A DNA stretch of 64,000 bases, taken from contig NZ_CP041216.1 in NCBI RefSeq assembly GCF_020511155.1, positions 4,154,001 through 4,218,000 of the forward strand, written 5' to 3'. The notes under the pieces are model-generated. The model did no database searches. It saw only the letters and a program-made list of their open reading frames with translations, and was not told the DNA's origin. Below, piece by piece: positions 1 to 64,000 of this stretch. Positions within the stretch are counted from its first letter, which is position 1. Each line of letters starts with the position of its first letter. The position numbers and the translations under genes are program-made. The stretch is from Shewanella glacialimarina. Lineage in GTDB: Bacteria > Pseudomonadota > Gammaproteobacteria > Enterobacterales > Shewanellaceae.

Positions 1-380
1 TGTTCAGCCGCTAATTTTACCGGTAATAAACCATTGTTAATTGAGTTGCCGTAAAATATATCAGCAAAGCTAGGCGCAATAATTACCCGTAAACCAAAGT
101 CCGCTAATGCCCAAGGAGCATGTTCACGGCTTGATCCACAGCCAAAATTTTCTTGGGTGAGTAAAATTGAGGCGCCCTTATAACGCGGATGATTTAACAC
201 AAAATCAGGGTTGGGCTTATCGCCTGCATCATCTAAATAACGCCAGTCGTGAAATAAATGCACCCCAAAACCATCACGGGTCACTTTAGACAAAAATTGC
301 TTTGGAATAATTTGATCGGTATCAATATTGGCACTATCAATGGTTACCGCTAAACCGGTATGGGCAGTAAATGCTTGCAT
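1..380 (-). CDS. leuD: 3-isopropylmalate dehydratase small subunit, partial at window edge
   Basis: The small subunit of isopropylmalate isomerase pairs with LeuC to interconvert 2- and 3-isopropylmalate in leucine biosynthesis in the cytoplasm. The visible 126 residues begin [20 protein letters not shown] and contain the conserved [22 protein letters not shown] and [13 protein letters not shown] segments typical of LeuD. The C-terminus runs off the left edge of the window. The start is the ATG at 378-380, preceded by a GGAGAGA ribosome binding site. It is the last visible gene of the leuABCD operon, 19 bases after leuC, so it is probably cotranscribed and controlled by the attenuator upstream of leuA. 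Identification is secure. Confidence 0.96.
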
Positions 381-399
381 GTTTCTCTCCTTTATCGGT

Positions 400-1811
400 T
401 TAGTAAGGTTTGCGAATATCAACAAAATGGCCTGCAATCGCTGCTGCGGCAGCCATTGCAGGACTCACTAGATGAGTGCGACTCCCCCGGCCCTGACGGC
501 CTTCGAAGTTACGATTGCTGGTTGATGCGCAGCGATCGCCGGCTTCTAAACGGTCATCATTCATGGCTAAACACATTGAACAACCCGGTAAACGCCACTC
601 AAAGCCCGCTTCAATAAATATTTTATCTAAGCCTTCAGCTTCTGCTTGTAATTTCACCTGGCCCGAACCCGGCACTACAATGGCCACAACACCTGCCGCC
701 ACTTTACGATTTTTAGCATGTGCGGCAGCGGAGCGTAAATCTTCAATACGCGAGTTAGTGCACGAGCCAATAAACACTTTATTGATGGTCACATCGGTCA
801 TTTTTGTGCCCGATGTCAGGCCGATATACTCTAATGCCTTAATGATACTGTTGCGCTCAGTGCCGTTAGTCTCATCATCTGGATTTGGTACTACACCATC
901 AATTGCAACCACTTGACCGGGGTTGGTGCCCCAGGTTAACTGCGGCGCAATATCTTTAGCTTCGAGTACAACTTGCTCATCAAACTGGGCATCTATATCG
1001 GTTTTTAATTCAGACCATGCGGCAACCGCCTGCTCCCAATCTTGGCCTTTTGGTGCAAATTCGCGCCCTTTTAAGTAGTCAAAAGTAGTTTGGTCAGGTG
1101 CTACCATGCCAGCTTTAGCACCCATTTCAATGGCCATATTACATAAGGTCATACGACCTTCCATTGATAATGCGGTAATTGCATCACCACAAAATTCGAC
1201 CACATAGCCTGTGCCGCCATCCATACCCAGTTTGCCAATAATGGCTAACACGATATCTTTAGCTGTCACGCCGTCAGTGACACTGCCACGCACTTCTACT
1301 CGCATGGTTTTGGCTTTTAATTGGCGTAATGTTTGGGTAGCTAAAACGTGTTCAACTTCAGAGGTGCCAATACCAAATGCCAGTGCGCCAAACGCACCAT
1401 GTGTAGCGGTATGAGAGTCACCACAGACAATGACACTGCCAGGTAATGTAATGCCTAACTCAGGCCCCATTACATGCACAATACCTTGGTTTGGATGATG
1501 AATATCATATAAGCGTACGCCAAAGTCTTTACAGTTTTGCGCTAAGGTTTCAACTTGAATACGCGCCATTGGGCTTAGTGCATCAAGGCTGGCACTTTTA
1601 GTTGAGGTATTGTGATCCATGGTCGCAAAAGTTTTTTCTGGTGAGCGTAATTTACGCCCCGCAACCTTTAAGCCACTAAACGCTTGCGGCGATGTCACCT
1701 CGTGCACTAGGTGACGATCCACATAAATAATTGGCGCCTCAGCTTCTGGGCTAGCGACTATGTGTGCATCCCATACTTTTTCGTACAATGTTTTTGCGCT
1801 AGTTTGCGTCA

Positions 1812-1812
<1 letters not shown>
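400..1812 (-). CDS. leuC: 3-isopropylmalate dehydratase large subunit
   Basis: This is the aconitase-family large subunit of isopropylmalate isomerase, which binds a 4Fe-4S cluster and works with LeuD. The 470 residues are the usual family length. Visible motifs include [29 protein letters not shown] with the first cluster cysteine, and [11 protein letters not shown] with the C-x-x-C pair. The C-terminal [20 protein letters not shown] segment is typical. The start ATG (1810-1812) overlaps the leuB stop codon (1812-1814) by one base in a TAATG junction, indicating translational coupling. No defect is visible. Confidence 0.97.
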
Positions 1813-4471
<2,659 letters not shown>

Positions 4472-4561
4472 CGACTTTACTCCATTTTTGCCTTTGCTTT
4501 TCAAACTAAATTGGCAATTGCTTCTCGGTAATGACTACATTTTCAAATGCGTATAAACAAA

Positions 4562-4589
4562 AAACCCCGCGACATCATGCGCGGGGTTT
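4562..4589 (-). terminator. leu operon attenuator terminator hairpin
   Basis: A perfect 10-bp stem (AAACCCCGCG/CGCGGGGTTT) with an 8-base loop is followed on the minus strand by a run of T. It lies between the leucine-rich leader ORF and leuA, the position of the Rho-independent attenuator in leu operons. Confidence 0.9.
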
Positions 4590-4605
4590 GTGATTGGTGA
4601 GAAAA

Positions 4606-4689
4606 TTAATTCACATTCAGCACAACAGGCTCCGCGCAGTTTCTGCGAATGAGGAGGAGGAGCCCTAGAAGTACATTTGTGTTATTCAT
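4606..4689 (-). CDS. leuL: leu operon leader peptide
   Basis: This short ORF is translated by eye from the minus strand as MNNTNVLLGLLLLIRRNCAE followed by PVVLNVN and TAA (27 residues). It has six leucine codons within seven positions (CTT CTA GGG CTC CTC CTC CTC). It ends just before the terminator hairpin at 4562-4589 and precedes leuA. GGCTCC and GGAGCC within the leader can pair as an alternative hairpin. This is the classic layout of ribosome-mediated attenuation: when charged Leu-tRNA is scarce, stalling at the leucine codons should prevent the terminator from forming. Confidence 0.9.
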   Translation of the reverse strand: MNNTNVLLGLLLLIRRNCAEPVVLNVN

Positions 4690-4962
4690 AATTTTTAAAT
4701 ATCTATTCTATTTTTATCGTGATCGAATTTTCTCTTGGGTTAATAATTACCTTGGCAGCGCCTCAGTGTCAACCCCATTTTTACTAAGTTGAATAATATG
4801 AGTGACGATTAAAATGAATAATCATTGAATAAATAGCGTTATAAATCGAGCTATCTCATTGTTTCACTTCTAACTTAGTCATTAATTTTGTGCATTATTT
4901 AGCGTGAAATCGGTATACTCAACACTACTCTGGCATCTTTTTTAGCAAGCCCAAAGGTCATC

Positions 4963-6783
4963 ATGTTTTTGTTGCAGCGGTTTATACGTGTGTATTGCTT
5001 ATTTATCACAGGATCACTGACACTTATTACCGCAGCATTATCCTTAAACAGCAACACAGCTTTGGCTGCAACTTATCCACCCGCATTAACTCATGATGAT
5101 TATCAGCTTAAAACGAAAACAGAAAAGCTCGATTACATCAATTGGCTGTCACCACAGTATCCCGCTCAGGCTAAAAAACTTATTGATGAGCTTGATTCTT
5201 TGCATCAAGCAACGCCTTTTTCTGATCATCATTATTTGAGATTACATTTGTTAAGTTGTTTTAATCTGATTAATTTGGGTTTAAATTCACAAGCCATTAA
5301 AGTAGCCAAAGTTGGCGTCGATATGGCTCAAAAAATGCGTATAGATTTAGCCAAACCCTATTTTCTAGCCTGTGAAGCAAGTGCATTGGATTTTGAGGGG
5401 GAACAAATTCTGGCCGCACTCGTCAATGAGGAATCGATTAAATTAGCTCAGTTATATAACCAGCCTCAAGCATTGGCTCAGGGCTTAATAACTAGAAGTA
5501 CCAGAAATAATACTAACGAAACCTTCTCACAAGCATCTGAAGATATCAAAGTCGCCATAGACTTATATCCTGCCGCAAAAGATCAAACTCCATCATGGTA
5601 TTTACTGCCTGAACCTTACTTAACACTGGTGATGAGCAATTTAATGTATTCTTCTGGTGATTTATTGGCAGCATTAGCTTATGCAAAAGAAGCACAAGCC
5701 TCACATCAGTCTAATGGAGTTATTGCCACCGCTGTGGGGTTTTACTTGGCACGAATTTCTATCTCTTCAGGTGATTTAAAATCTGCAGAGCACTATTTAG
5801 CGTTAACTAAAACCCTTTCACCTGAACCAGATAACTTAAATAACCAAGCTAATTTTAATGCCCAAACGGCTTATATCGAACTGCACCTGGGTCACTTACT
5901 CTCAGCAGAAACCGCTATTGAAAAAAGCATCAAGTATTTTATCAATACTAATGACGATATTAAATTAATGCGGGCTCAACGTACTTTAGCAATGATTTAT
6001 TTCGCTCAAGATAAAAACAAGCAAGCGTTATCGTTAATGAATGAAAACATTGCCCAAGCTAATCATAATAATCAATTTTTTGATCTAGTAGAGTTTCATC
6101 AAATTCTAAGTCAACATTACAGCAGCAACAATCAATATAAATTAGCGTTTCATCAGCAAGAACTTAAATATGCTGCAAGTCAAAAGGCCAGTGAAAAACT
6201 GACTAACACACGCATTGCACAGCTCAAGGCTAATCGCGAACCCATTGAAAATATTACTCAACAAATAGACCCATCATCGTTAATCTTTCAAGCACAAAAT
6301 ATCGCGCTACTCAGTTTAGCTATTTTTATTTTATTTGCATCGTTTATTTTCTTTATCTCCCGCAAGCCTAAAACTGAACTCAACTTGAGAAATGATGACG
6401 ACCCATTACAGCAAATAGATTCAATATTAAGCTTGGCAAAGCAGAGCCATAATCCGCTCACATTGTTGCTACTGGACACAGTCAATATGCGTGATGTGGA
6501 TATTGCGATAGTGCAAGGAGCAATGCAGCAAGTCTTACGAGAGCAAGATAAAATTTTGCGCCAAAAAAGCAACCAAATCGCAGTATTACTGCCCTTCACG
6601 ACCGATAAAGGTGCTACACGAGTAGTTAATCAACTTGCGATCATTATTCAACCTTATCAATCGATTAAAGTTAACTTTGGCATCGCCAGCCTGCAGCAGT
6701 TGGACAACCTTGATAGCTTAATGAAACGTGCAGAATTAAATCAGCTAGGCAATTTACAGAAGTGGCACCAAAGTAGTAAATAA
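4963..6783 (+). CDS. TPR-repeat membrane protein with degenerate GGDEF-like C-terminus
   Basis: This 606-residue protein begins with a signal-like hydrophobic segment (about residues 12-35, ending ALA). A long helical region with TPR-like repeats follows (about 60-410, for example GDLLAALAYAKEAQASH and GDLKSAEHYLALTK). A single transmembrane helix sits near 445-465 (IALLSLAIFILFASFIFFIS), and the last 130 residues look like a remnant nucleotide-cyclase fold. The signature GGDEF is absent; the fold-like traces are TLLLLDTVNMRDVD, LREQDKILRQKSNQIAVLLP and VNFGIASL. I infer a periplasmic sensor coupled to a catalytically inactive cytoplasmic GGDEF-like module. No partner gene is adjacent. The family assignment is moderate; the membrane layout is clear. 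Confidence 0.65.
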   Translation: MFLLQRFIRVYCLFITGSLTLITAALSLNSNTALAATYPPALTHDDYQLKTKTEKLDYINWLSPQYPAQAKKLIDELDSLHQATPFSDHHYLRLHLLSCFNLINLGLNSQAIKVAKVGVDMAQKMRIDLAKPYFLACEASALDFEGEQILAALVNEESIKLAQLYNQPQALAQGLITRSTRNNTNETFSQASEDIKVAIDLYPAAKDQTPSWYLLPEPYLTLVMSNLMYSSGDLLAALAYAKEAQASHQSNGVIATAVGFYLARISISSGDLKSAEHYLALTKTLSPEPDNLNNQANFNAQTAYIELHLGHLLSAETAIEKSIKYFINTNDDIKLMRAQRTLAMIYFAQDKNKQALSLMNENIAQANHNNQFFDLVEFHQILSQHYSSNNQYKLAFHQQELKYAASQKASEKLTNTRIAQLKANREPIENITQQIDPSSLIFQAQNIALLSLAIFILFASFIFFISRKPKTELNLRNDDDPLQQIDSILSLAKQSHNPLTLLLLDTVNMRDVDIAIVQGAMQQVLREQDKILRQKSNQIAVLLPFTTDKGATRVVNQLAIIIQPYQSIKVNFGIASLQQLDNLDSLMKRAELNQLGNLQKWHQSSK

Positions 6784-6882
6784 AATACTAAACAAACTGG
6801 ATTAGAGGTAATGGCTGTTATTTGAGGTTTTACTTGAAAACTTTTTGATTTAGCAGAGTTTTATGGCCTGATAACCGAGACA

Positions 6883-8706
6883 TTAGCTGTTGGCTAAATA
6901 GTCACTGATCTCATCAAGAAACTCACCACCGAAGCGGTCTAGTTTAATTTGGCCTACGCCGTTTACAGCCAGCATTTCACCTGGACTTGTGGGTAACATG
7001 GCAGACATTTCAGCCAGCGTTGCATCATTAAACACCAAATAAGGCGGTATATCGTGTTGTTCAGCAAGCTCTCGCCGTAATAGCTTTAAGCGTGCAAACA
7101 GCTTACGATCATATTGCTGCACTGAACGGGTATTGGGCTTACGTTTAACATCTAATAACTGAATACGTGGTTCAGCCAACATCAACGCCATTTCAGCTTT
7201 TAAAATCGGTCGGGCGGCGGGGTTTAAGCGAATACTGGAGCCGCGGGTAATGTCTTGACTGGCTAAGCCAAGGTGAATTAATTGCCTAAGTACACTTAAC
7301 CAATGTTCGGCGGACTTATCAGCACCAATTCCCCAGGTTGTCAGCTTGTCGTGGCCCCTATCCATCACATTGGCAGCTTTAGAACCTCTTAGCACATCAA
7401 TAATATGATGCATACCAAAGCGTTGTTGTAGTCTAAACACACAGGACAACACTTTTTGCGCATCTTCAGTACCGTTGTATCGTTTAGGTGGGTCAAGACA
7501 AATATCACAGTTACCACAGGGTTCAGAGGCACTCTCATCAAAATAATGCAGTAGTACCTGACGACGGCAAGTTTGCGCTTCAGCAAACGCTGCCATGGTA
7601 TGTAACTTATGAAACTCAACCTGTTGCTGTGGACCCGGTTCAGATTGTTCAATCAAGTGTCTAACCCTGCCGATATCGGCGGGGTCAAATAACATATAGG
7701 CTTCGGCTTCTAACCCATCTCGACCGGCTCTGCCAGTTTCTTGATAATAGGATTCAATACTTTTAGGAATATCATAATGCACCACAAATCGCACATTCGA
7801 TTTATTGATCCCCATACCAAATGCCACCGTCGCAACGACTATGTCGACTTGGTCTTTTAAAAATTTATCCTGTATATCCGCTCTGTCATCCTGACTCATG
7901 CCCGCATGGTAACCTTGCGCATTAAAACCTTGTAAGCGTAAGCGCTCAGACACTTCATCAACGCGGCGACGACTGCTGCAATAAATAATCCCACTGGCGC
8001 CATTTTGAACTTGGAGGTATTGGCGTAATTGATTCGCTGCATTGAGTTTTTCCGCTACGGTATAGCGAATGTTTGGACGATCAAAACTGGCTAATAGAGT
8101 ATAGGGCTGAATATGCAAACGCTCACAAATACTCTGACGGGTAGCATGGTCTGCTGTGGCCGTTAATGCCATTAATGGAATGTGAGGGAAATGCTGTTTA
8201 AGCGCACCTAATGCAGCATATTCAGGCCGAAAATCATGACCCCATTGACTAATACAATGCGCTTCATCAACGGCAAATAATGAAATGGTAAGCTCGTGCA
8301 TACGCTCAATAAAGTCCGGTCTTAATAACCGCTCAGGAGAAACGTAAAGCAGTTTTATTTCGCCCTGGTGCAACTGACGCAAAATTGCGGCGCTTTGCTC
8401 CCGTGGTAAGGATGAATTTAAATACGCCGCACTAACCCCACTTTGCCTTAAGCTATCGACTTGATCTTTCATCAAGGATATTAACGGTGACACCACAATA
8501 GTTAACCCAGGCATAACGAGTGCTGGTAACTGGTAGCACATACTTTTACCACCACCAGTTGGCATTATCACCAAGGTATCGTTGCCGGATAAAGCTTGCT
8601 CAATAACCTCACGCTGCCCATCGCGAAAATCGCGATAACCAAAGACTTGCTGCAATTGAGCAGCTAATAAATCAGCATGAGTAGATTGAACGGGTTGTGA
8701 TGTCAT
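6883..8706 (-). CDS. recQ: ATP-dependent DNA helicase RecQ
   Basis: RecQ is a 3'-5' superfamily 2 helicase of the RecF pathway. The 607 residues show Walker [16 protein letters not shown], the DEAH box [20 protein letters not shown], motif [12 protein letters not shown], the zinc-binding cysteines C-RRQVLL...C-G-N-C-DIC, a winged-helix RQC region and a C-terminal HRDC domain ending [18 protein letters not shown]. All domains are full length. The neighbours yigI and rarD match the enterobacterial rarD-yigI-pldA-recQ neighbourhood, although pldA is missing here. Confidence 0.97.
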
Positions 8707-8873
8707 TAGCGGAAAATGGTTTATCCATAATTAGTTGAACAGAACAAAATGAGTCGACTATTCTAAAGCACCCATGCACAGATGTCTTGGCTTAAACCAC
8801 ATTCACCTCTATCAAATGATGAGAATTAGCGCTAGATTAAATACTCTACGTTTAATAGAAAGCAAGGACGAAC

Positions 8874-9338
8874 ATGACAACACCCATTCAAGCTCAAGTG
8901 TTACAACAGGTTGCAGAGATTTTCGATAAGCATGTCCCGTTTCATAATCTATTAGGGTTAGAAATCATACGCTACGATATTCAGGGAGTAGAAGTGGCCA
9001 TTAAGATGAAACCTGAATTAATTGGCAATATTCATCAAAACATTCTTCATGGCGGAGTAACAGCAACAATACTGGACGTTGTGGGTGGTTTAACCGTGTT
9101 TGCAGGGTTAGTTGGCAGTCGAGATGATTGGCAAATTGAAGAATTACAACAACGCCTCACTACTCTAGGTACCATTGATATGCGCGTTGATTATCTTCGC
9201 CCAGGTAGAGGCCAGGTGTTCACAGGCACAGGCAGTGTTATTCGCTCAGGTAATCGGGTGTCAGTTTGTCGTATGGAATTACATAACGAGGAAGGCACTC
9301 ATATTGCCTTCGGCACGGGCACCTATATGGTGGGCTAA
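8874..9338 (+). CDS. yigI: hotdog-fold thioesterase, YigI type
   Basis: This 154-residue hotdog-fold acyl-CoA thioesterase of the PaaI/YigI group contains GLEIIRYDIQGVEVAIKMKPE, ILHGGVTATILDVVGGLTVF with the HGG motif, and VDYLRPGRGQVFTGTGSVIR. It is probably cytoplasmic and hydrolyses acyl- or aroyl-CoA; the substrate is not known from the sequence. It is divergent from recQ and followed by rarD in the same direction, as in Escherichia coli, which supports the YigI assignment. Confidence 0.85.
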   Translation: MTTPIQAQVLQQVAEIFDKHVPFHNLLGLEIIRYDIQGVEVAIKMKPELIGNIHQNILHGGVTATILDVVGGLTVFAGLVGSRDDWQIEELQQRLTTLGTIDMRVDYLRPGRGQVFTGTGSVIRSGNRVSVCRMELHNEEGTHIAFGTGTYMVG

Positions 9339-9453
9339 TTTTGAGGCAGAATCTTTACAGCAGCAATCTAATAAGATAAATAAGTTTACTTGAGTCAGGC
9401 GACTATCAGGCCTACAATCTCCGGCTCATTTACCTGACAATTCCTGTGAACTT

Positions 9454-10356
9454 ATGCCTGACTTAGAATACCGCAAAGGCGTTATACTTGCTGTGTGCGC
9501 CTACGCTATGTGGGGAATTGCTCCGCTTTACTTCAAATTACTTATTCAAGTGTCTCCTCTTGAAATTTTAATGCACCGAGTGATTTGGTCATTTGTATTT
9601 ATGATCCTATTAATGCAATTTATCGGTGGATTTGGGCGTTTACGCTTAGTGCTTAAACAACCTAAACAAGTTGCGGTATTAGTTGTCACCTCGATATTAA
9701 TCGCCGCCAATTGGTTAATCTTTATTTGGGCCATCAATAATGACCGCATGCTAGATGCCAGTCTAGGTTACTTCATTAACCCATTATTTAATGTCTTTTT
9801 AGCCATGTTATTTCTTGGGGAAAGATTGCGTAAATTGCAGTGGGTTGCTGTGAGCCTAGCCTTCATTGGGGTGTTACTACAGTTAATTTCGTTTGGGTCT
9901 ATTCCACTCATATCGCTTGCATTAGCCGCCAGTTTTGGTTTCTATGGCTTACTTCGTAAAAAGGTCAATATCGATGCTAAAACCGGCTTATTAGTTGAAA
10001 CAGCATTGCTGTTACCTATCGCTTTAGGTTATTTACTAATGACACTCGATTCATCGGCTACCAGTATGCTAGTCAACAACCTTAGTTTAAATCTAACCTT
10101 AATTGCAGCGGGTATTATAACTACCATTCCGTTACTTTGCTTTGCGGGAGCGGCGGTACGTATCCCATTTTCCATTCTAGGCTTCTTTCAATATATAGGC
10201 CCCAGTATTATGTTCATTTTGGCTATCAAGCTGTTTAATGAACCTTTTGATATGGAAAAAGGCCTAACGTTTGGATTTATTTGGTTAGCGCTTGTGGTAT
10301 TTGTCGGTGACATGCTAGCACAACGTCAAAAACGCATTAATACAGCCAAAGTATAA
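9454..10356 (+). CDS. rarD: RarD-type EamA family transporter
   Basis: This 300-residue inner-membrane protein has about ten hydrophobic segments and two EamA repeats, beginning MPDLEYRKGVILAVCAYAMW. The motifs GIAPLYFKLL, HRVIWSFVFM, LGYFINPLFNVFLAMLFLGERL and GFFQYIGPSIMFILA are characteristic of RarD. RarD proteins are predicted drug/metabolite transporters (chloramphenicol-sensitive protein); the true substrate is unknown. The gene follows yigI in the same orientation after about 115 bases. Confidence 0.92.
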   Translation: MPDLEYRKGVILAVCAYAMWGIAPLYFKLLIQVSPLEILMHRVIWSFVFMILLMQFIGGFGRLRLVLKQPKQVAVLVVTSILIAANWLIFIWAINNDRMLDASLGYFINPLFNVFLAMLFLGERLRKLQWVAVSLAFIGVLLQLISFGSIPLISLALAASFGFYGLLRKKVNIDAKTGLLVETALLLPIALGYLLMTLDSSATSMLVNNLSLNLTLIAAGIITTIPLLCFAGAAVRIPFSILGFFQYIGPSIMFILAIKLFNEPFDMEKGLTFGFIWLALVVFVGDMLAQRQKRINTAKV

Positions 10357-10387
10357 TTAACCTCATCAAGTCCCCTCAAGCACTCAT

Positions 10388-10927
10388 TTAATAGGTTAGT
10401 TGAGTATGGAGCAAAGCCAGGGCAGTATCTGGCTGCTCCACGCTAATCATGATCACATAATCTTTATCGATAATAGGCACTATTACCACTTTTTGTGTGC
10501 CATTTTCCGCCGCAACAACTGACAGTAAGGCCTTATTGCCATTTTGTAATTTAAACCAGCCTAAAGCGTAACCTGGCAATCCTAATCCATTGATACGCCA
10601 TTTAGGCTGCAATTGGGTTTGAATGGCTAAATCAGCGATGTACGAAGCCTGCCAATCAATATCACTCACGGTAAAATCTTGGCTATATAACGGCACATTG
10701 AATGACACGCTATTATCATCCCATTCCAGCTGACTGTTATATGACTGATACAAGGTTAATATAAATACCCCAAACACAGCCAACAAGATCCCCATGGAGG
10801 CATACTTAGCATTATTAGGCATGGGTTTACGCAATACGATAACGGCAATAACAAGCAGTCCCACTAACAAACCTATTAGGCTATATAGCGCTGACGGGCC
10901 TAAAGCACTGAGAGAAATAATGTGCAT
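10388..10927 (-). CDS. hypothetical membrane protein with PH-like extracytoplasmic domain
   Basis: I do not recognise a named family. From the ATG at 10925-10927 the protein has 179 residues. Two hydrophobic helices (about residues 8-30 and 40-58) flank a short loop, followed by a roughly 115-residue beta-rich soluble part (WDDNSVSFNVPLYSQDFTVS, WRINGLGLPGYALGWFKLQN) resembling bacterial PH-like domains. An upstream ATG at 10972 is open but has no ribosome binding site. The gene is convergent with rarD. Function is unknown. Confidence 0.6.
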   Translation of the reverse strand: MHIISLSALGPSALYSLIGLLVGLLVIAVIVLRKPMPNNAKYASMGILLAVFGVFILTLYQSYNSQLEWDDNSVSFNVPLYSQDFTVSDIDWQASYIADLAIQTQLQPKWRINGLGLPGYALGWFKLQNGNKALLSVVAAENGTQKVVIVPIIDKDYVIMISVEQPDTALALLHTQLTY

Positions 10928-11031
10928 AAACGTATTCCACTGGATAAAAAATAATAATAAATTTAATATCATTTAATTTGCCAGCAACGACATATTATGT
11001 CAAATCTATTAATTTGATAAATGACAGGCAT

Positions 11032-11055
11032 AAAAAATGCCGGACAGACCGGCAT
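11032..11055 (-). terminator. argA terminator
   Basis: The stem ATGCCGG/CCGGCAT (11037-11055) with a 5-base loop is followed on the minus strand by six T residues. It lies 28 bases past the argA stop codon. Confidence 0.85.
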
Positions 11056-11082
11056 ATTTAACGAGACAACAGGGTTATTCGA

Positions 11083-12414
11083 TTACAAATCCAGTGCCAA
11101 TATTTTTGAGCGACGTTGATAATTGTATAACTGCTTTTTCTTACCGGGTAATTCTTCTACTTCTACAATGTTGAAGCCATGCTCTAAAAACCAGTGAATA
11201 CTGCGCGTTGTCAAGGCAAATAGGCGTGAATAACCACGAACACGCGCTTGACCAATAATGTTGTTTAACAACACGCTGCCTCGGTCTGCATCACGATAAT
11301 CAGGATGAACAACTAAGCAGGCAAACTCACCGGCATTGTCTTCTTCAAATGGATATAACGCCGCACAACCAATGACTAAGTTATCGCGTTCAATCAGCAT
11401 AAACTGCTCGATTTCCATTTCTAACTGTTCGCGTGAGCGACGCACTAGAATACCTTGCTCTTCTAATGGACGAATAAGGTTCAATACCCCACCAATATCG
11501 CCAATAGTCGCGCGGCGTAAGCGCTCTGCGCTTTCAGTCACAATTTGGGTACCAATACCCTCGCGTGAGAACAACTCTTGCAGTAAAGCACCATCATCTA
11601 AGTAACTGACTAAATGGCAACGTGGTACGCCATTGCGACAAGCATCAATACTCGCTCTAATGAAAGCTGTAGTTGCTGTGCATGCCGAACCATTTTGCTC
11701 CATTAACTCAAGCTGCAGCTGCGCTTGATTTGGCATCAGTTCAGCAATTGCATTGCCGTTTTCATCTAACAATCCATTTGTTTCACTAAAGCCGATAATT
11801 TTGTCTGCTTTTAGTTTTACAGCAACCTGGGTTGCCACTTCTTCGGCCGTTAAATTAAAGCTTTCGCCCGTAACAGACGCGGCTATAGGTCCCATTAAAA
11901 CAATACAATTATTTTCTAACTGACGCTTTAAGCCTTGGCTGTCGATACGACGTACTTTGCCACTTAAGCAAAAATCAACCCCATCATCTACCCCTAAAGG
12001 CTGAGCAATCACAAAATTACCACAGACCAAGTTGATTTGTGCATTTTGCATTGGCGTATTGCCAAGGCTCATGGATAAGCGCGCGGTAATATCAAACTGT
12101 ACCGCTCCGGCAACTTGTTTTATTACCTTTAAGGTATCTTCATCTGTAATACGCACACCATTATGGTAAGCAGGCTCAATACCCGCGGCCTGAAGGCCCA
12201 CATCAATTTGCGGCCTAGCACCATAAACAAGAACAATTTTAATCCCGAGAGAATGCAATAACGCCACATCATTCAAAATGGCACGAAAATGATTATTCGC
12301 CAGCGCTTCCCCGCCTAGCATCACAACAAAGGTTTTACCGCGATGGGCATTAACATAGGGTGCAGAATGACGAAATCCATCAACCAATTCTGTAGTTCTC
12401 ACAGGCAGATTCAC
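11083..12414 (-). CDS. argA: N-acetylglutamate synthase
   Basis: ArgA acetylates glutamate with acetyl-CoA, the first step of arginine biosynthesis, and is normally arginine-inhibited. The 443 residues contain an N-terminal amino acid kinase-like domain ([46 protein letters not shown]) and a C-terminal GNAT acetyltransferase domain ([40 protein letters not shown]). This is the classical two-domain ArgA form. It stands alone, with its own terminator at 11032-11055. The 254-base region upstream is AT-rich and presumably holds the promoter; I could not assign an ArgR box. Confidence 0.96.
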
Positions 12415-12624
12415 CTCATTAAATAATTAAGTTTCGAAATTGCGATAGCGGTTAATTCCTACCCATCACATTTGACGCAATGCTATTGCATTTTAATGCA
12501 CTATTAAAGCATTTATTTTCACTTTCAATAAAATAAACATGCTGTGCCAAGTGTAAAAAATTTAGGACAGCTATAAAGATAAAACGTTTACTCATTAGTA
12601 TAGCTTACTTTATTACAAGCATAA

Positions 12625-12650
12625 AAAAAGCCCCTGTAAAGGGGCTTTTT
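12625..12650 (-). terminator. rpmBG terminator
   Basis: The hairpin AAAAAGCCCC/GGGGCTTTTT with a 6-base loop is followed by T on the minus strand. It lies just downstream of rpmG and can also work in the other direction. Confidence 0.9.
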
Positions 12651-12668
12651 AAAAGAGGCATAAATCAA

Positions 12669-12842
12669 TTACTTGATTTTAGCTTCTTTGTACATAACGT
12701 GCTGACGAATAACAGGATCAAATTTCATGATTTCCATTTTCTCAGGCATATTACGCTTATTTTTTTCAGTAGTGTAGAAGTGACCAGTTTTAGCACTAGA
12801 TACTAATTTGATCTTCTCACGATTACCTTTAGATTTAGCCAT
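12669..12842 (-). CDS. rpmG: 50S ribosomal protein L33
   Basis: This 57-residue L33 is read from the minus strand as [20 protein letters not shown] followed by [11 protein letters not shown] and ending YKEAKIK. It is small and basic, part of the large ribosomal subunit. The zinc-ribbon cysteines found in some L33 proteins are absent, so this is the cysteine-free form. It lies six bases downstream of rpmB in the conserved rpmB-rpmG operon. Confidence 0.96.
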
Positions 12843-12848
12843 TTTCTA

Positions 12849-13085
12849 TTATACCTTTTCGCCACGAGCACGAAGTTCTTTAATAACAACTTCAATGCCT
12901 CTTTTGTCGATAATACGGATACCTTTAGTAGATACACGTAGTTGCACGAAGCGTTTTTCTTCTTCTAACCAAAAACGGTGGTTTTGTAGGTTAGGTAAAA
13001 AACGACGACGAGTCGAATTTTTAGCGTGCGAACGGTTGTTACCAACCATAGGCTTCTTGCCAGTTACTTGGCATACTCTTGACAT
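12849..13085 (-). CDS. rpmB: 50S ribosomal protein L28
   Basis: This 78-residue L28 begins [20 protein letters not shown] and continues [19 protein letters not shown]. An in-frame ATG five codons upstream exists, but the MSRVCQ start matches the family, where the initial methionine is followed by [10 protein letters not shown]28 belongs to the large ribosomal subunit. It is upstream of rpmG and downstream of radC in the same direction. Confidence 0.96.
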
Positions 13086-13206
13086 GTCAATCTTCTCCAA
13101 AACAAATTTTTAACGCTCGAGCATTAATGTGCCTCGTATGGCCGTCGCCCGAGGCACAAAGAGGGCGCATTTTATACACGATTAGCTACATAAGATCAAG
13201 TAGTGA

Positions 13207-13884
13207 TTAACACATCCATCCCCGCTCAGCGAAGGATACTATCTCTTTATCACCCACAACCATATGATCTAACAAAGAAACATCGATAGTTTCTAATGCA
13301 ATTTTTATTCGCTCAGTTATTCGCCGATCAGCTTGACTGGGCTCTGCAATGCCTGATGGATGGTTGTGGCATACTATTACAGCCGCGGCGTTTTTTTCCA
13401 ACACTAAGCTCACCACCTCACGGGGGTAAACCGAGGCTGCATTAATAGTTCCGCGGAATAATTCTACAAATTGAATGACTCTATGTTGGTTATCCAACAA
13501 TAGTAAGGCGAACACTTCATAGGATCGGTCTGCTAATTGTCTCATTAAATAGTCCCGAGTTAAATCAGGATTTGTCAAAATTTGGCCTTTTTGTAGATTT
13601 TCTCGTGCAATTCGCTTAGAAATCTCCGCTGCGGCCTGTAATTGAGCATATTTTACCGGTCCAATACCGGCAACTTTACAAATTTGCTGCTTAGGGGCAG
13701 AGAATAATTTACGCAAGCCGCCAAATTGCGTGATCAATTGACGTGATAAATCCAGTGCATTTTGTCCTGCTAAGCCATTGCGTAAAATCACTGCTAATAA
13801 TTCGGCATCAGTTAATTGCCCTGCACCATTGAGTAATAATTTTTCACGCGGCCCTTCACCTTGCGGCCAATCTTTAATTGCCAT
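13207..13884 (-). CDS. radC: RadC/YicR JAB-domain protein
   Basis: This 225-residue RadC has an N-terminal helix-hairpin-helix region (KVAGIGPVKYAQLQAAAEIS) and a C-terminal JAB/MPN metalloprotease-like domain. The metal-binding signature VCHNHPSGIAEPSQAD is intact. The cellular function of RadC is unsettled; the old DNA repair name is not well supported. The ATG at 13884 is favoured because AAGGA lies six bases upstream; the ATG at 13890 would leave no spacing. A paralogue lies in the island at 44361-44837. Confidence 0.93.
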   Translation of the reverse strand: MAIKDWPQGEGPREKLLLNGAGQLTDAELLAVILRNGLAGQNALDLSRQLITQFGGLRKLFSAPKQQICKVAGIGPVKYAQLQAAAEISKRIARENLQKGQILTNPDLTRDYLMRQLADRSYEVFALLLLDNQHRVIQFVELFRGTINAASVYPREVVSLVLEKNAAAVIVCHNHPSGIAEPSQADRRITERIKIALETIDVSLLDHMVVGDKEIVSFAERGWMC

Positions 13885-14034
13885 AAACATTCCTTGTTTT
13901 TAATCGAGCAAAATCCATTCAAATAATTTGTCACTCTCACAGTATGGTCGAATATTTTGATAATGGATCTTCACCCACTTTTGATTGCTTTGTGGTATCG
14001 TTAGCCGCATTACGATTTGAAGCGAATTTTATCC

Positions 14035-15228
14035 ATGCTGACAGATAAGAAAGTGTTATTAGGTATTGGTGGTGGCATTGCTGCATATAAAAGTGCCGAC
14101 CTTATTCGCCGCCTAAAAGAGCGTGGCGCAGATGTTCGAGTTATCATGACTCAAAGTGCCATGGAGTTCATTACTCCGCTAACGATACAAGCCTTATCAG
14201 GCTATCCTGTCGCTGCAGATTTACTTGATCCAGCTGCGGAAGCCGCTATGGGACATATTGAATTAGCGCGTTGGGCCGATGTTGTACTTCTAGCCCCTAC
14301 CACAGCAAATTTAATCGCCCGCATCAATGCAGGTATGGCAGATGATTTACTCACGACAACATGCCTAGCAACTAGCGCACCAGTGATCATTTGCCCTGCA
14401 ATGAATCAGCAGATGTATCAAAATATCGCCACACAAGAAAATATTGCTAATTTAACCAGAAAAGGCTTTACCCTTTGGGGACCAGCATCTGGCAGCCAGG
14501 CCTGTGGTGAAGTCGGCCCAGGACGCATGCTTGAGCCATTAGCCATAGCAGAACAATTGGTTCAATTTTTTGCGCCAAAATTACTTGCAGGTAAAAAATT
14601 GCTATTAACAGCAGGTCCCACCCGTGAAGCCATTGATCCTGTAAGATACATTTCCAACCATAGCTCAGGCAAAATGGGTTTTGCTTTGGCTCAAGCAGCG
14701 AAGGAAATGGGTGCTGAAGTCACACTTGTTACTGGTCCAGTTAATTTGACTACTCCAGCCAATGTTTGTCGTATCGATATAGAATCAGCTGAACAAATGC
14801 TAACTGCGGTTATGGCTAATATTAGCCAGCAAGATATTTTTATTGGTTGTGCCGCTGTGGCAGATTACCGTATAGCTGACATCGCCACTGAAAAAATGAA
14901 AAAGTCGGCCGATAAAATGCAACTGTCTATGGTGCAAAACCCAGATATACTCGCCAATGTTGCAGCGTTAGCCAATAAACCCTTTACCGTCGGATTTGCG
15001 GCAGAAACTAATAATGTTGAACAATATGCTCGCGGGAAACTTGAGCGTAAAAAGCTGGATATGATTGCCGCTAATGATGTGTCTATTCAAGGCTTAGGCT
15101 TTAATGCCGATAATAATGCATTACAGGTATTTTGGCATGATGGGCAACATTCATTACCCGCAACAGATAAACTCTCGTTAGCGCGCCAACTGCTTACTTT
15201 AATTAATCAACAATTACCAACAACATGA
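14035..15228 (+). CDS. coaBC: bifunctional phosphopantothenoylcysteine decarboxylase/synthetase
   Basis: CoaBC joins 4'-phosphopantothenate to cysteine (CoaB) and decarboxylates the product (CoaC), two steps of coenzyme A synthesis. The N-terminal flavoprotein half shows [40 protein letters not shown] and PAMNQQMY; the C-terminal half shows [20 protein letters not shown] and [24 protein letters not shown] at 14017 is also open, but the ATG at 14035 fits the family. It overlaps dut by four bases (ATGA). The order radC, coaBC, dut, slmA is conserved in gammaproteobacteria. Confidence 0.95.
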
Positions 15229-15683
15229 AAACACCTATTGAACTAAAAATTTTAGATTCTCGTATTGGCAGTGAGTTTCCATTGCCGGTCTATGCCACAC
15301 CGGGAAGCGCGGGTATGGACTTACGTGCCATGATAGACACAACGATGGAAATTACCGCGGGTGAAACCGTATTAATTCCAACAGGTATAGCAATTCATGT
15401 TGCTGACCCAAGCCTTGCTGCAATAATATTGCCACGCTCGGGATTAGGTCACAAACACGGTATTGTATTAGGTAATTTAGTCGGTTTAATTGATTCTGAT
15501 TATCAAGGACCATTGATGGTGTCTTGTTGGAATCGAGGCTCGACATCTTTTACGATAGAAATCGGCGATCGTTTAGCACAACTGGTATTTGTACCTATAG
15601 TACAGGCGCAATTTACGTTAGTAGATGAATTTAATCACTCGGATCGTGGTGAAGGTGGATTTGGTCATTCTGGCACCAAATAA
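15225..15683 (+). CDS. dut: dUTP pyrophosphatase
   Basis: Dut hydrolyses dUTP to dUMP and pyrophosphate, keeping uracil out of DNA and supplying dUMP for thymidylate synthesis. The 152-residue protein is the trimeric type, with motifs [38 protein letters not shown] and the C-terminal P-loop-like [11 protein letters not shown]. The start overlaps the coaBC stop in an ATGA junction, which implies coupled translation. Confidence 0.97.
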
Positions 15684-15718
15684 CCCAACTTGCAGTCACT
15701 GAGTCAAGGAACATAAGA

Positions 15719-16312
15719 ATGGCGGAAAGCCCTAAAATCAATCGTCGTGAACACATTTTACAATGTTTAGCTCAAATGTTAGAAACTAGCCCAGGTCAAC
15801 GCATTACCACAGCCAAACTCGCTGCCGAAGTTGGGGTGTCAGAAGCGGCTCTTTATCGCCACTTTCCAAGTAAGGCGCGCATGTTTGAAGGGTTAATTGA
15901 ATTTATCGAAGATGCGCTTTTATCTCGCTTAAACATCATAATGGATGAAGAGAAAGACACCATGAAACGCTGCCAATTAGTATTGCACCTTTTATTGGTA
16001 TTTTCTGAGCGTAATCCAGGTATATCACGAGTGCTTAATGGAGATGCATTACTGGGCGAGAACGAGCGTCTACGCAGCAGAATAAGCGTACTTTTTGCTA
16101 AAATAGAAACTCAAATTAAACAAATTCTGCGTGAAAAAACAGTCCGTGAAGGCCGTGGATTTAATTTGGATGAAGCCGTTTTAGCCAACCTATTACTGGC
16201 CTTTGCAGAAGGCAGAATCTCGCAGTTTGTCCGCAGTGAGTTTAAGCAAAAGCCAACACTGCACTTTGACGAACAATGGACGTTTATTCAGCAACAGCTA
16301 TTAAGAAGTTAA
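15719..16312 (+). CDS. slmA: nucleoid occlusion factor SlmA
   Basis: This 197-residue TetR-family protein prevents FtsZ ring assembly over the nucleoid when bound to chromosomal sites. It shows the TetR N-terminal helix-turn-helix ([36 protein letters not shown]) and the SlmA-specific start [20 protein letters not shown]. It lies 35 bases after dut in the usual dut-slmA order, downstream of an AAGGA ribosome binding site. Confidence 0.95.
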
Positions 16313-16438
16313 TTAGCGCACAACGCTAAATTATTAAGTAATATGTATTAAAATTTATTGTGTCGTTTGCAAAGCTATTATTTAAAACTCTTTTATTTTA
16401 AAATAAATATTTATATAACAATTATTACAAGGATGTAT

Positions 16439-18403
16439 ATGAACCGCGCTGCCTTTCTATTTTTATGCTTTTTAACGTTTTCACTCTCTTACTCCCATGC
16501 TGCATCATTATCTACATCTGAAATATTTAGCATGAGCGCTGAATATTCCGATGTTAAAATTTCCCCACAAGGAGACTATATTAGTGCTTTGACTACGCAT
16601 GATGGAAAAAAGACCCTCTTGATACTTCAAACTGATACTAAAAAGTTAACTAACGCCATTAGCTTTCCTGGTAACGCTGAAGTTGGCGATTATGAATGGG
16701 TTAATAATGAACGCATTGTTTTACAAAAAATGTATTTGAAAGGATGGTCTGAGCAACCTATTTATTACGGTGAATTGATGTCCGTAAATGCCGATGGAAC
16801 CAATGTAAAGTATCTATTTGGATATAATAATGGCGAAGCACAAATAGGCAGTAATATCAAAAAAAATACCGCAATTAGGGCAACTGCTTATATTCTAGAC
16901 CCGCTTCCTAATGACAGTAAATATATGCTAGTAAACGCTATTTCATGGGATACAGGAAGTAGTTTGGACTACAGTAAACAACAACATGTTTATCGCGTTG
17001 ATGTAAAAACAGGTAAACGAAAAAGACTCATGACCTCACCGATTGGTTACACCCAATTCTTAACCGACAATGAAGGTGAAGTTAAATTTGCATCTGGGGT
17101 GGATAATAGCAACAAATTAAAATTATTTTACCGAGAGAATGGCGAGTGGGTTGACACTGTAAACCTCCAGTTAGGATTGGACGATTTTACACCAATCTCT
17201 TTTGCTGACAAACCCAATACAATTTTTGCTGCCGGTCGTGTCAAAGGTGAAACATTAGGAGTATATAAAGTTGATTTATCATCGGGTAAGAAAGAGAAAA
17301 TAATTCAAGATATAAATGTCGATCCTAGTGACTACTGGATTAACAAAAATAGTAAACAATTATATGCTGTCGAATTTAGTGATGGATACCCTGCATATGA
17401 CTTTGTAAATACTGAAGACTCCCATAGCAAGTTGTTAGAACAACTTTTAGCATCACTACCAGGGCATCAGATTCACATCGTCAGTGAAACATCAAATGCT
17501 AATAAGTTTATTATAAAAGCATTTAATGATAGAAATCCTGGTGATTATTATTTATTCAATGTGGATAAAATGAAACTTGAATATCTTGTTTCACAGAAAA
17601 GTTGGCTTGACCCTGAGAAAATGGCTGAAGTTAAACCTATTAGTTTTACAAGCCGAGATGGATTAACCATTCAAGGCTATTTAACTTTGCCAAATGATAA
17701 AGAAGCAAAGAATTTACCATTGATCGTTAATCCACATGGTGGGCCACATGGAACACGTGATTGGTGGGGGTTTGATGCCCAGAACCAGTTGCTCGCACAA
17801 GAAGGCTTTGCAGTATTGCAAGTCAACTTTAGAGGTTCAGGTGGCTATGGGCGTAAGTTTGAAGAGGCTGGTTATTTAAAATGGGGCAATGAAGTACAAT
17901 TTGATATTATTGACGGTACGCAATATATTATTGACCAAGGCATTGTAAATAAAGAGAAAATTTGCATTGCCGGCGGCAGCTTTGGAGGTTATAGCGCGTT
18001 ACAAAGCTCAATTGTAGCGCCTGATTTATTTAAATGTGCGATTGGTTTTTCAGGTTTATATGATCTCCCTCTTTGGAAAGAGGATAGTGATGTATCAAAC
18101 TCTAAATCAGGCAAAGCTTACCAACACCAAGTTTTAGGTAAAGATATTGCTACACTGCAATTAATGTCTCCTTCATATAACGTTAATAAATTAAAAGCAA
18201 AGTTACTGTTAGTGCACGGAGCAGATGACGAACGTACGCCGTTAACTCAGCTTGAATCACTTGAGAAAAGCTTAAGTGATATAAATTATCCTTATGAAAA
18301 ACTAGTCATGGATGATGAAGGCCATGGCTTTTATAACGATAAACATCGCGCTAAATACTACCAAAAAATGCTTAAATTCTTAAAAGATAACCTGGATATT
18401 TAG
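16439..18403 (+). CDS. secreted S9 family prolyl oligopeptidase-like peptidase
   Basis: This is a 654-residue alpha/beta hydrolase peptidase of the S9 (dipeptidyl/acylaminoacyl peptidase) type. A signal peptide is visible (MNRAAFLFLCFLTFSLSYSH, then AAS), so it is likely periplasmic or outer-membrane associated. A beta-propeller region spans about residues 30-395. The catalytic domain holds NPHGGPHGTRDWWGFD, nucleophile GGSFGGYSAL, aspartate HGADDERTP and histidine DDEGHGF. The start at 16439 follows AAGGA by five bases; the open frame extends 81 bases further upstream without a better site. It is more AT-rich than its neighbours and interrupts the usual slmA-pyrE neighbourhood, so local acquisition is possible. 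Confidence 0.9.
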   Translation: MNRAAFLFLCFLTFSLSYSHAASLSTSEIFSMSAEYSDVKISPQGDYISALTTHDGKKTLLILQTDTKKLTNAISFPGNAEVGDYEWVNNERIVLQKMYLKGWSEQPIYYGELMSVNADGTNVKYLFGYNNGEAQIGSNIKKNTAIRATAYILDPLPNDSKYMLVNAISWDTGSSLDYSKQQHVYRVDVKTGKRKRLMTSPIGYTQFLTDNEGEVKFASGVDNSNKLKLFYRENGEWVDTVNLQLGLDDFTPISFADKPNTIFAAGRVKGETLGVYKVDLSSGKKEKIIQDINVDPSDYWINKNSKQLYAVEFSDGYPAYDFVNTEDSHSKLLEQLLASLPGHQIHIVSETSNANKFIIKAFNDRNPGDYYLFNVDKMKLEYLVSQKSWLDPEKMAEVKPISFTSRDGLTIQGYLTLPNDKEAKNLPLIVNPHGGPHGTRDWWGFDAQNQLLAQEGFAVLQVNFRGSGGYGRKFEEAGYLKWGNEVQFDIIDGTQYIIDQGIVNKEKICIAGGSFGGYSALQSSIVAPDLFKCAIGFSGLYDLPLWKEDSDVSNSKSGKAYQHQVLGKDIATLQLMSPSYNVNKLKAKLLLVHGADDERTPLTQLESLEKSLSDINYPYEKLVMDDEGHGFYNDKHRAKYYQKMLKFLKDNLDI

Positions 18404-18429
18404 CCTCTTTTTACATAAAGTTTCTCATC

Positions 18430-18466
18430 AAAAGCCGATACCTGACTAAAAGGGTCGGCTTTTTTA
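18430..18466 (+). terminator. terminator of the S9 peptidase gene
   Basis: AAAGCCGA and TCGGCTTT form an 8-bp stem (18431-18438 with 18455-18462) followed by a T run. Confidence 0.8.
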
Positions 18467-18578
18467 TGTCAGCAATATTAATTTAGTCCAAACCACGCTA
18501 TCATCCCTATCCAGCTGCAGTGAGCAGCTCCCTCATTTTTAACGTACACTTTAGTGGTACTTGTTGTAGGAGAATATG

Positions 18579-19229
18579 ATGGCACTATCTGAAACAGCCA
18601 AGAAAGTTCAAGCCGCATTAGCTGATAGAGGGCTTGAAACCCCTATGCTGCCACAAACCTCTACACCTGAAGAACGTAAGGTTAAAATTGAGCATCACAT
18701 GCGTGAAATTCTGACCTTGATGTCGTTAGATTTAACGGATGACAGCCTAGCCGATACCCCACGTCGGATTGCAAAAATGTATGTCGATGAGATTTTTTCA
18801 GGCCTTGATTACGAGAATTTCCCCAAAATCACCGTCATTGAAAACAAAATGGGCGTTGATGAAATGGTGCGGGTGCAAGACATCAGTTTAACCAGTACCT
18901 GTGAGCACCACTTAGTCACCATAGATGGCTTTGCTACCGTTGCTTACTTACCACGCACCAAGATTATCGGCTTATCAAAAATTAATCGTATAGTGCGATT
19001 TTTTTCCCAGCGACCACAGGTACAAGAGCGTTTAACCCAACAAGTGTTAGTGGCATTACAAACCTTGCTTGAAACCAAAGATGTTGCGGTAAAAGTCGAT
19101 GCGGTGCATTACTGCGTTAAATCTCGTGGCGTAATGGATTCAACAAGTTCAACCACCACCACAGCATTAGGGGGTATTTTCAAGTCAAATCCGGCTACCC
19201 GTGCTGAGTTTTTGCATCAAGTTAAATAG
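18579..19229 (+). CDS. folE: GTP cyclohydrolase I
   Basis: FolE converts GTP to 7,8-dihydroneopterin triphosphate, the first step of folate synthesis. The 216 residues include the zinc site [20 protein letters not shown], the motif [26 protein letters not shown] and the C-terminal [20 protein letters not shown]. Of two adjacent ATG codons I choose the second (18579), six bases after AGGAG. The gene is monocistronic; a hairpin follows at 19264-19303. Confidence 0.95.
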
Positions 19230-19263
19230 CCACAACAATTACCGATTGTGATAAATATTCCAA

Positions 19264-19303
19264 TAAAAAAGCTGCAGCAATATGATTATTACGCAGCTTT
19301 TTA
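19264..19303. terminator. bidirectional terminator between folE and pyrE
   Basis: AAAAAAGCTGC and GCAGCTTTTT arms flank a 17-base loop. Poly-A on one side and poly-T on the other suit termination of both convergent genes. Confidence 0.75.
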
Positions 19304-19335
19304 TGCTTAAACTGAAACTAACTCGTCAGTACCAA

Positions 19336-19977
19336 TTAAATCCCGTACTGCTGACGATAGGCGCTCACCGAAGCTAGCTCGGTTTCCATGCCCGACTTTT
19401 CAGAGAGATAATTTATTAAATCGGCTAATTTAATAATCGATACAATTTCACAGCCAAAATCACGTTCAACTTCTTGAATCGCTGATAATTCACCCTTGCC
19501 TTTTTCTTGACGATCAAGTGCAATCAATACTCCAGCAAGCTGGGCATTGTGGGCATTAATAATTTCCATTGATTCACGAATCGCGGTGCCAGCGGTGATC
19601 ACATCATCAACCAGCATAACCTTACCTTTAAGCTCACTGCCGACCAGGCTGCCACCCTCGCCGTGAGTTTTTGCTTCTTTACGGTTAAAACAATAAGGAA
19701 TGTCCACATCATGATGATCACAAAGGGCGACTGCTGTAGTTGTTGCAATAGGAATGCCTTTATAAGCCGGGCCAAACAACAAATCAAATTCAATAGCAGA
19801 ATCAATTAATGCAGCGGCGTAAAAACGTCCCAAACGGGCTAAATCCTTGCCTGTATTAAACAATCCAGCATTGAAAAAGTACGGGCTAGTACGGCCAGAT
19901 TTTAAGGTGAACTCACCAAAGCGCAATACTTGGCGTTCTAAGGCAAATTCAATAAACTCACGTTGATAAGCTTTCAC
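19336..19977 (-). CDS. pyrE: orotate phosphoribosyltransferase
   Basis: PyrE transfers phosphoribosyl from PRPP to orotate to give OMP in pyrimidine synthesis. The protein contains [20 protein letters not shown] and the PRPP-binding motif [18 protein letters not shown] propose the GTG at 19975-19977 as start: it lies six bases after GAGGA and gives [16 protein letters not shown], 213 residues, matching the Escherichia coli protein start. The ATG at 19983 directly abuts the GAGGA box and is less likely. The gene follows rph on the same strand, as in other gammaproteobacteria. Confidence 0.94.
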
Positions 19978-20049
19978 TTTCATTCCTCTACAATCAAATT
20001 TTAGATTAAAAAAAAGGACCACCAAAGGTCCTAATTTTTCAACAGCATA

Positions 20050-20763
20050 TTAACTTAATGCCGCTTTCTGTACATCGACAATTTCACGAATACTGTTTTT
20101 AGCCAGGCCAAGCAATTCCAGTAACTCTTCGTGGCTAAATGGCTCACCTTCTGCAGTACCTTGAATTTCAATAATTTTGCCCGTTTCAGTCATCACAACA
20201 TTCATGTCGGTTTCAGCAGCACTGTCTTCAATGTATTCTAAATCACTGATCGCTTCGCCTTTATAAATACCGACACTTACTGCTGCAATTAAAAACTTAA
20301 GCGGGTTAGCTTTAATAATGCCTTTACCACGCGCCCAGTTAAGCGCATCAACCAATGCCACACAAGCACCTGTAATAGCAGCAGTACGCGTGCCACCATC
20401 AGCTTGAATCACATCACAATCGATAACGAGAGTATTTTCGCCTAACAGCTTCATATCAACTGCAGCACGTAATGAGCGACCGATTAAGCGTTGAATTTCT
20501 TGTGTACGACCTGACTGCTTACCACGAGCCGCTTCACGGTCCATACGGCTATGGGTCGAACGCGGTAACATACCGTATTCAGCCGTTACCCAACCTTGTC
20601 CTTGGCCTTTCAAAAAGCGCGGTACACCTTCAGTAAAGCTGGCGGTACAAAGTACTTTAGTATCACCAAACTCAACCAACACCGAACCTTCCGCATGGGC
20701 AGTAAAGTTACGGGTAATAGTAATAGGGCGAGTTTGAGCGGGTGTACGATTGCTTGGGCGCAT
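20050..20763 (-). CDS. rph: ribonuclease PH
   Basis: RNase PH is a phosphorolytic 3'-5' exonuclease that trims tRNA precursors. The 237 residues begin [20 protein letters not shown] and contain [70 protein letters not shown], all typical of the family. It is full length, with no sign of the frameshift known in some E. coli K-12 strains. It lies 72 bases upstream of pyrE on the same strand and is divergent from yicC. Confidence 0.96.
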
Positions 20764-20929
20764 GAAAAGTCCTGTAGTCGAATTCGTATTTAATTTGGGA
20801 CGATATTATAGTCGCATAAGCTTACATATGCCATGTAAAGGCGACATTGTGTGAACGAATCCTTTAACCCCTTGTGATAAAACCGCTATAATCGAAAATC
20901 AATTTGGTTAATATCATATAGGACACTTC

Positions 20930-21793
20930 ATGATCCAAAGCATGACAGCTTACGCTCGTATCGAGCATAAAGCAGACTGGGGCACAGCCTCATGGGAAAT
21001 TCGTTCAGTCAATCAGCGTTATTTAGAGACCTACCTACGCTTGCCAGAACAATTCCGTAGCTTTGAGCCCGTGCTACGTGATCGCCTGCGTAAACGTTTA
21101 AATCGCGGTAAAGTGGAAGTAAACCTACGTTATGAACTAGCCGACAACAGCACAAACGAATTGCAGTTAAATCAAGATTTAGCCAAACAATTACTTAATG
21201 CAGCCAATTGGCTAAAACAAGAAGCCGGACAAGGCGAACTAAGCCTTACCGACGTGCTACGCTGGCCTGGTGTGCTAGCTTCAGCAGAACAAGATATGGA
21301 CAGCATAGGCGCTGAATTAATGAAAGCGTTTGACAGCGCCATCGACCAATTCATTGAAGCCCGCGGCCGTGAAGGTTCAGCTATAAAAGATATGCTACTA
21401 AGTCGTTTAGACGGCGTGACTGAGCAAATCAAAGTGGTACGTGACCACATGCCTACCGTTATGCTGTATCAGCGTGAAAAACTGACTAATCGCTTAGCCG
21501 AAATTCAAGGTGAATTAGACCCGGCACGAATTGAGCAAGAAATGGTATTACTGGCTCAGAAACAAGATGTTGCAGAAGAGATGGATCGCCTTGAAGCGCA
21601 TGTAACCGAAGCCCGCAGAATCCTTAAAAAAGGCGGCAGTGAAGGCCGTCGTTTAGACTTTATGATGCAAGAATTTAACCGCGAATCAAATACCTTAGCC
21701 TCAAAATCAATCAGCGCAGAAATCACTTCTGCAGCAGTAGAGCTTAAAGTTTTGATAGAGCAAATGCGCGAGCAGATCCAAAACGTGGAATAA
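20930..21793 (+). CDS. yicC: YicC/YloC family endoribonuclease
   Basis: This 287-residue YicC begins MIQSMTAYARIEHKADWGTA and contains the family motifs SVNQRYLETYLRLPEQFRSF and LDFMMQEFNRESNTLASKS. YicC proteins are reported endoribonucleases that act with other RNases on small RNAs. The last 27 bases, including the TAA stop, form the left attachment site of the genomic island, so integration leaves the reading frame intact but separates the gene from its presumed terminator, now at 49908-49934. Confidence 0.95.
   Translation: MIQSMTAYARIEHKADWGTASWEIRSVNQRYLETYLRLPEQFRSFEPVLRDRLRKRLNRGKVEVNLRYELADNSTNELQLNQDLAKQLLNAANWLKQEAGQGELSLTDVLRWPGVLASAEQDMDSIGAELMKAFDSAIDQFIEARGREGSAIKDMLLSRLDGVTEQIKVVRDHMPTVMLYQREKLTNRLAEIQGELDPARIEQEMVLLAQKQDVAEEMDRLEAHVTEARRILKKGGSEGRRLDFMMQEFNRESNTLASKSISAEITSAAVELKVLIEQMREQIQNVE
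21767..21793 (+). repeat. attL: 27-bp direct repeat at the yicC 3' end
   Basis: CGCGAGCAGATCCAAAACGT followed by GGAATAA is repeated exactly at 49843-49869. It spans the last eight codons and stop of yicC. The distance between copies (about 28.1 kb), together with the adjacent integrase, marks it as an attachment site. Confidence 0.93.
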
Positions 21794-21876
21794 CGTCCAT
21801 TTAAGTCCGTAAACGTAACGCAATCATTGTTTATAAAGGGTTTATGCTTAATCTCAATCCGTAGAGGTCCAAACGT

Positions 21877-21964
21877 ACCCACCACTTTCCCGAACTATCT
21901 GGTGGGTAATGCGGTGAGTATGCTAGTATCTAGTCAATGTGTAGTGGTGGGTAAAATACCCACC
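21877..21964. repeat. arm-type integrase site cluster, left end
   Basis: There are four copies of the 8-9 base motif GGTGGGTA(A): inverted at 21877-21884, direct at 21901-21909 and 21946-21954, inverted at 21957-21964. The same motif occurs twice at the right end (49757-49777), so these are likely arm-type binding sites of the integrase. They also overlap its promoter region and could mediate autoregulation. Confidence 0.65.
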
Positions 21965-21992
21965 CTTATAATTGGCTGGAGAACTAGAGCAG

Positions 21993-23207
21993 ATGGGAAA
22001 ATTAACCGCAAAGGAAATAGCAGCAAAAGCTAAGGGAGAGCCTGGTCGATTCGCCGATGGTGGAGGACTGTATTTTGTTGTACCCAAATCCGGCAAAGCG
22101 TTTTGGATGCTCCGCTACACTGCCAACAATAAACGCAAAGAAATGACACTAGCCAAATACAGTGATCTCTCTCTTGCTGATGCTCGCGCCGACGCCGCAA
22201 TAAAAATGAAACAGTTTCGAGATGGGTTAGATCCTCTTGTCGCTAAGAAACGCGCCGAACAAGTCGAAATTAAAACCGTCGATGACCTCTTCGCCGATTG
22301 GCATATCGGTAACGTTAAAAGACTCAAACACCACGAAATCCCCGAACGCATCTACCGCAAAGACATTGCGCCACATATAGGCACCTTTAACGTCAATAGC
22401 GTCAACGCTAGAGACATAAGAGAAGTATTGAAGGCCATTGCAGCTACTGGCCGTCCAGCGATCGCTAACGACGCTCTGATGTACTGTAAACAACTTTTCA
22501 ATCACGGCATAAAACTGGATCTGCTTGGCGCAAATCCAGCGAGTGCATTTTCGGTTTCTGATGCTGGTGGCGTGGAAAAAAGCAAAGACAGGGCGTTAAC
22601 AATAGAAGAAGTTACTCAGTTCTTTCATATTGCACGAAGCAACAGCGATAGTTTCAGCCGTGACAATTATCTAGCCTGTGCATTACTGGTTACATTGGGT
22701 ATTAGGAAATCTGAATTGGCAGAAGCGCCATGGAAGGAATTTGATTTAGAAAAGCAGATTTGGAACTTATCGAAAGAGCGAAGTAAATCAGGTGTTGGCA
22801 TTGCTATTCCATTACCTGAAGTAGTAATGAACTGGATACAAGAGTTAAAGGTAAGAGCTTGTGGATCTGAATATGTGTTCCCTAGCAGACGTTCAAGCAA
22901 GAACCCACATATGGGTAGAGATACTCTAAACCGTGCAATAACCAAACTCTTTGGTCATGAAGCTGGTAAAAAGAAGCAACCACCCAACGTAATGGGCGAT
23001 ATGGACCACTTTACCGTTCACGACTTACGCCGCACTTGTCGTACTTTATTAGCCAAGCAAGGCACACTAGGGCATGTAGCAGAACGTTGCCTTAATCATA
23101 AGCTTAAAGGTGTAGAAGGGATCTATAACCAGCATGATTATTTTGAAGAAAGGAAAGAAGCTCTAAATACATTATCCAAATCATTGCAGACTATTATAAA
23201 CAATTAA
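21993..23207 (+). CDS. P4-type tyrosine integrase of the island
   Basis: This 404-residue site-specific recombinase has an N-terminal DUF4102/arm-binding region (KLTAKEIAAKAKGEPGRFAD GGGLYFVV), a SAM-like core-binding region and a C-terminal catalytic domain. Visible catalytic residues are R in TLGIRKSELAEAPW, the H-x-x-R pair in TVHDLRRTCRTLLAKQG, H in RCLNHKLKG and the nucleophile tyrosine in EGIYNQHDY. It sits next to attL, reading inward, as P4-like integrases do. The ATG at 21993 is preferred to a TTG at 21972. It presumably catalyses insertion into and excision from yicC. Confidence 0.93.
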   Translation: MGKLTAKEIAAKAKGEPGRFADGGGLYFVVPKSGKAFWMLRYTANNKRKEMTLAKYSDLSLADARADAAIKMKQFRDGLDPLVAKKRAEQVEIKTVDDLFADWHIGNVKRLKHHEIPERIYRKDIAPHIGTFNVNSVNARDIREVLKAIAATGRPAIANDALMYCKQLFNHGIKLDLLGANPASAFSVSDAGGVEKSKDRALTIEEVTQFFHIARSNSDSFSRDNYLACALLVTLGIRKSELAEAPWKEFDLEKQIWNLSKERSKSGVGIAIPLPEVVMNWIQELKVRACGSEYVFPSRRSSKNPHMGRDTLNRAITKLFGHEAGKKKQPPNVMGDMDHFTVHDLRRTCRTLLAKQGTLGHVAERCLNHKLKGVEGIYNQHDYFEERKEALNTLSKSLQTIINN

Positions 23208-23253
23208 CAGTAAAGATAATGAGAACTATTACGTATAATTAGTGGAGATACAG

Positions 23254-23595
23254 ATGTTATACAAAAATGAATTTGGTGCAGATTTTGACTTAGGATTTAA
23301 CTTAAGCGATTACCCTTATCTTAAAGATAAAAGTTGGCATAACGATGTAAGCCCAAGCTTTTACTTTAGCATCGGCTCACAGTACTACGTCTTATGGATT
23401 GATCACGCTGCCCCTACCGAACGTGAAGACTCAAACAGCCGTTACTTAATCCAAGAAGCCACAAACGAAGGTAATGAAACACATCCAGAAATCTACAGTT
23501 CTGATGGTGACATAATTTTTGAAAGTGAATTGTTCGAAGATATAAGTACTTTTTTGGAGAGTCTTACTTGTCAACAAGGTCATACAGTTAGTTAA
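23254..23595 (+). CDS. small acidic hypothetical protein
   Basis: I do not recognise this 113-residue protein. It begins MLYKNEFGADFDLGFNLSDY and is rich in acidic and aromatic residues (PSFYFSIGSQYYVLWIDHAA, SSDGDIIFESELFED). There is no membrane segment. The ATG at 23254 has GGAG six bases upstream. It follows the integrase in the same direction and is a cargo gene of the island. It resembles small accessory or immunity-like proteins only in size and charge; no function is proposed. Confidence 0.6.
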   Translation: MLYKNEFGADFDLGFNLSDYPYLKDKSWHNDVSPSFYFSIGSQYYVLWIDHAAPTEREDSNSRYLIQEATNEGNETHPEIYSSDGDIIFESELFEDISTFLESLTCQQGHTVS

Positions 23596-23726
23596 AGTAT
23601 CCTGCTAATCTATACCCACATGACAACTAACACCTTTCTAGTTAATGTGGCATTATTAAGAAACTGTTTTGTACAATTTTAATTGAAAATATTTATCTAG
23701 AATTCTTGCTGAACAAGGACATCAGA

Positions 23727-24302
23727 ATGACGGCTACCTACTATGTGTACTCACTTAAAGACCCTCGAGAAAAACCAGCTAGAGTGTTTTACATTGGGAA
23801 AGGTACAGGTAGTAGATCAACCGAACATCTAAGAAAAGTAGATGACACTCGTAAAGGAAAACACATTCAAGAGATTTTAAATTCTGGAAGTGTACCTATT
23901 ATTTCCAAAGTGATAGAAAAGTTAACTGAAGAACAAGCATTACAAATTGAACTCGAATTTATTACAAGTTTTGGGACTATTGAAAGTGGTGGTTCCTTAT
24001 ATAATACGATAATCCCAAGGTCTATCAAGCGCAAAACAGATGATAAAGTTACCGTTCCTAATGGTGCAGTCGAAAAAGCTCAGTTAGGATTAAAATTATT
24101 AAAAGATTCAATCGTCTCACTTTCAGAAGAAAATCCAAAAGGAATAACAAATTCTGATTGTGCTCATTACTTGGGCCTACAATCAGATAATGACGGCAAC
24201 CAACAAGACTATCTCACCTATAGTGTTCTGGGAATACTCCTCAAAGAAGGGGTACTTGAGAGCATAAAAGTTGGTAATCGTAGAAAATATAATAAACTCT
24301 GA
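23727..24302 (+). CDS. GIY-YIG domain protein
   Basis: This 191-residue protein has a GIY-YIG nuclease-like N-terminal domain (residues about 4-100): YYVYSLKDP, VFYIGKGTGSRSTEHL and later LEFITSFGTIESGGSLYNTI, resembling LEM-3-like GIY-YIG domains. The C-terminal 80 residues (NSDCAHYLGLQSDNDGNQQD, YSVLGILLKEGVLES) look like a winged helix. The start at 23727 follows AAGGA by seven bases. It ends ten bases before the ATPase gene, so the two may be cotranscribed. A nuclease acting on DNA is inferred from the family. Confidence 0.75.
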   Translation: MTATYYVYSLKDPREKPARVFYIGKGTGSRSTEHLRKVDDTRKGKHIQEILNSGSVPIISKVIEKLTEEQALQIELEFITSFGTIESGGSLYNTIIPRSIKRKTDDKVTVPNGAVEKAQLGLKLLKDSIVSLSEENPKGITNSDCAHYLGLQSDNDGNQQDYLTYSVLGILLKEGVLESIKVGNRRKYNKL

Positions 24303-24312
24303 GGGTTCACTG

Positions 24313-26463
24313 ATGTCAAATATTACAACCACATCATTTAGAGCAAATGCCCATTTACTTAAATTACTCGGTGATCAGCTGATTGGTGATGACCGTTTGG
24401 CTGTATTCGAACTAGTAAAAAATGCTTATGACGCTGATGCAACATCTGTTGAAGTAGAACTAAACCTCAACAACGAACAACCCTATATTGCCATTTGGGA
24501 TCATGATGGCCATGGGATGAATAAAAACACAATCCTAACAAAATGGATGGAAATTGGTACTGAGAGTAAGCGTAATTCCAACTGGATAAGAAGTTCAAAA
24601 TTTGGCCGCCTTCCTCTTGGAGAAAAAGGAGTAGGTCGACTCGCCGTACACAAACTCGGCTCAATTATGCAACTTAATACTAGAAGTAAAGGTTTTCCTG
24701 AAGTTCAAATAACTATTGATTGGCCAAAGGTTATTGGCCAAGCAACATACATCGAAGATACAAAAGTTCAAGTCGAAGAATTGGCAACTCCATTGTATTT
24801 CCCTGATGAAATGACTGGCACACGTATTGTTGTTAGTAATCTCAATAAATTGGAGTGGACAAGGGGAGATATTAGAAGGCTTAAAAGACTTTTGACAAGT
24901 CTAACGTCACCGTTCAAAACAACTTCAGATTTTGAAGTCTTCTTAACCGTGCCAGGCAGAGAAGTTGATTATGATGATGTACTGGATGCCGAAGATGTAA
25001 TTAATAATGCTCTATGGAAGTATGAATTTGAGATTAATACTAACGGAGAATTTTCCTATCATTATACATTTAACCCACCTTCTCTATACTCCTCATTAAA
25101 AAGTGAAACTAAAGCCGGAAACAATGAAGCTTTAGAACTATTTCCGCCATCGAAAGAAGAAAGGTTAAGCCGTTTCTTTGAAAACCGAAATGACTTACTT
25201 TTAACCCCCAATGATTTAACTAACATAGGTCCTATTAAGGGCTGTTTTTATGTTTTTTCCCGAGAAAAAGAGATCCTTAACGCACTAGGGGCATATCAGT
25301 CTATTCGCCAATACCTTGATGACAATACAGGTATCCGTGTTTATAGAGATGGCATTCGAGTATTCAATTATGGTGAGAGAAACGATGATTGGTTAGGTCT
25401 TAACGCTATGCGTGTAAACAACCCAGGCAAGCGTATCGCTGTAAATTTAGTAATTGGCAATGTAGAACTAAACCTTGAAAATAGCCGAGGCCTCGAAGAA
25501 AAAACAAACCGAGAGGGCTTCGATGAAAATGAGGACTTTATACGTTTTCGGCTAATTACCTTCAGTATAATGGAGCATTTTCACTTACTGCACTTAAAGG
25601 CTAGGCAGCAATTACAAGATGCCAAGCAAGGCGCTAATAAAAAAGAAAAGCTGCCAACTCAACGTTTTGAAGAGAATATTCAGAAACTCAAAGACGGACT
25701 CGTTAAGCATAAATTAGACAAAGAACTAGGTGGTCAATTGTCTAAAATAGAGTCTGACTACAAACAAATGCGACAAGTTACACTTAGTGCTGTAACTGGC
25801 GTCAATTTATCTGTAATTTTCCATGAAGTAGAGCGCGGAATTATCCAGTTGAACTCTGACATCCAAAAAAATGTTGACTACAATACGTTACGCGAGCGCT
25901 CTGGACACCTAGCAAAACTACTTGAAGGATTTGCTCCTCTTCTAAAAAACAATGCTAGTAAAAAGTTTCCAGCTAGGGCTCTTATTGAAGGAGCTCTTGA
26001 TTTTTCTCAACATCGTTTCTCCCATCATGGGGTTATTGCTTCCTGTCCATTAAAAACTGATGAGGCAGTCGATTTTGAAATCAAAGGCCCTTCAAATTTA
26101 CTACTTGCTGCCATTAATAATATCATTGATAACGCAATTCACTGGACGGGCTTGAAGGCAGAGAAAGGAAATGACGCTGACTACAAGCCTGGTATTCAAA
26201 TCACCACATTAACTGACTTTTTCAAAGAAGGACCGGCTATTGTGGTTCTGGATAATGGACCAGGATTTGATTTAACTCCTGATGAAGCAATTCAACCATT
26301 TAATACCACTAGACCGGGAGGTATGGGAGTCGGCCTCTACTATGCAGACCAAGTCATGGAATCAATTGGTGGCAAAATAATTATCACAACCGCTGAAGAT
26401 CTAGACCTTTCCGAAGTATACAGCGGTGCTGCTGTAGCATTAGTTTTTAACAAGGTAAATTGA
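24313..26463 (+). CDS. dual-GHKL ATPase / histidine-kinase-like protein
   Basis: This 716-residue protein carries two GHKL ATPase modules. The N-terminal one has an N box ELVKNAYDADA (33-43) and G1 box DHDGHGM (63-69), as in Hsp90/MutL/MORC-like ATPases. The C-terminal one has NNIIDNAIHWT (about 600), LDNGPGF (about 645) and GGMGVGLYYADQVM (about 667), as in histidine kinases. Just before it, IFHEVERGI (about 500) resembles a kinase H-box. No transmembrane segment is seen, so it is probably a soluble sensor. The stop overlaps the next gene in TGATG. I infer a defence-associated signalling kinase; its ligand is unknown. Confidence 0.8.
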   Translation: MSNITTTSFRANAHLLKLLGDQLIGDDRLAVFELVKNAYDADATSVEVELNLNNEQPYIAIWDHDGHGMNKNTILTKWMEIGTESKRNSNWIRSSKFGRLPLGEKGVGRLAVHKLGSIMQLNTRSKGFPEVQITIDWPKVIGQATYIEDTKVQVEELATPLYFPDEMTGTRIVVSNLNKLEWTRGDIRRLKRLLTSLTSPFKTTSDFEVFLTVPGREVDYDDVLDAEDVINNALWKYEFEINTNGEFSYHYTFNPPSLYSSLKSETKAGNNEALELFPPSKEERLSRFFENRNDLLLTPNDLTNIGPIKGCFYVFSREKEILNALGAYQSIRQYLDDNTGIRVYRDGIRVFNYGERNDDWLGLNAMRVNNPGKRIAVNLVIGNVELNLENSRGLEEKTNREGFDENEDFIRFRLITFSIMEHFHLLHLKARQQLQDAKQGANKKEKLPTQRFEENIQKLKDGLVKHKLDKELGGQLSKIESDYKQMRQVTLSAVTGVNLSVIFHEVERGIIQLNSDIQKNVDYNTLRERSGHLAKLLEGFAPLLKNNASKKFPARALIEGALDFSQHRFSHHGVIASCPLKTDEAVDFEIKGPSNLLLAAINNIIDNAIHWTGLKAEKGNDADYKPGIQITTLTDFFKEGPAIVVLDNGPGFDLTPDEAIQPFNTTRPGGMGVGLYYADQVMESIGGKIIITTAEDLDLSEVYSGAAVALVFNKVN

Positions 26464-27854
26464 TGATAAACAATGTAAACATCGTCGCTGTGGACGATGA
26501 ACAACAGCAACTTACAGCAATTCAAAATGCATTTTTTTCTGGTGGTATTCCTTGCTTACCTATTCATTATAAATATGACCTAATGGATAACCGTTCTGGC
26601 ATTGACCATATTGATGTTAGTAACTTTCAACCTAGGATTGTCGTTACAGACTTAAACCTTAGAAATGGCTCTCTAGGTAACACAATGGAGCTAGTAACTC
26701 CAATTGCTGACTTACTTATTAAGTTAGCTATAAAAGGTCCTTATCTTCTTATTTTCTGGTCAGGTGTAACAGCTCAAGTCGAGCGCGTAATGGAATTACT
26801 ACAAGAGCGATTTAGCGAAAAGATTACGCTGCCTCTTCATTTTTCTTGTATCGACAAAGACCTATATTTAGGAAATCAAGACGCTAAAATTTTAACGAAT
26901 AAAATCATTGACTTGATTGATGAAAGTGCATTGCTAAAAGCTCTTTTAGATTGGGAAAGTAGAATAACAAAAGCAGCAAAACAGACTACAAATTCATTAT
27001 TCGATCTCACTAAACCTTCAAGTCTCAACCCTGGAGCAGGCTACCAATCGCAACACAGATCTGAATTGGAACGTGTATTGGCAAAAATAGGGAATGAGAC
27101 TATAGGGGTTTTGAATGCAAATGAAGCCCCAGAACTCGCTCTAGATTTAGGTTTAGCCCCAGTTTTACACGACCAATTAAACTCTATTTCAAATGAGAAC
27201 GATAGTCATATTTGGAAAAATGCAGCGCCAAATATAGGTGTAAATATAGATATTGATCAAGAGTTAGCGACAAAACTCAATTCTTTCTATCACATCGAAC
27301 AAGTAAATGCTGACTACTCAAAAGCTTGTCGGGGAGTATTTCTTGAACTTGATAGCAATGTATTAAGAGATCAAACAAAACTCACTAAACTCGAAAACCG
27401 ATTTGGAACTACTATTAAGGAACTTATTGAGGAAGAGTTCCTCGAACAAATTGTCAAAGTGAATAATAGGGAGTTGGTACGAAAATCTACTAAATTAGGT
27501 TTCGTCGAAATTTCTGCCGAGTGTGACCAAGCTCAGAAGAAAACTAAATTACATCGATATGTAATTGCCGCACTAACACCACTAAAGCACTCTCCCGAAG
27601 GTGAGCCCGAATATAATATATTTGGGAAACAAAACAAAAAGTCTCATAATGGCATTTATCGGGTGCCAGACATAAACATCGCCGGGGTTGATTATATGCT
27701 ACAGCTATCCTTTAAATATCAAATAGGCTCTCTGCCATCTGAAAATTTATGGTTAGGGAATCCTCTATTTAGACTTCGAGATCAGATAATGATCGATATT
27801 TCATTTAACTGCGCACAGTATATCTCACGTCCGGGTATAGTTGCTTTCAAGTAA
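26463..27854 (+). CDS. receiver-domain protein, partner of the GHKL kinase
   Basis: This 463-residue protein starts with an atypical response-regulator receiver domain. VAVDDEQQQ supplies the acidic pair (D11, D12), VTDLNLRNG the likely phospho-acceptor D63, and CIDKDLY a candidate conserved lysine (K132). The C-terminal 300 residues match no DNA-binding or effector domain that I recognise. It overlaps the upstream kinase gene by one base, so the two are a coupled pair. The 3' end overlaps the convergent methyltransferase gene by 30 bases. Confidence 0.75.
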   Translation: MINNVNIVAVDDEQQQLTAIQNAFFSGGIPCLPIHYKYDLMDNRSGIDHIDVSNFQPRIVVTDLNLRNGSLGNTMELVTPIADLLIKLAIKGPYLLIFWSGVTAQVERVMELLQERFSEKITLPLHFSCIDKDLYLGNQDAKILTNKIIDLIDESALLKALLDWESRITKAAKQTTNSLFDLTKPSSLNPGAGYQSQHRSELERVLAKIGNETIGVLNANEAPELALDLGLAPVLHDQLNSISNENDSHIWKNAAPNIGVNIDIDQELATKLNSFYHIEQVNADYSKACRGVFLELDSNVLRDQTKLTKLENRFGTTIKELIEEEFLEQIVKVNNRELVRKSTKLGFVEISAECDQAQKKTKLHRYVIAALTPLKHSPEGEPEYNIFGKQNKKSHNGIYRVPDINIAGVDYMLQLSFKYQIGSLPSENLWLGNPLFRLRDQIMIDISFNCAQYISRPGIVAFK

Positions 27855-29375
27855 CTTCATAACAACCCTACCAATCTGCTGTGCCAAATACGGTGGCACA
27901 GCATTTCCTACCTGCACATACTGCTGTGTCCTATTCCCTTCAAATAAATAGTTATCAGGAAATGTCTGTAACCTTGCAGCTTCTCGCACAGTTAAACTTC
28001 TACACTGCTGTGGGTCGTAGTGTATGAAGTAATGACCGTCCTTAGAAATGTGACTAGTCACAGTCGTAGCGCACTTATTTGCAGCTTGAGTTCTGAAGCG
28101 ATCGGCATGCACACCAGAATCCCAATTTTCATGATCAGGGGCTAACTCTAACGGATAATCTCTTGCTTTAGGTGATGTACCACCACTTAACTTAGTAAAC
28201 GCAGCGCTGAAAGCATAACGAAGTAAATCTGAAGTCATGTGCCCGCGAGTAGCATGATTTAACACACAACCAGGATGGCCATCCAAATACCAGTCTTCAA
28301 GATGAACAGGTATAATTCGCTCAAGTTCTGGCAATAGAGAACTTTGACGATCTAACCCTAACATTGGTTCAAGATTTAATTTATCAACAGCACCACTCTC
28401 GAATCGCATTTTCAAAATACGTTTTAACTTTTTAGCATTTATTTGTACTTGGTTTTCCCAATCTTTTTGAATATCTTTCTGCTTAGACAAGCCACTTCTT
28501 AATGGAGGTAAATCAGACAGCACTTGCTCAACAGTTACAGCTTTCTCCATCGGATGAATGGTACTAGGTACATGGGCTATACCCTGTCGTACTCCCAACA
28601 AAATTACACGATGCCGTGCTTGAGGGACGCCATAATTTTCAGAACGAATAAGAAAGTCTGAGGAGTCTAGGTATTGAGGATCGTTTGGATCGTCGGCCTC
28701 TACAACAAGTGAAAAAACTCTATATTTAGCAACACCACTGACTTCTGTAACTAGTCCTGGATCTCTCAAATCTTCTAATATCTGAGGAAACATAACCTCG
28801 CCATCGATTTTGGCAGATAGAATACCTCGTACATTTTCCATAACAAATACATCAGGTTGTGCTATAGATAATACTTTAAGGTATTCCTTGTATAAGAAGT
28901 TTCGGTGGTCATCTTCAGCCTTGTAGTCTTTGATTCCCGCATTGCGAGAACGTCCAGCTAAAGAGTATGCCTGACAGGGCGGCCCGCCAATGACTATTTT
29001 GGGGCCTTTATGAGCTGCAACTAGTTCACGAATGCGAGTATGAATTAGCTCGTTATCTTCACCAAGAGCCCTTGGTTCTTCTAACGTTTCGTATATTGCC
29101 TCTTGAGCTTGGTGAGGGTATAACTCAAAAATCTCATTCCGAGTTAACTTCCCACGAACATAATTGAAGTAGTCTTCTAATCCGCCATCTAATTCTTTAA
29201 TTTTTCTGTAGAAGGCTCGCGTTGTTAATGTTTTATGTGCCGAAGGCTCTTTCTCGACCGATACACCAATATTGAATGGTTTGTTACCATCTTCATCTGT
29301 TACAGAAGACACACCTTCCCCAAGCCCGCCAGGCCCAGCAAAAAGATCGATTACAAGAATTTCACCAGTTTTCAT
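27825..29375 (-). CDS. DNA (cytosine-5) methyltransferase, DrmMII-like
   Basis: This 516-residue C5 methyltransferase begins MKTGEILVIDLFAGPGGLGE (motif I). It shows the catalytic PCQ in IGGPPCQAYSLAGRSRN, ENV in VFVMENVRGIL, QARHRVILLG and the C-terminal QVGNAVPPYLAQQIG. It is longer than minimal Dcm proteins, with extra sequence in the variable region that should set specificity. It is on the same strand as the DISARM-like genes but separated by about 190 bases. DISARM class 2 operons encode a C5 methyltransferase (DrmMII) that marks self DNA, so the same role is inferred. No adjacent restriction endonuclease is seen. Confidence 0.88.
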   Translation of the reverse strand: MKTGEILVIDLFAGPGGLGEGVSSVTDEDGNKPFNIGVSVEKEPSAHKTLTTRAFYRKIKELDGGLEDYFNYVRGKLTRNEIFELYPHQAQEAIYETLEEPRALGEDNELIHTRIRELVAAHKGPKIVIGGPPCQAYSLAGRSRNAGIKDYKAEDDHRNFLYKEYLKVLSIAQPDVFVMENVRGILSAKIDGEVMFPQILEDLRDPGLVTEVSGVAKYRVFSLVVEADDPNDPQYLDSSDFLIRSENYGVPQARHRVILLGVRQGIAHVPSTIHPMEKAVTVEQVLSDLPPLRSGLSKQKDIQKDWENQVQINAKKLKRILKMRFESGAVDKLNLEPMLGLDRQSSLLPELERIIPVHLEDWYLDGHPGCVLNHATRGHMTSDLLRYAFSAAFTKLSGGTSPKARDYPLELAPDHENWDSGVHADRFRTQAANKCATTVTSHISKDGHYFIHYDPQQCRSLTVREAARLQTFPDNYLFEGNRTQQYVQVGNAVPPYLAQQIGRVVMKLLESNYTRT

Positions 29376-29564
29376 TTAACTACTACTATCAATAAAATTT
29401 CCAGGCAATCATACCAGGCATAGATTTCTGAACAATCTATTTATCATTGTTCAGTCTACATAATCAGTTTATTAGCCCTGTGTTAGTAACCTACCGACTT
29501 ATACCACCACTCACTGCAGGAAAATAGAACACAATTACAAGAAATATTTTGTAGCATTTTGATT

Positions 29565-31052
29565 TTACATAAAAGTTGTTTTTCTTGCGTTTAACAACTT
29601 CAGCGATGACATTTTGCTCAGTTCACATCTTAAAAAGCTCTTTATCTCTATGATATCTGCAGCCTTAGCAGCCCATCGAAGGTAAACACCATTGTGATCA
29701 ACTTCAAACCGTACTCCTTCCTTGAGACTAGATTGTAATTGAATCAGATCAAGCGCTAACTTACCCTTATACCTCTTTTTACCAGCTTCAGTACTGAGAT
29801 TGATTAACAACAACGAAAGATTAGAACTATGCTCATCCACCAACAAACTCATTCTAAAACCTGAGTTAGGGAACACTCCCTCTATATCAAACTCCTGATA
29901 GCCATCAATAGCTCCCTTCGACTCAGTTAAAAAATCGCACTCTGATATTAAATAATTTTTCACTATCTTAGTATCATTAGGGAGGACTTCTTTTGCCTCA
30001 AGGTTAGTAGTTGATTGAGTTTCACTTTGGTAAAATTCATTATTATGTAGTGCAGCATTAAGATTCTGAAGCCATGCCCTGTTCTCACCAATGCATCCTC
30101 TCTGCTCAGAGTTGAGTAAACTAAAGCCTGAGCGTAAACTAATAAACGCTTTAGCAGCTTTATATACTAAAGGCCCGATCTCTAAAATATTCTTTTCTTT
30201 TAACGCTCTCAAATAACTAAACTCAGGGTTTAACAGTACTAAAATTATCGCTCTTAATACGATAGAACCATCTTCAGGATCTATAAATAATTTGTCAGGG
30301 ACATTTTCACTATTTACAAAAGCTTGTGCTAGAACTTGCCATTGAGTATATTTTTTTTGACTAGCGATATTCACTGGCACTAGAGTGTTTAATTGCTGCA
30401 GCACCTCGTTGGCATTCCATCCAGCATCTAAACCATTGTCCAGACACAGCTCTATGAAGTGCTCTAATACGGAAATATCAATTTCATCATTACTTTCAAC
30501 ATTCATTAAAACTCTAATTAAATCAACCTTTGAATACCCAGGTCTGAGTATTGAAGTCACATTGTCTAATTGAGGGTATTCTATTAACCAATCATAAATT
30601 AACGCCATGATGCCATCTTCTAACATCATCATATTCACAAAATCAATCTTAGAAACTGGTTCAGGAGGGGTTATCTCTAGTACCAGAGTATTCACATCGC
30701 CAACAACAGAGGTAACAACCTCACAATCAAGTGATTCGACATTAAAATTTTCATAACTACTGTCAAGAAATGCCTGTCTCAATTCTGCGTCGGGAAACCA
30801 AACTTTTTCTAAGTTTTTGAATGAATATGCATTTTTATTTTCCTTACACGATAATTCGAGTAAGAGGAAACCGTCATTCATTGCTCCACTATTAACAACT
30901 GCTTGGCTATCAGACCAGTTTAGAAGAGTTTTCTGATTAACTTTAGCGCAAAGTGAAGAGAGTATGACCTCATATGCAAGTACATATCGAGAGAAATACT
31001 TTTTAGGTATTAATAAGTAAGAGGATTTTTCATTCATTAAGTAACCAGCCAT
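29565..31052 (-). CDS. unknown protein of the DISARM-like operon
   Basis: I do not recognise this 495-residue protein. It is soluble, leucine-rich and without visible motifs of a nuclease, methylase or ATPase. In particular no H-x-K-x4-D phospholipase D motif is present, so it is not an obvious DrmC. Segments such as PKKYFSRYVLAYEVILSSL, ILRPGYSKVDLIRVLMNVES and VDHNGVYLRWAAKAAD may help later searches. It overlaps the stop of the UvrD-like helicase gene by one base (TAATG), implying that the two act together. DrmE-like or adaptor roles are possible but unproven. Confidence 0.6.
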   Translation of the reverse strand: MAGYLMNEKSSYLLIPKKYFSRYVLAYEVILSSLCAKVNQKTLLNWSDSQAVVNSGAMNDGFLLLELSCKENKNAYSFKNLEKVWFPDAELRQAFLDSSYENFNVESLDCEVVTSVVGDVNTLVLEITPPEPVSKIDFVNMMMLEDGIMALIYDWLIEYPQLDNVTSILRPGYSKVDLIRVLMNVESNDEIDISVLEHFIELCLDNGLDAGWNANEVLQQLNTLVPVNIASQKKYTQWQVLAQAFVNSENVPDKLFIDPEDGSIVLRAIILVLLNPEFSYLRALKEKNILEIGPLVYKAAKAFISLRSGFSLLNSEQRGCIGENRAWLQNLNAALHNNEFYQSETQSTTNLEAKEVLPNDTKIVKNYLISECDFLTESKGAIDGYQEFDIEGVFPNSGFRMSLLVDEHSSNLSLLLINLSTEAGKKRYKGKLALDLIQLQSSLKEGVRFEVDHNGVYLRWAAKAADIIEIKSFLRCELSKMSSLKLLNARKTTFM

Positions 31053-32569
31053 TAGATTTCCCTATATTCCATTAACCCTGAACCTTCACTTGGTAAATGC
31101 TCTAATATGGGAGCCTTACTCTTCTCATCTTTAAGATACATTAATACTAATTCAGAACGAGCCCGAGAACACACTACATACATATTCATCTGAAATGTTA
31201 CTAACTCTGTATCACTAAAAGAAAAGTTTTGTAGCTCTGGGATAAATACCGTATCAAACTCCAACCCCTTGCAACTTCTTCTATTCAATATAGTAATTAC
31301 GCCTTGCTCATCAAACTTTAAAGTTTCACTTGTTTTCGGATCAAAGCTCGAATATGTCTGTACCTTATAATTTGGTAGCTCAGCAATCAGCTTATCAAAA
31401 TAAAACCGACGATCATCGTCTGAGTCTACAACTATAGCAACCTCTTGCGCACCTCTAAATTTCAAGTAGTTCTTAATATACATTACTTGCTGCAATTGTT
31501 CTTTTACAGCAACCAGCTTAGGTTTATCACCTGTTTTTTCTGGTATATCTGGCGTTCCCGTTGGCAACCCAACATAGAAATACTGCGCTAGCAATGCTAT
31601 TGGTTTTGTATTTCTAAAGTTCTGAGTCAAGCGGAACTCATTTTCTTTCTTTATCTTCAGGCATTTACGAATATCTTCCAAAGATGAATTTTGGCCATCA
31701 TGTAAACGCTGATTTTCATCCGCTAAAATTGTTATCCCACCATTAATCATGCATCGGCTCGCACCAAGCAAAAATTTAAAAAAATCAGGAGGGAAATCCT
31801 GAGCTTCATCAATAATTAAATGTCCCCAATCTATAAACTTGTCTGAGTCTAGCTCTAGGTATTGGTCAAGCATAAGCTCCCAATCGTAATGCCATTTCTT
31901 TAATTCTGGAGGATCAAACTTCCCACCAAAACCTAACCATCTCTCAAATCTTTCAAAATTATCATCTAATTGTTGTTTAGTAATAAACCATCTTTTTTTT
32001 TGCTGATCGAAGTTTGCTCCAGCAGCCTTGACCTCAACCCGCTCTTCATAGCAGGGTTTCAAATAAATTTTATCTTGAGCTTGGAGTATCGGTATAAACT
32101 CTGGCCATTTAGAGAAAAGTTTACTATCCGCTTCATAGACATCACGGTTAACAAACCACTTCTTTAATACTCTGTCAAATCGGCCACCAGCAGCTTTTAC
32201 TTCATCTTTATCACTAAATGGATTATTCAAAAAAACCTTATCAGATTTAGATGTAGCTTCTGAGTCATCAGCTTCTCTCTCTATACAGTGCAGTTTCCAC
32301 CATTCAGGTAACCAGCTATGCATCGTTTTTGAATTTACATCACCATCAATCTCAGCGGCTATATTTTGTGTATAACTTCTCAAAACACGGTTATACATTA
32401 ATACTACTGCTGTTATTTTTTTACGGGATAAAGCTTGAGCCCTCAAAAAAGCGATCACGGTTTTACCAGTTCCTGGAGGACCAGAAACCATCACACTACC
32501 TGAGATAGGAGCATCTTCAAAAACATCCTGTTGCTCCTCGCTTATTTGACGAGCATTCGGCATTCGCAT
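31052..32569 (-). CDS. UvrD-type superfamily 1 helicase with two DUF5710-like inserts
   Basis: This 505-residue helicase has Walker A GPPGTGKT (30-37), Walker B IIDEAQDF (252-259), motif III-like ITILADENQRL, QNFRNT (motif IV) and a C-terminal NRRSCKGLEFDTVFIPEL. Between motifs I and II it carries two similar short modules: KVFLNNPFSDKDEVKAAGGR (from 111) and KIYLKPCYEERVEVKAAGAN (from 167), each followed by KKWFV or KRWFI. These match the pattern of DUF5710. The gene is joined by TAATG overlaps to drmB upstream and the 495-residue gene downstream. Confidence 0.82.
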   Translation of the reverse strand: MRMPNARQISEEQQDVFEDAPISGSVMVSGPPGTGKTVIAFLRAQALSRKKITAVVLMYNRVLRSYTQNIAAEIDGDVNSKTMHSWLPEWWKLHCIEREADDSEATSKSDKVFLNNPFSDKDEVKAAGGRFDRVLKKWFVNRDVYEADSKLFSKWPEFIPILQAQDKIYLKPCYEERVEVKAAGANFDQQKKRWFITKQQLDDNFERFERWLGFGGKFDPPELKKWHYDWELMLDQYLELDSDKFIDWGHLIIDEAQDFPPDFFKFLLGASRCMINGGITILADENQRLHDGQNSSLEDIRKCLKIKKENEFRLTQNFRNTKPIALLAQYFYVGLPTGTPDIPEKTGDKPKLVAVKEQLQQVMYIKNYLKFRGAQEVAIVVDSDDDRRFYFDKLIAELPNYKVQTYSSFDPKTSETLKFDEQGVITILNRRSCKGLEFDTVFIPELQNFSFSDTELVTFQMNMYVVCSRARSELVLMYLKDEKSKAPILEHLPSEGSGLMEYREI

Positions 32570-34365
32570 TAGATCCCCCCCTCACTAACACGCTTCATGA
32601 TGCTACTAAATAGCCCTTGTTCTTTTCCGTCACCGATGACTAACTTGCGATCTAGTAATAGATTATTATGTTCGCAACTGGTTTCAGATACTAATGCACA
32701 AGAATGACAAGCGGCTTTATTTAACCCCATGACACCCTGAGTATCCAATTCGCTACATACCGGATCATTAGAGCACCAATTGGCAGTTTCAAGTGCAGCA
32801 ACAATAGCAGGGAACAATCTGTGCGCCTCCCCTTGTTGTACTAGTCCTCCCAAGCTACCTTCTGAATCACCATCTGCGGTATAAATTAATACACCGGCTT
32901 GCCCTTCTGCTGCATAAATCCGTTCTCGTAAAGAACCGCTTGAGTATCCACTTTCAAAACTTAACTGACGAATAATTAAATGAGCAAACGTATGCAAAGC
33001 AATGAACTTTGCTGAAGGTTCTGGTAAGTAAGTAGAAGTAACATTAGCGTAGCGACTTAACACACCGGATAACCTAGGTATTAAGAATTCACTAGACGCA
33101 TATTCCCAATCCTCAAGTGCAGTTTGGTCAAACTCAATGAATACTCCTTCTCCAAACACCTCACAAGCAGGCAACCATGGTTTTTGTTTTGAGTCACCAT
33201 GCATCAAAACAGGATTATCATCTGGCTTAATCCTTTCAAAACCACAGAATGCTCGAACCTCTCGAAGTTTATCTAATAAGACAACTTTTGATATTAGACT
33301 GTGACAGCCAAATGTTTCCTCTCCAGCAAAATTAGCAATTCGAGCTTTAAAGTTGTCAGTCTGCTTATCTTCGATGTCAGTAGCACTTAACACCTCCCAC
33401 TCTGCAACTCGTAGGTCTTCGTCTTTGGGGATACGGAATACTCTAGGAGGTTCTCCGCCTCCTTCTACTGCGCCCAAAATTGCATCAATGGAAAAACCAA
33501 ACTCTTCCGCTAAATACTCAGCATAGAGCTTAACTGCGCCTTCTTTACCACGTTCTCTAGCTCTTAATAGATTGTCATAGTCTTCACAACCTTGGATTTT
33601 ATCAATAATACTGTTACCTATTGACGATGATTCATAAGGTATATCGAGAGCTGAACGAATTATTGGGTAGTAAAGGTTACTCGCACCACGCTGAAGAACA
33701 TGTAATGGTTCATCACACTTTTCACTGTAATCTTTATTAAACTCCCAAGGCTGCTTATTTGAACACTTAATTTTAAGGGCGCCATCATCCATTATTCTTG
33801 CTAATGAATTTTTTGCACCACAATGTTTACAATGTACCTCCAAAGCACCCAACCCACTTCCCATATCTTTTCTAGCTTTAAAATATAGATCTGTCTTTGG
33901 GGATGAACATTTTGATTCCCCCCCCATGTGTGCCCAACGATCCCATGGTATATCTTGAAGGTGTCCTTTGTTACAAGCCGCGACGAATCGCATTGGAGCT
34001 AGGGATTTATTATTGCAGTTTTTGTTTTGACAAACTGGTACTCCACTTTCATTTAAAGGGTCATCTTTATGCCAACGCCCTAAATGTCTGCATTTTGGAC
34101 AAAACATCCAAGCAGGAAAGCGCACTGTCATTAATGCATTTTTTTTATGAACGTTTTCCCAACGACTCTTAAGGATAGGTGGTTTTTTGAGTGACCAAAC
34201 CCCCGCCTCTCTTGTTAAACGCTCTAGCTTTATCTCATCTAGATTTTTAGGCCAGTGTTTAATATCCATAAGAATCAGGGACTCATCACCAATATCAATG
34301 ATTGAACCCGGGCCAAAAGGACTAATTAATTGAGAGCTACGATAACTACGATTAGAATCAGTCAT
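32569..34365 (-). CDS. drmB: DISARM protein DrmB (DUF1998)
   Basis: This 598-residue protein has several zinc-ribbon cysteine clusters: CPKCRHLGRWHKDD with VCQNKNC (about 90-120), CKHCGAKNSLARIMDDG, and C-terminal C-x2-C elements. The hallmark DUF1998 segment HTFAHLIIRQLSFESGYSSG (about 458) is present. The N-terminal SYRSSQLISPFGPGSIIDIG is typical of DrmB. In DISARM, DrmA and DrmB form the DNA-binding translocase complex. The ATG at 34365 follows AGAGGT and overlaps drmA by eight bases; a GTG at 34374 is an alternative. Assignment is confident at the family level. Confidence 0.88.
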   Translation of the reverse strand: MTDSNRSYRSSQLISPFGPGSIIDIGDESLILMDIKHWPKNLDEIKLERLTREAGVWSLKKPPILKSRWENVHKKNALMTVRFPAWMFCPKCRHLGRWHKDDPLNESGVPVCQNKNCNNKSLAPMRFVAACNKGHLQDIPWDRWAHMGGESKCSSPKTDLYFKARKDMGSGLGALEVHCKHCGAKNSLARIMDDGALKIKCSNKQPWEFNKDYSEKCDEPLHVLQRGASNLYYPIIRSALDIPYESSSIGNSIIDKIQGCEDYDNLLRARERGKEGAVKLYAEYLAEEFGFSIDAILGAVEGGGEPPRVFRIPKDEDLRVAEWEVLSATDIEDKQTDNFKARIANFAGEETFGCHSLISKVVLLDKLREVRAFCGFERIKPDDNPVLMHGDSKQKPWLPACEVFGEGVFIEFDQTALEDWEYASSEFLIPRLSGVLSRYANVTSTYLPEPSAKFIALHTFAHLIIRQLSFESGYSSGSLRERIYAAEGQAGVLIYTADGDSEGSLGGLVQQGEAHRLFPAIVAALETANWCSNDPVCSELDTQGVMGLNKAACHSCALVSETSCEHNNLLLDRKLVIGDGKEQGLFSSIMKRVSEGGI

Positions 34366-37300
34366 TTTTTTCACCTCTAACTAGGATATGAGTTTCTGTA
34401 TCTACACTACGCATGGAGTTAAGAGTCTTCCATGCGCCATCATGCTTATCACTATCAAAAGACTTAAATAAAGGTTCAAATTGTTTCCCTGCACCACCAT
34501 TCTCATACAATTGAACCGGAGATTTTTGACTGTTAACCCGCTCACTCCATTGGTCGATTAGTGAATCCAAGTAATCAAATACCTTTTGTTTCTCCCTTTG
34601 GTCCATACCAACCATAGAGGCTTTGATACGCTCTTTAAACACGCCTAGAATATTTATAAATTCTGCAGAGTCTTTGTTAAAATATCTAACACTTTTATTT
34701 TCACGTAGATAACCAGTCATTCGAACAACAGCTATTAATGAAGCGTGTAATGCACGCTCTACTGCAGGCATAGCCCATGGAGTTACACTAGTTGGTTCAA
34801 CGTAGCGATAGAGCGCTTGGTGATAACTTTTGAAAGATTCATAATGGGAACGATCGCGAGGCTTGGTAGCTGAGTACTGTGTAAATACGATGCCTGGGGG
34901 TCTCTTTTTACTACGACCAACACGGCTTGATGCCTGAATATACTCGGAGGTAGCTTTAGGCTGGCCAGCAATAAGCATCATACCTAATCGTCCAATATCA
35001 ACACCAACTGATATCATGTTTGTACAAGGTAAAATGTCTATCGCTCCGTCAGGATGAGTAACTCCTTTATCTAGTTTAGCTAAGACTTCCGGAATACGAG
35101 GGCCCTTAACGTTAGCACTAAGCTCCTCAACCAGTTGAATATCTCTTATCTCTTTTTTATCTTCCGCAATAACACCGACTCGGGCTGGAATATCATCTCG
35201 AGATAAGGTCATCGTTTTACCTAACTCTCTACGGCTATTATGATATATAGGCAATGTCCAATAGCTATCAAGTATTAAATCCTTAAAACCTAGGTGTTGT
35301 GGTGCTTGAATTAATGAAGCACCAAGCTGAACTAACCCCGTTTGCCCTGTATGTCCTGCAGGCATAACCCCAACATAAAGACGACCCGGATTATCTTTAT
35401 CCTCTTTAGAAAAAAAGGAGTCTGACTCATCAGTACCTGAAGGAGGGAAAATGGAGACATTTCTACCAAATAGCCTATTCACCTGATAATTGGCACTTCG
35501 AATTGTAGCAGTAGCGGCTATAATCTTTGGTTTAGCACCTAAAATCTCCATGATGCTATCAAATCCTGCTTCATAAATTCCGGCTATTGTCCCTAAAGGC
35601 CCTGAAATCAGATGCAACTCATCCTGTATGATTAAGCCCGGTGACCGCACCTTCCCATTGCCAAAAAATGCAGAGGCTTCTGACTTCCATGTTAAACGAG
35701 CGAATTTATCTATTGTGCCAATCAACAAGCTCGGTGGCTTGCAATACAGAGCATCATCTACTACTTGGACAGGGAGATGTTCATGAAACTCGCATGTATC
35801 ACTTGGGCACATAAAGCTAAAATGACTATGAGGATCACTCTTAACACCATAATCACAATTATTTTCAGAATGGTGTGCTGGAAAAATGGAAGTGCCGCAC
35901 CAAGGACAAACCTGCAACTGAAAAGGATTTTCTGGCTGATCTGATTCTCTCTCCCTGAGATAGGCTTCGTGTGCATCCTGATACGAATTAGGCGAGCTAG
36001 CAGCACCGACCCAAAGCCCTAGACTAAATGTTTCAGCTCCTAGACTCTCTGGTTGATTTTGCCGAAGAATTTCAAGAGCACAAATTAAACTACCTGCTCT
36101 TTGAAATTGCTGCGATGTCAGTAGCCTTAATGTATAACGTTTAATGACAGAAGTACCACCGCCCATTTCTCCAAATTTTAAACGACGATAAATCATTTCC
36201 CAAGCAGCTACAGCTAAATAAGCTTCAGTTTTCCCACCACCAGTAGGGAACCACAGTAGATCTACATCATCATGAGAGGAAGATAAGTGTCCTTCCTTAT
36301 CTGGTATAAGTGACTCCAATACTAATAATTGGAATGCCAATTGGAAAGGACGCCAATTAAACTTGCCTAATATTTCACTGCCAAAATATTCTGGTGTTTC
36401 ATAGCCCCAGTTTCTACTTTTACTACTACCAGAATATTTACTACCTGAGTGAATCATTTGCATTAGCATCGCTTTATTCGCCAATCGAAATGCTTTCATA
36501 GCTGGCTCATCAGCGGCTAAGCGTTCTATGCCTGAATACATGCGCTTTGAAGCGACCCTAAGTCTTAAAATGATTCTCTCTTTGGCTGAGAGATAACGCG
36601 GGTCTAATAACTCAGCCTCCAATTCATCTATCCAATGGCTGTATACATCTGCGAGTTCTGTATAGTCACTTAACAACTCAGTCGCTGATACATTATCAAT
36701 ATCTGCGATTCGATGAATGCTTAGCATTTCACCAGCGAGACTACTGACTTTTGTTTGGTCTAACTCAGTAGTAAACCCTTTGACTTCATAATGCGGAATA
36801 ACTTCGGTAATTAATGTTGTTGGGGTATTACTTTTAGTCGGTATATACCAGTCTACGGCAACACCATGGCCTACAGCCCATGGAATTCTTTTGCGATAAG
36901 TTAACGCCAATTCTTTTTGTTCATCATCCAGTTTGAATCGATCACTACTTGGATACTCAATAATACTACCCGCTGTAGTAGCAACCTTAATTTGGCACTG
37001 ATACAGACAATCACTAGGATCTAGTTGTTCACCAGACTTAGATTGATTTGAAACTGCAATCGTTATGATTTTTCCTGATACATAGGGACGAATAGCAACA
37101 TCTAAACGGGCACCATTGTTAAAAATGGATTTTTGCAAACTGTCTGTCGCAGAAAGGTCTACTATACTGACATGATGTAAGGGCTTACGTTGCCACTCTT
37201 TCTGCTGGTCTTTGCTATATCCACCAGCTGTAATTTCTATTTCGAAAATAGATGAGCTTTGAGCTGCAAACGACAACGCCATAGAAGATGGTTTGAAGTC

Positions 37301-37510
37301 ATTGCTTAATGCCTCTGTTGTAGAGTCTTCACTATCACTTTCGTCAAGCTCGTCCCTTAAAACTGCTGGAGGGAAAAGAGTACCTGCGAGATAACGCTTA
37401 TGAGGAGCATCTGACAATAACTCATGCTCTCCATTCCATGGGCCCACTAACTGCTTGCTAACGTAATTAAGCAACTGTTGACGAGCGCTTTCAAAGTCTT
37501 CCATTGACAT
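34358..37510 (-). CDS. drmA: DISARM superfamily 2 helicase DrmA
   Basis: This 1050-residue SF2 helicase shows Walker A LWFPTGGGKTEAYLAVAAWE (about 423), a DELH box IIQDELHLISGPLGTIAG (about 632), motif III AATATIRSA and motif V/VI SVGVDIGRLGMMLIAGQPKA then SSRVGRSKKRPPG (about 863). A zinc-ribbon insert lies near 535 (CPWCG ... CPSDTCEFH). The DELH version of motif II and length near 1000 residues fit DrmA. The gene is the promoter-proximal gene of the operon drmA-drmB-UvrD-like-unknown. The start at 37510 has GAGGGG upstream. Confidence 0.88.
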   Translation of the reverse strand: MSMEDFESARQQLLNYVSKQLVGPWNGEHELLSDAPHKRYLAGTLFPPAVLRDELDESDSEDSTTEALSNDFKPSSMALSFAAQSSSIFEIEITAGGYSKDQQKEWQRKPLHHVSIVDLSATDSLQKSIFNNGARLDVAIRPYVSGKIITIAVSNQSKSGEQLDPSDCLYQCQIKVATTAGSIIEYPSSDRFKLDDEQKELALTYRKRIPWAVGHGVAVDWYIPTKSNTPTTLITEVIPHYEVKGFTTELDQTKVSSLAGEMLSIHRIADIDNVSATELLSDYTELADVYSHWIDELEAELLDPRYLSAKERIILRLRVASKRMYSGIERLAADEPAMKAFRLANKAMLMQMIHSGSKYSGSSKSRNWGYETPEYFGSEILGKFNWRPFQLAFQLLVLESLIPDKEGHLSSSHDDVDLLWFPTGGGKTEAYLAVAAWEMIYRRLKFGEMGGGTSVIKRYTLRLLTSQQFQRAGSLICALEILRQNQPESLGAETFSLGLWVGAASSPNSYQDAHEAYLRERESDQPENPFQLQVCPWCGTSIFPAHHSENNCDYGVKSDPHSHFSFMCPSDTCEFHEHLPVQVVDDALYCKPPSLLIGTIDKFARLTWKSEASAFFGNGKVRSPGLIIQDELHLISGPLGTIAGIYEAGFDSIMEILGAKPKIIAATATIRSANYQVNRLFGRNVSIFPPSGTDESDSFFSKEDKDNPGRLYVGVMPAGHTGQTGLVQLGASLIQAPQHLGFKDLILDSYWTLPIYHNSRRELGKTMTLSRDDIPARVGVIAEDKKEIRDIQLVEELSANVKGPRIPEVLAKLDKGVTHPDGAIDILPCTNMISVGVDIGRLGMMLIAGQPKATSEYIQASSRVGRSKKRPPGIVFTQYSATKPRDRSHYESFKSYHQALYRYVEPTSVTPWAMPAVERALHASLIAVVRMTGYLRENKSVRYFNKDSAEFINILGVFKERIKASMVGMDQREKQKVFDYLDSLIDQWSERVNSQKSPVQLYENGGAGKQFEPLFKSFDSDKHDGAWKTLNSMRSVDTETHILVRGEKND

Positions 37511-37998
37511 TACAACCCCTCTGCGATTGTGAATATTTTGTTGTTAACATAACATTCGACCTCACATAACTGAATAAACCAAGTTCTATTAATATACTAC
37601 TAAACAGCAACTTACCAGAGTTTTTTGATTGGTTTAATCTAAAAACATGTCTTTCACGTCTATATTTAATCTCAGGGCATTTCGGTAAAAAAAGTTCTAT
37701 ATTCGCATTTAACTGGAGGTTAAACTTGAGTCGGCTCAATTAATAATGTCACATCTTTTTGGCTCTTATAGTTTCACGGTCAAAGTGCCTAGCGATCAGG
37801 GGCCAAGACAATCGTTTATGAAGGGCGACTTTATCTGCGTTAGATTCGAAACGTCCTTCTTTATCGCCTTCTACAATTCAAAATAGTTTCTGCTGATATT
37901 TTTATTCCAAGATAAGTAAAAATTTGTGACTTATAATCCGTAGACCTTTAAAGCCACACATATGATAATTAGCTCAAACAACATCACAGGAAGCACTA
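37511..37998. other. intergenic region upstream of drmA
   Basis: About 490 AT-rich bases separate drmA (leftward) from a 68-residue ORF (rightward). It should contain the drmA promoter. I see no convincing -35/-10 pair, hairpin or repeat; several small frames lack ribosome binding sites. Confidence 0.4.
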
Positions 37999-38205
37999 AT
38001 GAGTAAAATATCAGTCATAAACCTTCCACATGAGGAAACTTATCTTGGATTTGGTATTTGTATTGAGCCTAATCCAGATCAGTACAACGAGGGCTTTGCA
38101 TGGTCAATAAGCAAAGATGATGAAGAGTATGATTGCGGATTAGATTTTGAAGTTCAGCAGGCTCTTGAAGCCGCTTATAAGGCTATCGAAAAGTTAATTA
38201 GCTAA
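37999..38205 (+). CDS. small acidic hypothetical protein
   Basis: This 68-residue protein, MSKISVINLPHEETYLGFGI and onward, ends in a helical FEVQQALEAAYKAIEKLIS. It is acidic and soluble, with an AGGAAG ribosome binding site before the ATG. No family is recognised. Its stop overlaps the stop of the convergent XRE gene by four bases. It lies between the DISARM-like and HEPN-MoxR-vWA modules. Confidence 0.5.
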   Translation: MSKISVINLPHEETYLGFGICIEPNPDQYNEGFAWSISKDDEEYDCGLDFEVQQALEAAYKAIEKLIS

Positions 38206-38444
38206 TCGACAGCCTTAACCATTTTTAGGTGGTTAAGGAGTGTTACAACAAATTCTGATTGACTGACACCTAAAGCCAAAACGATCGTCTCTAATGAGTC
38301 CAAAGTAATATTTCGAACACCACGCTCTACTCCTGAGATGTAAGTTCTATCTATCCCTGACTTCCTTGCCAATTGCTCTTGGCTCAAACCAGCTTCAAGA
38401 CGTAAGCTTTTCAATGTAGATGCTGTTACCTGTCTAAAAATCAT
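38202..38444 (-). CDS. XRE family helix-turn-helix regulator
   Basis: This 80-residue protein is little more than a Cro/C1-type helix-turn-helix: LKSLRLEAGLSQEQLARKSG IDRTYISGVERGVRNITLDS LETIVLALGV. It probably represses or modulates the neighbouring defence genes. It lies downstream of the HEPN gene on the same strand with a 150-base gap that contains an inverted repeat (38526-38555), so it may have its own promoter. Confidence 0.85.
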   Translation of the reverse strand: MIFRQVTASTLKSLRLEAGLSQEQLARKSGIDRTYISGVERGVRNITLDSLETIVLALGVSQSEFVVTLLNHLKMVKAVD

Positions 38445-38525
38445 ACTCGTTTCATCCTTGGATGTAATTATCTCTAGAATCAGCTTCTCAAACTAAAAAT
38501 TCAACAGACTATAAGTAACATAACT

Positions 38526-38555
38526 AAAAATACTACTTATCAAAGTAATATTTTT
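38526..38555. repeat. imperfect palindrome downstream of the HEPN gene
   Basis: AAAAATA-CT-ACTT and its complement AAGT-AA-TATTTTT are symmetric around position 38540, with only the central bases and one 2-base step unpaired. It could be the HEPN operon terminator or an operator for the XRE gene; sequence alone does not decide. Confidence 0.4.
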
Positions 38556-38596
38556 TATCTCCAAGCTTTCATCTTTTAAGGTATAACTCATCCAAG

Positions 38597-39130
38597 CTAA
38601 GCTTGATCTATCGCAAGGTCAGTAGTTTCAACTAACTTCTTAAAAAATGTCAGGCACTTTTTCATGTCCGGGCGGCTGACTAGATGGGTTGCTTGCGTGT
38701 CATTGACCGAACGATGGACAGCTTCGCCTCTTTTCTTAATCCATTGGTTCAATTTAGATTTGGCTTGTTCAGCATCGCCATCAATCCAAGTCCATTTATC
38801 TGTAACATCATTGTGTAGAAAACGTTCAAACATCACCTTAGTATTTTTCGAGTTCGGTGTATGAAAGTACCTCAATTCCCTTTCTAAGGTAGATGTAATG
38901 AAACTTGCTACTTTTGAACCTTCCAGAGTCCGTAAATCAGCGGTTAACCTTTCTTCAATGACATCTTCCACATAGGTTTCCCACGCAGTTAACGTCATGA
39001 TCAATGCAGCTCTTTTAAGCTCTTCAGGCTCTCTTTCTCTACCCTCCAGCTGGTTTAAATGATCGTAGGCCTGCAAAATTCGTTCTGCGTCTTGAATTGC
39101 GTTCTCAAAATTGTCTCTCGCTTTAGACAT
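38597..39130 (-). CDS. HEPN domain protein, candidate RNase effector
   Basis: This 177-residue all-helical protein resembles the RiboL-PSP/MAE_28990-type HEPN family. It has a first-helix polar motif LTAWETYVEDVIEERL (about 47-62) and the RNase signature R-x4-H at R134-GEAV-H139 (KKRGEAVHRS). HEPN proteins with this motif are metal-independent endoribonucleases, often toxins in defence systems, acting as dimers. The ATG follows AAGGAG by five bases. It lies 16 bases after the vWA gene on the same strand, so it is cotranscribed with the MoxR-vWA pair and is the likely effector. RNase activity is inferred from the motif. Confidence 0.78.
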   Translation of the reverse strand: MSKARDNFENAIQDAERILQAYDHLNQLEGREREPEELKRAALIMTLTAWETYVEDVIEERLTADLRTLEGSKVASFITSTLERELRYFHTPNSKNTKVMFERFLHNDVTDKWTWIDGDAEQAKSKLNQWIKKRGEAVHRSVNDTQATHLVSRPDMKKCLTFFKKLVETTDLAIDQA

Positions 39131-39146
39131 AAGTACTCCTTTACCT

Positions 39147-40727
39147 TTAATGTTTATTATTTTGAAGATCTAACCAGCTTGAAAACAGATGTAGAGGGTC
39201 ACAGATTTTGTCCATAGGTGACAAACTATCTCCAATGACAACACCATGAACGCTCATTGCGCGTTGCTCTTTCCTGTTTTTAATTTTTCGAGATAAGCCT
39301 GACGACACTGTAAACTCGCCATCGCTTACCAAAAGAATGTCAGCCTGCAGCCATTGCTTCTCATCACTTCTTTCTAACGCCATATTGAGAGGGCCTTCAA
39401 CGTCTGTGCCGCCACCGAATGACATCGACAAAAAGAGGATCATTTGCTCAAGCCCGGCTTTATCAGGTGTAAGCTCCATTTCCTTTACTTCGCCTTTACT
39501 GCCAAACAAATAAACAAAGCAGGCTCGTTTTTCTTTCTTTGCAACACTGATGCACTGCAGAACAAGCGCCTTAGCAACATTCTCTGGTGTTCCAGTCATA
39601 GAACCAGAAGTATCTAAACACACAATCATAGGACCACGATTGCGATTTAGCTTATTTCCAGAATGGCTTTCTTTGGCATCTTGTTCTTGCTCCGTTAGCT
39701 GGGTCACCATCTCAGTACCTTCAACGGCATAACTCAACAGAGCATGTTCAGCTCTGCGAGCATGCCATAATTTTTTAAGTACTGGGTGGCCGAAAAAAGC
39801 AGCTTCTTGTGGCAGCATTCGACTAATAGAGTCTGAACGAGTAATACCTTTGGTTTCCATCGGCACTAAGGGAGTGGTAATTTCGACATCATGGCGAAAA
39901 GTCATGCTCATACGTGAAATAATTTCTTCAATAATTGGCTCTCCCTCTGTATCTTTCATTCTTCCCAAGGTTTCAATTACTTCACGCAGTTGTGGGATCT
40001 GCTTTACAATCTTTTGCAGCCTAACTAGATTCATCCAGCCATGACTTTGAAACACTCCTTGAGATAGATCCCAACCAAGACCGGTCACTAATCCCAAATC
40101 AGTAAAAACCCCCTCTAACTCTTGCCATATTTCTAGCCTTTCAGACCAGATACTAGGAAGCTTAAATAATTGTCCACCAGCACTGTTTACTAGCTGAATC
40201 CAAGCATTGAGCTCAGCTTGTATTTTAATATCTAAGCGTTGAGCATCATTAAGTGCTAAATGCTTTTGTTTTTTTGAAGAACGGCGTTGCTGTTGAATTG
40301 CTTCCAATTCTAGTCGTAATTGCTCCAGAGCTTCCTTTTCTGCAATGATCGCCAACTGTCGTGATAATGTTGATGTCTGTCGCTGTAAGCTCCCTAGCTT
40401 AACTAATAGGTCACTAAGCAAAGCATCGGTTACCTCTGGGTTATCTTTACAATAGCGCGCCACACCAGATGCCTTTATTGAAGTCGCGATTTCTTGTTGT
40501 ATAACCTCAGGGAGCCATGGGCAAGGTAAAGATATCTCTTCTGCAGCCAACAGTTGTGAACGTAACAGTGCTATTGACTGGCAGCGAGTTGTTAAGTCGC
40601 CACCCGATAAAGTAACCACCGCAGGTAACAACTCATTCGGTAATAACTCAATGACAGCAAACTGATGGTCTAACTGCGCCAACAATCCGACCGAATGCTT
40701 CGTCATCGTTGGATTAGATTCACTCAC
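39147..40727 (-). CDS. vWA domain protein, ViaA-like
   Basis: This protein of about 526 residues has a helical N-terminal region (1-340, with a coiled coil near QRRSSKKQKHLALNDAQRLD) and a C-terminal von Willebrand A domain. The MIDAS motif D-x-S-x-S is visible in IVCLDTSGSMTG (about 371), with the downstream FGGGTDVEGP threonine and VSDGEF aspartate. The architecture is that of ViaA, the partner of the RavA ATPase in E. coli. The GTG at 40727 has AAGG upstream and overlaps the MoxR gene by eight bases; a GTG at 40736 is also open. Confidence 0.85.
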   Translation of the reverse strand: MSESNPTMTKHSVGLLAQLDHQFAVIELLPNELLPAVVTLSGGDLTTRCQSIALLRSQLLAAEEISLPCPWLPEVIQQEIATSIKASGVARYCKDNPEVTDALLSDLLVKLGSLQRQTSTLSRQLAIIAEKEALEQLRLELEAIQQQRRSSKKQKHLALNDAQRLDIKIQAELNAWIQLVNSAGGQLFKLPSIWSERLEIWQELEGVFTDLGLVTGLGWDLSQGVFQSHGWMNLVRLQKIVKQIPQLREVIETLGRMKDTEGEPIIEEIISRMSMTFRHDVEITTPLVPMETKGITRSDSISRMLPQEAAFFGHPVLKKLWHARRAEHALLSYAVEGTEMVTQLTEQEQDAKESHSGNKLNRNRGPMIVCLDTSGSMTGTPENVAKALVLQCISVAKKEKRACFVYLFGSKGEVKEMELTPDKAGLEQMILFLSMSFGGGTDVEGPLNMALERSDEKQWLQADILLVSDGEFTVSSGLSRKIKNRKEQRAMSVHGVVIGDSLSPMDKICDPLHLFSSWLDLQNNKH

Positions 40728-42255
40728 ACAGTTCACCTTCTAAAGCCTCATCTTCAGATACATCCGAAACCATGTATTTAGACTCATCTTCTATCGGTAA
40801 CTTGGCAAATCCAGCCTCTAACTTTAATAACTGCGACAATTGATGTTGAGTATGTGAACGTGCATTTTCAAGGCTGGCCGTGACCTGAGGGAGTAATGCC
40901 TTGTCTAACCAAATGTGGTCATTGAATATTGATGTAGCTGACTCTAGTTGTGTATTTAAAGCTTCAATATGTGATTGAGCAGAATTTTTTAAATCACGTA
41001 CTTGTTGCAATTGGCCTTGAATATGAAATTCAGAGTAAGTAACAGCTTCCATTGCTGGTAAGTAGTCCTTTTCAATCATGATAGGAGTATTGTCTATATT
41101 GCTTCTGTACCGTTGTAATGCTCTAGTACTTTCCTCATTTTCCTCTTTATCCCAATAAAGCAATTTCCCCTCTTTATCAGTCTTCTGCACTTCTCCTGAA
41201 GACTTAATCGTTTCATTCCCTTTAGCATTAATAAATAAAGGTTGCCCCTTAGCATTATTCTTTTGTCTTTGCTGCGTTTGATCAAACTTCAATTTATGAT
41301 CCCAGACAGATATTAAACTAGTCAAATTTTTATGAGAAAACTCACCGTTTATAGCAACAGCGTTTTCGTAAACATTTTTTAGCCCTTGAAGTTCTTCCGG
41401 TTTATTCCAGAGGCAATGAGGCAAAATCCATGCATCATAATTACTGACTTCATTCATCCCAGCAGTAAATGCTGACACTTTCATTAATTTAATAACTTTT
41501 CGCCAGCGACGGTCTGAAACATAAATATCCTCTCGCTGCAAATGTTCTCTAAACGCCTTACATAACTCAATAACAGAAGGTGGCAGTAACACCTTTTCAG
41601 ACAACTTCTGAACTTCTTTGAGATCTTCTAACCTTAGGCGTACCTCCAACTCAGGGTCAAAAGCAGAATCCGATAGCATCAGCAAGCTATGAAAACCCTC
41701 ATTCGATACTGGTGCAACAAAACTTCGCAGCATAAACCTGTCATAGAGCGCAGAGAGTTCCTCTCCTTCAGGTAATTCATTGCTTGCCGCAACAACAGAA
41801 ATTAGAGGGACTGGGTATCTACGATTACCATTGTCAAACTCACGTTCGTTCAGCAGTGTCAGTAAACTATTTAAAATTGCGCTATTGGCTTTAAATATTT
41901 CATCAATAAATGCAACTGAAGCTTCTGGCAAGTAACCACTGGTTAACCGATTGTACCTATCCTCTTCCAGAGCCTTAATAGACAAGGGACCAAATAGTTC
42001 CTCTGGTACAGAAAAGCGCGTTAACAAACGCTCAAAGTAACTAGCCTCGACAAAAACACTTTTTAAACGCTTAGCTAATTCACTTTTTGCTGTGCCTGGT
42101 GGCCCGATTAACAGCACATGTTCACCAGCTAATGCCGCTAATAACATTAGCTTCACTTGCTCATTACGTTCAAGCAGCCCCTTGTTCATTTCATTAATTA
42201 AACTCGCTATTTTTTCTTTGCGTGAAAGCAGGCTGATTGGTGTTTGATTTTTCAA
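40720..42255 (-). CDS. MoxR/RavA-type AAA+ ATPase
   Basis: This 511-residue AAA+ ATPase of the MoxR/RavA class has Walker A GPPGTAKS (51-58), Walker B VAFIDEIFKANS (about 113), sensor-like SVVAASNELPEGEELSALYD RFMLR, and a long C-terminal helical region (380-490). RavA-ViaA-type pairs are thought to act as chaperone-like or complex-remodelling machines. The start is a TTG with AAGGAT eight bases upstream. It is the first gene after a sigma-54-type promoter at 42313-42329 and is coupled to the vWA gene. It is more divergent than housekeeping RavA and sits in an island. Confidence 0.87.
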   Translation of the reverse strand: MKNQTPISLLSRKEKIASLINEMNKGLLERNEQVKLMLLAALAGEHVLLIGPPGTAKSELAKRLKSVFVEASYFERLLTRFSVPEELFGPLSIKALEEDRYNRLTSGYLPEASVAFIDEIFKANSAILNSLLTLLNEREFDNGNRRYPVPLISVVAASNELPEGEELSALYDRFMLRSFVAPVSNEGFHSLLMLSDSAFDPELEVRLRLEDLKEVQKLSEKVLLPPSVIELCKAFREHLQREDIYVSDRRWRKVIKLMKVSAFTAGMNEVSNYDAWILPHCLWNKPEELQGLKNVYENAVAINGEFSHKNLTSLISVWDHKLKFDQTQQRQKNNAKGQPLFINAKGNETIKSSGEVQKTDKEGKLLYWDKEENEESTRALQRYRSNIDNTPIMIEKDYLPAMEAVTYSEFHIQGQLQQVRDLKNSAQSHIEALNTQLESATSIFNDHIWLDKALLPQVTASLENARSHTQHQLSQLLKLEAGFAKLPIEDESKYMVSDVSEDEALEGELCE

Positions 42256-42302
42256 AGCTTATATCCTTATTTAAAGTGACAGTCCGATACAATTTCCGGA
42301 TT

Positions 42303-42322
42303 AATCTAGCTATAGCTAGATT
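42303..42322. promoter_or_regulatory. perfect 20-bp palindrome at the MoxR promoter
   Basis: AATCTAGCTATAGCTAGATT is its own reverse complement. It overlaps the -12 element and the expected transcription start of the sigma-54 promoter, so a bound protein could block transcription. The ligand protein is unknown; the nearby XRE protein is one candidate. Confidence 0.6.
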
Positions 42323-42329
42323 CATGCCA
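42313..42329 (-). promoter_or_regulatory. sigma-54 (-24/-12) promoter for the MoxR-vWA-HEPN operon
   Basis: On the minus strand TGGCATGAATCTAGCTA has GG and GC separated by exactly ten bases, as in the consensus TGGCACG-N4-TTGCW. It lies 58 bases upstream of the TTG start and directly after the gene for a sigma-54 activator, which supports the reading. Confidence 0.7.
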
Positions 42330-42345
42330 ATGTATAACGAACTAT

Positions 42346-43821
42346 TTATATCCCTAGTTTTTTAACTCTATTACTCAATGTTTGATGATTGTTGTAACCC
42401 AGTAATTTTGCTACTTTACTTTTATTCCCATCATGCAGCTCTAGCGCTTTGACAATATAATGGCTCTCAACTTCCGCTAATATGCTATTTATATCAAAGC
42501 CTTGATGAATATCCCGTTCTAAAAGAGACTCTTGTTTACCGTCCATAATAAATAAGGCTTGTCGCATTTCTGCTTCATCGATGCAGTCTGAACCTGACCA
42601 CAATGCAGCTCGTAGTAGCGTCGCCTTCAATTCCCGAATGTTGCCAGGCCATTTGTGTTCTTTGATAACTTTTTTTGCAAGATCGGAAATATTTTTACCT
42701 TGTAATACCGAATGCTCTTTAGCCAAGGTCTGCATTAGTGAGTCAACCAAAAAGTCTAAATCACCTTGTCGCATTCTTAATGGCGGTAATTGCAAGACGC
42801 CTATTGCGACTCGATAAAACAAGTCTTCACGAAACCGACCATGGGCAACTTCATTAATCAAATTTTTATTGGTTGCCGTGATCAATCTAAAATCGCTACT
42901 TTGCTCATCAGAATCCCCTAGACGGGTATACTTTCCATCTTGCAGTACTCTAAGCAACCTGACTTGAACAGCAGCATCCAATTCCCCAAACTCATCTAGA
43001 AATAAAGTTCCGTTATGAGCTTGCTCAAATACACCTGTTTTGTCTGAAACGGCTCCAGTAAAAGCCCCCCGCTTATGACCAAAAAGTATTGAATCAATAA
43101 GCTCTGTTGGGAAAGCTCCGCAGTTAACAGCAATAAAGGCCTTGTCTTTACGGGTGCTGGCATTGTGAATGGCTCTAGCAAACATCTCCTTACCAGTACC
43201 GCTCTCGCCATAAATAAGTACTGGAACATCCTGTTGTGCCAATATTTGTGCCTGGGACTTCAAGACTTGCAAATTAGACTCAATTGTAAGGATGTCATCA
43301 AAAGCAGAATCTATAGGCGCTTCTAATCTGGCTAGGTTATTTAATTCGGATTGGTTTAATTTAGTAACAGCAGGAATATATTGGGCAGATAATTTAAAAG
43401 GTATATTAATGACTTGCACTCCCTGCTCTTTAGAAGCTTGATAAAAAGTGCAAGGGAAACGTGTTTTACCCAGCAAAACCCAAATAGCCTGCATAGCTGG
43501 GGTACCAGGGCTTAGTAAAATACTTAAGTCATAATCGGACTGCACAACTTCTTTCAATAATTGCTCTGCAGCAATATAAATGTCTTCATAATCGATTGGA
43601 GATAAAAGCTTGGCTTTGCGTGCATTAACCTTACACTTCACCCGTTCTGACAGGAGTGATACATACGGTCTTACGTCTTCATCACTATAATTATAGATAA
43701 GTTCAATAACATCAAATTCAGCGGCTTTAATCGTTGTCCAAATAGGACCAGTCATCTGCCCTTCAGACATATTTAGGTCATTTCCACCAATCCAACTTAC
43801 CAGTAATCTTTTTTTTTTCAT
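42346..43821 (-). CDS. sigma-54-dependent activator with CARF-like N-terminal sensor (RtcR-like)
   Basis: This protein of about 491 residues has three parts. The N-terminal 180 residues resemble a Rossmann-like CARF domain: KRLLVSWIGGNDLNMSEGQM, then LSILLSPGTPAMQAIWVLL with an SPGTPxM loop. The AAA+ domain has GESGTGKEMFARAIHNAS, the sigma-54-contacting GAFTGA loop (about 255) and TLFLDEFGELD. A Fis-type helix-turn-helix ends the protein (GNKSKVAKLLGYNNHQTLSN RVKKLG). This layout matches RtcR, which senses damaged-RNA ligands. It lies directly upstream of the MoxR-vWA-HEPN genes on the same strand. The start is uncertain (43821, 43848 or 43869). Confidence 0.82.
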   Translation of the reverse strand: MKKKRLLVSWIGGNDLNMSEGQMTGPIWTTIKAAEFDVIELIYNYSDEDVRPYVSLLSERVKCKVNARKAKLLSPIDYEDIYIAAEQLLKEVVQSDYDLSILLSPGTPAMQAIWVLLGKTRFPCTFYQASKEQGVQVINIPFKLSAQYIPAVTKLNQSELNNLARLEAPIDSAFDDILTIESNLQVLKSQAQILAQQDVPVLIYGESGTGKEMFARAIHNASTRKDKAFIAVNCGAFPTELIDSILFGHKRGAFTGAVSDKTGVFEQAHNGTLFLDEFGELDAAVQVRLLRVLQDGKYTRLGDSDEQSSDFRLITATNKNLINEVAHGRFREDLFYRVAIGVLQLPPLRMRQGDLDFLVDSLMQTLAKEHSVLQGKNISDLAKKVIKEHKWPGNIRELKATLLRAALWSGSDCIDEAEMRQALFIMDGKQESLLERDIHQGFDINSILAEVESHYIVKALELHDGNKSKVAKLLGYNNHQTLSNRVKKLGI

Positions 43822-44027
43822 CCCTAAGCCCAATTCGTATCTATCCATAGTGATCACTACTAGCGTCATTCACATAGATTCATCTAACAGTCAGCAAATC
43901 TACAAGTGCCCTACCATTTATAAGTGATAGGACTAATAATTAAAATATCATGCGGTTACAGCATTTTTCAATGTGAACTTGACGAAATTGATAAGGAGCA
44001 ACAAATTAGATTTAACTCGAAATTAAT

Positions 44028-44216
44028 TTACTCCATCAAATCCCGCTCTTCTATCCTTTCTAAGATCCAATCTTGCACTTCACTTTCTACCCAAGCAACA
44101 CTTCTTTTGCCAAGCTTAGCCGGTTTTGGAAAGGTTTTATCAGCAATGTATTTATAAATAGTCGAACGTCCTAGCCCAGTACAATCCATCACAGCTTTCA
44201 GTTTAATTAGTCTCAT
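44028..44216 (-). CDS. AlpA family phage/island regulator
   Basis: This 62-residue AlpA-like DNA-binding protein (MRLIKLKAVMDCTGLGRSTI then YKYIADKTFPKPAKLGKRSV) has a MerR-like winged helix. AlpA proteins commonly activate integrase or excision genes in P4-like islands. A paralogue on the other strand lies at 46099-46317 and shares FPKP-KLGKRSVAWVESEV. Confidence 0.88.
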   Translation of the reverse strand: MRLIKLKAVMDCTGLGRSTIYKYIADKTFPKPAKLGKRSVAWVESEVQDWILERIEERDLME

Positions 44217-44360
44217 TGTGAATTCCTCATGTTTGATTCACAACATGAGTTGAGCGAGTAAAAATTTAGATGGATGCTGATTACCCCAACACGATTCCAA
44301 CAATTTTCAGATATATATCACTCCTGTGCATAAGCCATTAACTGACTAAAGGAGACTTTT

Positions 44361-44837
44361 ATGCACACCAAACCTAACAACAAAACGGCCTTGCATTGGC
44401 CAACCACTGCGCTTCAAATTCTTGAAAGTGCTGCTAACATCATTGCTGAAAAACTTAACCATCAGGACGTGTACACAAACCCACAAAGCACTAAAGACTT
44501 CCTGTTATACAAGTTAGGGGGTTATGAACGGGAAGTGTTTGGCGTGATGCTACTGAATAGCCAACACCAGCTTATTGAGTTTCGTGAGCTGTTCTTTGGC
44601 ACCATTGATGCTGCCAGTGTGTACCCCAGGGAAGTGGTAAAGGCTGTACTTGAAGTGAATGCTGCTGCGGTTATCTTTGCTCATAACCATCCATCAGGAG
44701 AGTCTGAACCCTCACAGGCAGACAAACAGATAACAAAGAAGCTAACGGATGCTTTGGCGCTTATTGATGTCAGGGTATTGGATCACATCGTTGTAGGGAC
44801 TACGCCAGTTTCATTTGCAGAGCGAGGATTATTATAG
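44361..44837 (+). CDS. island RadC-like JAB domain protein
   Basis: This 158-residue RadC family protein lacks most of the helix-hairpin-helix part of chromosomal RadC and keeps the JAB domain, with the metal-binding signature FAHNHPSGESEPSQADKQIT and ending VSFAERGLL. Short RadC proteins of this type are common in genomic islands and are of uncertain function. It has its own AGGAG ribosome binding site. It is clearly homologous to the chromosomal radC at 13207-13884 but diverged, so it is not a recent duplication. Confidence 0.9.
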   Translation: MHTKPNNKTALHWPTTALQILESAANIIAEKLNHQDVYTNPQSTKDFLLYKLGGYEREVFGVMLLNSQHQLIEFRELFFGTIDAASVYPREVVKAVLEVNAAAVIFAHNHPSGESEPSQADKQITKKLTDALALIDVRVLDHIVVGTTPVSFAERGLL

Positions 44838-44936
44838 CCACTGCCTTTTAACGCCCTGTGTTAACAACTGTCGATAACACCTCGTTATCAAACATCTCTT
44901 TCTTTTCTACTCTCACAACTTACCAGCCACCAGCTA

Positions 44937-44972
44937 GCAGGGGATTAAGGGCATGCGCCCTTAATCCCCTGC
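44937..44972. repeat. 16-bp perfect-stem hairpin
   Basis: GCAGGGGATTAAGGGC and its exact complement GCCCTTAATCCCCTGC flank a 4-base ATGC loop. It lies between the island radC and the DUF2787 gene. The T content downstream is low, so it is either a terminator of unusual form or a structural element. Confidence 0.75.
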
Positions 44973-45003
44973 ATTTGTGTGTTTTGGTGTTAAGGACCGC
45001 TGT

Positions 45004-45408
45004 ATGACCATTTCAATTGATACGGATCAAAGACCTGTTATGCCAGTATCTTTCTATCAGTTACTTTCACAAGAATTAGTCGATACCCAACCACAAGAGG
45101 CGAATGCCATCACGTTGTATTTTAGAGATCCAGATTACTCGCCTGAACGAGGTGGATTTCATCCGGTTGAAGTACGACTTGAGAAACAACTTAATCACTG
45201 GCGTTTAGTCTACGTGACTGATTTTGCCTTTCATGGTTATGAGTTGATTAAGGACATTGATATCTGTTTTAACAGCAAACAAGTTTATAGCTCGATTGGT
45301 GGATGGATAAACCATGATGAAGGTAAAGAGCTCATTGAGTTGTTTAGTGACAATTTCATTAGCTACCACCATATGGATGTTTACCAAGTACAAATTGCAC
45401 TGTGCTAA
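45004..45408 (+). CDS. DUF2787 family protein
   Basis: This 134-residue protein, beginning MTISIDTDQRPVMPVSFYQL, has the DUF2787 pattern: TLYFRDPDYSPERGGFHPVE VRL, YVTDFAFHGYEL and DICFNSKQVYSSIGGWINHD EGKELIELF. The function of the family is unknown; members are found in Vibrio and Shewanella islands beside RadC and AlpA genes, as here. AAGGA lies seven bases upstream of the chosen ATG. Confidence 0.82.
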   Translation: MTISIDTDQRPVMPVSFYQLLSQELVDTQPQEANAITLYFRDPDYSPERGGFHPVEVRLEKQLNHWRLVYVTDFAFHGYELIKDIDICFNSKQVYSSIGGWINHDEGKELIELFSDNFISYHHMDVYQVQIALC

Positions 45409-45424
45409 AACCTACCTTAAATCC

Positions 45425-45455
45425 CAAGTTCCCATAATGGTAAAACGGGAACTTG
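45425..45455. repeat. inverted repeat upstream of the small recombinase gene
   Basis: CAAGTTCCC (45425-45433) and GGGAACTTG (45447-45455) are 9-bp inverted arms with a 13-base spacer. A further GGAACTTG occurs at 45531-45538, immediately before the recombinase start codon. Confidence 0.6.
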
Positions 45456-45541
45456 CAAACCCTTATGTACCAAGGGGTAAGAGCGACAGACCCCTCTGAA
45501 GTACCCAAAACGCCCGGATAGCTCGAATAAGGAACTTGAAC

Positions 45542-46102
45542 ATGGCGGAAGTACAAGCAATCAAAAAGCATGAAACCATTCAACTCATTGGCCATTTATT
45601 AGAAATGCGCTGTAGTAAGCAAATGGCCGACATTTGGAATATCGGCCTTAATCTTGCGCTACGGATTTCTGATTTACTGTCGATTCAATTTAACGATATT
45701 CAAGGAGACCGATTAGTTGTCAAAGAAATGAAAACCGGTAAGCAAGCCAACATTAAACTGAACCAAAAGGTATTGGCTCATATACAGCAAGTCAAACGTA
45801 ACCATCCACACCATATCTACCTATTCCAATCCTTTCGTAATCAGCAATCTAAAAGCATTAAGCCCAGACCGTTAACAAGGCGTGCTGTGGCTAAAGCATT
45901 TGCGTTAGTTGGTGAAGAGTTAAAGTTAGCACTAGGCACTCACTCCATGAGAAAGACCAGGGGCTATCATCTCTACCAAAACACTAAAGACATTGGCCGC
46001 GTAATGAAGATGCTCAGGCATAGCTCTGAGGGCGTTACATTACGATACATTGGGATTACCCAAGACGATGTAGACCAAGACTTTCAGGAGCTTGAATTAT
46101 GA
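45542..46102 (+). CDS. small tyrosine recombinase (catalytic domain only)
   Basis: This 186-residue tyrosine recombinase consists of little more than the catalytic domain, a size like FimB/FimE. Catalytic residues are visible: R in LNLALRISDLLSIQF, H-x-x-R in LGTHSMRKTRGYHLY, H in MLRHSSEG and Y in VTLRYIGITQDDV. It lacks the arm-binding domain of the main integrase. It overlaps the downstream alpA by four bases (ATGA). It may perform excision or inversion, possibly at the inverted repeat upstream; this is inference. Confidence 0.87.
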   Translation: MAEVQAIKKHETIQLIGHLLEMRCSKQMADIWNIGLNLALRISDLLSIQFNDIQGDRLVVKEMKTGKQANIKLNQKVLAHIQQVKRNHPHHIYLFQSFRNQQSKSIKPRPLTRRAVAKAFALVGEELKLALGTHSMRKTRGYHLYQNTKDIGRVMKMLRHSSEGVTLRYIGITQDDVDQDFQELEL

Positions 46103-46317
46103 ATACTCTACAACCCACACCTGAGCACTTACAACTGCTGAAGCTACGACAGGTCATGAAGCTGACTTGCTTGGCTCGCTCAACAGTTTACAAGTACTGC
46201 GCTGACAACAGTTTCCCCAAACCGGTTAAACTTGGCAAAAGAAGTGTTGCGTGGGTAGAGAGTGAAGTAAGGGAATGGATTAAGCAGAAGATGTTTCAAC
46301 GAGTTCAGCTTCGTTGA
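46099..46317 (+). CDS. AlpA family regulator, second copy
   Basis: This 72-residue AlpA-type protein contains LTCLARSTVYKYCADNSFPK PVKLGKRSVAWVESEVREWI. It is translationally coupled to the upstream recombinase, a pairing that suggests control of excision. It is paralogous to 44028-44216, sharing the recognition-helix and wing sequences. Confidence 0.88.
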   Translation: MNTLQPTPEHLQLLKLRQVMKLTCLARSTVYKYCADNSFPKPVKLGKRSVAWVESEVREWIKQKMFQRVQLR

Positions 46318-46534
46318 GCATCCATGCAAAGAAGTGGGCTACCTCCATTTCTTTTTTGGTTAATTGTTAGGTTTACTGCGGCAGTGTTATCACTTGTTCC
46401 TTCAGGTCATGTATCGACCTATCGCTCTCCTATGTTTAGTTATGCTATTGAGTGATGACAGCCTAAACCAATGAACTTGAATAGCTTGAAAATGCCACAG
46501 AACACCCTAAAGGCCTTCAGGTATATATTATCTT

Positions 46535-46551
46535 CTAAAACGCCGTTTTAG
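46535..46551. terminator. short hairpin downstream of the inovirus Gp2-like gene
   Basis: CTAAAACG-C-CGTTTTAG is a 17-base symmetrical element directly after the stop of the leftward gene. It could be a weak terminator. Confidence 0.35.
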
Positions 46552-46552
46552 C

Positions 46553-47227
46553 CTATTTACGACTAGCCCCAAAAGAGTGACTCCTATTACCGTAATGCTT
46601 AGTATCTACCTTAGCAAAGTAACTTAGTCTTTTGAAAACCAATGGATAGTCAGATTGAAAACAATAGGCATCCTTACCTAAAATGTAATACGGCGTATCA
46701 CGAGGAAAGTGAACCAGTGGATTGGCCTGGAAATATTCTATCCCCAACGCACTAGCCCAAGCGTTCACAATTTTAGTCGATAGGTTATGCCCAGGCTGGG
46801 TATAATCACCTAAGGTATGATAGGTATCCTTATTAAAGAATAAAACCACATGATAATGGTCTTGTAAGGCTTCATGCCTTTCTTTTACCCACACAAATCT
46901 GAGTGTGCACGAATGCACACGTTTACCTTCATTTCTCTTTTTACTTAAGTCAGCCTGTATTTGAGCATTAAGGGAAGCAAAGTACCGAGAAATAACATCA
47001 GTACCAAATTCTGATGGGTAGTCATCACACTCTGGTCTACTGGGTAAGTGCAAATCAACTCTTACGATAAACAAACGATTATATTGGTCAAGTGCCAAAT
47101 CTAGCACACGCTGGATAGTCTCTAGATAATTAACCACCAATGGATAATTCTCATTAACGGGTATTCCTCTAAAGTTAGTTCCATTCAGTAAAACTAAGTT
47201 CTTATTCTCATGGTGTCTAGCATTCAT
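46553..47227 (-). CDS. inovirus Gp2-like (YagK/YfjJ) protein
   Basis: This 224-residue protein belongs to the inovirus Gp2/YagK-YfjJ C-terminal family, thought to relate to HUH-type rolling-circle initiators. Landmarks are LFIVRVDLHLPSRP, FVWVKERHEALQDHYHVVLF FNKDTYHTLG with an H-x-H-like dyad region (HYHVVLF), and LGKDAYCFQSDYPLVFKRLS YFAKVDTK. Such genes are frequent in AlpA-bearing islands of Vibrio and Shewanella. A role in island replication or mobilisation is inferred. Confidence 0.82.
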   Translation of the reverse strand: MNARHHENKNLVLLNGTNFRGIPVNENYPLVVNYLETIQRVLDLALDQYNRLFIVRVDLHLPSRPECDDYPSEFGTDVISRYFASLNAQIQADLSKKRNEGKRVHSCTLRFVWVKERHEALQDHYHVVLFFNKDTYHTLGDYTQPGHNLSTKIVNAWASALGIEYFQANPLVHFPRDTPYYILGKDAYCFQSDYPLVFKRLSYFAKVDTKHYGNRSHSFGASRK

Positions 47228-47566
47228 TGTGACTCTCCTATGTGGTATTCATAGGAGTTGTCTTACATGTATTAATTTAGAGATATTGATTATCTAAAGC
47301 CATCACTTTAATGGTGATGGCTAGTTACTTATCACTACTCACATACTAATGAACAGCTATGTAGTATTAACAAACCGACAAACCAGTTATGAAGATGCAG
47401 CCGCTGATGGTGATCGATGAATCAATATCATCCAGATTCAATAGGGTGGCAGAGGTGAACCATTACTCTGGAAATAAATTATTTTTAGTTTTACTTGATA
47501 ACGGCAAAGGTAAGCCATCAAATCTTAATATTTCTGCCATTACTGTTGTCCAATTTCAAAACGATT

Positions 47567-48718
47567 TTAGGTTGTTAATCTATCGCAGGTTTTGCAAAAT
47601 GACTCCATATAAAACTCAGTCACCACTTGATTTCCTGTAAAACCAATAATTGAATAAGTCTGATTAAGCTTTCGCTCATCAGGTTTAATTTCTAAATACT
47701 TTATGACAGATTTAGCCAAAAATAGAACGCAATAGACAGTCATTTGTATTAAAGACAATTGATACTTGTTACCTGATGAAATCCTGCTATCACTCGGATG
47801 CTTATCACTAACGAATTCCGTCAAGACTCTTTCTTTCATCGCTTCGTAATCAAATTTACCCAACTTGAGATACTCTTCCACATTTGCGCAAGCATGTTTA
47901 TTAATCAGAATTCTCCAAGCAGATAGCAAACTTTGACTTCTTTGACCATTGAATATCCCCGCTAGCCTAAGTACCTTAAATGCATCGACAAGAATTACAC
48001 CGTACTCAGGTCGCTCCGCAATTATGTCGAGATGATCTTTAATCTGAGCAGGGTCTTTAAATGCGGCAATATGGAAATACTGGCACACATCGAAGGGGGA
48101 GCTGTATTGCTGAGTTATAAGAATCCGTTTACTTGCCATAAACTTACCAAGATTTAAATGATAATGACTTTTAACCTTACCAAATAATTTCGGTATAACC
48201 ATTCCAGGTAAATGAAAATGAATATACCCTCTTGTCTTCAAAGTACTAATTTGTGACTTAACCCTACGATGACTGACACCCATCAGATCGGCCAATTCAC
48301 TCATTGATACATTATCGACAATTGCCAGTTTATTCGCTCTGCTCAATAAAATAGAAAGCAATAGTCTCAGGCTTTGATTTAGTGAGTGCGCTCTTTGGCC
48401 ATCAATCTCTAAATCTGGAAGCATGAGTGTCTCTATACACTCATAAAACTGTAAATCCTCATCGCTTGAATCTTGAAAATTAAAAAAATCTACCGTTAGT
48501 TTGTACCATGCATTCGATCCTACTTGGCCCTTTATATTTTTGGGCTTCTTACGAATGGCGTAGCCATACTTGACTAGATAATCAAAAGTTTCCTTAGCTA
48601 CGTTTGATGTGACCCCATACTTAATCCTGATATCTTTAACACTCAAATCAATCTGATCACAACCTTGCTCCAGGTCCTTCAATATTTTCATAATAAAAAA
48701 CTTTGATTCTGGTTTCAT
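47567..48718 (-). CDS. winged-helix protein of the island mobility region
   Basis: A protein of about 383 residues from the ATG at 48718; the frame is open to 48952, but that extension is hydrophobic and repeat-bearing, and looks non-coding. Winged-helix-like stretches are visible near the start (VKDIRIKYGVTSNVAKETFD YLVKYGYAIRKKP) and in the middle (NVSMSELADLMGVSHRRVKS QISTLKTRGYIHF). I do not recognise a named family. A replication initiator or regulator for the island is possible, given the iteron-like repeats just upstream (48884-48947). No strong ribosome binding site marks the start. Confidence 0.6.
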   Translation of the reverse strand: MKPESKFFIMKILKDLEQGCDQIDLSVKDIRIKYGVTSNVAKETFDYLVKYGYAIRKKPKNIKGQVGSNAWYKLTVDFFNFQDSSDEDLQFYECIETLMLPDLEIDGQRAHSLNQSLRLLLSILLSRANKLAIVDNVSMSELADLMGVSHRRVKSQISTLKTRGYIHFHLPGMVIPKLFGKVKSHYHLNLGKFMASKRILITQQYSSPFDVCQYFHIAAFKDPAQIKDHLDIIAERPEYGVILVDAFKVLRLAGIFNGQRSQSLLSAWRILINKHACANVEEYLKLGKFDYEAMKERVLTEFVSDKHPSDSRISSGNKYQLSLIQMTVYCVLFLAKSVIKYLEIKPDERKLNQTYSIIGFTGNQVVTEFYMESFCKTCDRLTT

Positions 48719-48883
48719 ATCTATAAATTTATGATTTAAAAATTTTAAATGCACAAGGTAATGCTCTAAAAGAAAGATAGGAAATAAAATACTACCAAAT
48801 ACTTTATATGACAATAGGTAGGTACCATTATAATAATTAAAAACGATGTCACCAACAGCGTCACCAGACGGTGTCATCAGAAA

Positions 48884-48947
48884 TATACAGACGTGGTCTA
48901 ATGACGTTGTTCTCGGCATTAAAAAGACGAGGTATACAGACGTAGTC
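48884..48947. repeat. iteron-like direct repeats upstream of the wHTH gene
   Basis: TATACAGACGTGGTC (48884-48898) and TATACAGACGTAGTC (48933-48947) differ at one base and are 49 bases apart. Related GCGTCACC/GACGGTGTC elements lie just to the left (48858-48875). Confidence 0.5.
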
Positions 48948-49060
48948 AGCAATGAAAATCACCAGTTTATTACCTGTAAACTATTCAGCAAGGTATGTAT
49001 CTGATACATTGGAAATATGCGACTAATTAGAATTAATTTGCCTTATGGGAGGACTATCAA

Positions 49061-49765
49061 ATGGGAGGTTTATCTTGGATTACAGACAATAACAAACAGT
49101 TAAATTGGCTTGAGCAATATCTTGATAGGAAGAAGATTTTTTTCACTTATGAAGGCTCCCTAAAAAAAGAAGATCTTACAGGCTGCATCGAGCGAATAGA
49201 AGATCCCGGCATAAGACTTAAGTTTACCCTAAACATGAGAGCAGCTTGGAATAAAAGCCAATCTAGACAAAGAAAGTTATCAGATGGTTTCATATCTCAA
49301 TCGATGGAAATAAAAAAAGAAACTCAACAACAGTTAAAGGCACTAGCATTAAGCAATAGTTGCTCTCAAAGTGAAATAATATCGTGTCTAATCAAGAAGG
49401 ATTTCGATGCTACTGCATTGCTAAAGAAAGAACTTAAAGAGTGCGCAAGTAAATTGTCAGTTGCAAATAGACAAATAAAGAAACTAAAAAGCTCACGGTT
49501 AACCAATAAAATACCAAACATTGAAGCCGCAGAAAAACACATACTGACTCTAGAAGAATTAGTTTTGAACCAACGTAGGACTTTGAGTGATAATACCATT
49601 GCGATGAAAGACTTGAAGCTAGAAAATAATCGCCTCACGAGTCAACAAAAAAAGGAAGCAAAAGAGCTTTACAATAAAGCTAAGGATAAGCTATATGCAG
49701 ATGGTAAAATACAATTATTCGGCATAAAAAAAACGACACAACTTTCACAAAAAATCGGTGGGTAA
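49061..49765 (+). CDS. coiled-coil island protein
   Basis: This 234-residue protein has an N-terminal part of unknown type, a ribbon-helix-helix-like stretch (MEIKKETQQQLKALALSNSC SQSEIISCLIKKDF, about 87-120) and a coiled coil over residues 125-215 (LKKELKECASKLSVANRQIK, LKLENNRLTSQQKKEAKELY). A GGGAGG ribosome binding site precedes the ATG. It is the last gene before the right end. A DNA-binding role in partition or mobilisation is plausible; no family name is assigned. Confidence 0.6.
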   Translation: MGGLSWITDNNKQLNWLEQYLDRKKIFFTYEGSLKKEDLTGCIERIEDPGIRLKFTLNMRAAWNKSQSRQRKLSDGFISQSMEIKKETQQQLKALALSNSCSQSEIISCLIKKDFDATALLKKELKECASKLSVANRQIKKLKSSRLTNKIPNIEAAEKHILTLEELVLNQRRTLSDNTIAMKDLKLENNRLTSQQKKEAKELYNKAKDKLYADGKIQLFGIKKTTQLSQKIGG

Positions 49766-49777
49766 TATGGTGGGTAA
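49757..49777. repeat. arm-type integrase sites, right end
   Basis: Two direct copies of GGTGGGTAA (49757-49765 and 49769-49777) match the motif seen four times next to attL. Confidence 0.65.
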
Positions 49778-49842
49778 GAATAATACCTACAACAACAAAA
49801 ACATCCAAGACAATGATTATAAAGTTATTTGTATGAATATAT

Positions 49843-49869
49843 CGCGAGCAGATCCAAAACGTGGAATAA
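49843..49869 (+). repeat. attR: 27-bp direct repeat
   Basis: This is an exact copy of 21767-21793 (the 3' end of yicC with its stop codon). It closes the island; chromosomal DNA resumes with the presumed original yicC downstream sequence. Confidence 0.93.
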
Positions 49870-49907
49870 TGTTTTAGCGGTCACGCTAGAACACTAAAAA
49901 CCTTACT

Positions 49908-49934
49908 AAAGCCTCATTAAGTGAGGCTTTTTTT
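49908..49934 (+). terminator. displaced yicC terminator
   Basis: AAAGCCTCA-TTAAG-TGAGGCTTTTTTT is a strong Rho-independent terminator about 40 bases after attR. Without the island it would lie about 40 bases after the yicC stop. Confidence 0.8.
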
Positions 49935-49956
49935 ATTTACTAATATCCATAAAAAG

Positions 49957-51243
49957 CTATACCCTCAGCCGCCAAATATCGAAGGTTTCCTGACACAACT
50001 GTTCTCTAAAGTCTGGGTGGGCGATATCGATTAAAGCGCGGGCGCGTTCACGCAGTGATTTACCCCGCATGTTGGCAATACCATATTCGGTGACAATGTA
50101 ATGCACATGGGCACGAGTAGTGACGACCCCTGCGCCAGGAGATAACACTGTCGCAATCCTTGAAATAGTGCCTTTAGCTGCAGTGCTCGGCAGGGCAATA
50201 ACCGATCGCCCTCCTTCAGAAAGGGCTGCCCCGCGAATAAAGTCCATTTGACCACCTACACCGGAGTAGATACTCGTGCCTAGCGAGTCGGCGCAGACCT
50301 GACCTGATATATCCACCTGTAAGGCAGAATTTATTGCCATAACATTAGGATTTTTACGAATAATAGCCGTATCGTTAACCTGTTCAATATCCATGAAAAT
50401 CACTGATGGATTATCATCAACAAAATCATAAAGTCTCTGGCTACCTAAAGCAAAACCTGTCACCAGTTTGCCTGGGTGCACCTTCTTACGGCTGTTATTA
50501 ATGGCGCCACTCTCGACAAGATTTAATACCCCATCGGAAAATAGTTCGGTATGGACACCAAGATCACGATGCTCTGTAAGGCAAGAGAGTACAGCATCAG
50601 GAATCGAGCCTATGCCCATTTGTAAGCAGTCACCATCGCGGACCAGCTTGGCAACATTTTTACCTATGGCTAAGCTAATCGGGTCACTTACAACTAAGGG
50701 ATGTTGTGGCAATACCATACTTTGCTCATACACAGCGGCAAATTTCTGGTAATGAACAAACCCATCACCATGAGTACGGGGCATCATGGGATTAATATGT
50801 GCGATGATTTTACCGGCCATTTGGCATGCTGCCAACGTTGCTTCAACCGAAATACCCAGTGAACAAATACCATGTTTGTCGGGCGGCGATACCTGAATAA
50901 TAGCGGTATCAATTTGCTGCTCACGGGAACGAAACAGTTTAGGAACTTCAGAGAGAAATATCGGCACATAGTCCGCATCACCTTGTTGCAACAACAAGCG
51001 TGTTGGCACGCCACCGAAAAAGCAGCGATGACGAAGATGGCCTTTTAATCTTGGGTCACTTAATGACTCAGCTCCTTCTGTATGAAGCTGCAATAGTGTT
51101 AAATCATGCCGATTTAAAGCATGTACAGCCAATGCATCGAGTAATAGCTTGGGTGTCGCTCCCATAGAGTGGGTCCAGATTGTTTCACCATTTTCAATTA
51201 AAGAAACAGCTTCTAAAGCGGTGTTACAGATAATTGGGGGCAT
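49957..51243 (-). CDS. acetyl-CoA hydrolase/transferase family protein
   Basis: This 428-residue CoA-transferase family I-like protein (acetyl-CoA hydrolase / 4-hydroxybutyrate CoA-transferase) has the N-terminal half QVSPPDKHGICSLGISVEAT and the C-terminal half with GIGSIPDAVLSCL, the catalytic-glutamate region LGVHTELFSDGVLNLVESGA and SGVGGQMDFIRGAALSEGGR. It is cytoplasmic and probably exchanges CoA between acetyl-CoA and a short organic acid; the acceptor cannot be told from sequence. It is monocistronic, converging on the yicC terminator. Confidence 0.88.
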   Translation of the reverse strand: MPPIICNTALEAVSLIENGETIWTHSMGATPKLLLDALAVHALNRHDLTLLQLHTEGAESLSDPRLKGHLRHRCFFGGVPTRLLLQQGDADYVPIFLSEVPKLFRSREQQIDTAIIQVSPPDKHGICSLGISVEATLAACQMAGKIIAHINPMMPRTHGDGFVHYQKFAAVYEQSMVLPQHPLVVSDPISLAIGKNVAKLVRDGDCLQMGIGSIPDAVLSCLTEHRDLGVHTELFSDGVLNLVESGAINNSRKKVHPGKLVTGFALGSQRLYDFVDDNPSVIFMDIEQVNDTAIIRKNPNVMAINSALQVDISGQVCADSLGTSIYSGVGGQMDFIRGAALSEGGRSVIALPSTAAKGTISRIATVLSPGAGVVTTRAHVHYIVTEYGIANMRGKSLRERARALIDIAHPDFREQLCQETFDIWRLRV

Positions 51244-51555
51244 TAAGTTTACCTAGGTCATGGCTCTGTTTTCAGTGTAAAGGCTAATAAAAAACTTTAA
51301 TAGACTCTATAAAAACCAATTATCAGGAAGTTGATCTTAAGCACGGGTTATAACAATTTAACTTGAAATACACAGACATGAAGACTTTAAACTCGAACTA
51401 GTTAGCCTTAAAACTGAAGCGTTTTGATATGAAGGTTTTTATGCGCAATAGTGTTTGAAACTGTATCAGCTAATACAAATATTCTAGCGATAGGCATAAA
51501 AAAACCTGCCGCGGCAGGTTTTAATTAATACTTAACGAGCACTAATAAAACAGTA
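51244..51555. other. intergenic region between CoA-transferase and rpoH
   Basis: About 310 AT-rich bases contain the rpoH terminator (51501-51522) and the presumed promoter of the CoA-transferase gene. No other element is recognised. Confidence 0.5.
51501..51522 (-). terminator. rpoH terminator
   Basis: AAAACCTGCC and GGCAGGTTTT form a near-perfect hairpin (AAAACCTGCCGCGGCAGGTT, then TT) followed by T on the minus strand, 34 bases after the rpoH stop. Confidence 0.88.
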
Positions 51556-52416
51556 TTAGATATCCATACAGCTTTTAAGCTTATTCATGGCATTTTTTTC
51601 TAACTGTCTTATACGCTCAGCTGATACTTGGTAAGTATTAGCCAGCTCTTGTAGGGTCGTTTTATCATCATCTAACCAGCGAGAACGAAGAATGTGCTGA
51701 CTACGCTCGTCTAAGGTTTTAATGGCTGATAATAAACGGTCCTGCGAGTCTGACTCCCAGTTGTCGTCTTCAATGTTTTGCGCAACATCTGAAGCGTGAT
51801 CTTGCAAATACAATGCTGGTGCATAATCGGTTGTGTCGTCGTCACTGTCATTGGTCAAATCAAAGGCAGGATCTTGCGCCGCCATCCGAGATTCCATTTC
51901 GGTCACGTCTGATCTAGAAACACCTAAGTTTTCGGCCACCATTGAGACTTCTTCATCGCTGAACCAGCCTAAACGTTTTTTAGATTTGCGAATATTGAAG
52001 AATAGTTTGCGTTGTGCTTTGGTGGTAGCCACTTTCACAATACGCCAGTTTTTCAACACGTATTCATGAATTTCAGCTTTAATCCAATGCACTGCAAATG
52101 AGACTAGACGAACACCAACATCGGGATCAAAACGTTTTACCGCTTTCATCAAACCAACATTGCCTTCTTGAATTAAATCCGCCTGTGGCAGGCCATAACC
52201 AGAATAACCTTTGGCGACGTGTGCAACAAAACGAAGATGCGACATAATAAGTTGTTTAGCCGCATGAAGATCGCCGGTTTCTTGTAAACGCTTGGCGAGA
52301 TCAAACTCAGTCTTAGCATCTAACATTTCAATTTTAGATACTGACCGAATATAAGCTTCTATGCTACCACTGCTTTGCGGTAACGCTAGCGCCATTGATT
52401 GCGTTTGATAAGTCAT
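51556..52416 (-). CDS. rpoH: RNA polymerase sigma-32 (heat shock) factor
   Basis: This 286-residue sigma-70 family factor has region 1.2 ([20 protein letters not shown]), region 2 ([44 protein letters not shown]), the RpoH box-like segment [23 protein letters not shown], and region 4 ([24 protein letters not shown]). RpoH directs heat-shock transcription and is usually controlled by translation and proteolysis. It lies downstream of ftsYEX, as in E. coli. Confidence 0.97.
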
Positions 52417-52734
52417 TCGCTCTCCTACTGCTTTAATAAAATCATGCTACAAAATCTTTGAATACAATAAGATAAATTAAACATTCACAAGATATTAGCT
52501 GATGAACTTTCTATTACTAAGACATCTTATGTCAAATAAAGTTCATCCGAGCGGTTATTTAACCCGTTAATACACTACTTTGCAAGTAAACTAAGTTTCA
52601 TTTACTCATTTTACATAGATTAACTTAATCGGTAAATTCTGTTAGCGCCTGTTGTCTATGTTTATATTAATCGCTTGTTACTGAATCTATCTGCCATAAA
52701 AGCTATTGACCACAGGTGATTAACTACAGACTGT
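52417..52734. other. intergenic region between ftsX and rpoH with an inverted repeat
   Basis: About 320 bases precede rpoH and should hold its promoters. TGAACTTT (52503-52510) and AAAGTTCA (52538-52545) are inverted, with an inner GACAT/ATGTC pair (52521-52525, 52529-52533). I cannot assign the promoters. Confidence 0.4.
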
Positions 52735-53700
52735 TTACGACGGTTCGATTTTACGAAGATGCTGTCGCACTGATAAATAAGATCCTAACCAGCCTAAGAA
52801 TGATGCCAGTAAAACCAGTTGGCCTAGTTCAGCAAAAGTAAGTGACTGCAAACTTAGTTCACTACCATATAGCCCCATTAAGTCTGCTAATGCGCCATCC
52901 AAATACCAGACTAATAAATTAATAATTATCCACGCTAAAAGCCCACCAATGACCCCATACCATATTCCAGTATATAGGAACGGCCGCTGAATAAAGGCTT
53001 CTGTGGCGCCGACTAATTTCATAATTTCAATTTCGGTGCGACGATTCATAATAGCCAGTCGAATGGTATTGCCTATCACTAATACCACAGCCAGTACTAA
53101 TAATGCCGCGATTGCCAGTACGGTTTTCTCCAGCAAGCGCACCATGGCTTGTAAACGCTCTAACCATTCAATATCTAAACGACCAAAACTGACCTCAGGT
53201 TCACGCTCAAGCCTACGCAATAACTCGCGGGCACCTGTTGGGCTAGAATACTTTAACGATGGCGTAACTGTTACCACTGCTGGCAATGGGTTTTCATCAA
53301 GGTAAGATAAAGCTTCACCAAAACCAGATAAGCGCTGAAACTCTTCTAAGGCTTGCTCTCGACTGATATAGTCAATCGACTCGACTTCTCGAAACACTTT
53401 AATGCGTGAAATTAAGCTTTGGATAGATTGCTCGCTGCGCCCTTCATTAATAAACAGCGATATCTCTGCAGCGCTGTTCCAAGATTGGGTAATATTTTCT
53501 GCATTCTTAACTAATACCTGCAATGCGGCAGGTAAGCTTAAACTGACACCAAGCACTGCCATTGTCATGACAGAAGATAACGGATTACGCCACAACTCAC
53601 CAATACTCGACATGCCTTGCTGAATGTGACGAATAAAAAACATCACGATTCGGCCACTCATAGGTAGCTTACTTTGAGTAATATTATTATGTTTAGCCAT
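52735..53700 (-). CDS. ftsX: cell division protein FtsX
   Basis: FtsX is the membrane subunit of the FtsEX complex, which controls peptidoglycan hydrolases at the septum. The 321 residues have a cytoplasmic N-terminus, one TM helix (MTMAVLGVSLSLPAALQVLV), a periplasmic domain with QALEEFQRLSGFGEALSYLD, and three C-terminal TM helices (LAIAALLVLAVVLVIGNTIR and others). Its ATG overlaps the ftsE stop by one base (TAATG). Confidence 0.95.
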   Translation of the reverse strand: MAKHNNITQSKLPMSGRIVMFFIRHIQQGMSSIGELWRNPLSSVMTMAVLGVSLSLPAALQVLVKNAENITQSWNSAAEISLFINEGRSEQSIQSLISRIKVFREVESIDYISREQALEEFQRLSGFGEALSYLDENPLPAVVTVTPSLKYSSPTGARELLRRLEREPEVSFGRLDIEWLERLQAMVRLLEKTVLAIAALLVLAVVLVIGNTIRLAIMNRRTEIEIMKLVGATEAFIQRPFLYTGIWYGVIGGLLAWIIINLLVWYLDGALADLMGLYGSELSLQSLTFAELGQLVLLASFLGWLGSYLSVRQHLRKIEPS

Positions 53701-54386
53701 TATTCTTCTCCCGCCAAGCTGGAGCGCGACTCACCGCCAATCATTTTGCCCTGTTTAAGGGTAAAGGTTCGATATTTCATCCGCGCAATTAACCCTAAAT
53801 CGTGGGTAGCAATTAACACGCTGGTTCCTGCGTCATGGAAGGTTTCAAATAACCTTAAAATATCCATAGACAGTTTGGGGTCTAAGTTACCGGTTGGCTC
53901 ATCGGCTAACAAAATAGGGGGCTTATTCACAATCGCGCGGGCAATACCTACCCTTTGTTGTTCACCGCCAGACAACATAATGGGGCTATGACGCTCTTTG
54001 CCATATAACCCAACCATATCTAACGCACCGGCTACACGCTTTTTGATTTCACCGTGGGAAAAGCCCTCAATCACTAATGGCAGTGCTACATTGTCAAAGA
54101 CACTTTTATCCATTAATAGGTGATGGTTTTGAAAAATCATGCCTATATTACGGCGTAAATAAGGCACGTGTTTGGCACTGACATTGGCAATATCATGGCC
54201 ATTGATAGCCACCCTACCTGCTGAGGCACGTTCAATGACGGTGATCAATTTAAGCAGGGTGCTTTTACCTGCACCAGAGTGACCGGTTAAAAAAGCCATC
54301 TCACCTTGACGAAGATGAAAATTAATATCCAGTAAGGCTTTTTGCCCGCCGGGATAGACTTTACTTACCTGCTCAAATTGGATCAT
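53700..54386 (-). CDS. ftsE: cell division ATP-binding protein FtsE
   Basis: This 228-residue ABC ATPase has Walker A GHSGAGKSTLLKLI, signature LSGGEQQRVGIARAI, Walker B ILLADEPTGNLDP and the H-loop IATHDL. It begins MIQFEQVSKVYPGGQKALLD. With FtsX it forms the division-site complex. It follows ftsY by six bases on the same strand. Confidence 0.97.
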   Translation of the reverse strand: MIQFEQVSKVYPGGQKALLDINFHLRQGEMAFLTGHSGAGKSTLLKLITVIERASAGRVAINGHDIANVSAKHVPYLRRNIGMIFQNHHLLMDKSVFDNVALPLVIEGFSHGEIKKRVAGALDMVGLYGKERHSPIMLSGGEQQRVGIARAIVNKPPILLADEPTGNLDPKLSMDILRLFETFHDAGTSVLIATHDLGLIARMKYRTFTLKQGKMIGGESRSSLAGEE

Positions 54387-54392
54387 GTTTGC

Positions 54393-56057
54393 CTATTCTG
54401 CCTTTTCTTGACTAAATAATGCTTCGATAAAATCATGGGCATTAAAAGTACGTAAATCATCAATTTGTTCGCCGACACCAATGTGACGAATGGGAATATT
54501 AAACTTATCTGCTATGGCGAAGATAATACCACCCTTTGCGGTGCCGTCTAATTTGCTTAAGGTAATACCTGTCACACCCACTGCTTCTTGAAATAGTTGT
54601 GCCTGGCTAATCGCATTTTGCCCTGTGCTAGCATCTAAGGTTAACATCACTTCATGGGGTGCATTGATGTCGAGTTTTTTCATCACTCGAACAACTTTTT
54701 TTAGTTCTTCCATTAAATGGCTTTTGTTCTGTAAACGGCCTGCGGTATCAGCAATAAGCACATCGACTTTACGTGCTTTAGCTGCTTGAAGTGCATCAAA
54801 AATAACTGAAGCACTGTCGGCTCCTGTGTGCTGTGCAACAACAGGAATATTATTGCGCTGCCCCCAGACTTGTAGTTGCTCAACAGCGGCCGCCCGAAAA
54901 GTATCACCAGCAGCTAACATGACAGATTTGCCTTGTTTTTGATACTGTTTTGCCAATTTACCAATGGTCGTTGTTTTACCTACACCATTAACACCTACCA
55001 TTAAGATAACAAATGGCCCCTCAGCATTATCAGGCACCAAAGGGATAGCTACAGGGGCTAACATTTTGTGCATTTCATCACGCATCAGATCATACAGTGC
55101 TTCTGCATTTTTAAGCTGTTTACGCGATGCTTGCTCAGTGAGACTTTTAATTAACTTAGTAGTAGTTTCAACACCCACATCGGCGATTAACAGTTGTTCT
55201 TCAAGCTCTTCAAATAAATCGTCATCGATTTTTTTGCCACTAAACAGACCAATGAATCCAGAACCAATATTTTCACTGGTACGCATCAAACCACGTTTTA
55301 AGCGCGCAAACATGCCTTCTTTTTTAGGCTTATCTTGAGGCTCTGGTTCAACTTGAGTAACAACACCTTGCGCATTATCTTCTGCAGCTTGAGCTTCAGC
55401 GGCTGCTATTCTGGCCTCTTCTGCAGATTGAGCTTCAACGGCTGCTATTCTCGCCTCTTCGGCAGCTTGAGCTTCAACGGCTGCTATTCTGGCCTCTTCG
55501 GCAGCTTGAGCTTCAGCGGCTGCTATTCTGGCCTCTTCGGCAGCTTGAGCTTCAACGGCTGCTATTCTCGCCTCTTCGGCAGCTTGAGCTTCAGCGGCGG
55601 CTATTCTGGCCTCTTCGGCAGCTTGCGCTTCAGCGGCGACTATTCTGGCCTCTTCGGCAGCTTGCGCTTCAGCGGCGACTATTCTCGCCTCTTCTGCAGT
55701 TTGAGCTTCAGCGGCAATTATTTTAGCCTCTTCGGCAGCTTGCGCTTCAGCGGCTGCTATTTTAGCCTCTTCGGCAGCTTGAGCTTCAGCAGCTACTATT
55801 CTGGCCTCTTCGGCAGCTTGAGCTTCAGCGGCGAAGATTCTAGCCTCTTCGGCAGCTTGAGCCTCAGCGGCTGCTATTTTAGCCTCTTCTGCAGCTTGCG
55901 CCTCAGCGGCAATTTTTGCATCACTCGCTTGCGCTTGAGTAGCATCATCTTGAATACTTTCTTGAGCAACGTCTTGGACGACTTCTTTGGAGGTTTCAAC
56001 GACCTCTTGCTCGTTCTTGTCTTTACGAAACCACGAGAAAAAACCTTTCTTTGCCAT
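54393..56057 (-). CDS. ftsY: signal recognition particle receptor FtsY with long repetitive N-terminus
   Basis: FtsY is the SRP receptor GTPase that delivers ribosomes to the membrane. The 554 residues start MAKKGFFSWFRKDKNEQEVV. A highly repetitive acidic region (about 48-231) is followed by the NG domain: GVNGVGKTTTIGKLAKQ (G1), DTFRAAAVEQLQVW, VDVLIADTAGRLQNKSHLME, TLSKLDGTAKGG and GEQIDDLRTFNAHDF. The repeats are about 13 copies of A-E-A-Q-A-A-E-E-A-R-I-(A/V)-A and make the acidic A domain unusually long. It is the first gene of ftsYEX and divergent from rsmD. Confidence 0.96.
   Translation of the reverse strand: MAKKGFFSWFRKDKNEQEVVETSKEVVQDVAQESIQDDATQAQASDAKIAAEAQAAEEAKIAAAEAQAAEEARIFAAEAQAAEEARIVAAEAQAAEEAKIAAAEAQAAEEAKIIAAEAQTAEEARIVAAEAQAAEEARIVAAEAQAAEEARIAAAEAQAAEEARIAAVEAQAAEEARIAAAEAQAAEEARIAAVEAQAAEEARIAAVEAQSAEEARIAAAEAQAAEDNAQGVVTQVEPEPQDKPKKEGMFARLKRGLMRTSENIGSGFIGLFSGKKIDDDLFEELEEQLLIADVGVETTTKLIKSLTEQASRKQLKNAEALYDLMRDEMHKMLAPVAIPLVPDNAEGPFVILMVGVNGVGKTTTIGKLAKQYQKQGKSVMLAAGDTFRAAAVEQLQVWGQRNNIPVVAQHTGADSASVIFDALQAAKARKVDVLIADTAGRLQNKSHLMEELKKVVRVMKKLDINAPHEVMLTLDASTGQNAISQAQLFQEAVGVTGITLSKLDGTAKGGIIFAIADKFNIPIRHIGVGEQIDDLRTFNAHDFIEALFSQEKAE
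55377..55914 (-). repeat. 39-bp tandem repeats inside ftsY
   Basis: About 13 full and one partial in-frame 39-base units encode A-E-A-Q-A-A-E-E-A-R-I-x-A. Units differ at single codons, for example R/K, V/I/F/A and A/V/T/S, so the array is old enough to have diverged but is still suited to slippage. Confidence 0.9.
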
Positions 56058-56236
56058 GTTTACTACCAGTGCTCAATATAAAATAAGTTCAATTACAGCG
56101 ATTTTTTTACGCCAATAGGGGTTATTGGAGAATACTCAGTATTTTTGGTTGAGTTTAATATAAAATATCAGCTGTTTAGGGTGAGCATAGTCTACCACTT
56201 TCTTTTTCTTTGTTCAGACAAAATCACGAGGAACAC

Positions 56237-56818
56237 ATGGCACGACAAAATAGCAGTAGTGGACAGGTCAGAATAATTTCTGGGCAATGGCGTTCTCGCA
56301 AGCTGCCGATCCATGATTTAGAAGGCTTACGCCCAACAACAGACCGTGTGCGTGAAACCTTATTTAACTGGTTGTCGGTCGATATTCGGGGCGCTCGAGT
56401 ATTAGATTGTTTTGCCGGAAGCGGGGCATTAAGCCTAGAGTCGTTATCACGTTATGCCGAATTTGCGTTAATGTTTGAATTACAAAAAAGTGCTGCCAAC
56501 CAACTGACCAAAAATCTGCACACCCTTAACTGCATCAATGCCAAAGTGATTAATGGTGACAGTTTGCAGTTATTGGCGAAAGGAACAGATCAAGGTTTTG
56601 ATGTGGTTTATATTGACCCTCCCTTTCGTAAAGGTTTGGCCAAACAGACTATTGAATTATTAATGGCCCATGGTTGGTTAAATAACGATGCACTCATTTA
56701 TCTTGAAACCGAAACCGATCTTACTGATCTGGTTATTCCAGCAAATTGGTTCCCACTGAAACAAAAAACAGCGGGACAAGTGAGTTACCGTTTGTATGCT
56801 TATCAGTCTGAGACTTAA
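56237..56818 (+). CDS. rsmD: 16S rRNA (guanine-966 N2)-methyltransferase
   Basis: RsmD methylates G966 of 16S rRNA. The 193-residue protein begins MARQNSSSGQVRIISGQWRS and contains GLRPTTDRVRETLFNWLSVD, the SAM-binding VLDCFAGSGALSLESLSRYA and the catalytic VVYIDPPF motif. GAGGA lies four bases upstream of the ATG at 56237; the upstream TTG at 56210 is not preferred. The divergent ftsY-rsmD arrangement is conserved. Confidence 0.95.
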   Translation: MARQNSSSGQVRIISGQWRSRKLPIHDLEGLRPTTDRVRETLFNWLSVDIRGARVLDCFAGSGALSLESLSRYAEFALMFELQKSAANQLTKNLHTLNCINAKVINGDSLQLLAKGTDQGFDVVYIDPPFRKGLAKQTIELLMAHGWLNNDALIYLETETDLTDLVIPANWFPLKQKTAGQVSYRLYAYQSET

Positions 56819-56904
56819 ACAGCACATTTTTCAATGTTAGATCTGTCGCTTGTTGTCATAAGTTACTCCGGTGCCACTGTTAAAATTTATTTAGCTTCAT
56901 CCAT

Positions 56905-56937
56905 AAAAAAACCTCGTTCACTTGAACGAGGTTTTTT
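56905..56937. terminator. bidirectional terminator between rsmD and cymA
   Basis: AAAAAACCTCGTTCA-CT-TGAACGAGGTTTTTT forms a perfect hairpin flanked by A and T runs and can end transcription of both convergent genes. Confidence 0.88.
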
Positions 56938-56957
56938 ATTCAGTAGCCTAAACCAAA

Positions 56958-57521
56958 TTACTTTTTAGGGTACGGATGGGCGACACCTTTATGACAATCA
57001 ACACAGGTTTTTCTGTCTTCTGGTGCTTTTTTGAAATTATTTTCATGCATTTTTTTCGCCATTTTCTTCATGCCTTCGGGCTGATTTTCATATATACGAG
57101 TATGGCAATGACGACAGTTAGCTGAATCATTAGATTTGAAATACTTTAATGCTAGGTCTGCTTGCTCTTTACGGTTTTCATCTAACCATGCTTGAGTATT
57201 GAAATCATCTATCATGATAAAACCGTATAAATCTTTAGAAACAATGATTTTTTTGATCAAGTAATCAACTGGACCATGGGGTAAATGACAATCTTGACAT
57301 TGAACTGTTACACCTGCATTGCCACCGCCATGAGCTGACGCTAATACTTCATCCTTTAAAGAGTGATTACTGTGACAAGACATACAGAAAGCATCAGTAC
57401 TTGTTGCATGTAAGGTTTGCTGAGTTGCAAAGTAGCCAACTACACCTAAAATCACACCGACAATAATCAGTACGATAATGGAATATTTTGCGCTTGGTTT
57501 AAATAGGGCACGCCAGTTCAT
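56958..57521 (-). CDS. cymA: tetraheme quinol dehydrogenase CymA
   Basis: CymA is a NapC/NirT family membrane-anchored tetraheme cytochrome c that passes electrons from menaquinol to many periplasmic reductases in Shewanella. The 187 residues have one N-terminal TM anchor (YSIIVLIIVGVILGVVGYFA) and four C-x-x-C-H heme sites (CMSCH, CQDCH, CRHCH, CVDCH). Length and motif order match Shewanella CymA closely. It stands alone between rsmD and a small membrane protein gene. It is a strong genus indicator and implies versatile anaerobic respiration. Confidence 0.93.
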   Translation of the reverse strand: MNWRALFKPSAKYSIIVLIIVGVILGVVGYFATQQTLHATSTDAFCMSCHSNHSLKDEVLASAHGGGNAGVTVQCQDCHLPHGPVDYLIKKIIVSKDLYGFIMIDDFNTQAWLDENRKEQADLALKYFKSNDSANCRHCHTRIYENQPEGMKKMAKKMHENNFKKAPEDRKTCVDCHKGVAHPYPKK

Positions 57522-57794
57522 GACACATCTCCGTTTTACAGAATTTTATATATTATTAATTTTCAGCAAGTGTAGAGTGTTGTGATACTAAAAAAACAGA
57601 TATGCCTCTAGGTTTAGGTAATAGGTAGAATTCATCACTTAAACTTTGAAGTTGATCAATAATTGACTAACTATTACTCACTCCAACCTTAAACTAAACT
57701 TAATACAACGGAGGTGACTTAACAACAAGACACAAAATATCAACGGTATAATTGCAACACAGATCTCATTTTATGCCATGACCCGCTAATTTAA

Positions 57795-58061
57795 TTATTT
57801 ATGTTGAGCCAAAATATGCTGTTTTTCACGGGCTAGTATAAGCATCTTCCAACCACCCCACAGCATTATCCCCCCACCGACAAGGATCATGGCGTAAATG
57901 ATTTGTTGATCCGCCAACATAGGTAAAAAGTTTTTATCAAAGCCAGCAAATATGCCATACAAGCCTAAGCCAAACAGAAGGCTGCCTGGAAAATCAATAA
58001 TGGCAATCATCAGCATTTTACGATCAATCGCTTTTAGTTGTGTTAGTAGCAGGTCTGACAT
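57795..58061 (-). CDS. small conserved inner-membrane protein
   Basis: An 88-residue protein with two predicted TM helices (MLMIAIIDFPGSLLFGLGLY, IIYAMILVGGGIMLWGGW) separated by a short polar loop. No named family is recognised. It lies upstream of cymA on the same strand, with a gap of about 270 bases, so a shared operon is unlikely. Confidence 0.7.
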   Translation of the reverse strand: MSDLLLTQLKAIDRKMLMIAIIDFPGSLLFGLGLYGIFAGFDKNFLPMLADQQIIYAMILVGGGIMLWGGWKMLILAREKQHILAQHK

Positions 58062-58263
58062 AACAATTTCATCCTTAAATTAAAAAATTAACATAGCAAT
58101 AAAAACAATCTGTTATCAACAAGTTTATTTTTTTATGTTTCATCTGCCTTATCACATGGAGGGGAACGTAATGATTAAATCATGCCTCCTTCATTTTCAA
58201 TTCTTAACATAGGGTTTCACGTATCTTATTGCCCACAGTTAAGCTACAAAACGCCATAAGTGC

Positions 58264-58289
58264 AAAAAGTCTTCCGAAGAAGACTTTTT
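58264..58289 (-). terminator. terminator downstream of the tyrosine permease gene
   Basis: AAAAAGTCTTC-CGAA-GAAGACTTTTT has an 11-bp perfect stem and lies 22 bases after the stop of the leftward gene. Confidence 0.85.
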
Positions 58290-58311
58290 ATTATGTAAGC
58301 CTGTCAAAAAC

Positions 58312-59568
58312 CTACTGGTAAACCGGTAAAATATCCGCCATAGCCAACAAGTGACACGTGGCCGTTAATGCCCCAAATAACACCACAATCATGATCAACA
58401 TATTGCCTCCTGGTACTTTAAAGCTTTGGCTATTTGGATATAGCTGACGGGTTTTATAAGCCAATAGTGCAGGTACAATAACCGCCCAGATAGTTGCGGC
58501 TAAAGCCGCAAAGCCGATAGCCATTAAAAAACCATTAGGAAAGAGTAACCCTAATACTGTTGGTGGAATAAACGTAATTGCTGCGGTTTTTAATCGGCCA
58601 GTACGAGAATCATCAAAACCAAATAAATCAGCTAGGTAATCGAATAAGCCTAATGTCACCCCTAAGAAAGATGAGGCAACCGCTAAGTTGGCAAATAAGG
58701 TCAGTACGCGTGACAAATTTTCGCTAGCGATAGATTCAGATAAAGCCGCCACTAATACCCCCATATTACCGCCTTGAGCAATAATATCTGAGAACATAGC
58801 ACGAGAAATATTGCCCATAGTGACCACTAACCAACAGGCATAAATCACCAAGGCAATGGTTGTGCCTAGTACGATAGCTTTTACAATGGTTTTAGCATCT
58901 TTACCGTAATATTTAACCAGACTGGGTACATTGCCATGGTAACCAAAACTGGCGAGGCCAAATGGCAATGCAGCCAGCATATAAGGTAAATAACGAGCTT
59001 CACCGTCGGGTTCAAACAATCGACTTGGCTCTATTTCAATTAATAAGTTACCCGTAGCTAAAAAGAAAGTGATCACCATGCCACCAAGCATAATGGTGGT
59101 AATGCGATCAACAGCTTTAGTGCTGATTAACACAATAAGTGCTAGCACCAATGCAAACACTAATCCGGCGATACTTTGCGGTAAGCTGATGCCAATAGCC
59201 TGCAGACTATGATTAACAATCGAGCCACCGCCACTAATATAAGCGTATGTTAGGATGTACAACACAAAAGCAATTGATAAACCATTGACTATTCTACCAA
59301 ATTTCCCGAGCGTATCACGCGTTAACGTGTCAAAACTGGCCCCTGGCTCAAAATGTAAATTGGCTTCCAGTAATAGTAAACCAGACATCAGCATACAAAA
59401 CCAAATACCTACTAACATCAGTACAGAATAACTAAACCACATGCCTGCCCCGACCACAGGTAACGAGAACATTCCCGCACCAACGGTCGTACCAGCAATA
59501 ATCATTGCCCCACCAATAAGAGACTTACTTTTGGGGCTATTTTTAGCCGCATTCATGTGGTTTGCCAT
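58312..59568 (-). CDS. aromatic amino acid permease, TyrP-like
   Basis: This 418-residue protein with about 11 TM helices belongs to the hydroxy/aromatic amino acid permease family (TyrP/Mtr/TnaB). It begins with a basic cytoplasmic N-terminus, followed by GGAMIIAGTTVGAGMFSLPV, and later shows PFGLASFGYHGNVPSLVKYY. TyrP imports tyrosine by proton symport; tryptophan transport by a family member is an alternative. The ATG overlaps the plsB stop by one base, an unusual coupling between a permease and phospholipid synthesis. Confidence 0.85.
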   Translation of the reverse strand: MANHMNAAKNSPKSKSLIGGAMIIAGTTVGAGMFSLPVVGAGMWFSYSVLMLVGIWFCMLMSGLLLLEANLHFEPGASFDTLTRDTLGKFGRIVNGLSIAFVLYILTYAYISGGGSIVNHSLQAIGISLPQSIAGLVFALVLALIVLISTKAVDRITTIMLGGMVITFFLATGNLLIEIEPSRLFEPDGEARYLPYMLAALPFGLASFGYHGNVPSLVKYYGKDAKTIVKAIVLGTTIALVIYACWLVVTMGNISRAMFSDIIAQGGNMGVLVAALSESIASENLSRVLTLFANLAVASSFLGVTLGLFDYLADLFGFDDSRTGRLKTAAITFIPPTVLGLLFPNGFLMAIGFAALAATIWAVIVPALLAYKTRQLYPNSQSFKVPGGNMLIMIVVLFGALTATCHLLAMADILPVYQ

Positions 59569-61991
59569 TAATTTAAATGCTCCGCGTTTACGCTATCTTG
59601 AATGGTTTGTCGTACTGATGGACGTAATAATCCATTCGCGTGATCGCGTATGCGGAACACTTCATCTAATGGCTCACGACTGCATAAATAACCTAGCTCT
59701 TTTAGTTTAACGCTCAGGGTATTGTACAATTTTTTATCGTAGAACTCTGGCGCAGTAATACCGTGCAACGCCCCTAACCTTTGGGCCAATAAATGGCTGT
59801 CTCGTTCAAGTTCAGCACGCTCTAATTCAGGTTTGATACCTAGCAAATTAAAGATAATGGCATAACGCTGTAATGTTTCACTGACGGTTTCAGCTAATAG
59901 CTCTAACTGGGTGATATTCGCTTGGACAACAACACAACGTTTATCACCACTAATTAAATTCTCCTCAACCATTTGATCAAGCACTAAATCAACATAAGCG
60001 GGAAGATCAGCAATACCCATAAATAATTCTGCTTTCATCAGCGGGTAAAAGTCCTCAACCACTGCCAGAATTTGTTCACGGTTACACTCTTCATAGCGCA
60101 CTAAACAACTGGCAATTAATGAAGGAATAATCATGATATGAATAATATTATTACGATAATAACTCAAGGTAATAGCATGGTTAGGGTCAATTGCGACAAT
60201 GTCCCCGAGAGGGTCTTTTTCTAAGGTAAATTTATTGAGTGATAAGCAATGCTTAACAATGGATGGACCATCACCTTCTGCAACCGATGCATAGTCGGAA
60301 TAAGGAGCTTGCTTTAACAGTTTTAAATAGAAATTTAGCTGACGCTCAAGCTGATGACGTTCTAACGCATTTTGCTCTGAGGCCAGTAATACTAAACTGG
60401 TTAACGTGACTGAACTTGCTGCAGCGGCACCATTTATGTTGGTCATCACTTGATTGGCTAGAAGATTAACTGCTGGCGTAACCCATGATGGTTTCTGGTC
60501 AGGATCTTTGGCAATTTCTTCACGCCAATCGGGAGATTGCTGTTTCAAAAAGTTTTGTAAATTGATTGGCTCGCCAAAGTTTACGTAACCCTGGCCAAAA
60601 TTACCCAGCTTACGAATAGCACCAAATACCTGCCAAAGTGATTCCTTCTCTTTTTTCTTACCACTTAATTCTTTATGGTAAGTAGCCACTTCCATCACAT
60701 GGTCATAACCAAGATAAACAGGCACTAACGTCACTGGACGTTCAATACCACGCAGTACACTATTAATTGTCATGGCTAACATACCGGTTTTAGGCGCAAG
60801 CAATCTGCCAGTACGTGAACGGCCGCCTTCGGTAAAGTATTCAACAGCGTAGCCCTTAGCAAACAGTTGATCTAAATACTCACGAAAAATTGCGGTATAC
60901 AGTTTGTTGCCATTAAAACTACGGCGAATGAAAAATGCACCACCACGACGGAACATTGGGCCTGCAGGCCAGAAGTTTAAGTTGATACCGGCGGCAATGT
61001 GCGGCGGCACCATACCTTGGTAATACAAAATATAAGACAGCAGTAAATAGTCCATGTGACTGCGATGACAAGGCACATATACAATTTCATGACCGTCATG
61101 ATGCAGTTGACGCACTTGCTCAGCGCCTTTGATGTTAATACCACTGTATAGCTTATTCCATAACCAGGTGAGAAAACGCTCGGCAATTCGTACTAAACTG
61201 TCTGAATAGTCGGCCGCGATTTCGTCCAGATACTCAATCGCAGTTTCACGCGCTTTTTCTTTGGAAATCTTCTTATTTGTCGCTTCTTCTTCAATGGCCT
61301 TATTGATCGATTCAGACTTTAATAACGAAGCAAACAGAGCTTGACGGTTAGGCAGTTGTGGTCCAGTCATTACTTTACGTTGACGGCGAAAATGTACCCG
61401 AGCCACCCGAATTAACTTATGAGCAATCGCCTCATCAGTACCATGTTCATCGGCTAAATAGCGTAATGACATTGCGTTAGAGAACTGCACAAAACTATGG
61501 CGACCTAGAAATAGAATCATTAACCATTTACGTAACCAGGTTGGATTCTCACGTTCAAGCACAGCAGCTTTCATCGTGTCATCTTCTTTGCCTGGAGTAC
61601 GGCCCCAGTAAAGACTTACTGGCACAAGTTGAATATCTAATTCAGGCTGCTGACGGTGGAGCGCTAATAAACTGGTAAAACAGTTTAAAAACTTCTCACC
61701 ACCCTCACGCTTACCAATAATAGGCTTTCGCCCCTCTAAACAAACAACTCGTGGCACTTTCATACCATCAAGTTGTAATGGCGCATAAGGACTTGGTAAG
61801 CCTAAACCTTGGGTCATTTCGCTTAATGCTGCAGTGTCACTTATCGACTCTGTCTTCATGACATAAACAATGGGCTTGTCTGGATCGAAGTTTAGATCTG
61901 CAAATGGGTCATGTGGCACAACTATCGTTTGCACCATCAGCTTTTGCACCCTACGCAGCAGTCTAAGCATGATTGAATCTGGTTTTGACAT
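59568..61991 (-). CDS. plsB: glycerol-3-phosphate 1-O-acyltransferase
   Basis: PlsB acylates sn-glycerol-3-phosphate at position 1, starting phospholipid synthesis at the inner membrane. The 807 residues are full length. Block [21 protein letters not shown] has the catalytic H-x4-D motif; [16 protein letters not shown] is block [22 protein letters not shown] block III and [16 protein letters not shown] block IV. It is divergent from lexA, as in many gammaproteobacteria. Confidence 0.96.
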
Positions 61992-62198
61992 AATAATATT
62001 CGCAATAAAGCCCTTTTAATATGGGCACATAGGATACCAGAAACTGGTTACCTTTCACTATATGCTGTACACATCAAGCAAAGCTTTTAAATTCAATAAC
62101 AAATAAATTAAAGCATGCAATTGATACATATAATAAAAAAACTATTTAAGATAATAAAATTAAAAAATAATTGGTGAATACTTGCGCAAACCAAAACA

Positions 62199-62233
62199 CT
62201 GTATATAATGACAGTTACTGTATAGAAAGACAG
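62199..62233 (+). promoter_or_regulatory. two tandem SOS (LexA) boxes
   Basis: CTGTATATAATGACAG (62199-62214) and CTGTATAGAAAGACAG (62218-62233) both match CTGT-N8-ACAG. They end nine bases before the lexA start codon, indicating LexA autoregulation of lexA-sulA. Confidence 0.92.
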
Positions 62234-62241
62234 GAAACAAC

Positions 62242-62859
62242 ATGAGACCCTTAACACCACGCCAAGCTGAAATTTTAGAGCTTATTAAAAACAATATCTC
62301 TGAAACTGGTATGCCGCCTACTCGTGCAGAAATCGCCACACGCCTAGGTTTCAAAAGCGCAAATGCTGCAGAAGAGCATTTAAAAGCCTTGGCTAAGAAA
62401 GGGTTTATTGAAATCATGCCCGGCACATCCCGTGGAATACGATTAACCCAAGAAGATGAACCCGAAGAAACAGGTTTACCTTTAATTGGACAAGTCGCCG
62501 CAGGTGAACCTATTTTAGCGCAAGAGCATGTTGAACAATATTATCAAGTTGACCCCAATATGTTTAAACCCGCCGCAAACTTCTTATTAAGAGTGCGTGG
62601 TGACAGCATGAAAAACATCGGTATTCTAGAGGGTGATTTACTCGCCGTACATAAAATACAGCAAGCCAGAAATGGCCAGGTAGTTGTTGCTCGTGTTGAA
62701 GATGACGTGACAGTGAAACGTTTTGAGAAAAAAGGCAATGTCGTATATTTGCACGCTGAAAATGAAGCGTATGCACCTATAGAAGTAGACTTAAGTTACC
62801 AAAGCCTGACTATTGAAGGGCTTGCAGTTGGTGTAATTCGTAATGGAGAATGGTTATGA
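62242..62859 (+). CDS. lexA: LexA repressor
   Basis: LexA represses SOS genes and cleaves itself when stimulated by RecA-ssDNA. The 205 residues have an N-terminal winged helix ([44 protein letters not shown]) and a C-terminal S24 peptidase domain. The Ala-Gly cleavage site lies in [10 protein letters not shown], the catalytic serine in [11 protein letters not shown] and the lysine in [23 protein letters not shown] leader overlaps the second SOS box. Confidence 0.98.
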
Positions 62860-63374
62860 ACAAACTAATGGGTACATCCCCGCGTCATCCTGGTTTATGG
62901 GTAGATATACCAACTGCAGATATTAATTTAGCGCAGCCTATCACCACACTCCAAACCGAAACCAATGGTAAAGTGGAACTCGGTCAATATGCTAGCCAGT
63001 TGGCACTACTAAGCCAGCAAGGTCGATGGATTGTGCTAATTAACCCCGCCAATATCAATTACAAACAGATGTTAGCTAGTGCCGGGGTAAGAATGGACCG
63101 CGTATTGTTAGTACATGCAAAGGATGAAATTGAAACACTTTGGGCGATGGAAAAAGCATTAACCAGTGGCACATCCAGTGCGGTAATTTCATGGACTCAA
63201 CCATTAGATGCACGCGATAGCCGCCGATTAGAGTTAGTGGCCAAAAGTGCCCGCGCATTAGGTGTAGTAATTGAGGATGTAAGCACTCACTTAGGCACTA
63301 ATTTGGCAACCAAAGCAATTATTTCAAATCAAAATAATGCTGTTAAAACAATTAATTTCACTTCATTTCATTAG
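62856..63374 (+). CDS. sulA: SOS cell division inhibitor SulA-like protein
   Basis: This 172-residue protein resembles SulA, the SOS-induced inhibitor of FtsZ. Segments [40 protein letters not shown] and the RecA-like fold match the family. The ATG at 62856 follows GGAG by seven bases and overlaps the lexA stop (ATGA), so both are expressed from the SOS promoter. The lexA-sulA operon layout is known in Shewanella and Pseudomonas-type genomes rather than E. coli. Confidence 0.88.
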
Positions 63375-63395
63375 TACTAAACGCCGTGTTTACTG

Positions 63396-63424
63396 AGCCC
63401 TGTCTATGTACAGGGCTTTTTTAT
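63396..63424 (+). terminator. lexA-sulA terminator
   Basis: AGCCCTGT-CTATGT-ACAGGGCT followed by a T run forms a strong Rho-independent terminator 22 bases after sulA. Confidence 0.88.
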
Positions 63425-63452
63425 GCAAACTTTCAGCTAATTAGCTATAAAA

Positions 63453-63466
63453 GTGATCTTGATCAA
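63453..63466. promoter_or_regulatory. possible FNR/CRP-type site upstream of coxB
   Basis: GTGATCTTGATCAA differs by one base from the FNR consensus TTGAT-N4-ATCAA. It lies about 300 bases upstream of coxB. Oxygen-linked control of an oxidase operon would make sense, but a chance match is possible. Confidence 0.4.
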
Positions 63467-63763
63467 TGTTTAATCTACAAGTAATGTGTTTAACAGGGTT
63501 GAAACATTTTTAACCTAATTGAAACGCTACAGTCTAGATTTTATCTGACAGATAAAAGCGTCAAATCAGAATTGATAGGTTCAGTTGTAGGTATCAGCGT
63601 GGTGCACATAAATATAAATCCGTAAGCCTTACACGCTTACAACCACCAAGGTACTTTGAGGTCATCAAGCTTTTTTGGGAACCGAAGAGTTTACATAGAG
63701 CAGAGACTTACTGTGTGACTCTTCTTTGTAGTTGCTATTCGCAATTGGCAGAGGAGAAGTCTT

Positions 63764-64000
63764 GTGAAGCAATGGTTGTATTGTGTAATGGCGGTGTTAA
63801 TGGCACCTCCACTTGGGGCAAACGAAATGCCCCTCAACATGACAAAGGGTGTAACGAATATCAGTGGCCAGGTTTATGACCTCCATATGATCATTCTTTA
63901 TATTTGCTGTGCTATTGGTGTTGTGGTGTTTGGGATCATGATTTATTCAATGATCTATCATCGTAAATCCAAAGGCGCGGTCGCGGCAAATTTTCATGAA
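63764..64000 (+). CDS. coxB: cytochrome c oxidase subunit II, partial
   Basis: The first 79 residues are visible, read from a GTG after GAGGAG: MKQWLYCVMAVLMAPPLGAN (signal peptide), EMPLNMTKGVTNISGQVYDL HMIILYICC and a TM helix up to IMIYSMIYHRKSK. This is the N-terminus of a proton-pumping aa3-type oxidase subunit II; the copper A domain lies beyond the window. It probably starts a cox operon. Confidence 0.88.
   Translation, partial: MKQWLYCVMAVLMAPPLGANEMPLNMTKGVTNISGQVYDLHMIILYICCAIGVVVFGIMIYSMIYHRKSKGAVAANFHE

Follow-up and report, generated by a model that had tools for sequence, protein, structure and literature searches.

The conserved unit at this locus is MoxR-vWA-HEPN, a real module which, together with the gene of an RtcR-like activator, comprises four genes in about 5 kb of the window, the whole 64,000-nucleotide stretch of DNA from the marine bacterium Shewanella glacialimarina analysed here. 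We consider it fairly probable that the locus is an inducible mobile defence module, in which a MoxR-vWA pair gates a HEPN RNase, resulting in abortive infection or dormancy. The analysis supports the gene composition and linkage, the catalytic residues of HEPN, the CARF fold of the activator, the sigma-54 promoter, and the defence-island and mobile context. Defence superoperons headed by RtcR (CoCoNuTs) have been described before, as have conflict systems built on MoxR-vWA, but the MoxR-vWA-HEPN composition is probably new.

Gene layout and protein families

The four genes are adjacent on the minus strand (Table 1), and the Pfam and PADLOC matches agree with the domains named in the first-pass annotation. 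The 16-base spacing that it gave between vWA and HEPN was confirmed, whereas its 8-base overlap of MoxR and vWA applies to a vWA start at the GTG at 40727; starting from the GTG at 40736 lengthens it to 17 bases. Counted from the first ATG, the RtcR-like ORF spans 42346-43869 (507 aa); a start at 43821, which agrees with locus L012, is more likely than that at 43869.

Table 1. Features of the module and its surroundings (positions in the window)
Feature	Position	Strand	Basis and remarks
28-kb integrative island in yicC	21767..49869		27-bp direct repeats at 21767-21793 (= yicC 3' end) and 49843-49869; tyrosine integrase at 21972-23207
DrmMII-like cytosine methyltransferase, same DISARM-like cluster as DrmA and DrmB	27825..29375	-	
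DISARM DrmA and DrmB, adjoining cargo outside the module	32569..37510	-	PADLOC, profile matches
XRE/control-type HTH protein, 3' of HEPN	38202..38444	-	Domain search, PADLOC
HEPN (RiboL-PSP family, predicted RNase, R134-x4-H139)	38597..39130	-	177 aa; PF18735, invariant motif, all-helical model
ViaA-like protein, C-terminal vWA	39147..40736	-	529 aa, GTG start; NF008230 (ViaA); MIDAS
RavA-like MoxR AAA+ ATPase, differing C-terminal region	40720..42255	-	511 aa; NF010054, PDB RavA, bpMoxR
Predicted sigma-54 promoter TTGGCATGAATCTAGCT (GG-N10-GC), rtcR-moxR gap	42294..42310 (approximate to a few bases)	-	Sequence motif
RtcR-like sigma-54 activator: CARF, AAA+ with GAFTGA, Fis-type HTH	42346..43821	-	PADLOC, Pfam, CARF fold

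The HEPN protein matched PF18735 (HEPN_RiboL-PSP) with 85.1 bits (7.7e-24), well above the gathering cut-off of 28.4 bits, and its motif, KKRGEAVH, has the R-x4-6-H form of HEPN RNases, with R134 and H139 invariant in all 54 homologues examined, so that the conservation check named in the first-pass annotation did not refute its proposal. Its structure model was all-helical (pLDDT 88). Since the HEPN profile had no sequence relative in the PDB and a fold search gave weak matches only, HEPN-MNT toxins among them, the HEPN assignment is based on the Pfam match and the conserved motif, which point to a probable RNA-cutting enzyme.

The MoxR protein matched bpMoxR (206 bits) and AAA_lid_8 in Pfam, RavA in PDB (4.6e-72), and the RavA model NF010054 over residues 13-332 (8.6e-88), its similarity to RavA stopping near residue 332. 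The vWA protein carries its vWA domain at the C-terminus (VWA_2, 38.6 bits; residues 370-474 of 529 by Pfam) and resembles ViaA over residues 196-502 (NF008230, 3.8e-57); its MIDAS motif (D375-x-S-x-S, T444, D472) is intact, and its residues are invariant. RavA and ViaA of Escherichia coli, whose genes are likewise paired, are the nearest characterised relatives, but the present proteins fall far below the equivalog cut-offs (295 versus 681 bits for RavA, 195 versus 500 bits for ViaA), are linked to HEPN and lie on mobile islands. A search of viral contigs with the vWA protein gave no match; matches in phage records were weak, some of them annotated as ViaA.

The RtcR-like activator and the sigma-54 promoter

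The RtcR-like protein matched PADLOC RtcR_PspF2 (CARF_AAA_HTH) over its full length (E = 2e-204, residues 21-507) and, in Pfam, Sigma54_activat (217 bits) and HTH_8, and it contains SPGTPAM and GAFTGA; with 302 bits, it did not reach the 650-bit cut-off of the RtcR equivalog NF038308. Its N-terminus, which had been described as CARF-like, is predicted to adopt a CARF fold, with CARF topology in the modelled structure and CARF proteins as the top PDB matches. The GAFTGA motif, the Walker A and B motifs and an adjacent -24/-12 promoter are those of a sigma-54 activator, and rpoN was found in the host genome. We located the predicted sigma-54 site where the proposal of sigma-54 control had placed it; such a site lies just 3' of RtcR, at the same position and with a variable spacer sequence, in all 17 intact RtcR genes examined, compared with a background expectation of about 1.5% per 220-bp window. 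A 20-bp palindrome over the -12 element, AATCTAGCTATAGCTAGATT, was considered as a candidate operator and rejected, as it lacks conservation in L012, L036 and L038.

The RtcR-like gene leads 16 of the 23 module loci in Shewanella and Vibrionaceae and is missing from the other seven (G485, G777, G670, G698, G690, G547, where a fragment remains, and G582), indicating that CARF control of the module is not obligatory. Of the four-gene system put forward earlier, the MoxR-vWA-HEPN linkage therefore stands but RtcR as a fixed member does not: RtcR is a frequent, non-obligatory leader, which is likewise found at the head of long superoperons made up of other defence systems. It shares with the rtcBA regulator RtcR the CARF-AAA+-HTH architecture and sigma-54 dependence, but here the gene is in tandem with, and upstream of, its target operon; rtcBA was not found near it, its neighbours being MoxR-vWA-HEPN. 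Activation of E. coli RtcR requires RtcB (PMC9650030), which was not found in the host genome; any sensing of RNA damage thus cannot merely copy that of E. coli RtcR. A search of the host for the Cas10 palm domain, as a sign of cyclic oligoadenylates, gave weak matches alone, which were read as GGDEF proteins; E. coli gave matches as well.

Linkage, pair exchange and mobile context

We found that HEPN adjoins every relative of this vWA protein detected in the sampled Shewanella and Vibrionaceae (23 genomes), and the co-occurrence anticipated in the first-pass annotation was confirmed, with RtcR present at 16 of the loci. Two gene orders were seen, the second being HEPN-MoxR-vWA in L041, and a further copy of the module is plasmid-borne; L038 has a HEPN with 88% identity (tblastn). 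The HEPN tree requires at least 3 gains or losses of the MoxR-vWA neighbours, versus a shuffled mean of 17.7 changes. No copy of the module was detected at the DNA level in E. coli genomes. HEPN is missing beside the MoxR-vWA pair of Azoarcus (L003) and beside MoxR_b-vWA_b of G950, which belong to the same broad families, so that HEPN linkage is not universal for such ATPase pairs.

In two syntenic Vibrio loci (L013 versus L093/L094), MoxR and vWA have been exchanged as a pair, sharing 36% and 33% identity, whereas HEPN is 92-94% identical and the upstream MBL gene 99% identical, suggesting that the pair is a variable trigger and HEPN the constant effector. HEPN toxins are common in toxin-antitoxin systems, and together with the compact operon, with its small overlap or gap, and the presence of the module on integrative elements and a plasmid, this would fit an addiction module, in which a HEPN toxin and a MoxR-vWA antitoxin, their level set by RtcR, stabilise the island. 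We regard such an arrangement as unlikely, as a specific antitoxin would not be expected to be exchanged while HEPN stays, and a sigma-54-activated promoter would be odd for a constitutive antitoxin. In addition, other genomes of Shewanella and Vibrionaceae encode related HEPNs, some of them close, but no MoxR-vWA beside them, possibly with a small uncalled antitoxin instead; this argues for a pair that acts as activator or sensor and against a required antitoxin.

Genes of type I restriction-modification (R-M), Druantia III, BREX, MZA or DISARM are located between RtcR and the module, or directly 3'. In 8 to 9 Vibrionaceae loci, an RtcR leader is followed by co-directional defence genes with the HEPN module last, forming RtcR-Hsd-(others)-MoxR-vWA-HEPN superoperons, whereas the Shewanella module comes immediately after RtcR, ahead of the other defence system. 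These superoperons, and the module copies lacking RtcR, could also be explained if RtcR ran a shared defence superoperon with MoxR-vWA-HEPN as passive cargo and not as a unit; we judge this very unlikely, as the three-gene linkage outlasts every change of neighbours and persists through two gene orders and pair replacement. The similarity to RavA and ViaA, and the fact that RNA damage is the stimulus for RtcR relatives (PMC9650030, PMC7790460), are compatible with a chaperone, RNA-quality or stress module, induced by RNA damage, in which HEPN would process or bind damaged RNA and defence would be incidental. This we find rather improbable, given the lack of RtcB in the host, the patchy occurrence of the module (7 of 130 Shewanella genomes) on a mobile island, and neighbours that favour defence. 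The XRE/control-type HTH protein encoded 3' of HEPN is possibly a cargo regulator; a gene of this type is likewise found 3' of HEPN in Shewanella G418 (L036).

Proposed mechanism and relation to known systems

The recurrent linkage to known anti-virus genes suggests a last-resort defence of an undescribed type. The HEPN RNase may be released or activated by MoxR and vWA, acting as an ATPase/adaptor pair in the manner of RavA-ViaA that senses a trigger or sets a threshold; HEPN would then cut cellular or viral RNA, leading to dormancy or abortive infection, once the co-regulated DNA-targeting systems fail, and its products could switch the CARF activator on again. The RNase activity, the sensing of a ligand or RNA damage, the direction of MoxR-vWA control and the anti-phage effect are what we infer here. 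A more specific version is offered tentatively: a CARF/sigma-54 switch that is set off by RNA ends may install the MoxR-vWA-gated HEPN as the last stage after DNA restriction, giving an undescribed modular RNase defence. Its RNA-damage signalling would reinforce itself and would not depend on RtcAB, and interchangeable MoxR-vWA pairs would serve as triggers for one constant HEPN effector.

The four-gene composition was not found in PADLOC or the literature searched, as the first-pass annotation had supposed, with earlier mention in Makarova 2020 or Burroughs 2016 being possible; the idea itself is less new. An association of RtcR-like proteins with R-M was proposed earlier (PMC4012209), and the CoCoNuT paper proposes RtcR-like leaders of defence superoperons, a 3' HEPN module and an RNA-end feedback loop (PMC11090510). 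CoCoNuT type II superoperons (PMC11090510) share with the present loci a 5' RtcR-like CARF-AAA-HTH gene, a 3' HEPN-containing RNA-targeting module and DNA-targeting systems in between (Hsd, YprA/DUF1998, MBL, 4-TM proteins). However, neither a McrB-type GTPase nor a McrC-type coiled-coil nuclease was recognised among the scanned proteins of the module in the window and the adjoining operon; in their place are MoxR, vWA and a separately encoded HEPN of the RiboL-PSP family, and the Shewanella module comes first after RtcR, not last. The module is probably an inducible, abortive RNase module filling a CoCoNuT-like slot. If so, CoCoNuTs are not the sole RNA-targeting modules in RtcR-led superoperons, CARF-controlled immunity outside CRISPR gains an effector module, and what an RtcR-like CARF domain senses in defence without RtcB becomes testable in a small system.

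MoxR-vWA ternary conflict systems (PMC7159879, PMC8195603) also have a bpMoxR-type ATPase, and their MoxR-vWA pair has been proposed to act as a chaperone that gates an effector. Their third components are VMAP, iSTAND, iSTAND2, TERNS3, FtsH or beta-propeller proteins and they are found in multicellular bacteria, whereas the third gene here, in Shewanella and Vibrionaceae, encodes a separate HEPN and none of these, no effector is fused C-terminally to vWA, and control is by sigma-54/CARF. The small system would likewise make testable how MoxR-vWA pairs act on an effector, the natural exchange of the pair around a near-identical HEPN providing a ready-made trigger versus effector experiment. 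HEPN-MNT and other HEPN toxin systems share the HEPN fold and the R-x4-6-H site, but the nucleotidyltransferase partner of HEPN-MNT is absent here and MoxR-vWA takes its place.

Module composition and occurrence

In this window of a Shewanella genome, an ORF check and profile searches placed the four genes where the first-pass annotation had put them, with the domains named there. The top full-length profile for the activator was PADLOC RtcR_PspF2 (CARF_AAA_HTH, E = 2e-204); since its NCBIfam RtcR equivalog score of 302 bits falls below the cut-off of 650, we call it RtcR-like rather than RtcR. Similarly, the MoxR and vWA proteins are related to RavA and ViaA but score far under the equivalog cut-offs. 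The HEPN protein reached three times the PF18735 cut-off, and all 54 HEPNs compared, linked and unlinked alike, keep the R-x4-H RNase motif read in it (R134/H139).

A scan of the genome collection with a vWA alignment found nine loci, without exception from Shewanella or Vibrionaceae and all in the order MoxR-vWA-HEPN; a V. halioticoli plasmid copy reads RtcR-MoxR-vWA-HEPN. Among 130 Shewanella genomes sampled, seven contained the vWA gene, each with HEPN adjoining and six with RtcR directly upstream of the module. HEPN was present in 26 of 298 Vibrionaceae genomes and lay beside vWA in 16 (one with a vWA fragment only), with RtcR at the head of 10 of these 16 loci, often many kilobases upstream. 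Related HEPNs without the module occurred in nine other Shewanella genomes (one counted on a fragment), ten further Vibrionaceae genomes and a K. pneumoniae plasmid, there adjoining an integron integrase, and one module-bearing Shewanella genome had a second, solo copy. The unit is therefore MoxR-vWA-HEPN, with RtcR as its usual controller and HEPN as an independently mobile family; of the proposed four-gene co-occurrence, the linkage of the three module genes held at every locus of the vWA scan, whereas RtcR proved usual rather than constant.

Stand-alone HEPN_RiboL-PSP genes at four loci (L005, L071-L073) lie close to an integron integrase or in a cassette-like setting; they kept the catalytic R and H and had no recognised antitoxin.

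MoxR-vWA as an exchangeable pair

On the HEPN tree, linked and unlinked states required four changes, at least three of them forced by well-supported branches (bootstrap convergence being incomplete), against a shuffled mean of 17.7. A second gene order, HEPN-MoxR-vWA, was found in one Shewanella genome (G485), where its neighbours are a large helicase and what looks like an Hsp70-like gene; the flanks covered contained no RtcR. The loci of V. sinaloensis (L013) and two other genomes (L094/L093) share upstream genes, the MBL and 4-TM proteins of L013 and L094 being 99% and 87% identical; their HEPNs are 92-94% identical but MoxR only 36-38% and vWA 33-34%: MoxR and vWA were swapped together while HEPN was retained. 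The tree, the two gene orders, this swap and the conserved R134/H139 speak for MoxR, vWA and HEPN forming one functional unit. The pair might serve as an antitoxin of HEPN; however, because closely related HEPNs occur without it, an activator or sensor role is more likely.

We propose that infection or RNA damage would switch on the CARF protein, and that sigma-54 transcription would then install MoxR, vWA and HEPN. MoxR-vWA, as the exchangeable part, would recognise a trigger or set a threshold and activate the constant predicted HEPN RNase, whose RNA cleavage would halt the cell as the final line of defence after the DNA-targeting systems.

The RtcR-like switch

AlphaFold2 predicted a six-stranded Rossmann-like domain with the last two strands adjacent for the activator N-terminus (mean pLDDT 69.5, from an alignment of only four sequences), the topology described for CARF (PMC4012209). 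The top PDB matches were the CARF proteins Csm6, Can2, Cad1, Card1 and Cam1 (E from 1.7e-5), so that model and matches agree with the CARF-like fold suggested in the first-pass annotation. A GG-N10-GC -24/-12 site was present just downstream of the intact rtcR-like gene at 17 of 17 loci examined, several closely related and not all independent, and one (L020) a draft contig with the RtcR frame split in two; the background for this score was 1.5% of random 220-bp windows from the same loci. The site was present whether moxR or hsdR came next, and the sequence between the conserved blocks differed. The host genome encodes RpoN, and a genome search found no RtcB. E. coli RtcR depends on RtcAB to become active and is unresponsive to oligoadenylates (PMC9650030), so the signal must reach the RtcR-like protein here by another route.

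Island, neighbouring genes and published systems

The window module sits inside an integrative island whose end repeat consists of the 3' end of yicC, the insertion point, with a tyrosine integrase alongside.

Features and their coordinates (window positions unless a locus is named)
Feature	Position	Strand	Remarks
Integrative defence island	ends 21767-21793 and 49843-49869		28.1 kb; 27-bp perfect direct repeat CGCGAGCAGATCCAAAACGTGGAATAA
GHKL-ATPase protein, 730 aa, BbrUII/histidine-kinase-like, overlapping 464-aa protein without family	24271-27854	+	
UvrD/HelD-like helicase, 505 aa, DUF5710 repeats, and 495-aa protein	29565-32569	-	inside DISARM-like cluster
HEPN	38597-39130	-	
vWA	39147-40736	-	
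MoxR	40720-42255	-	
RtcR-like activator	42346-43821	-	
RtcR-led superoperon	L013:120-8402		Vibrio
Stand-alone HEPN_RiboL-PSP gene	L005:8761-9543		
ResIII/DEAD helicase, 1112 aa	L099:7465-10803		directly upstream of MoxR

In the window, DISARM DrmA/DrmB and a DrmMII-like methyltransferase come after the module. At other Shewanella loci its place of DISARM is taken by MZA genes (L036), by one MzaB-like gene (L012/L037) or by BREX BrxA-BrxB-BrxC (L039, and L040 by synteny). In Vibrionaceae the module usually comes last in a superoperon RtcR - HsdR/M/S - variable genes - MoxR-vWA-HEPN, the variable genes being Druantia III (DruH/DruE), an OLD-like ATPase or MBL/4-TM. In the RtcR-led superoperons of the Vibrio loci L013, L093 and L094, type I R-M occurs together with Druantia III, metallo-beta-lactamase (PDC-M48B) and 4-TM genes.

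The same superoperon layout is reported for type II CoCoNuTs (PMC11090510), the Vibrionaceae loci having MoxR-vWA-HEPN in the CoCoNuT's place; the MBL/4-TM components of L013, L093 and L094 are likewise listed for CoCoNuT superoperons. No PADLOC 2.0 model matched MoxR, vWA or HEPN of the window locus. The literature found on combinations of MoxR, vWA, HEPN and RtcR, in the portions covered, comprised CoCoNuTs, Aravind-group MoxR-vWA systems and a BREX survey; the full set is not described there, subscription-journal CARF classification papers being outside the scope.

The 495-aa protein of the DISARM-like cluster had no Pfam or NCBIfam match. At several Vibrio loci, including L099, a ResIII/DEAD helicase of no recognised system directly precedes MoxR. 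The GHKL-ATPase and 464-aa proteins possibly form a further two-gene defence or signalling pair.

Follow-up and report, generated by a model that had tools for sequence, protein, structure and literature searches.

A predicted sigma-54 promoter at the 3' end of a CARF activator gene, ahead of a MoxR-VWA-HEPN defence operon and overlapped by a lineage-specific palindrome

Related activator-promoter systems and the window locus

The arrangement described here resembles the RtcR/rtcBA system of E. coli, in which a CARF-AAA-HTH activator likewise adjoins a sigma-54 promoter. In the portions of the literature drawn on here, RtcR is described as binding an upstream activation sequence (PMC9650030) and as being controlled via its CARF domain, with a link to damaged tRNA (PMC9650030, PMC7790460). 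The activator in our window, by which we mean the whole 64-kb stretch of DNA that was analysed, falls in a different subfamily (PADLOC RtcR_PspF2, not RtcR). It matches RtcR_PspF2--CARF_AAA_HTH with an E-value of 2e-204, residues 21-507 aligning to positions 2-480 of 481, so that the whole model with its CARF, sigma-54 AAA and Fis HTH parts is covered, and Pfam recognises the sigma-54 interaction and Fis-type HTH domains. Unlike the rtcBA promoter, that of the window immediately follows its activator gene, in the same orientation, and its cargo consists of defence genes rather than genes of RNA repair.

RtcR-like activators beside restriction-modification genes (Makarova 2014, PMC4012209) show the same architecture and association, and sigma-54 activation of the downstream genes was predicted for them; the part of that work considered here does not locate a promoter, and the cargo in the window is instead MoxR-VWA-HEPN. 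A further likeness is to the RtcR-CoCoNuT superoperons of defence genes (Bell 2024, PMC11090510): these are long, lie on one strand and are headed by an RtcR homologue, their parts are exchangeable and include YprA/DUF1998 helicase genes, and sigma-54 activation was again predicted for them. However, the genes scanned here include no recognisable CoCoNuT, and PMC11090510, in the part considered, gives no mapped promoter or enhancer sites. Among the main texts of open-licence papers, we found none that locates a promoter at the regulator stop codon or a GTAA dyad. The window promoter is a new instance of the predicted kind, and the palindrome that overlaps it is incidental. The published prediction that defence genes are turned on by an adjoining CARF sigma-54 activator thereby gains a precise, testable promoter position in many bacteria and ahead of many types of cargo.

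The cargo itself shares the bpMoxR and VWA pair with the MoxR-VWA ternary conflict systems (Kaur 2020, PMC7159879; PMC8195603). While both of these genes are present, the third conserved gene encodes a free-standing HEPN_RiboL-PSP protein and not the VMAP, iSTAND, TERNS3 or beta-propeller component of those systems, and the text of Kaur 2020 (PMC7159879) makes no mention of RtcR, sigma-54 or DISARM. The MoxR gene has a TTG start preceded by AAGGA at 42264-42268, in a start region that is conserved in the orthologues. The block regulator-MoxR-VWA-HEPN is conserved in five congeneric relatives, with HEPN proteins 82-90% identical. Beyond the XRE gene, on the same strand, 27825-37510 carries genes for DrmMII, an unassigned protein, a UvrD/SLFN-like protein, DrmB and DrmA. 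The drmA, drmB and drmMII genes are recognised with E-values of 1e-197, 9e-84 and 1.4e-96; there is no match to DrmC, the PLD nuclease, among the genes scanned, and the UvrD/SLFN-like and unassigned genes stand in its place. These DISARM-type genes are probably a separate module. None was found in the five fetched same-genus loci, some of which end soon after the block, so the core cargo is taken to be MoxR-VWA-HEPN, and DISARM as the promoter's primary cargo was ruled out on the same ground.

On the other side of the locus, a small minus-strand ORF at about 44029-44217, just upstream of the activator gene, begins MRLIKLKAVMDCTGLGRSTIYKYIADKTFPKPAKLGKRSVAW and looks AlpA-like by eye, and an integrase-like gene lies at 45536-46102. 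Together they are consistent with a mobile island.

We consider it likely, from sequence comparison, that the feature at 42314-42329 is the sigma-54 promoter of a MoxR-VWA-HEPN defence operon, partnered with the CARF activator encoded upstream, and that the palindrome has no conserved role. The observations behind this reading are the conservation and position of the motif, the family membership of the proteins, the exchange of cargo and the non-conservation of the palindrome.

Table 1. Coordinates of the features in the window
Feature	Position	Strand	Basis
Sigma-54 promoter (almost certain), -24/-12 element TGGCATGAATCTAGCT	42314..42329	-	Sequence, orthologue invariance, position in relatives
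Predicted transcription start (+1)	42303..42303	-	Placed 12 bases downstream of the GC cytosine
Perfect 20-bp palindrome, this genome only	42303..42322	.	Sequence, genome search, orthologue comparison
CARF-AAA-HTH sigma-54 activator (RtcR_PspF2 family), presumed activator of the promoter	42346..43869 (listed ORF; may begin upstream of the true start codon)	-	Profile match, domains
bpMoxR AAA+ ATPase, first gene of the operon	40720..42255	-	PF20030, E 3.9e-61
VWA-domain protein, second gene	39147..40736	-	PF13519, E 1.9e-9; adjoins MoxR in relatives too
HEPN_RiboL-PSP protein, putative RNase effector, third gene	38597..39130	-	Domain match; conserved in five congeneric loci
XRE-type HTH protein, small gene	38202..38444	-	Domain/profile match
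Weak candidate activator site TGTAACCGCATGATATT	43944..43960	-	Upstream of activator gene; orthologous position

The promoter motif and the palindrome over its -12 element

Read on the minus strand from 42329 to 42314, the element has the form TGGCATG-N4-TAGCT (spacer AATC), i.e. GG-N10-GC with flanks of the TGGCAC/TTGCW type. In TGGCATGAATCTAGCTA (42329 to 42313) the GG occupies 42328-42327 and the GC 42316-42315, and inspection confirms that the two are exactly ten bases apart, as a sequence-only reading of this DNA had stated. With the GC cytosine set to -12, the predicted +1 falls at 42303. The motif is imperfect (TAGCT for TTGCW, CAT for CAC) and scores 13.1 of a maximum of 18.8 bits with a hand-made sigma-54 matrix. 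In 400 kb sampled from this genome, a sample that also provides our palindrome counts, sites of at least 13 bits have a density of 0.0175 per strand-kb, so that about 0.002 such sites would be expected in the 90-nt gap between the regulator and MoxR genes. Promoter and palindrome lie in this gap or at its edge, and both genes and the motif are on the minus strand. The host genome has one rpoN gene. Upstream of the activator gene itself, a search for a sigma-54 promoter gave only two weak matches.

The same reading had described a perfect 20-bp palindrome, AATCTAGCTATAGCTAGATT, overlapping the -12 GC, which is also correct. When the homologous intergenic regions are aligned, the check that it proposed, the two elements behave differently. 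The promoter is unchanged letter for letter in the three nearest orthologues (L268, L266 and L267, whose regulators are 91%, 87% and 84% identical to that of the window), and its core TGGCATGAATCTAGCTAT is invariant in the four closest sequences, whereas the palindrome is missing from all orthologues examined, including the sister L268. The palindrome spans about -19 to +1 relative to the predicted start and thus would not be part of the sigma-54 transcript. It has no second copy anywhere in the host genome (4.46 Mb) when up to 3 mismatches are allowed. The window contains two perfect palindromes of 20 bp or longer and the 400-kb sample three, where Markov-simulated sequence yields 0.6 per 400 kb; such palindromes are therefore not rare for a scan of 64 kb, and this one is unusual, yet not extraordinary for a scan of the whole window.

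The left arm belongs to the promoter and is retained in the orthologues L268, L266 and L267; at the position of the right arm they carry TTACAGCTTC, TTACTGGTTC and TCACTGGTTC, respectively, against TAGCTAGATT in the window. All ten dyad positions pair in the window, compared with three, five and five in these orthologues and four in each of two deeper relatives, so the symmetry of a palindromic repressor operator is not kept (3-5 of 10 pairs). The tree joins the window and L268 as sisters (support 0.999), with L266 and L267 outside, and gives the window a terminal branch of 0.05 substitutions per site. Relative to the orthologue consensus, five of the ten right-arm bases have changed, against 8/70 in the surroundings. 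All five changes repair mismatched pairs and none of the five matched pairs is altered; the analytic probability that five random substitutions would all complete pairs is about 1.6e-5. Clustered changes that copy the reverse complement of the adjacent arm are the mark of a template switch, and they resemble the quasi-palindrome mutations (PMC3820800, PMC8604942) by which an imperfect inverted repeat is perfected, although here we infer the origin from four orthologues rather than from observed mutation events. The palindrome probably arose on the window's branch in one step, by a template switch within a quasi-palindrome with 5/10 pairs, and is most likely a copying accident without a conserved role.

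The pattern would look no different if selection had favoured a symmetric operator in this lineage alone. In this alternative, the promoter would be blocked, in no other genome than this one, by a repressor sitting on -12/+1, be it the XRE protein or the activator. The perfect symmetry over 20 bp, its uniqueness in the genome, the fact that all five changes favour symmetry and the XRE gene downstream, which is related to control proteins, would fit such an operator, and the presence in L268 of two further perfect palindromes ahead of its activator gene would fit a quick turnover of symmetric operators. However, no orthologue has the palindrome, not even the sister locus L278, where the XRE gene persists at 92.5%; the genome lacks a second copy of the site; and no dyad enrichment at the -12 element is found across the family. 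We therefore regard a lineage-specific operator as unlikely. The orthologue comparison gave no evidence of the XRE protein acting on the palindrome, and together with the family dyad profile it rules out a conserved operator. Sigma-54 closed complexes are silent without their activator, so a repressor is unnecessary for keeping the operon silent. The earlier suggestion of a repressor site or RNA-level element that silences the operon thus finds no support, and with this misleading palindrome cleared away, a hunt for a repressor there would probably find nothing.

A role of the palindrome in RNA is very unlikely. It would require that a hairpin in read-through transcripts from the activator gene terminates them or hides the MoxR start, leaving only sigma-54 transcripts productive. 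The isolated 20-mer does fold to an 8-bp stem (predicted -8.2 kcal/mol), and stems with arms of 9 and 7 bp, unrelated in sequence, occur near this position in L032 and L112. The site is, however, some 48 nt from the start codon, the stem is followed by no U-run, and the predicted junction energy is the same without the palindrome (-14.1 in the window, -13.1 to -14.6 in the orthologues), the last two of which rule out a terminator or RNA element. A conserved operator or RNA element at the palindrome is not supported.

The stems in L032 (7-26 after the stop codon) and L112 (10-29 after it) are of unrelated sequence and cover the -12 element in the corresponding promoters; between L112 and L113 there is a G-to-A difference at paired positions with a matching change, a pattern with too few cases to judge. 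The two perfect palindromes of L268, ACTTAACTGATTATCAGTTAAGT and CTTAGCACTTGCAAGTGCTAAG, lie some 44-79 nt ahead of the activator start in the alignment and are not among the dyads reported for the window. Palindromes seem to come and go quickly in these regulatory stretches. Elsewhere in the window, a perfect 22-bp palindrome, AAAACCTGCCGCGGCAGGTTTT, stands at 51501-51522 between an acetyl-CoA hydrolase-type gene and a gene for a sigma-70-family factor, where it is likely a bidirectional terminator.

Position of the promoter among relatives and exchange of its cargo

Full-length relatives of the regulator were gathered from genome contigs, plasmids, whole genomes and viral contigs, giving a conservation set of 65 non-redundant loci that was scanned from -20 to +60 nt of the regulator stop codon with a threshold of at least 9 bits. 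The sigma-54 motif is present there in 51 of the 65, about 90-fold above the shuffled expectation of 0.56; the opposite strand gives 2/65 and coding sequence 1/65. At a threshold of 13 bits, 36 loci retain it against 0.06 expected. With the regulators clustered at 60% identity, the motif is found in 22 of 33 clusters within the same span and in 28 of 33 within +170. That the imperfect motif is a chance match, with the operon depending for its transcription on the promoter of the activator gene or some other sigma-70 promoter, is highly improbable given this conserved position, the low genome background, the invariance among close orthologues, the neighbouring sigma-54 activator gene and rpoN in the genome. 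On these comparisons the motif is almost certainly a promoter, and the claim that the MoxR gene is preceded by a sigma-54 promoter is supported.

The position of the motif holds while the cargo behind it varies, from type I restriction and MoxR-VWA-HEPN to VWA/phosphatase/kinase triads and one type III-B CRISPR operon. Before redundancy removal, the first gene after the promoter belongs to a large HsdR-like restriction cluster in 44 loci and is MoxR in 8, and other loci begin with a VWA/PP2C/kinase triad. The regulators of L117 and L118 are 80% identical, and one faces type I restriction, the other MoxR-VWA-HEPN. In L051, a Victivallales MAG, the promoter's cargo is a type III-B CRISPR operon (Cmr2-Cmr3-RAMPs). 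Since the cargo differs behind the same arrangement, the promoter travels with the regulator and not with the cargo.

In L051 (6986-15573), the RtcR_PspF2-type activator directly precedes the Cmr2/Cmr3/RAMP genes, with a strong sigma-54 motif 8 nt after its stop codon; it is the single locus seen with this arrangement, and cyclic oligoadenylate could be the signal for a CARF activator placed next to Cas10. At G079:C1:1547771-1565835, a restriction-type copy of the switch is followed, some 15 kb further downstream and on the same strand, by a VWA homologue (52% identical), which suggests a superoperon uniting both cargo types.

Proposed mechanism and candidate activator site

We propose that the switch might operate as follows, where activation, ligand and looping are inferred. 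E-sigma54 would wait as a closed complex at 42314-42329 with the operon off. The CARF domain of the activator would sense an infection-linked ligand, possibly cleaved RNA ends by analogy with RtcR, whereupon the activator, released by this ligand, would assemble, hydrolyse ATP and open the promoter, either through looping from sites that precede the activator gene or from sites elsewhere. Transcription from near 42303 would then yield MoxR, VWA and the putative HEPN RNase. Regulator and promoter, the latter at the 3' end of the former, probably form one portable switch before exchangeable defence cargo. It is argued in the part of PMC11090510 considered here that HEPN RNases can give RNA ends similar to those linked to RtcR, so that positive feedback is conceivable.

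A candidate for the site at which the activator binds is GTAA-N6-TTAC. This dyad occurs 25 times in 42 kb of non-coding sequence upstream of the regulator gene, a count that includes related loci more than once, compared with twice in 113 kb of coding sequence, and the sites are often tandem with a spacing of 19-20 bp. Dyads lie upstream of the activator gene in L117, L121, L124-L126, L161-L167, L191 and others. Where the promoter is further from the stop codon, the dyad stands in the intervening stretch: L116, L188 and L189 have it at -78 relative to the -24 element, and L191 has a tandem pair at -134/-114; both placements are at a usual enhancer distance. Exact sites near either end of the gene are found in 6 of 33 clusters, against 0.30 in shuffles. 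A recognition-helix histidine (HQTL/HQVL) is present in all six site-bearing clusters and missing in 24 of the 27 site-less ones (Fisher p 8e-5). This tie to a single recognition-helix residue and the upstream enrichment are why we read the dyad as the candidate binding site. For most loci, binding there would imply action over the 1.5-kb length of the regulator gene and perhaps repression of that gene as well. An in-gene near-match at stop-353, common to many loci, was set aside because it falls on a conserved peptide.

More tentatively, and with rather less confidence than even odds would allow, the arrangement could be a portable, cargo-independent infection switch in which tandem GTAA-N6-TTAC enhancers ahead of the regulator gene control, over its full 1.5 kb, the promoter at its far end, and CARF ligands made by the cargo amplify its expression. 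If so, the feedback ligands would be RNA ends cut by HEPN or, with the type III-B CRISPR cargo of L051, cyclic oligoadenylate.

The clade of the window has the recognition-helix histidine, yet no good copy of GTAA-N6-TTAC. The best-scoring, though sub-threshold, site of this kind in L268, L266 and L267 falls at the position that corresponds to 43944-43960 of the window.
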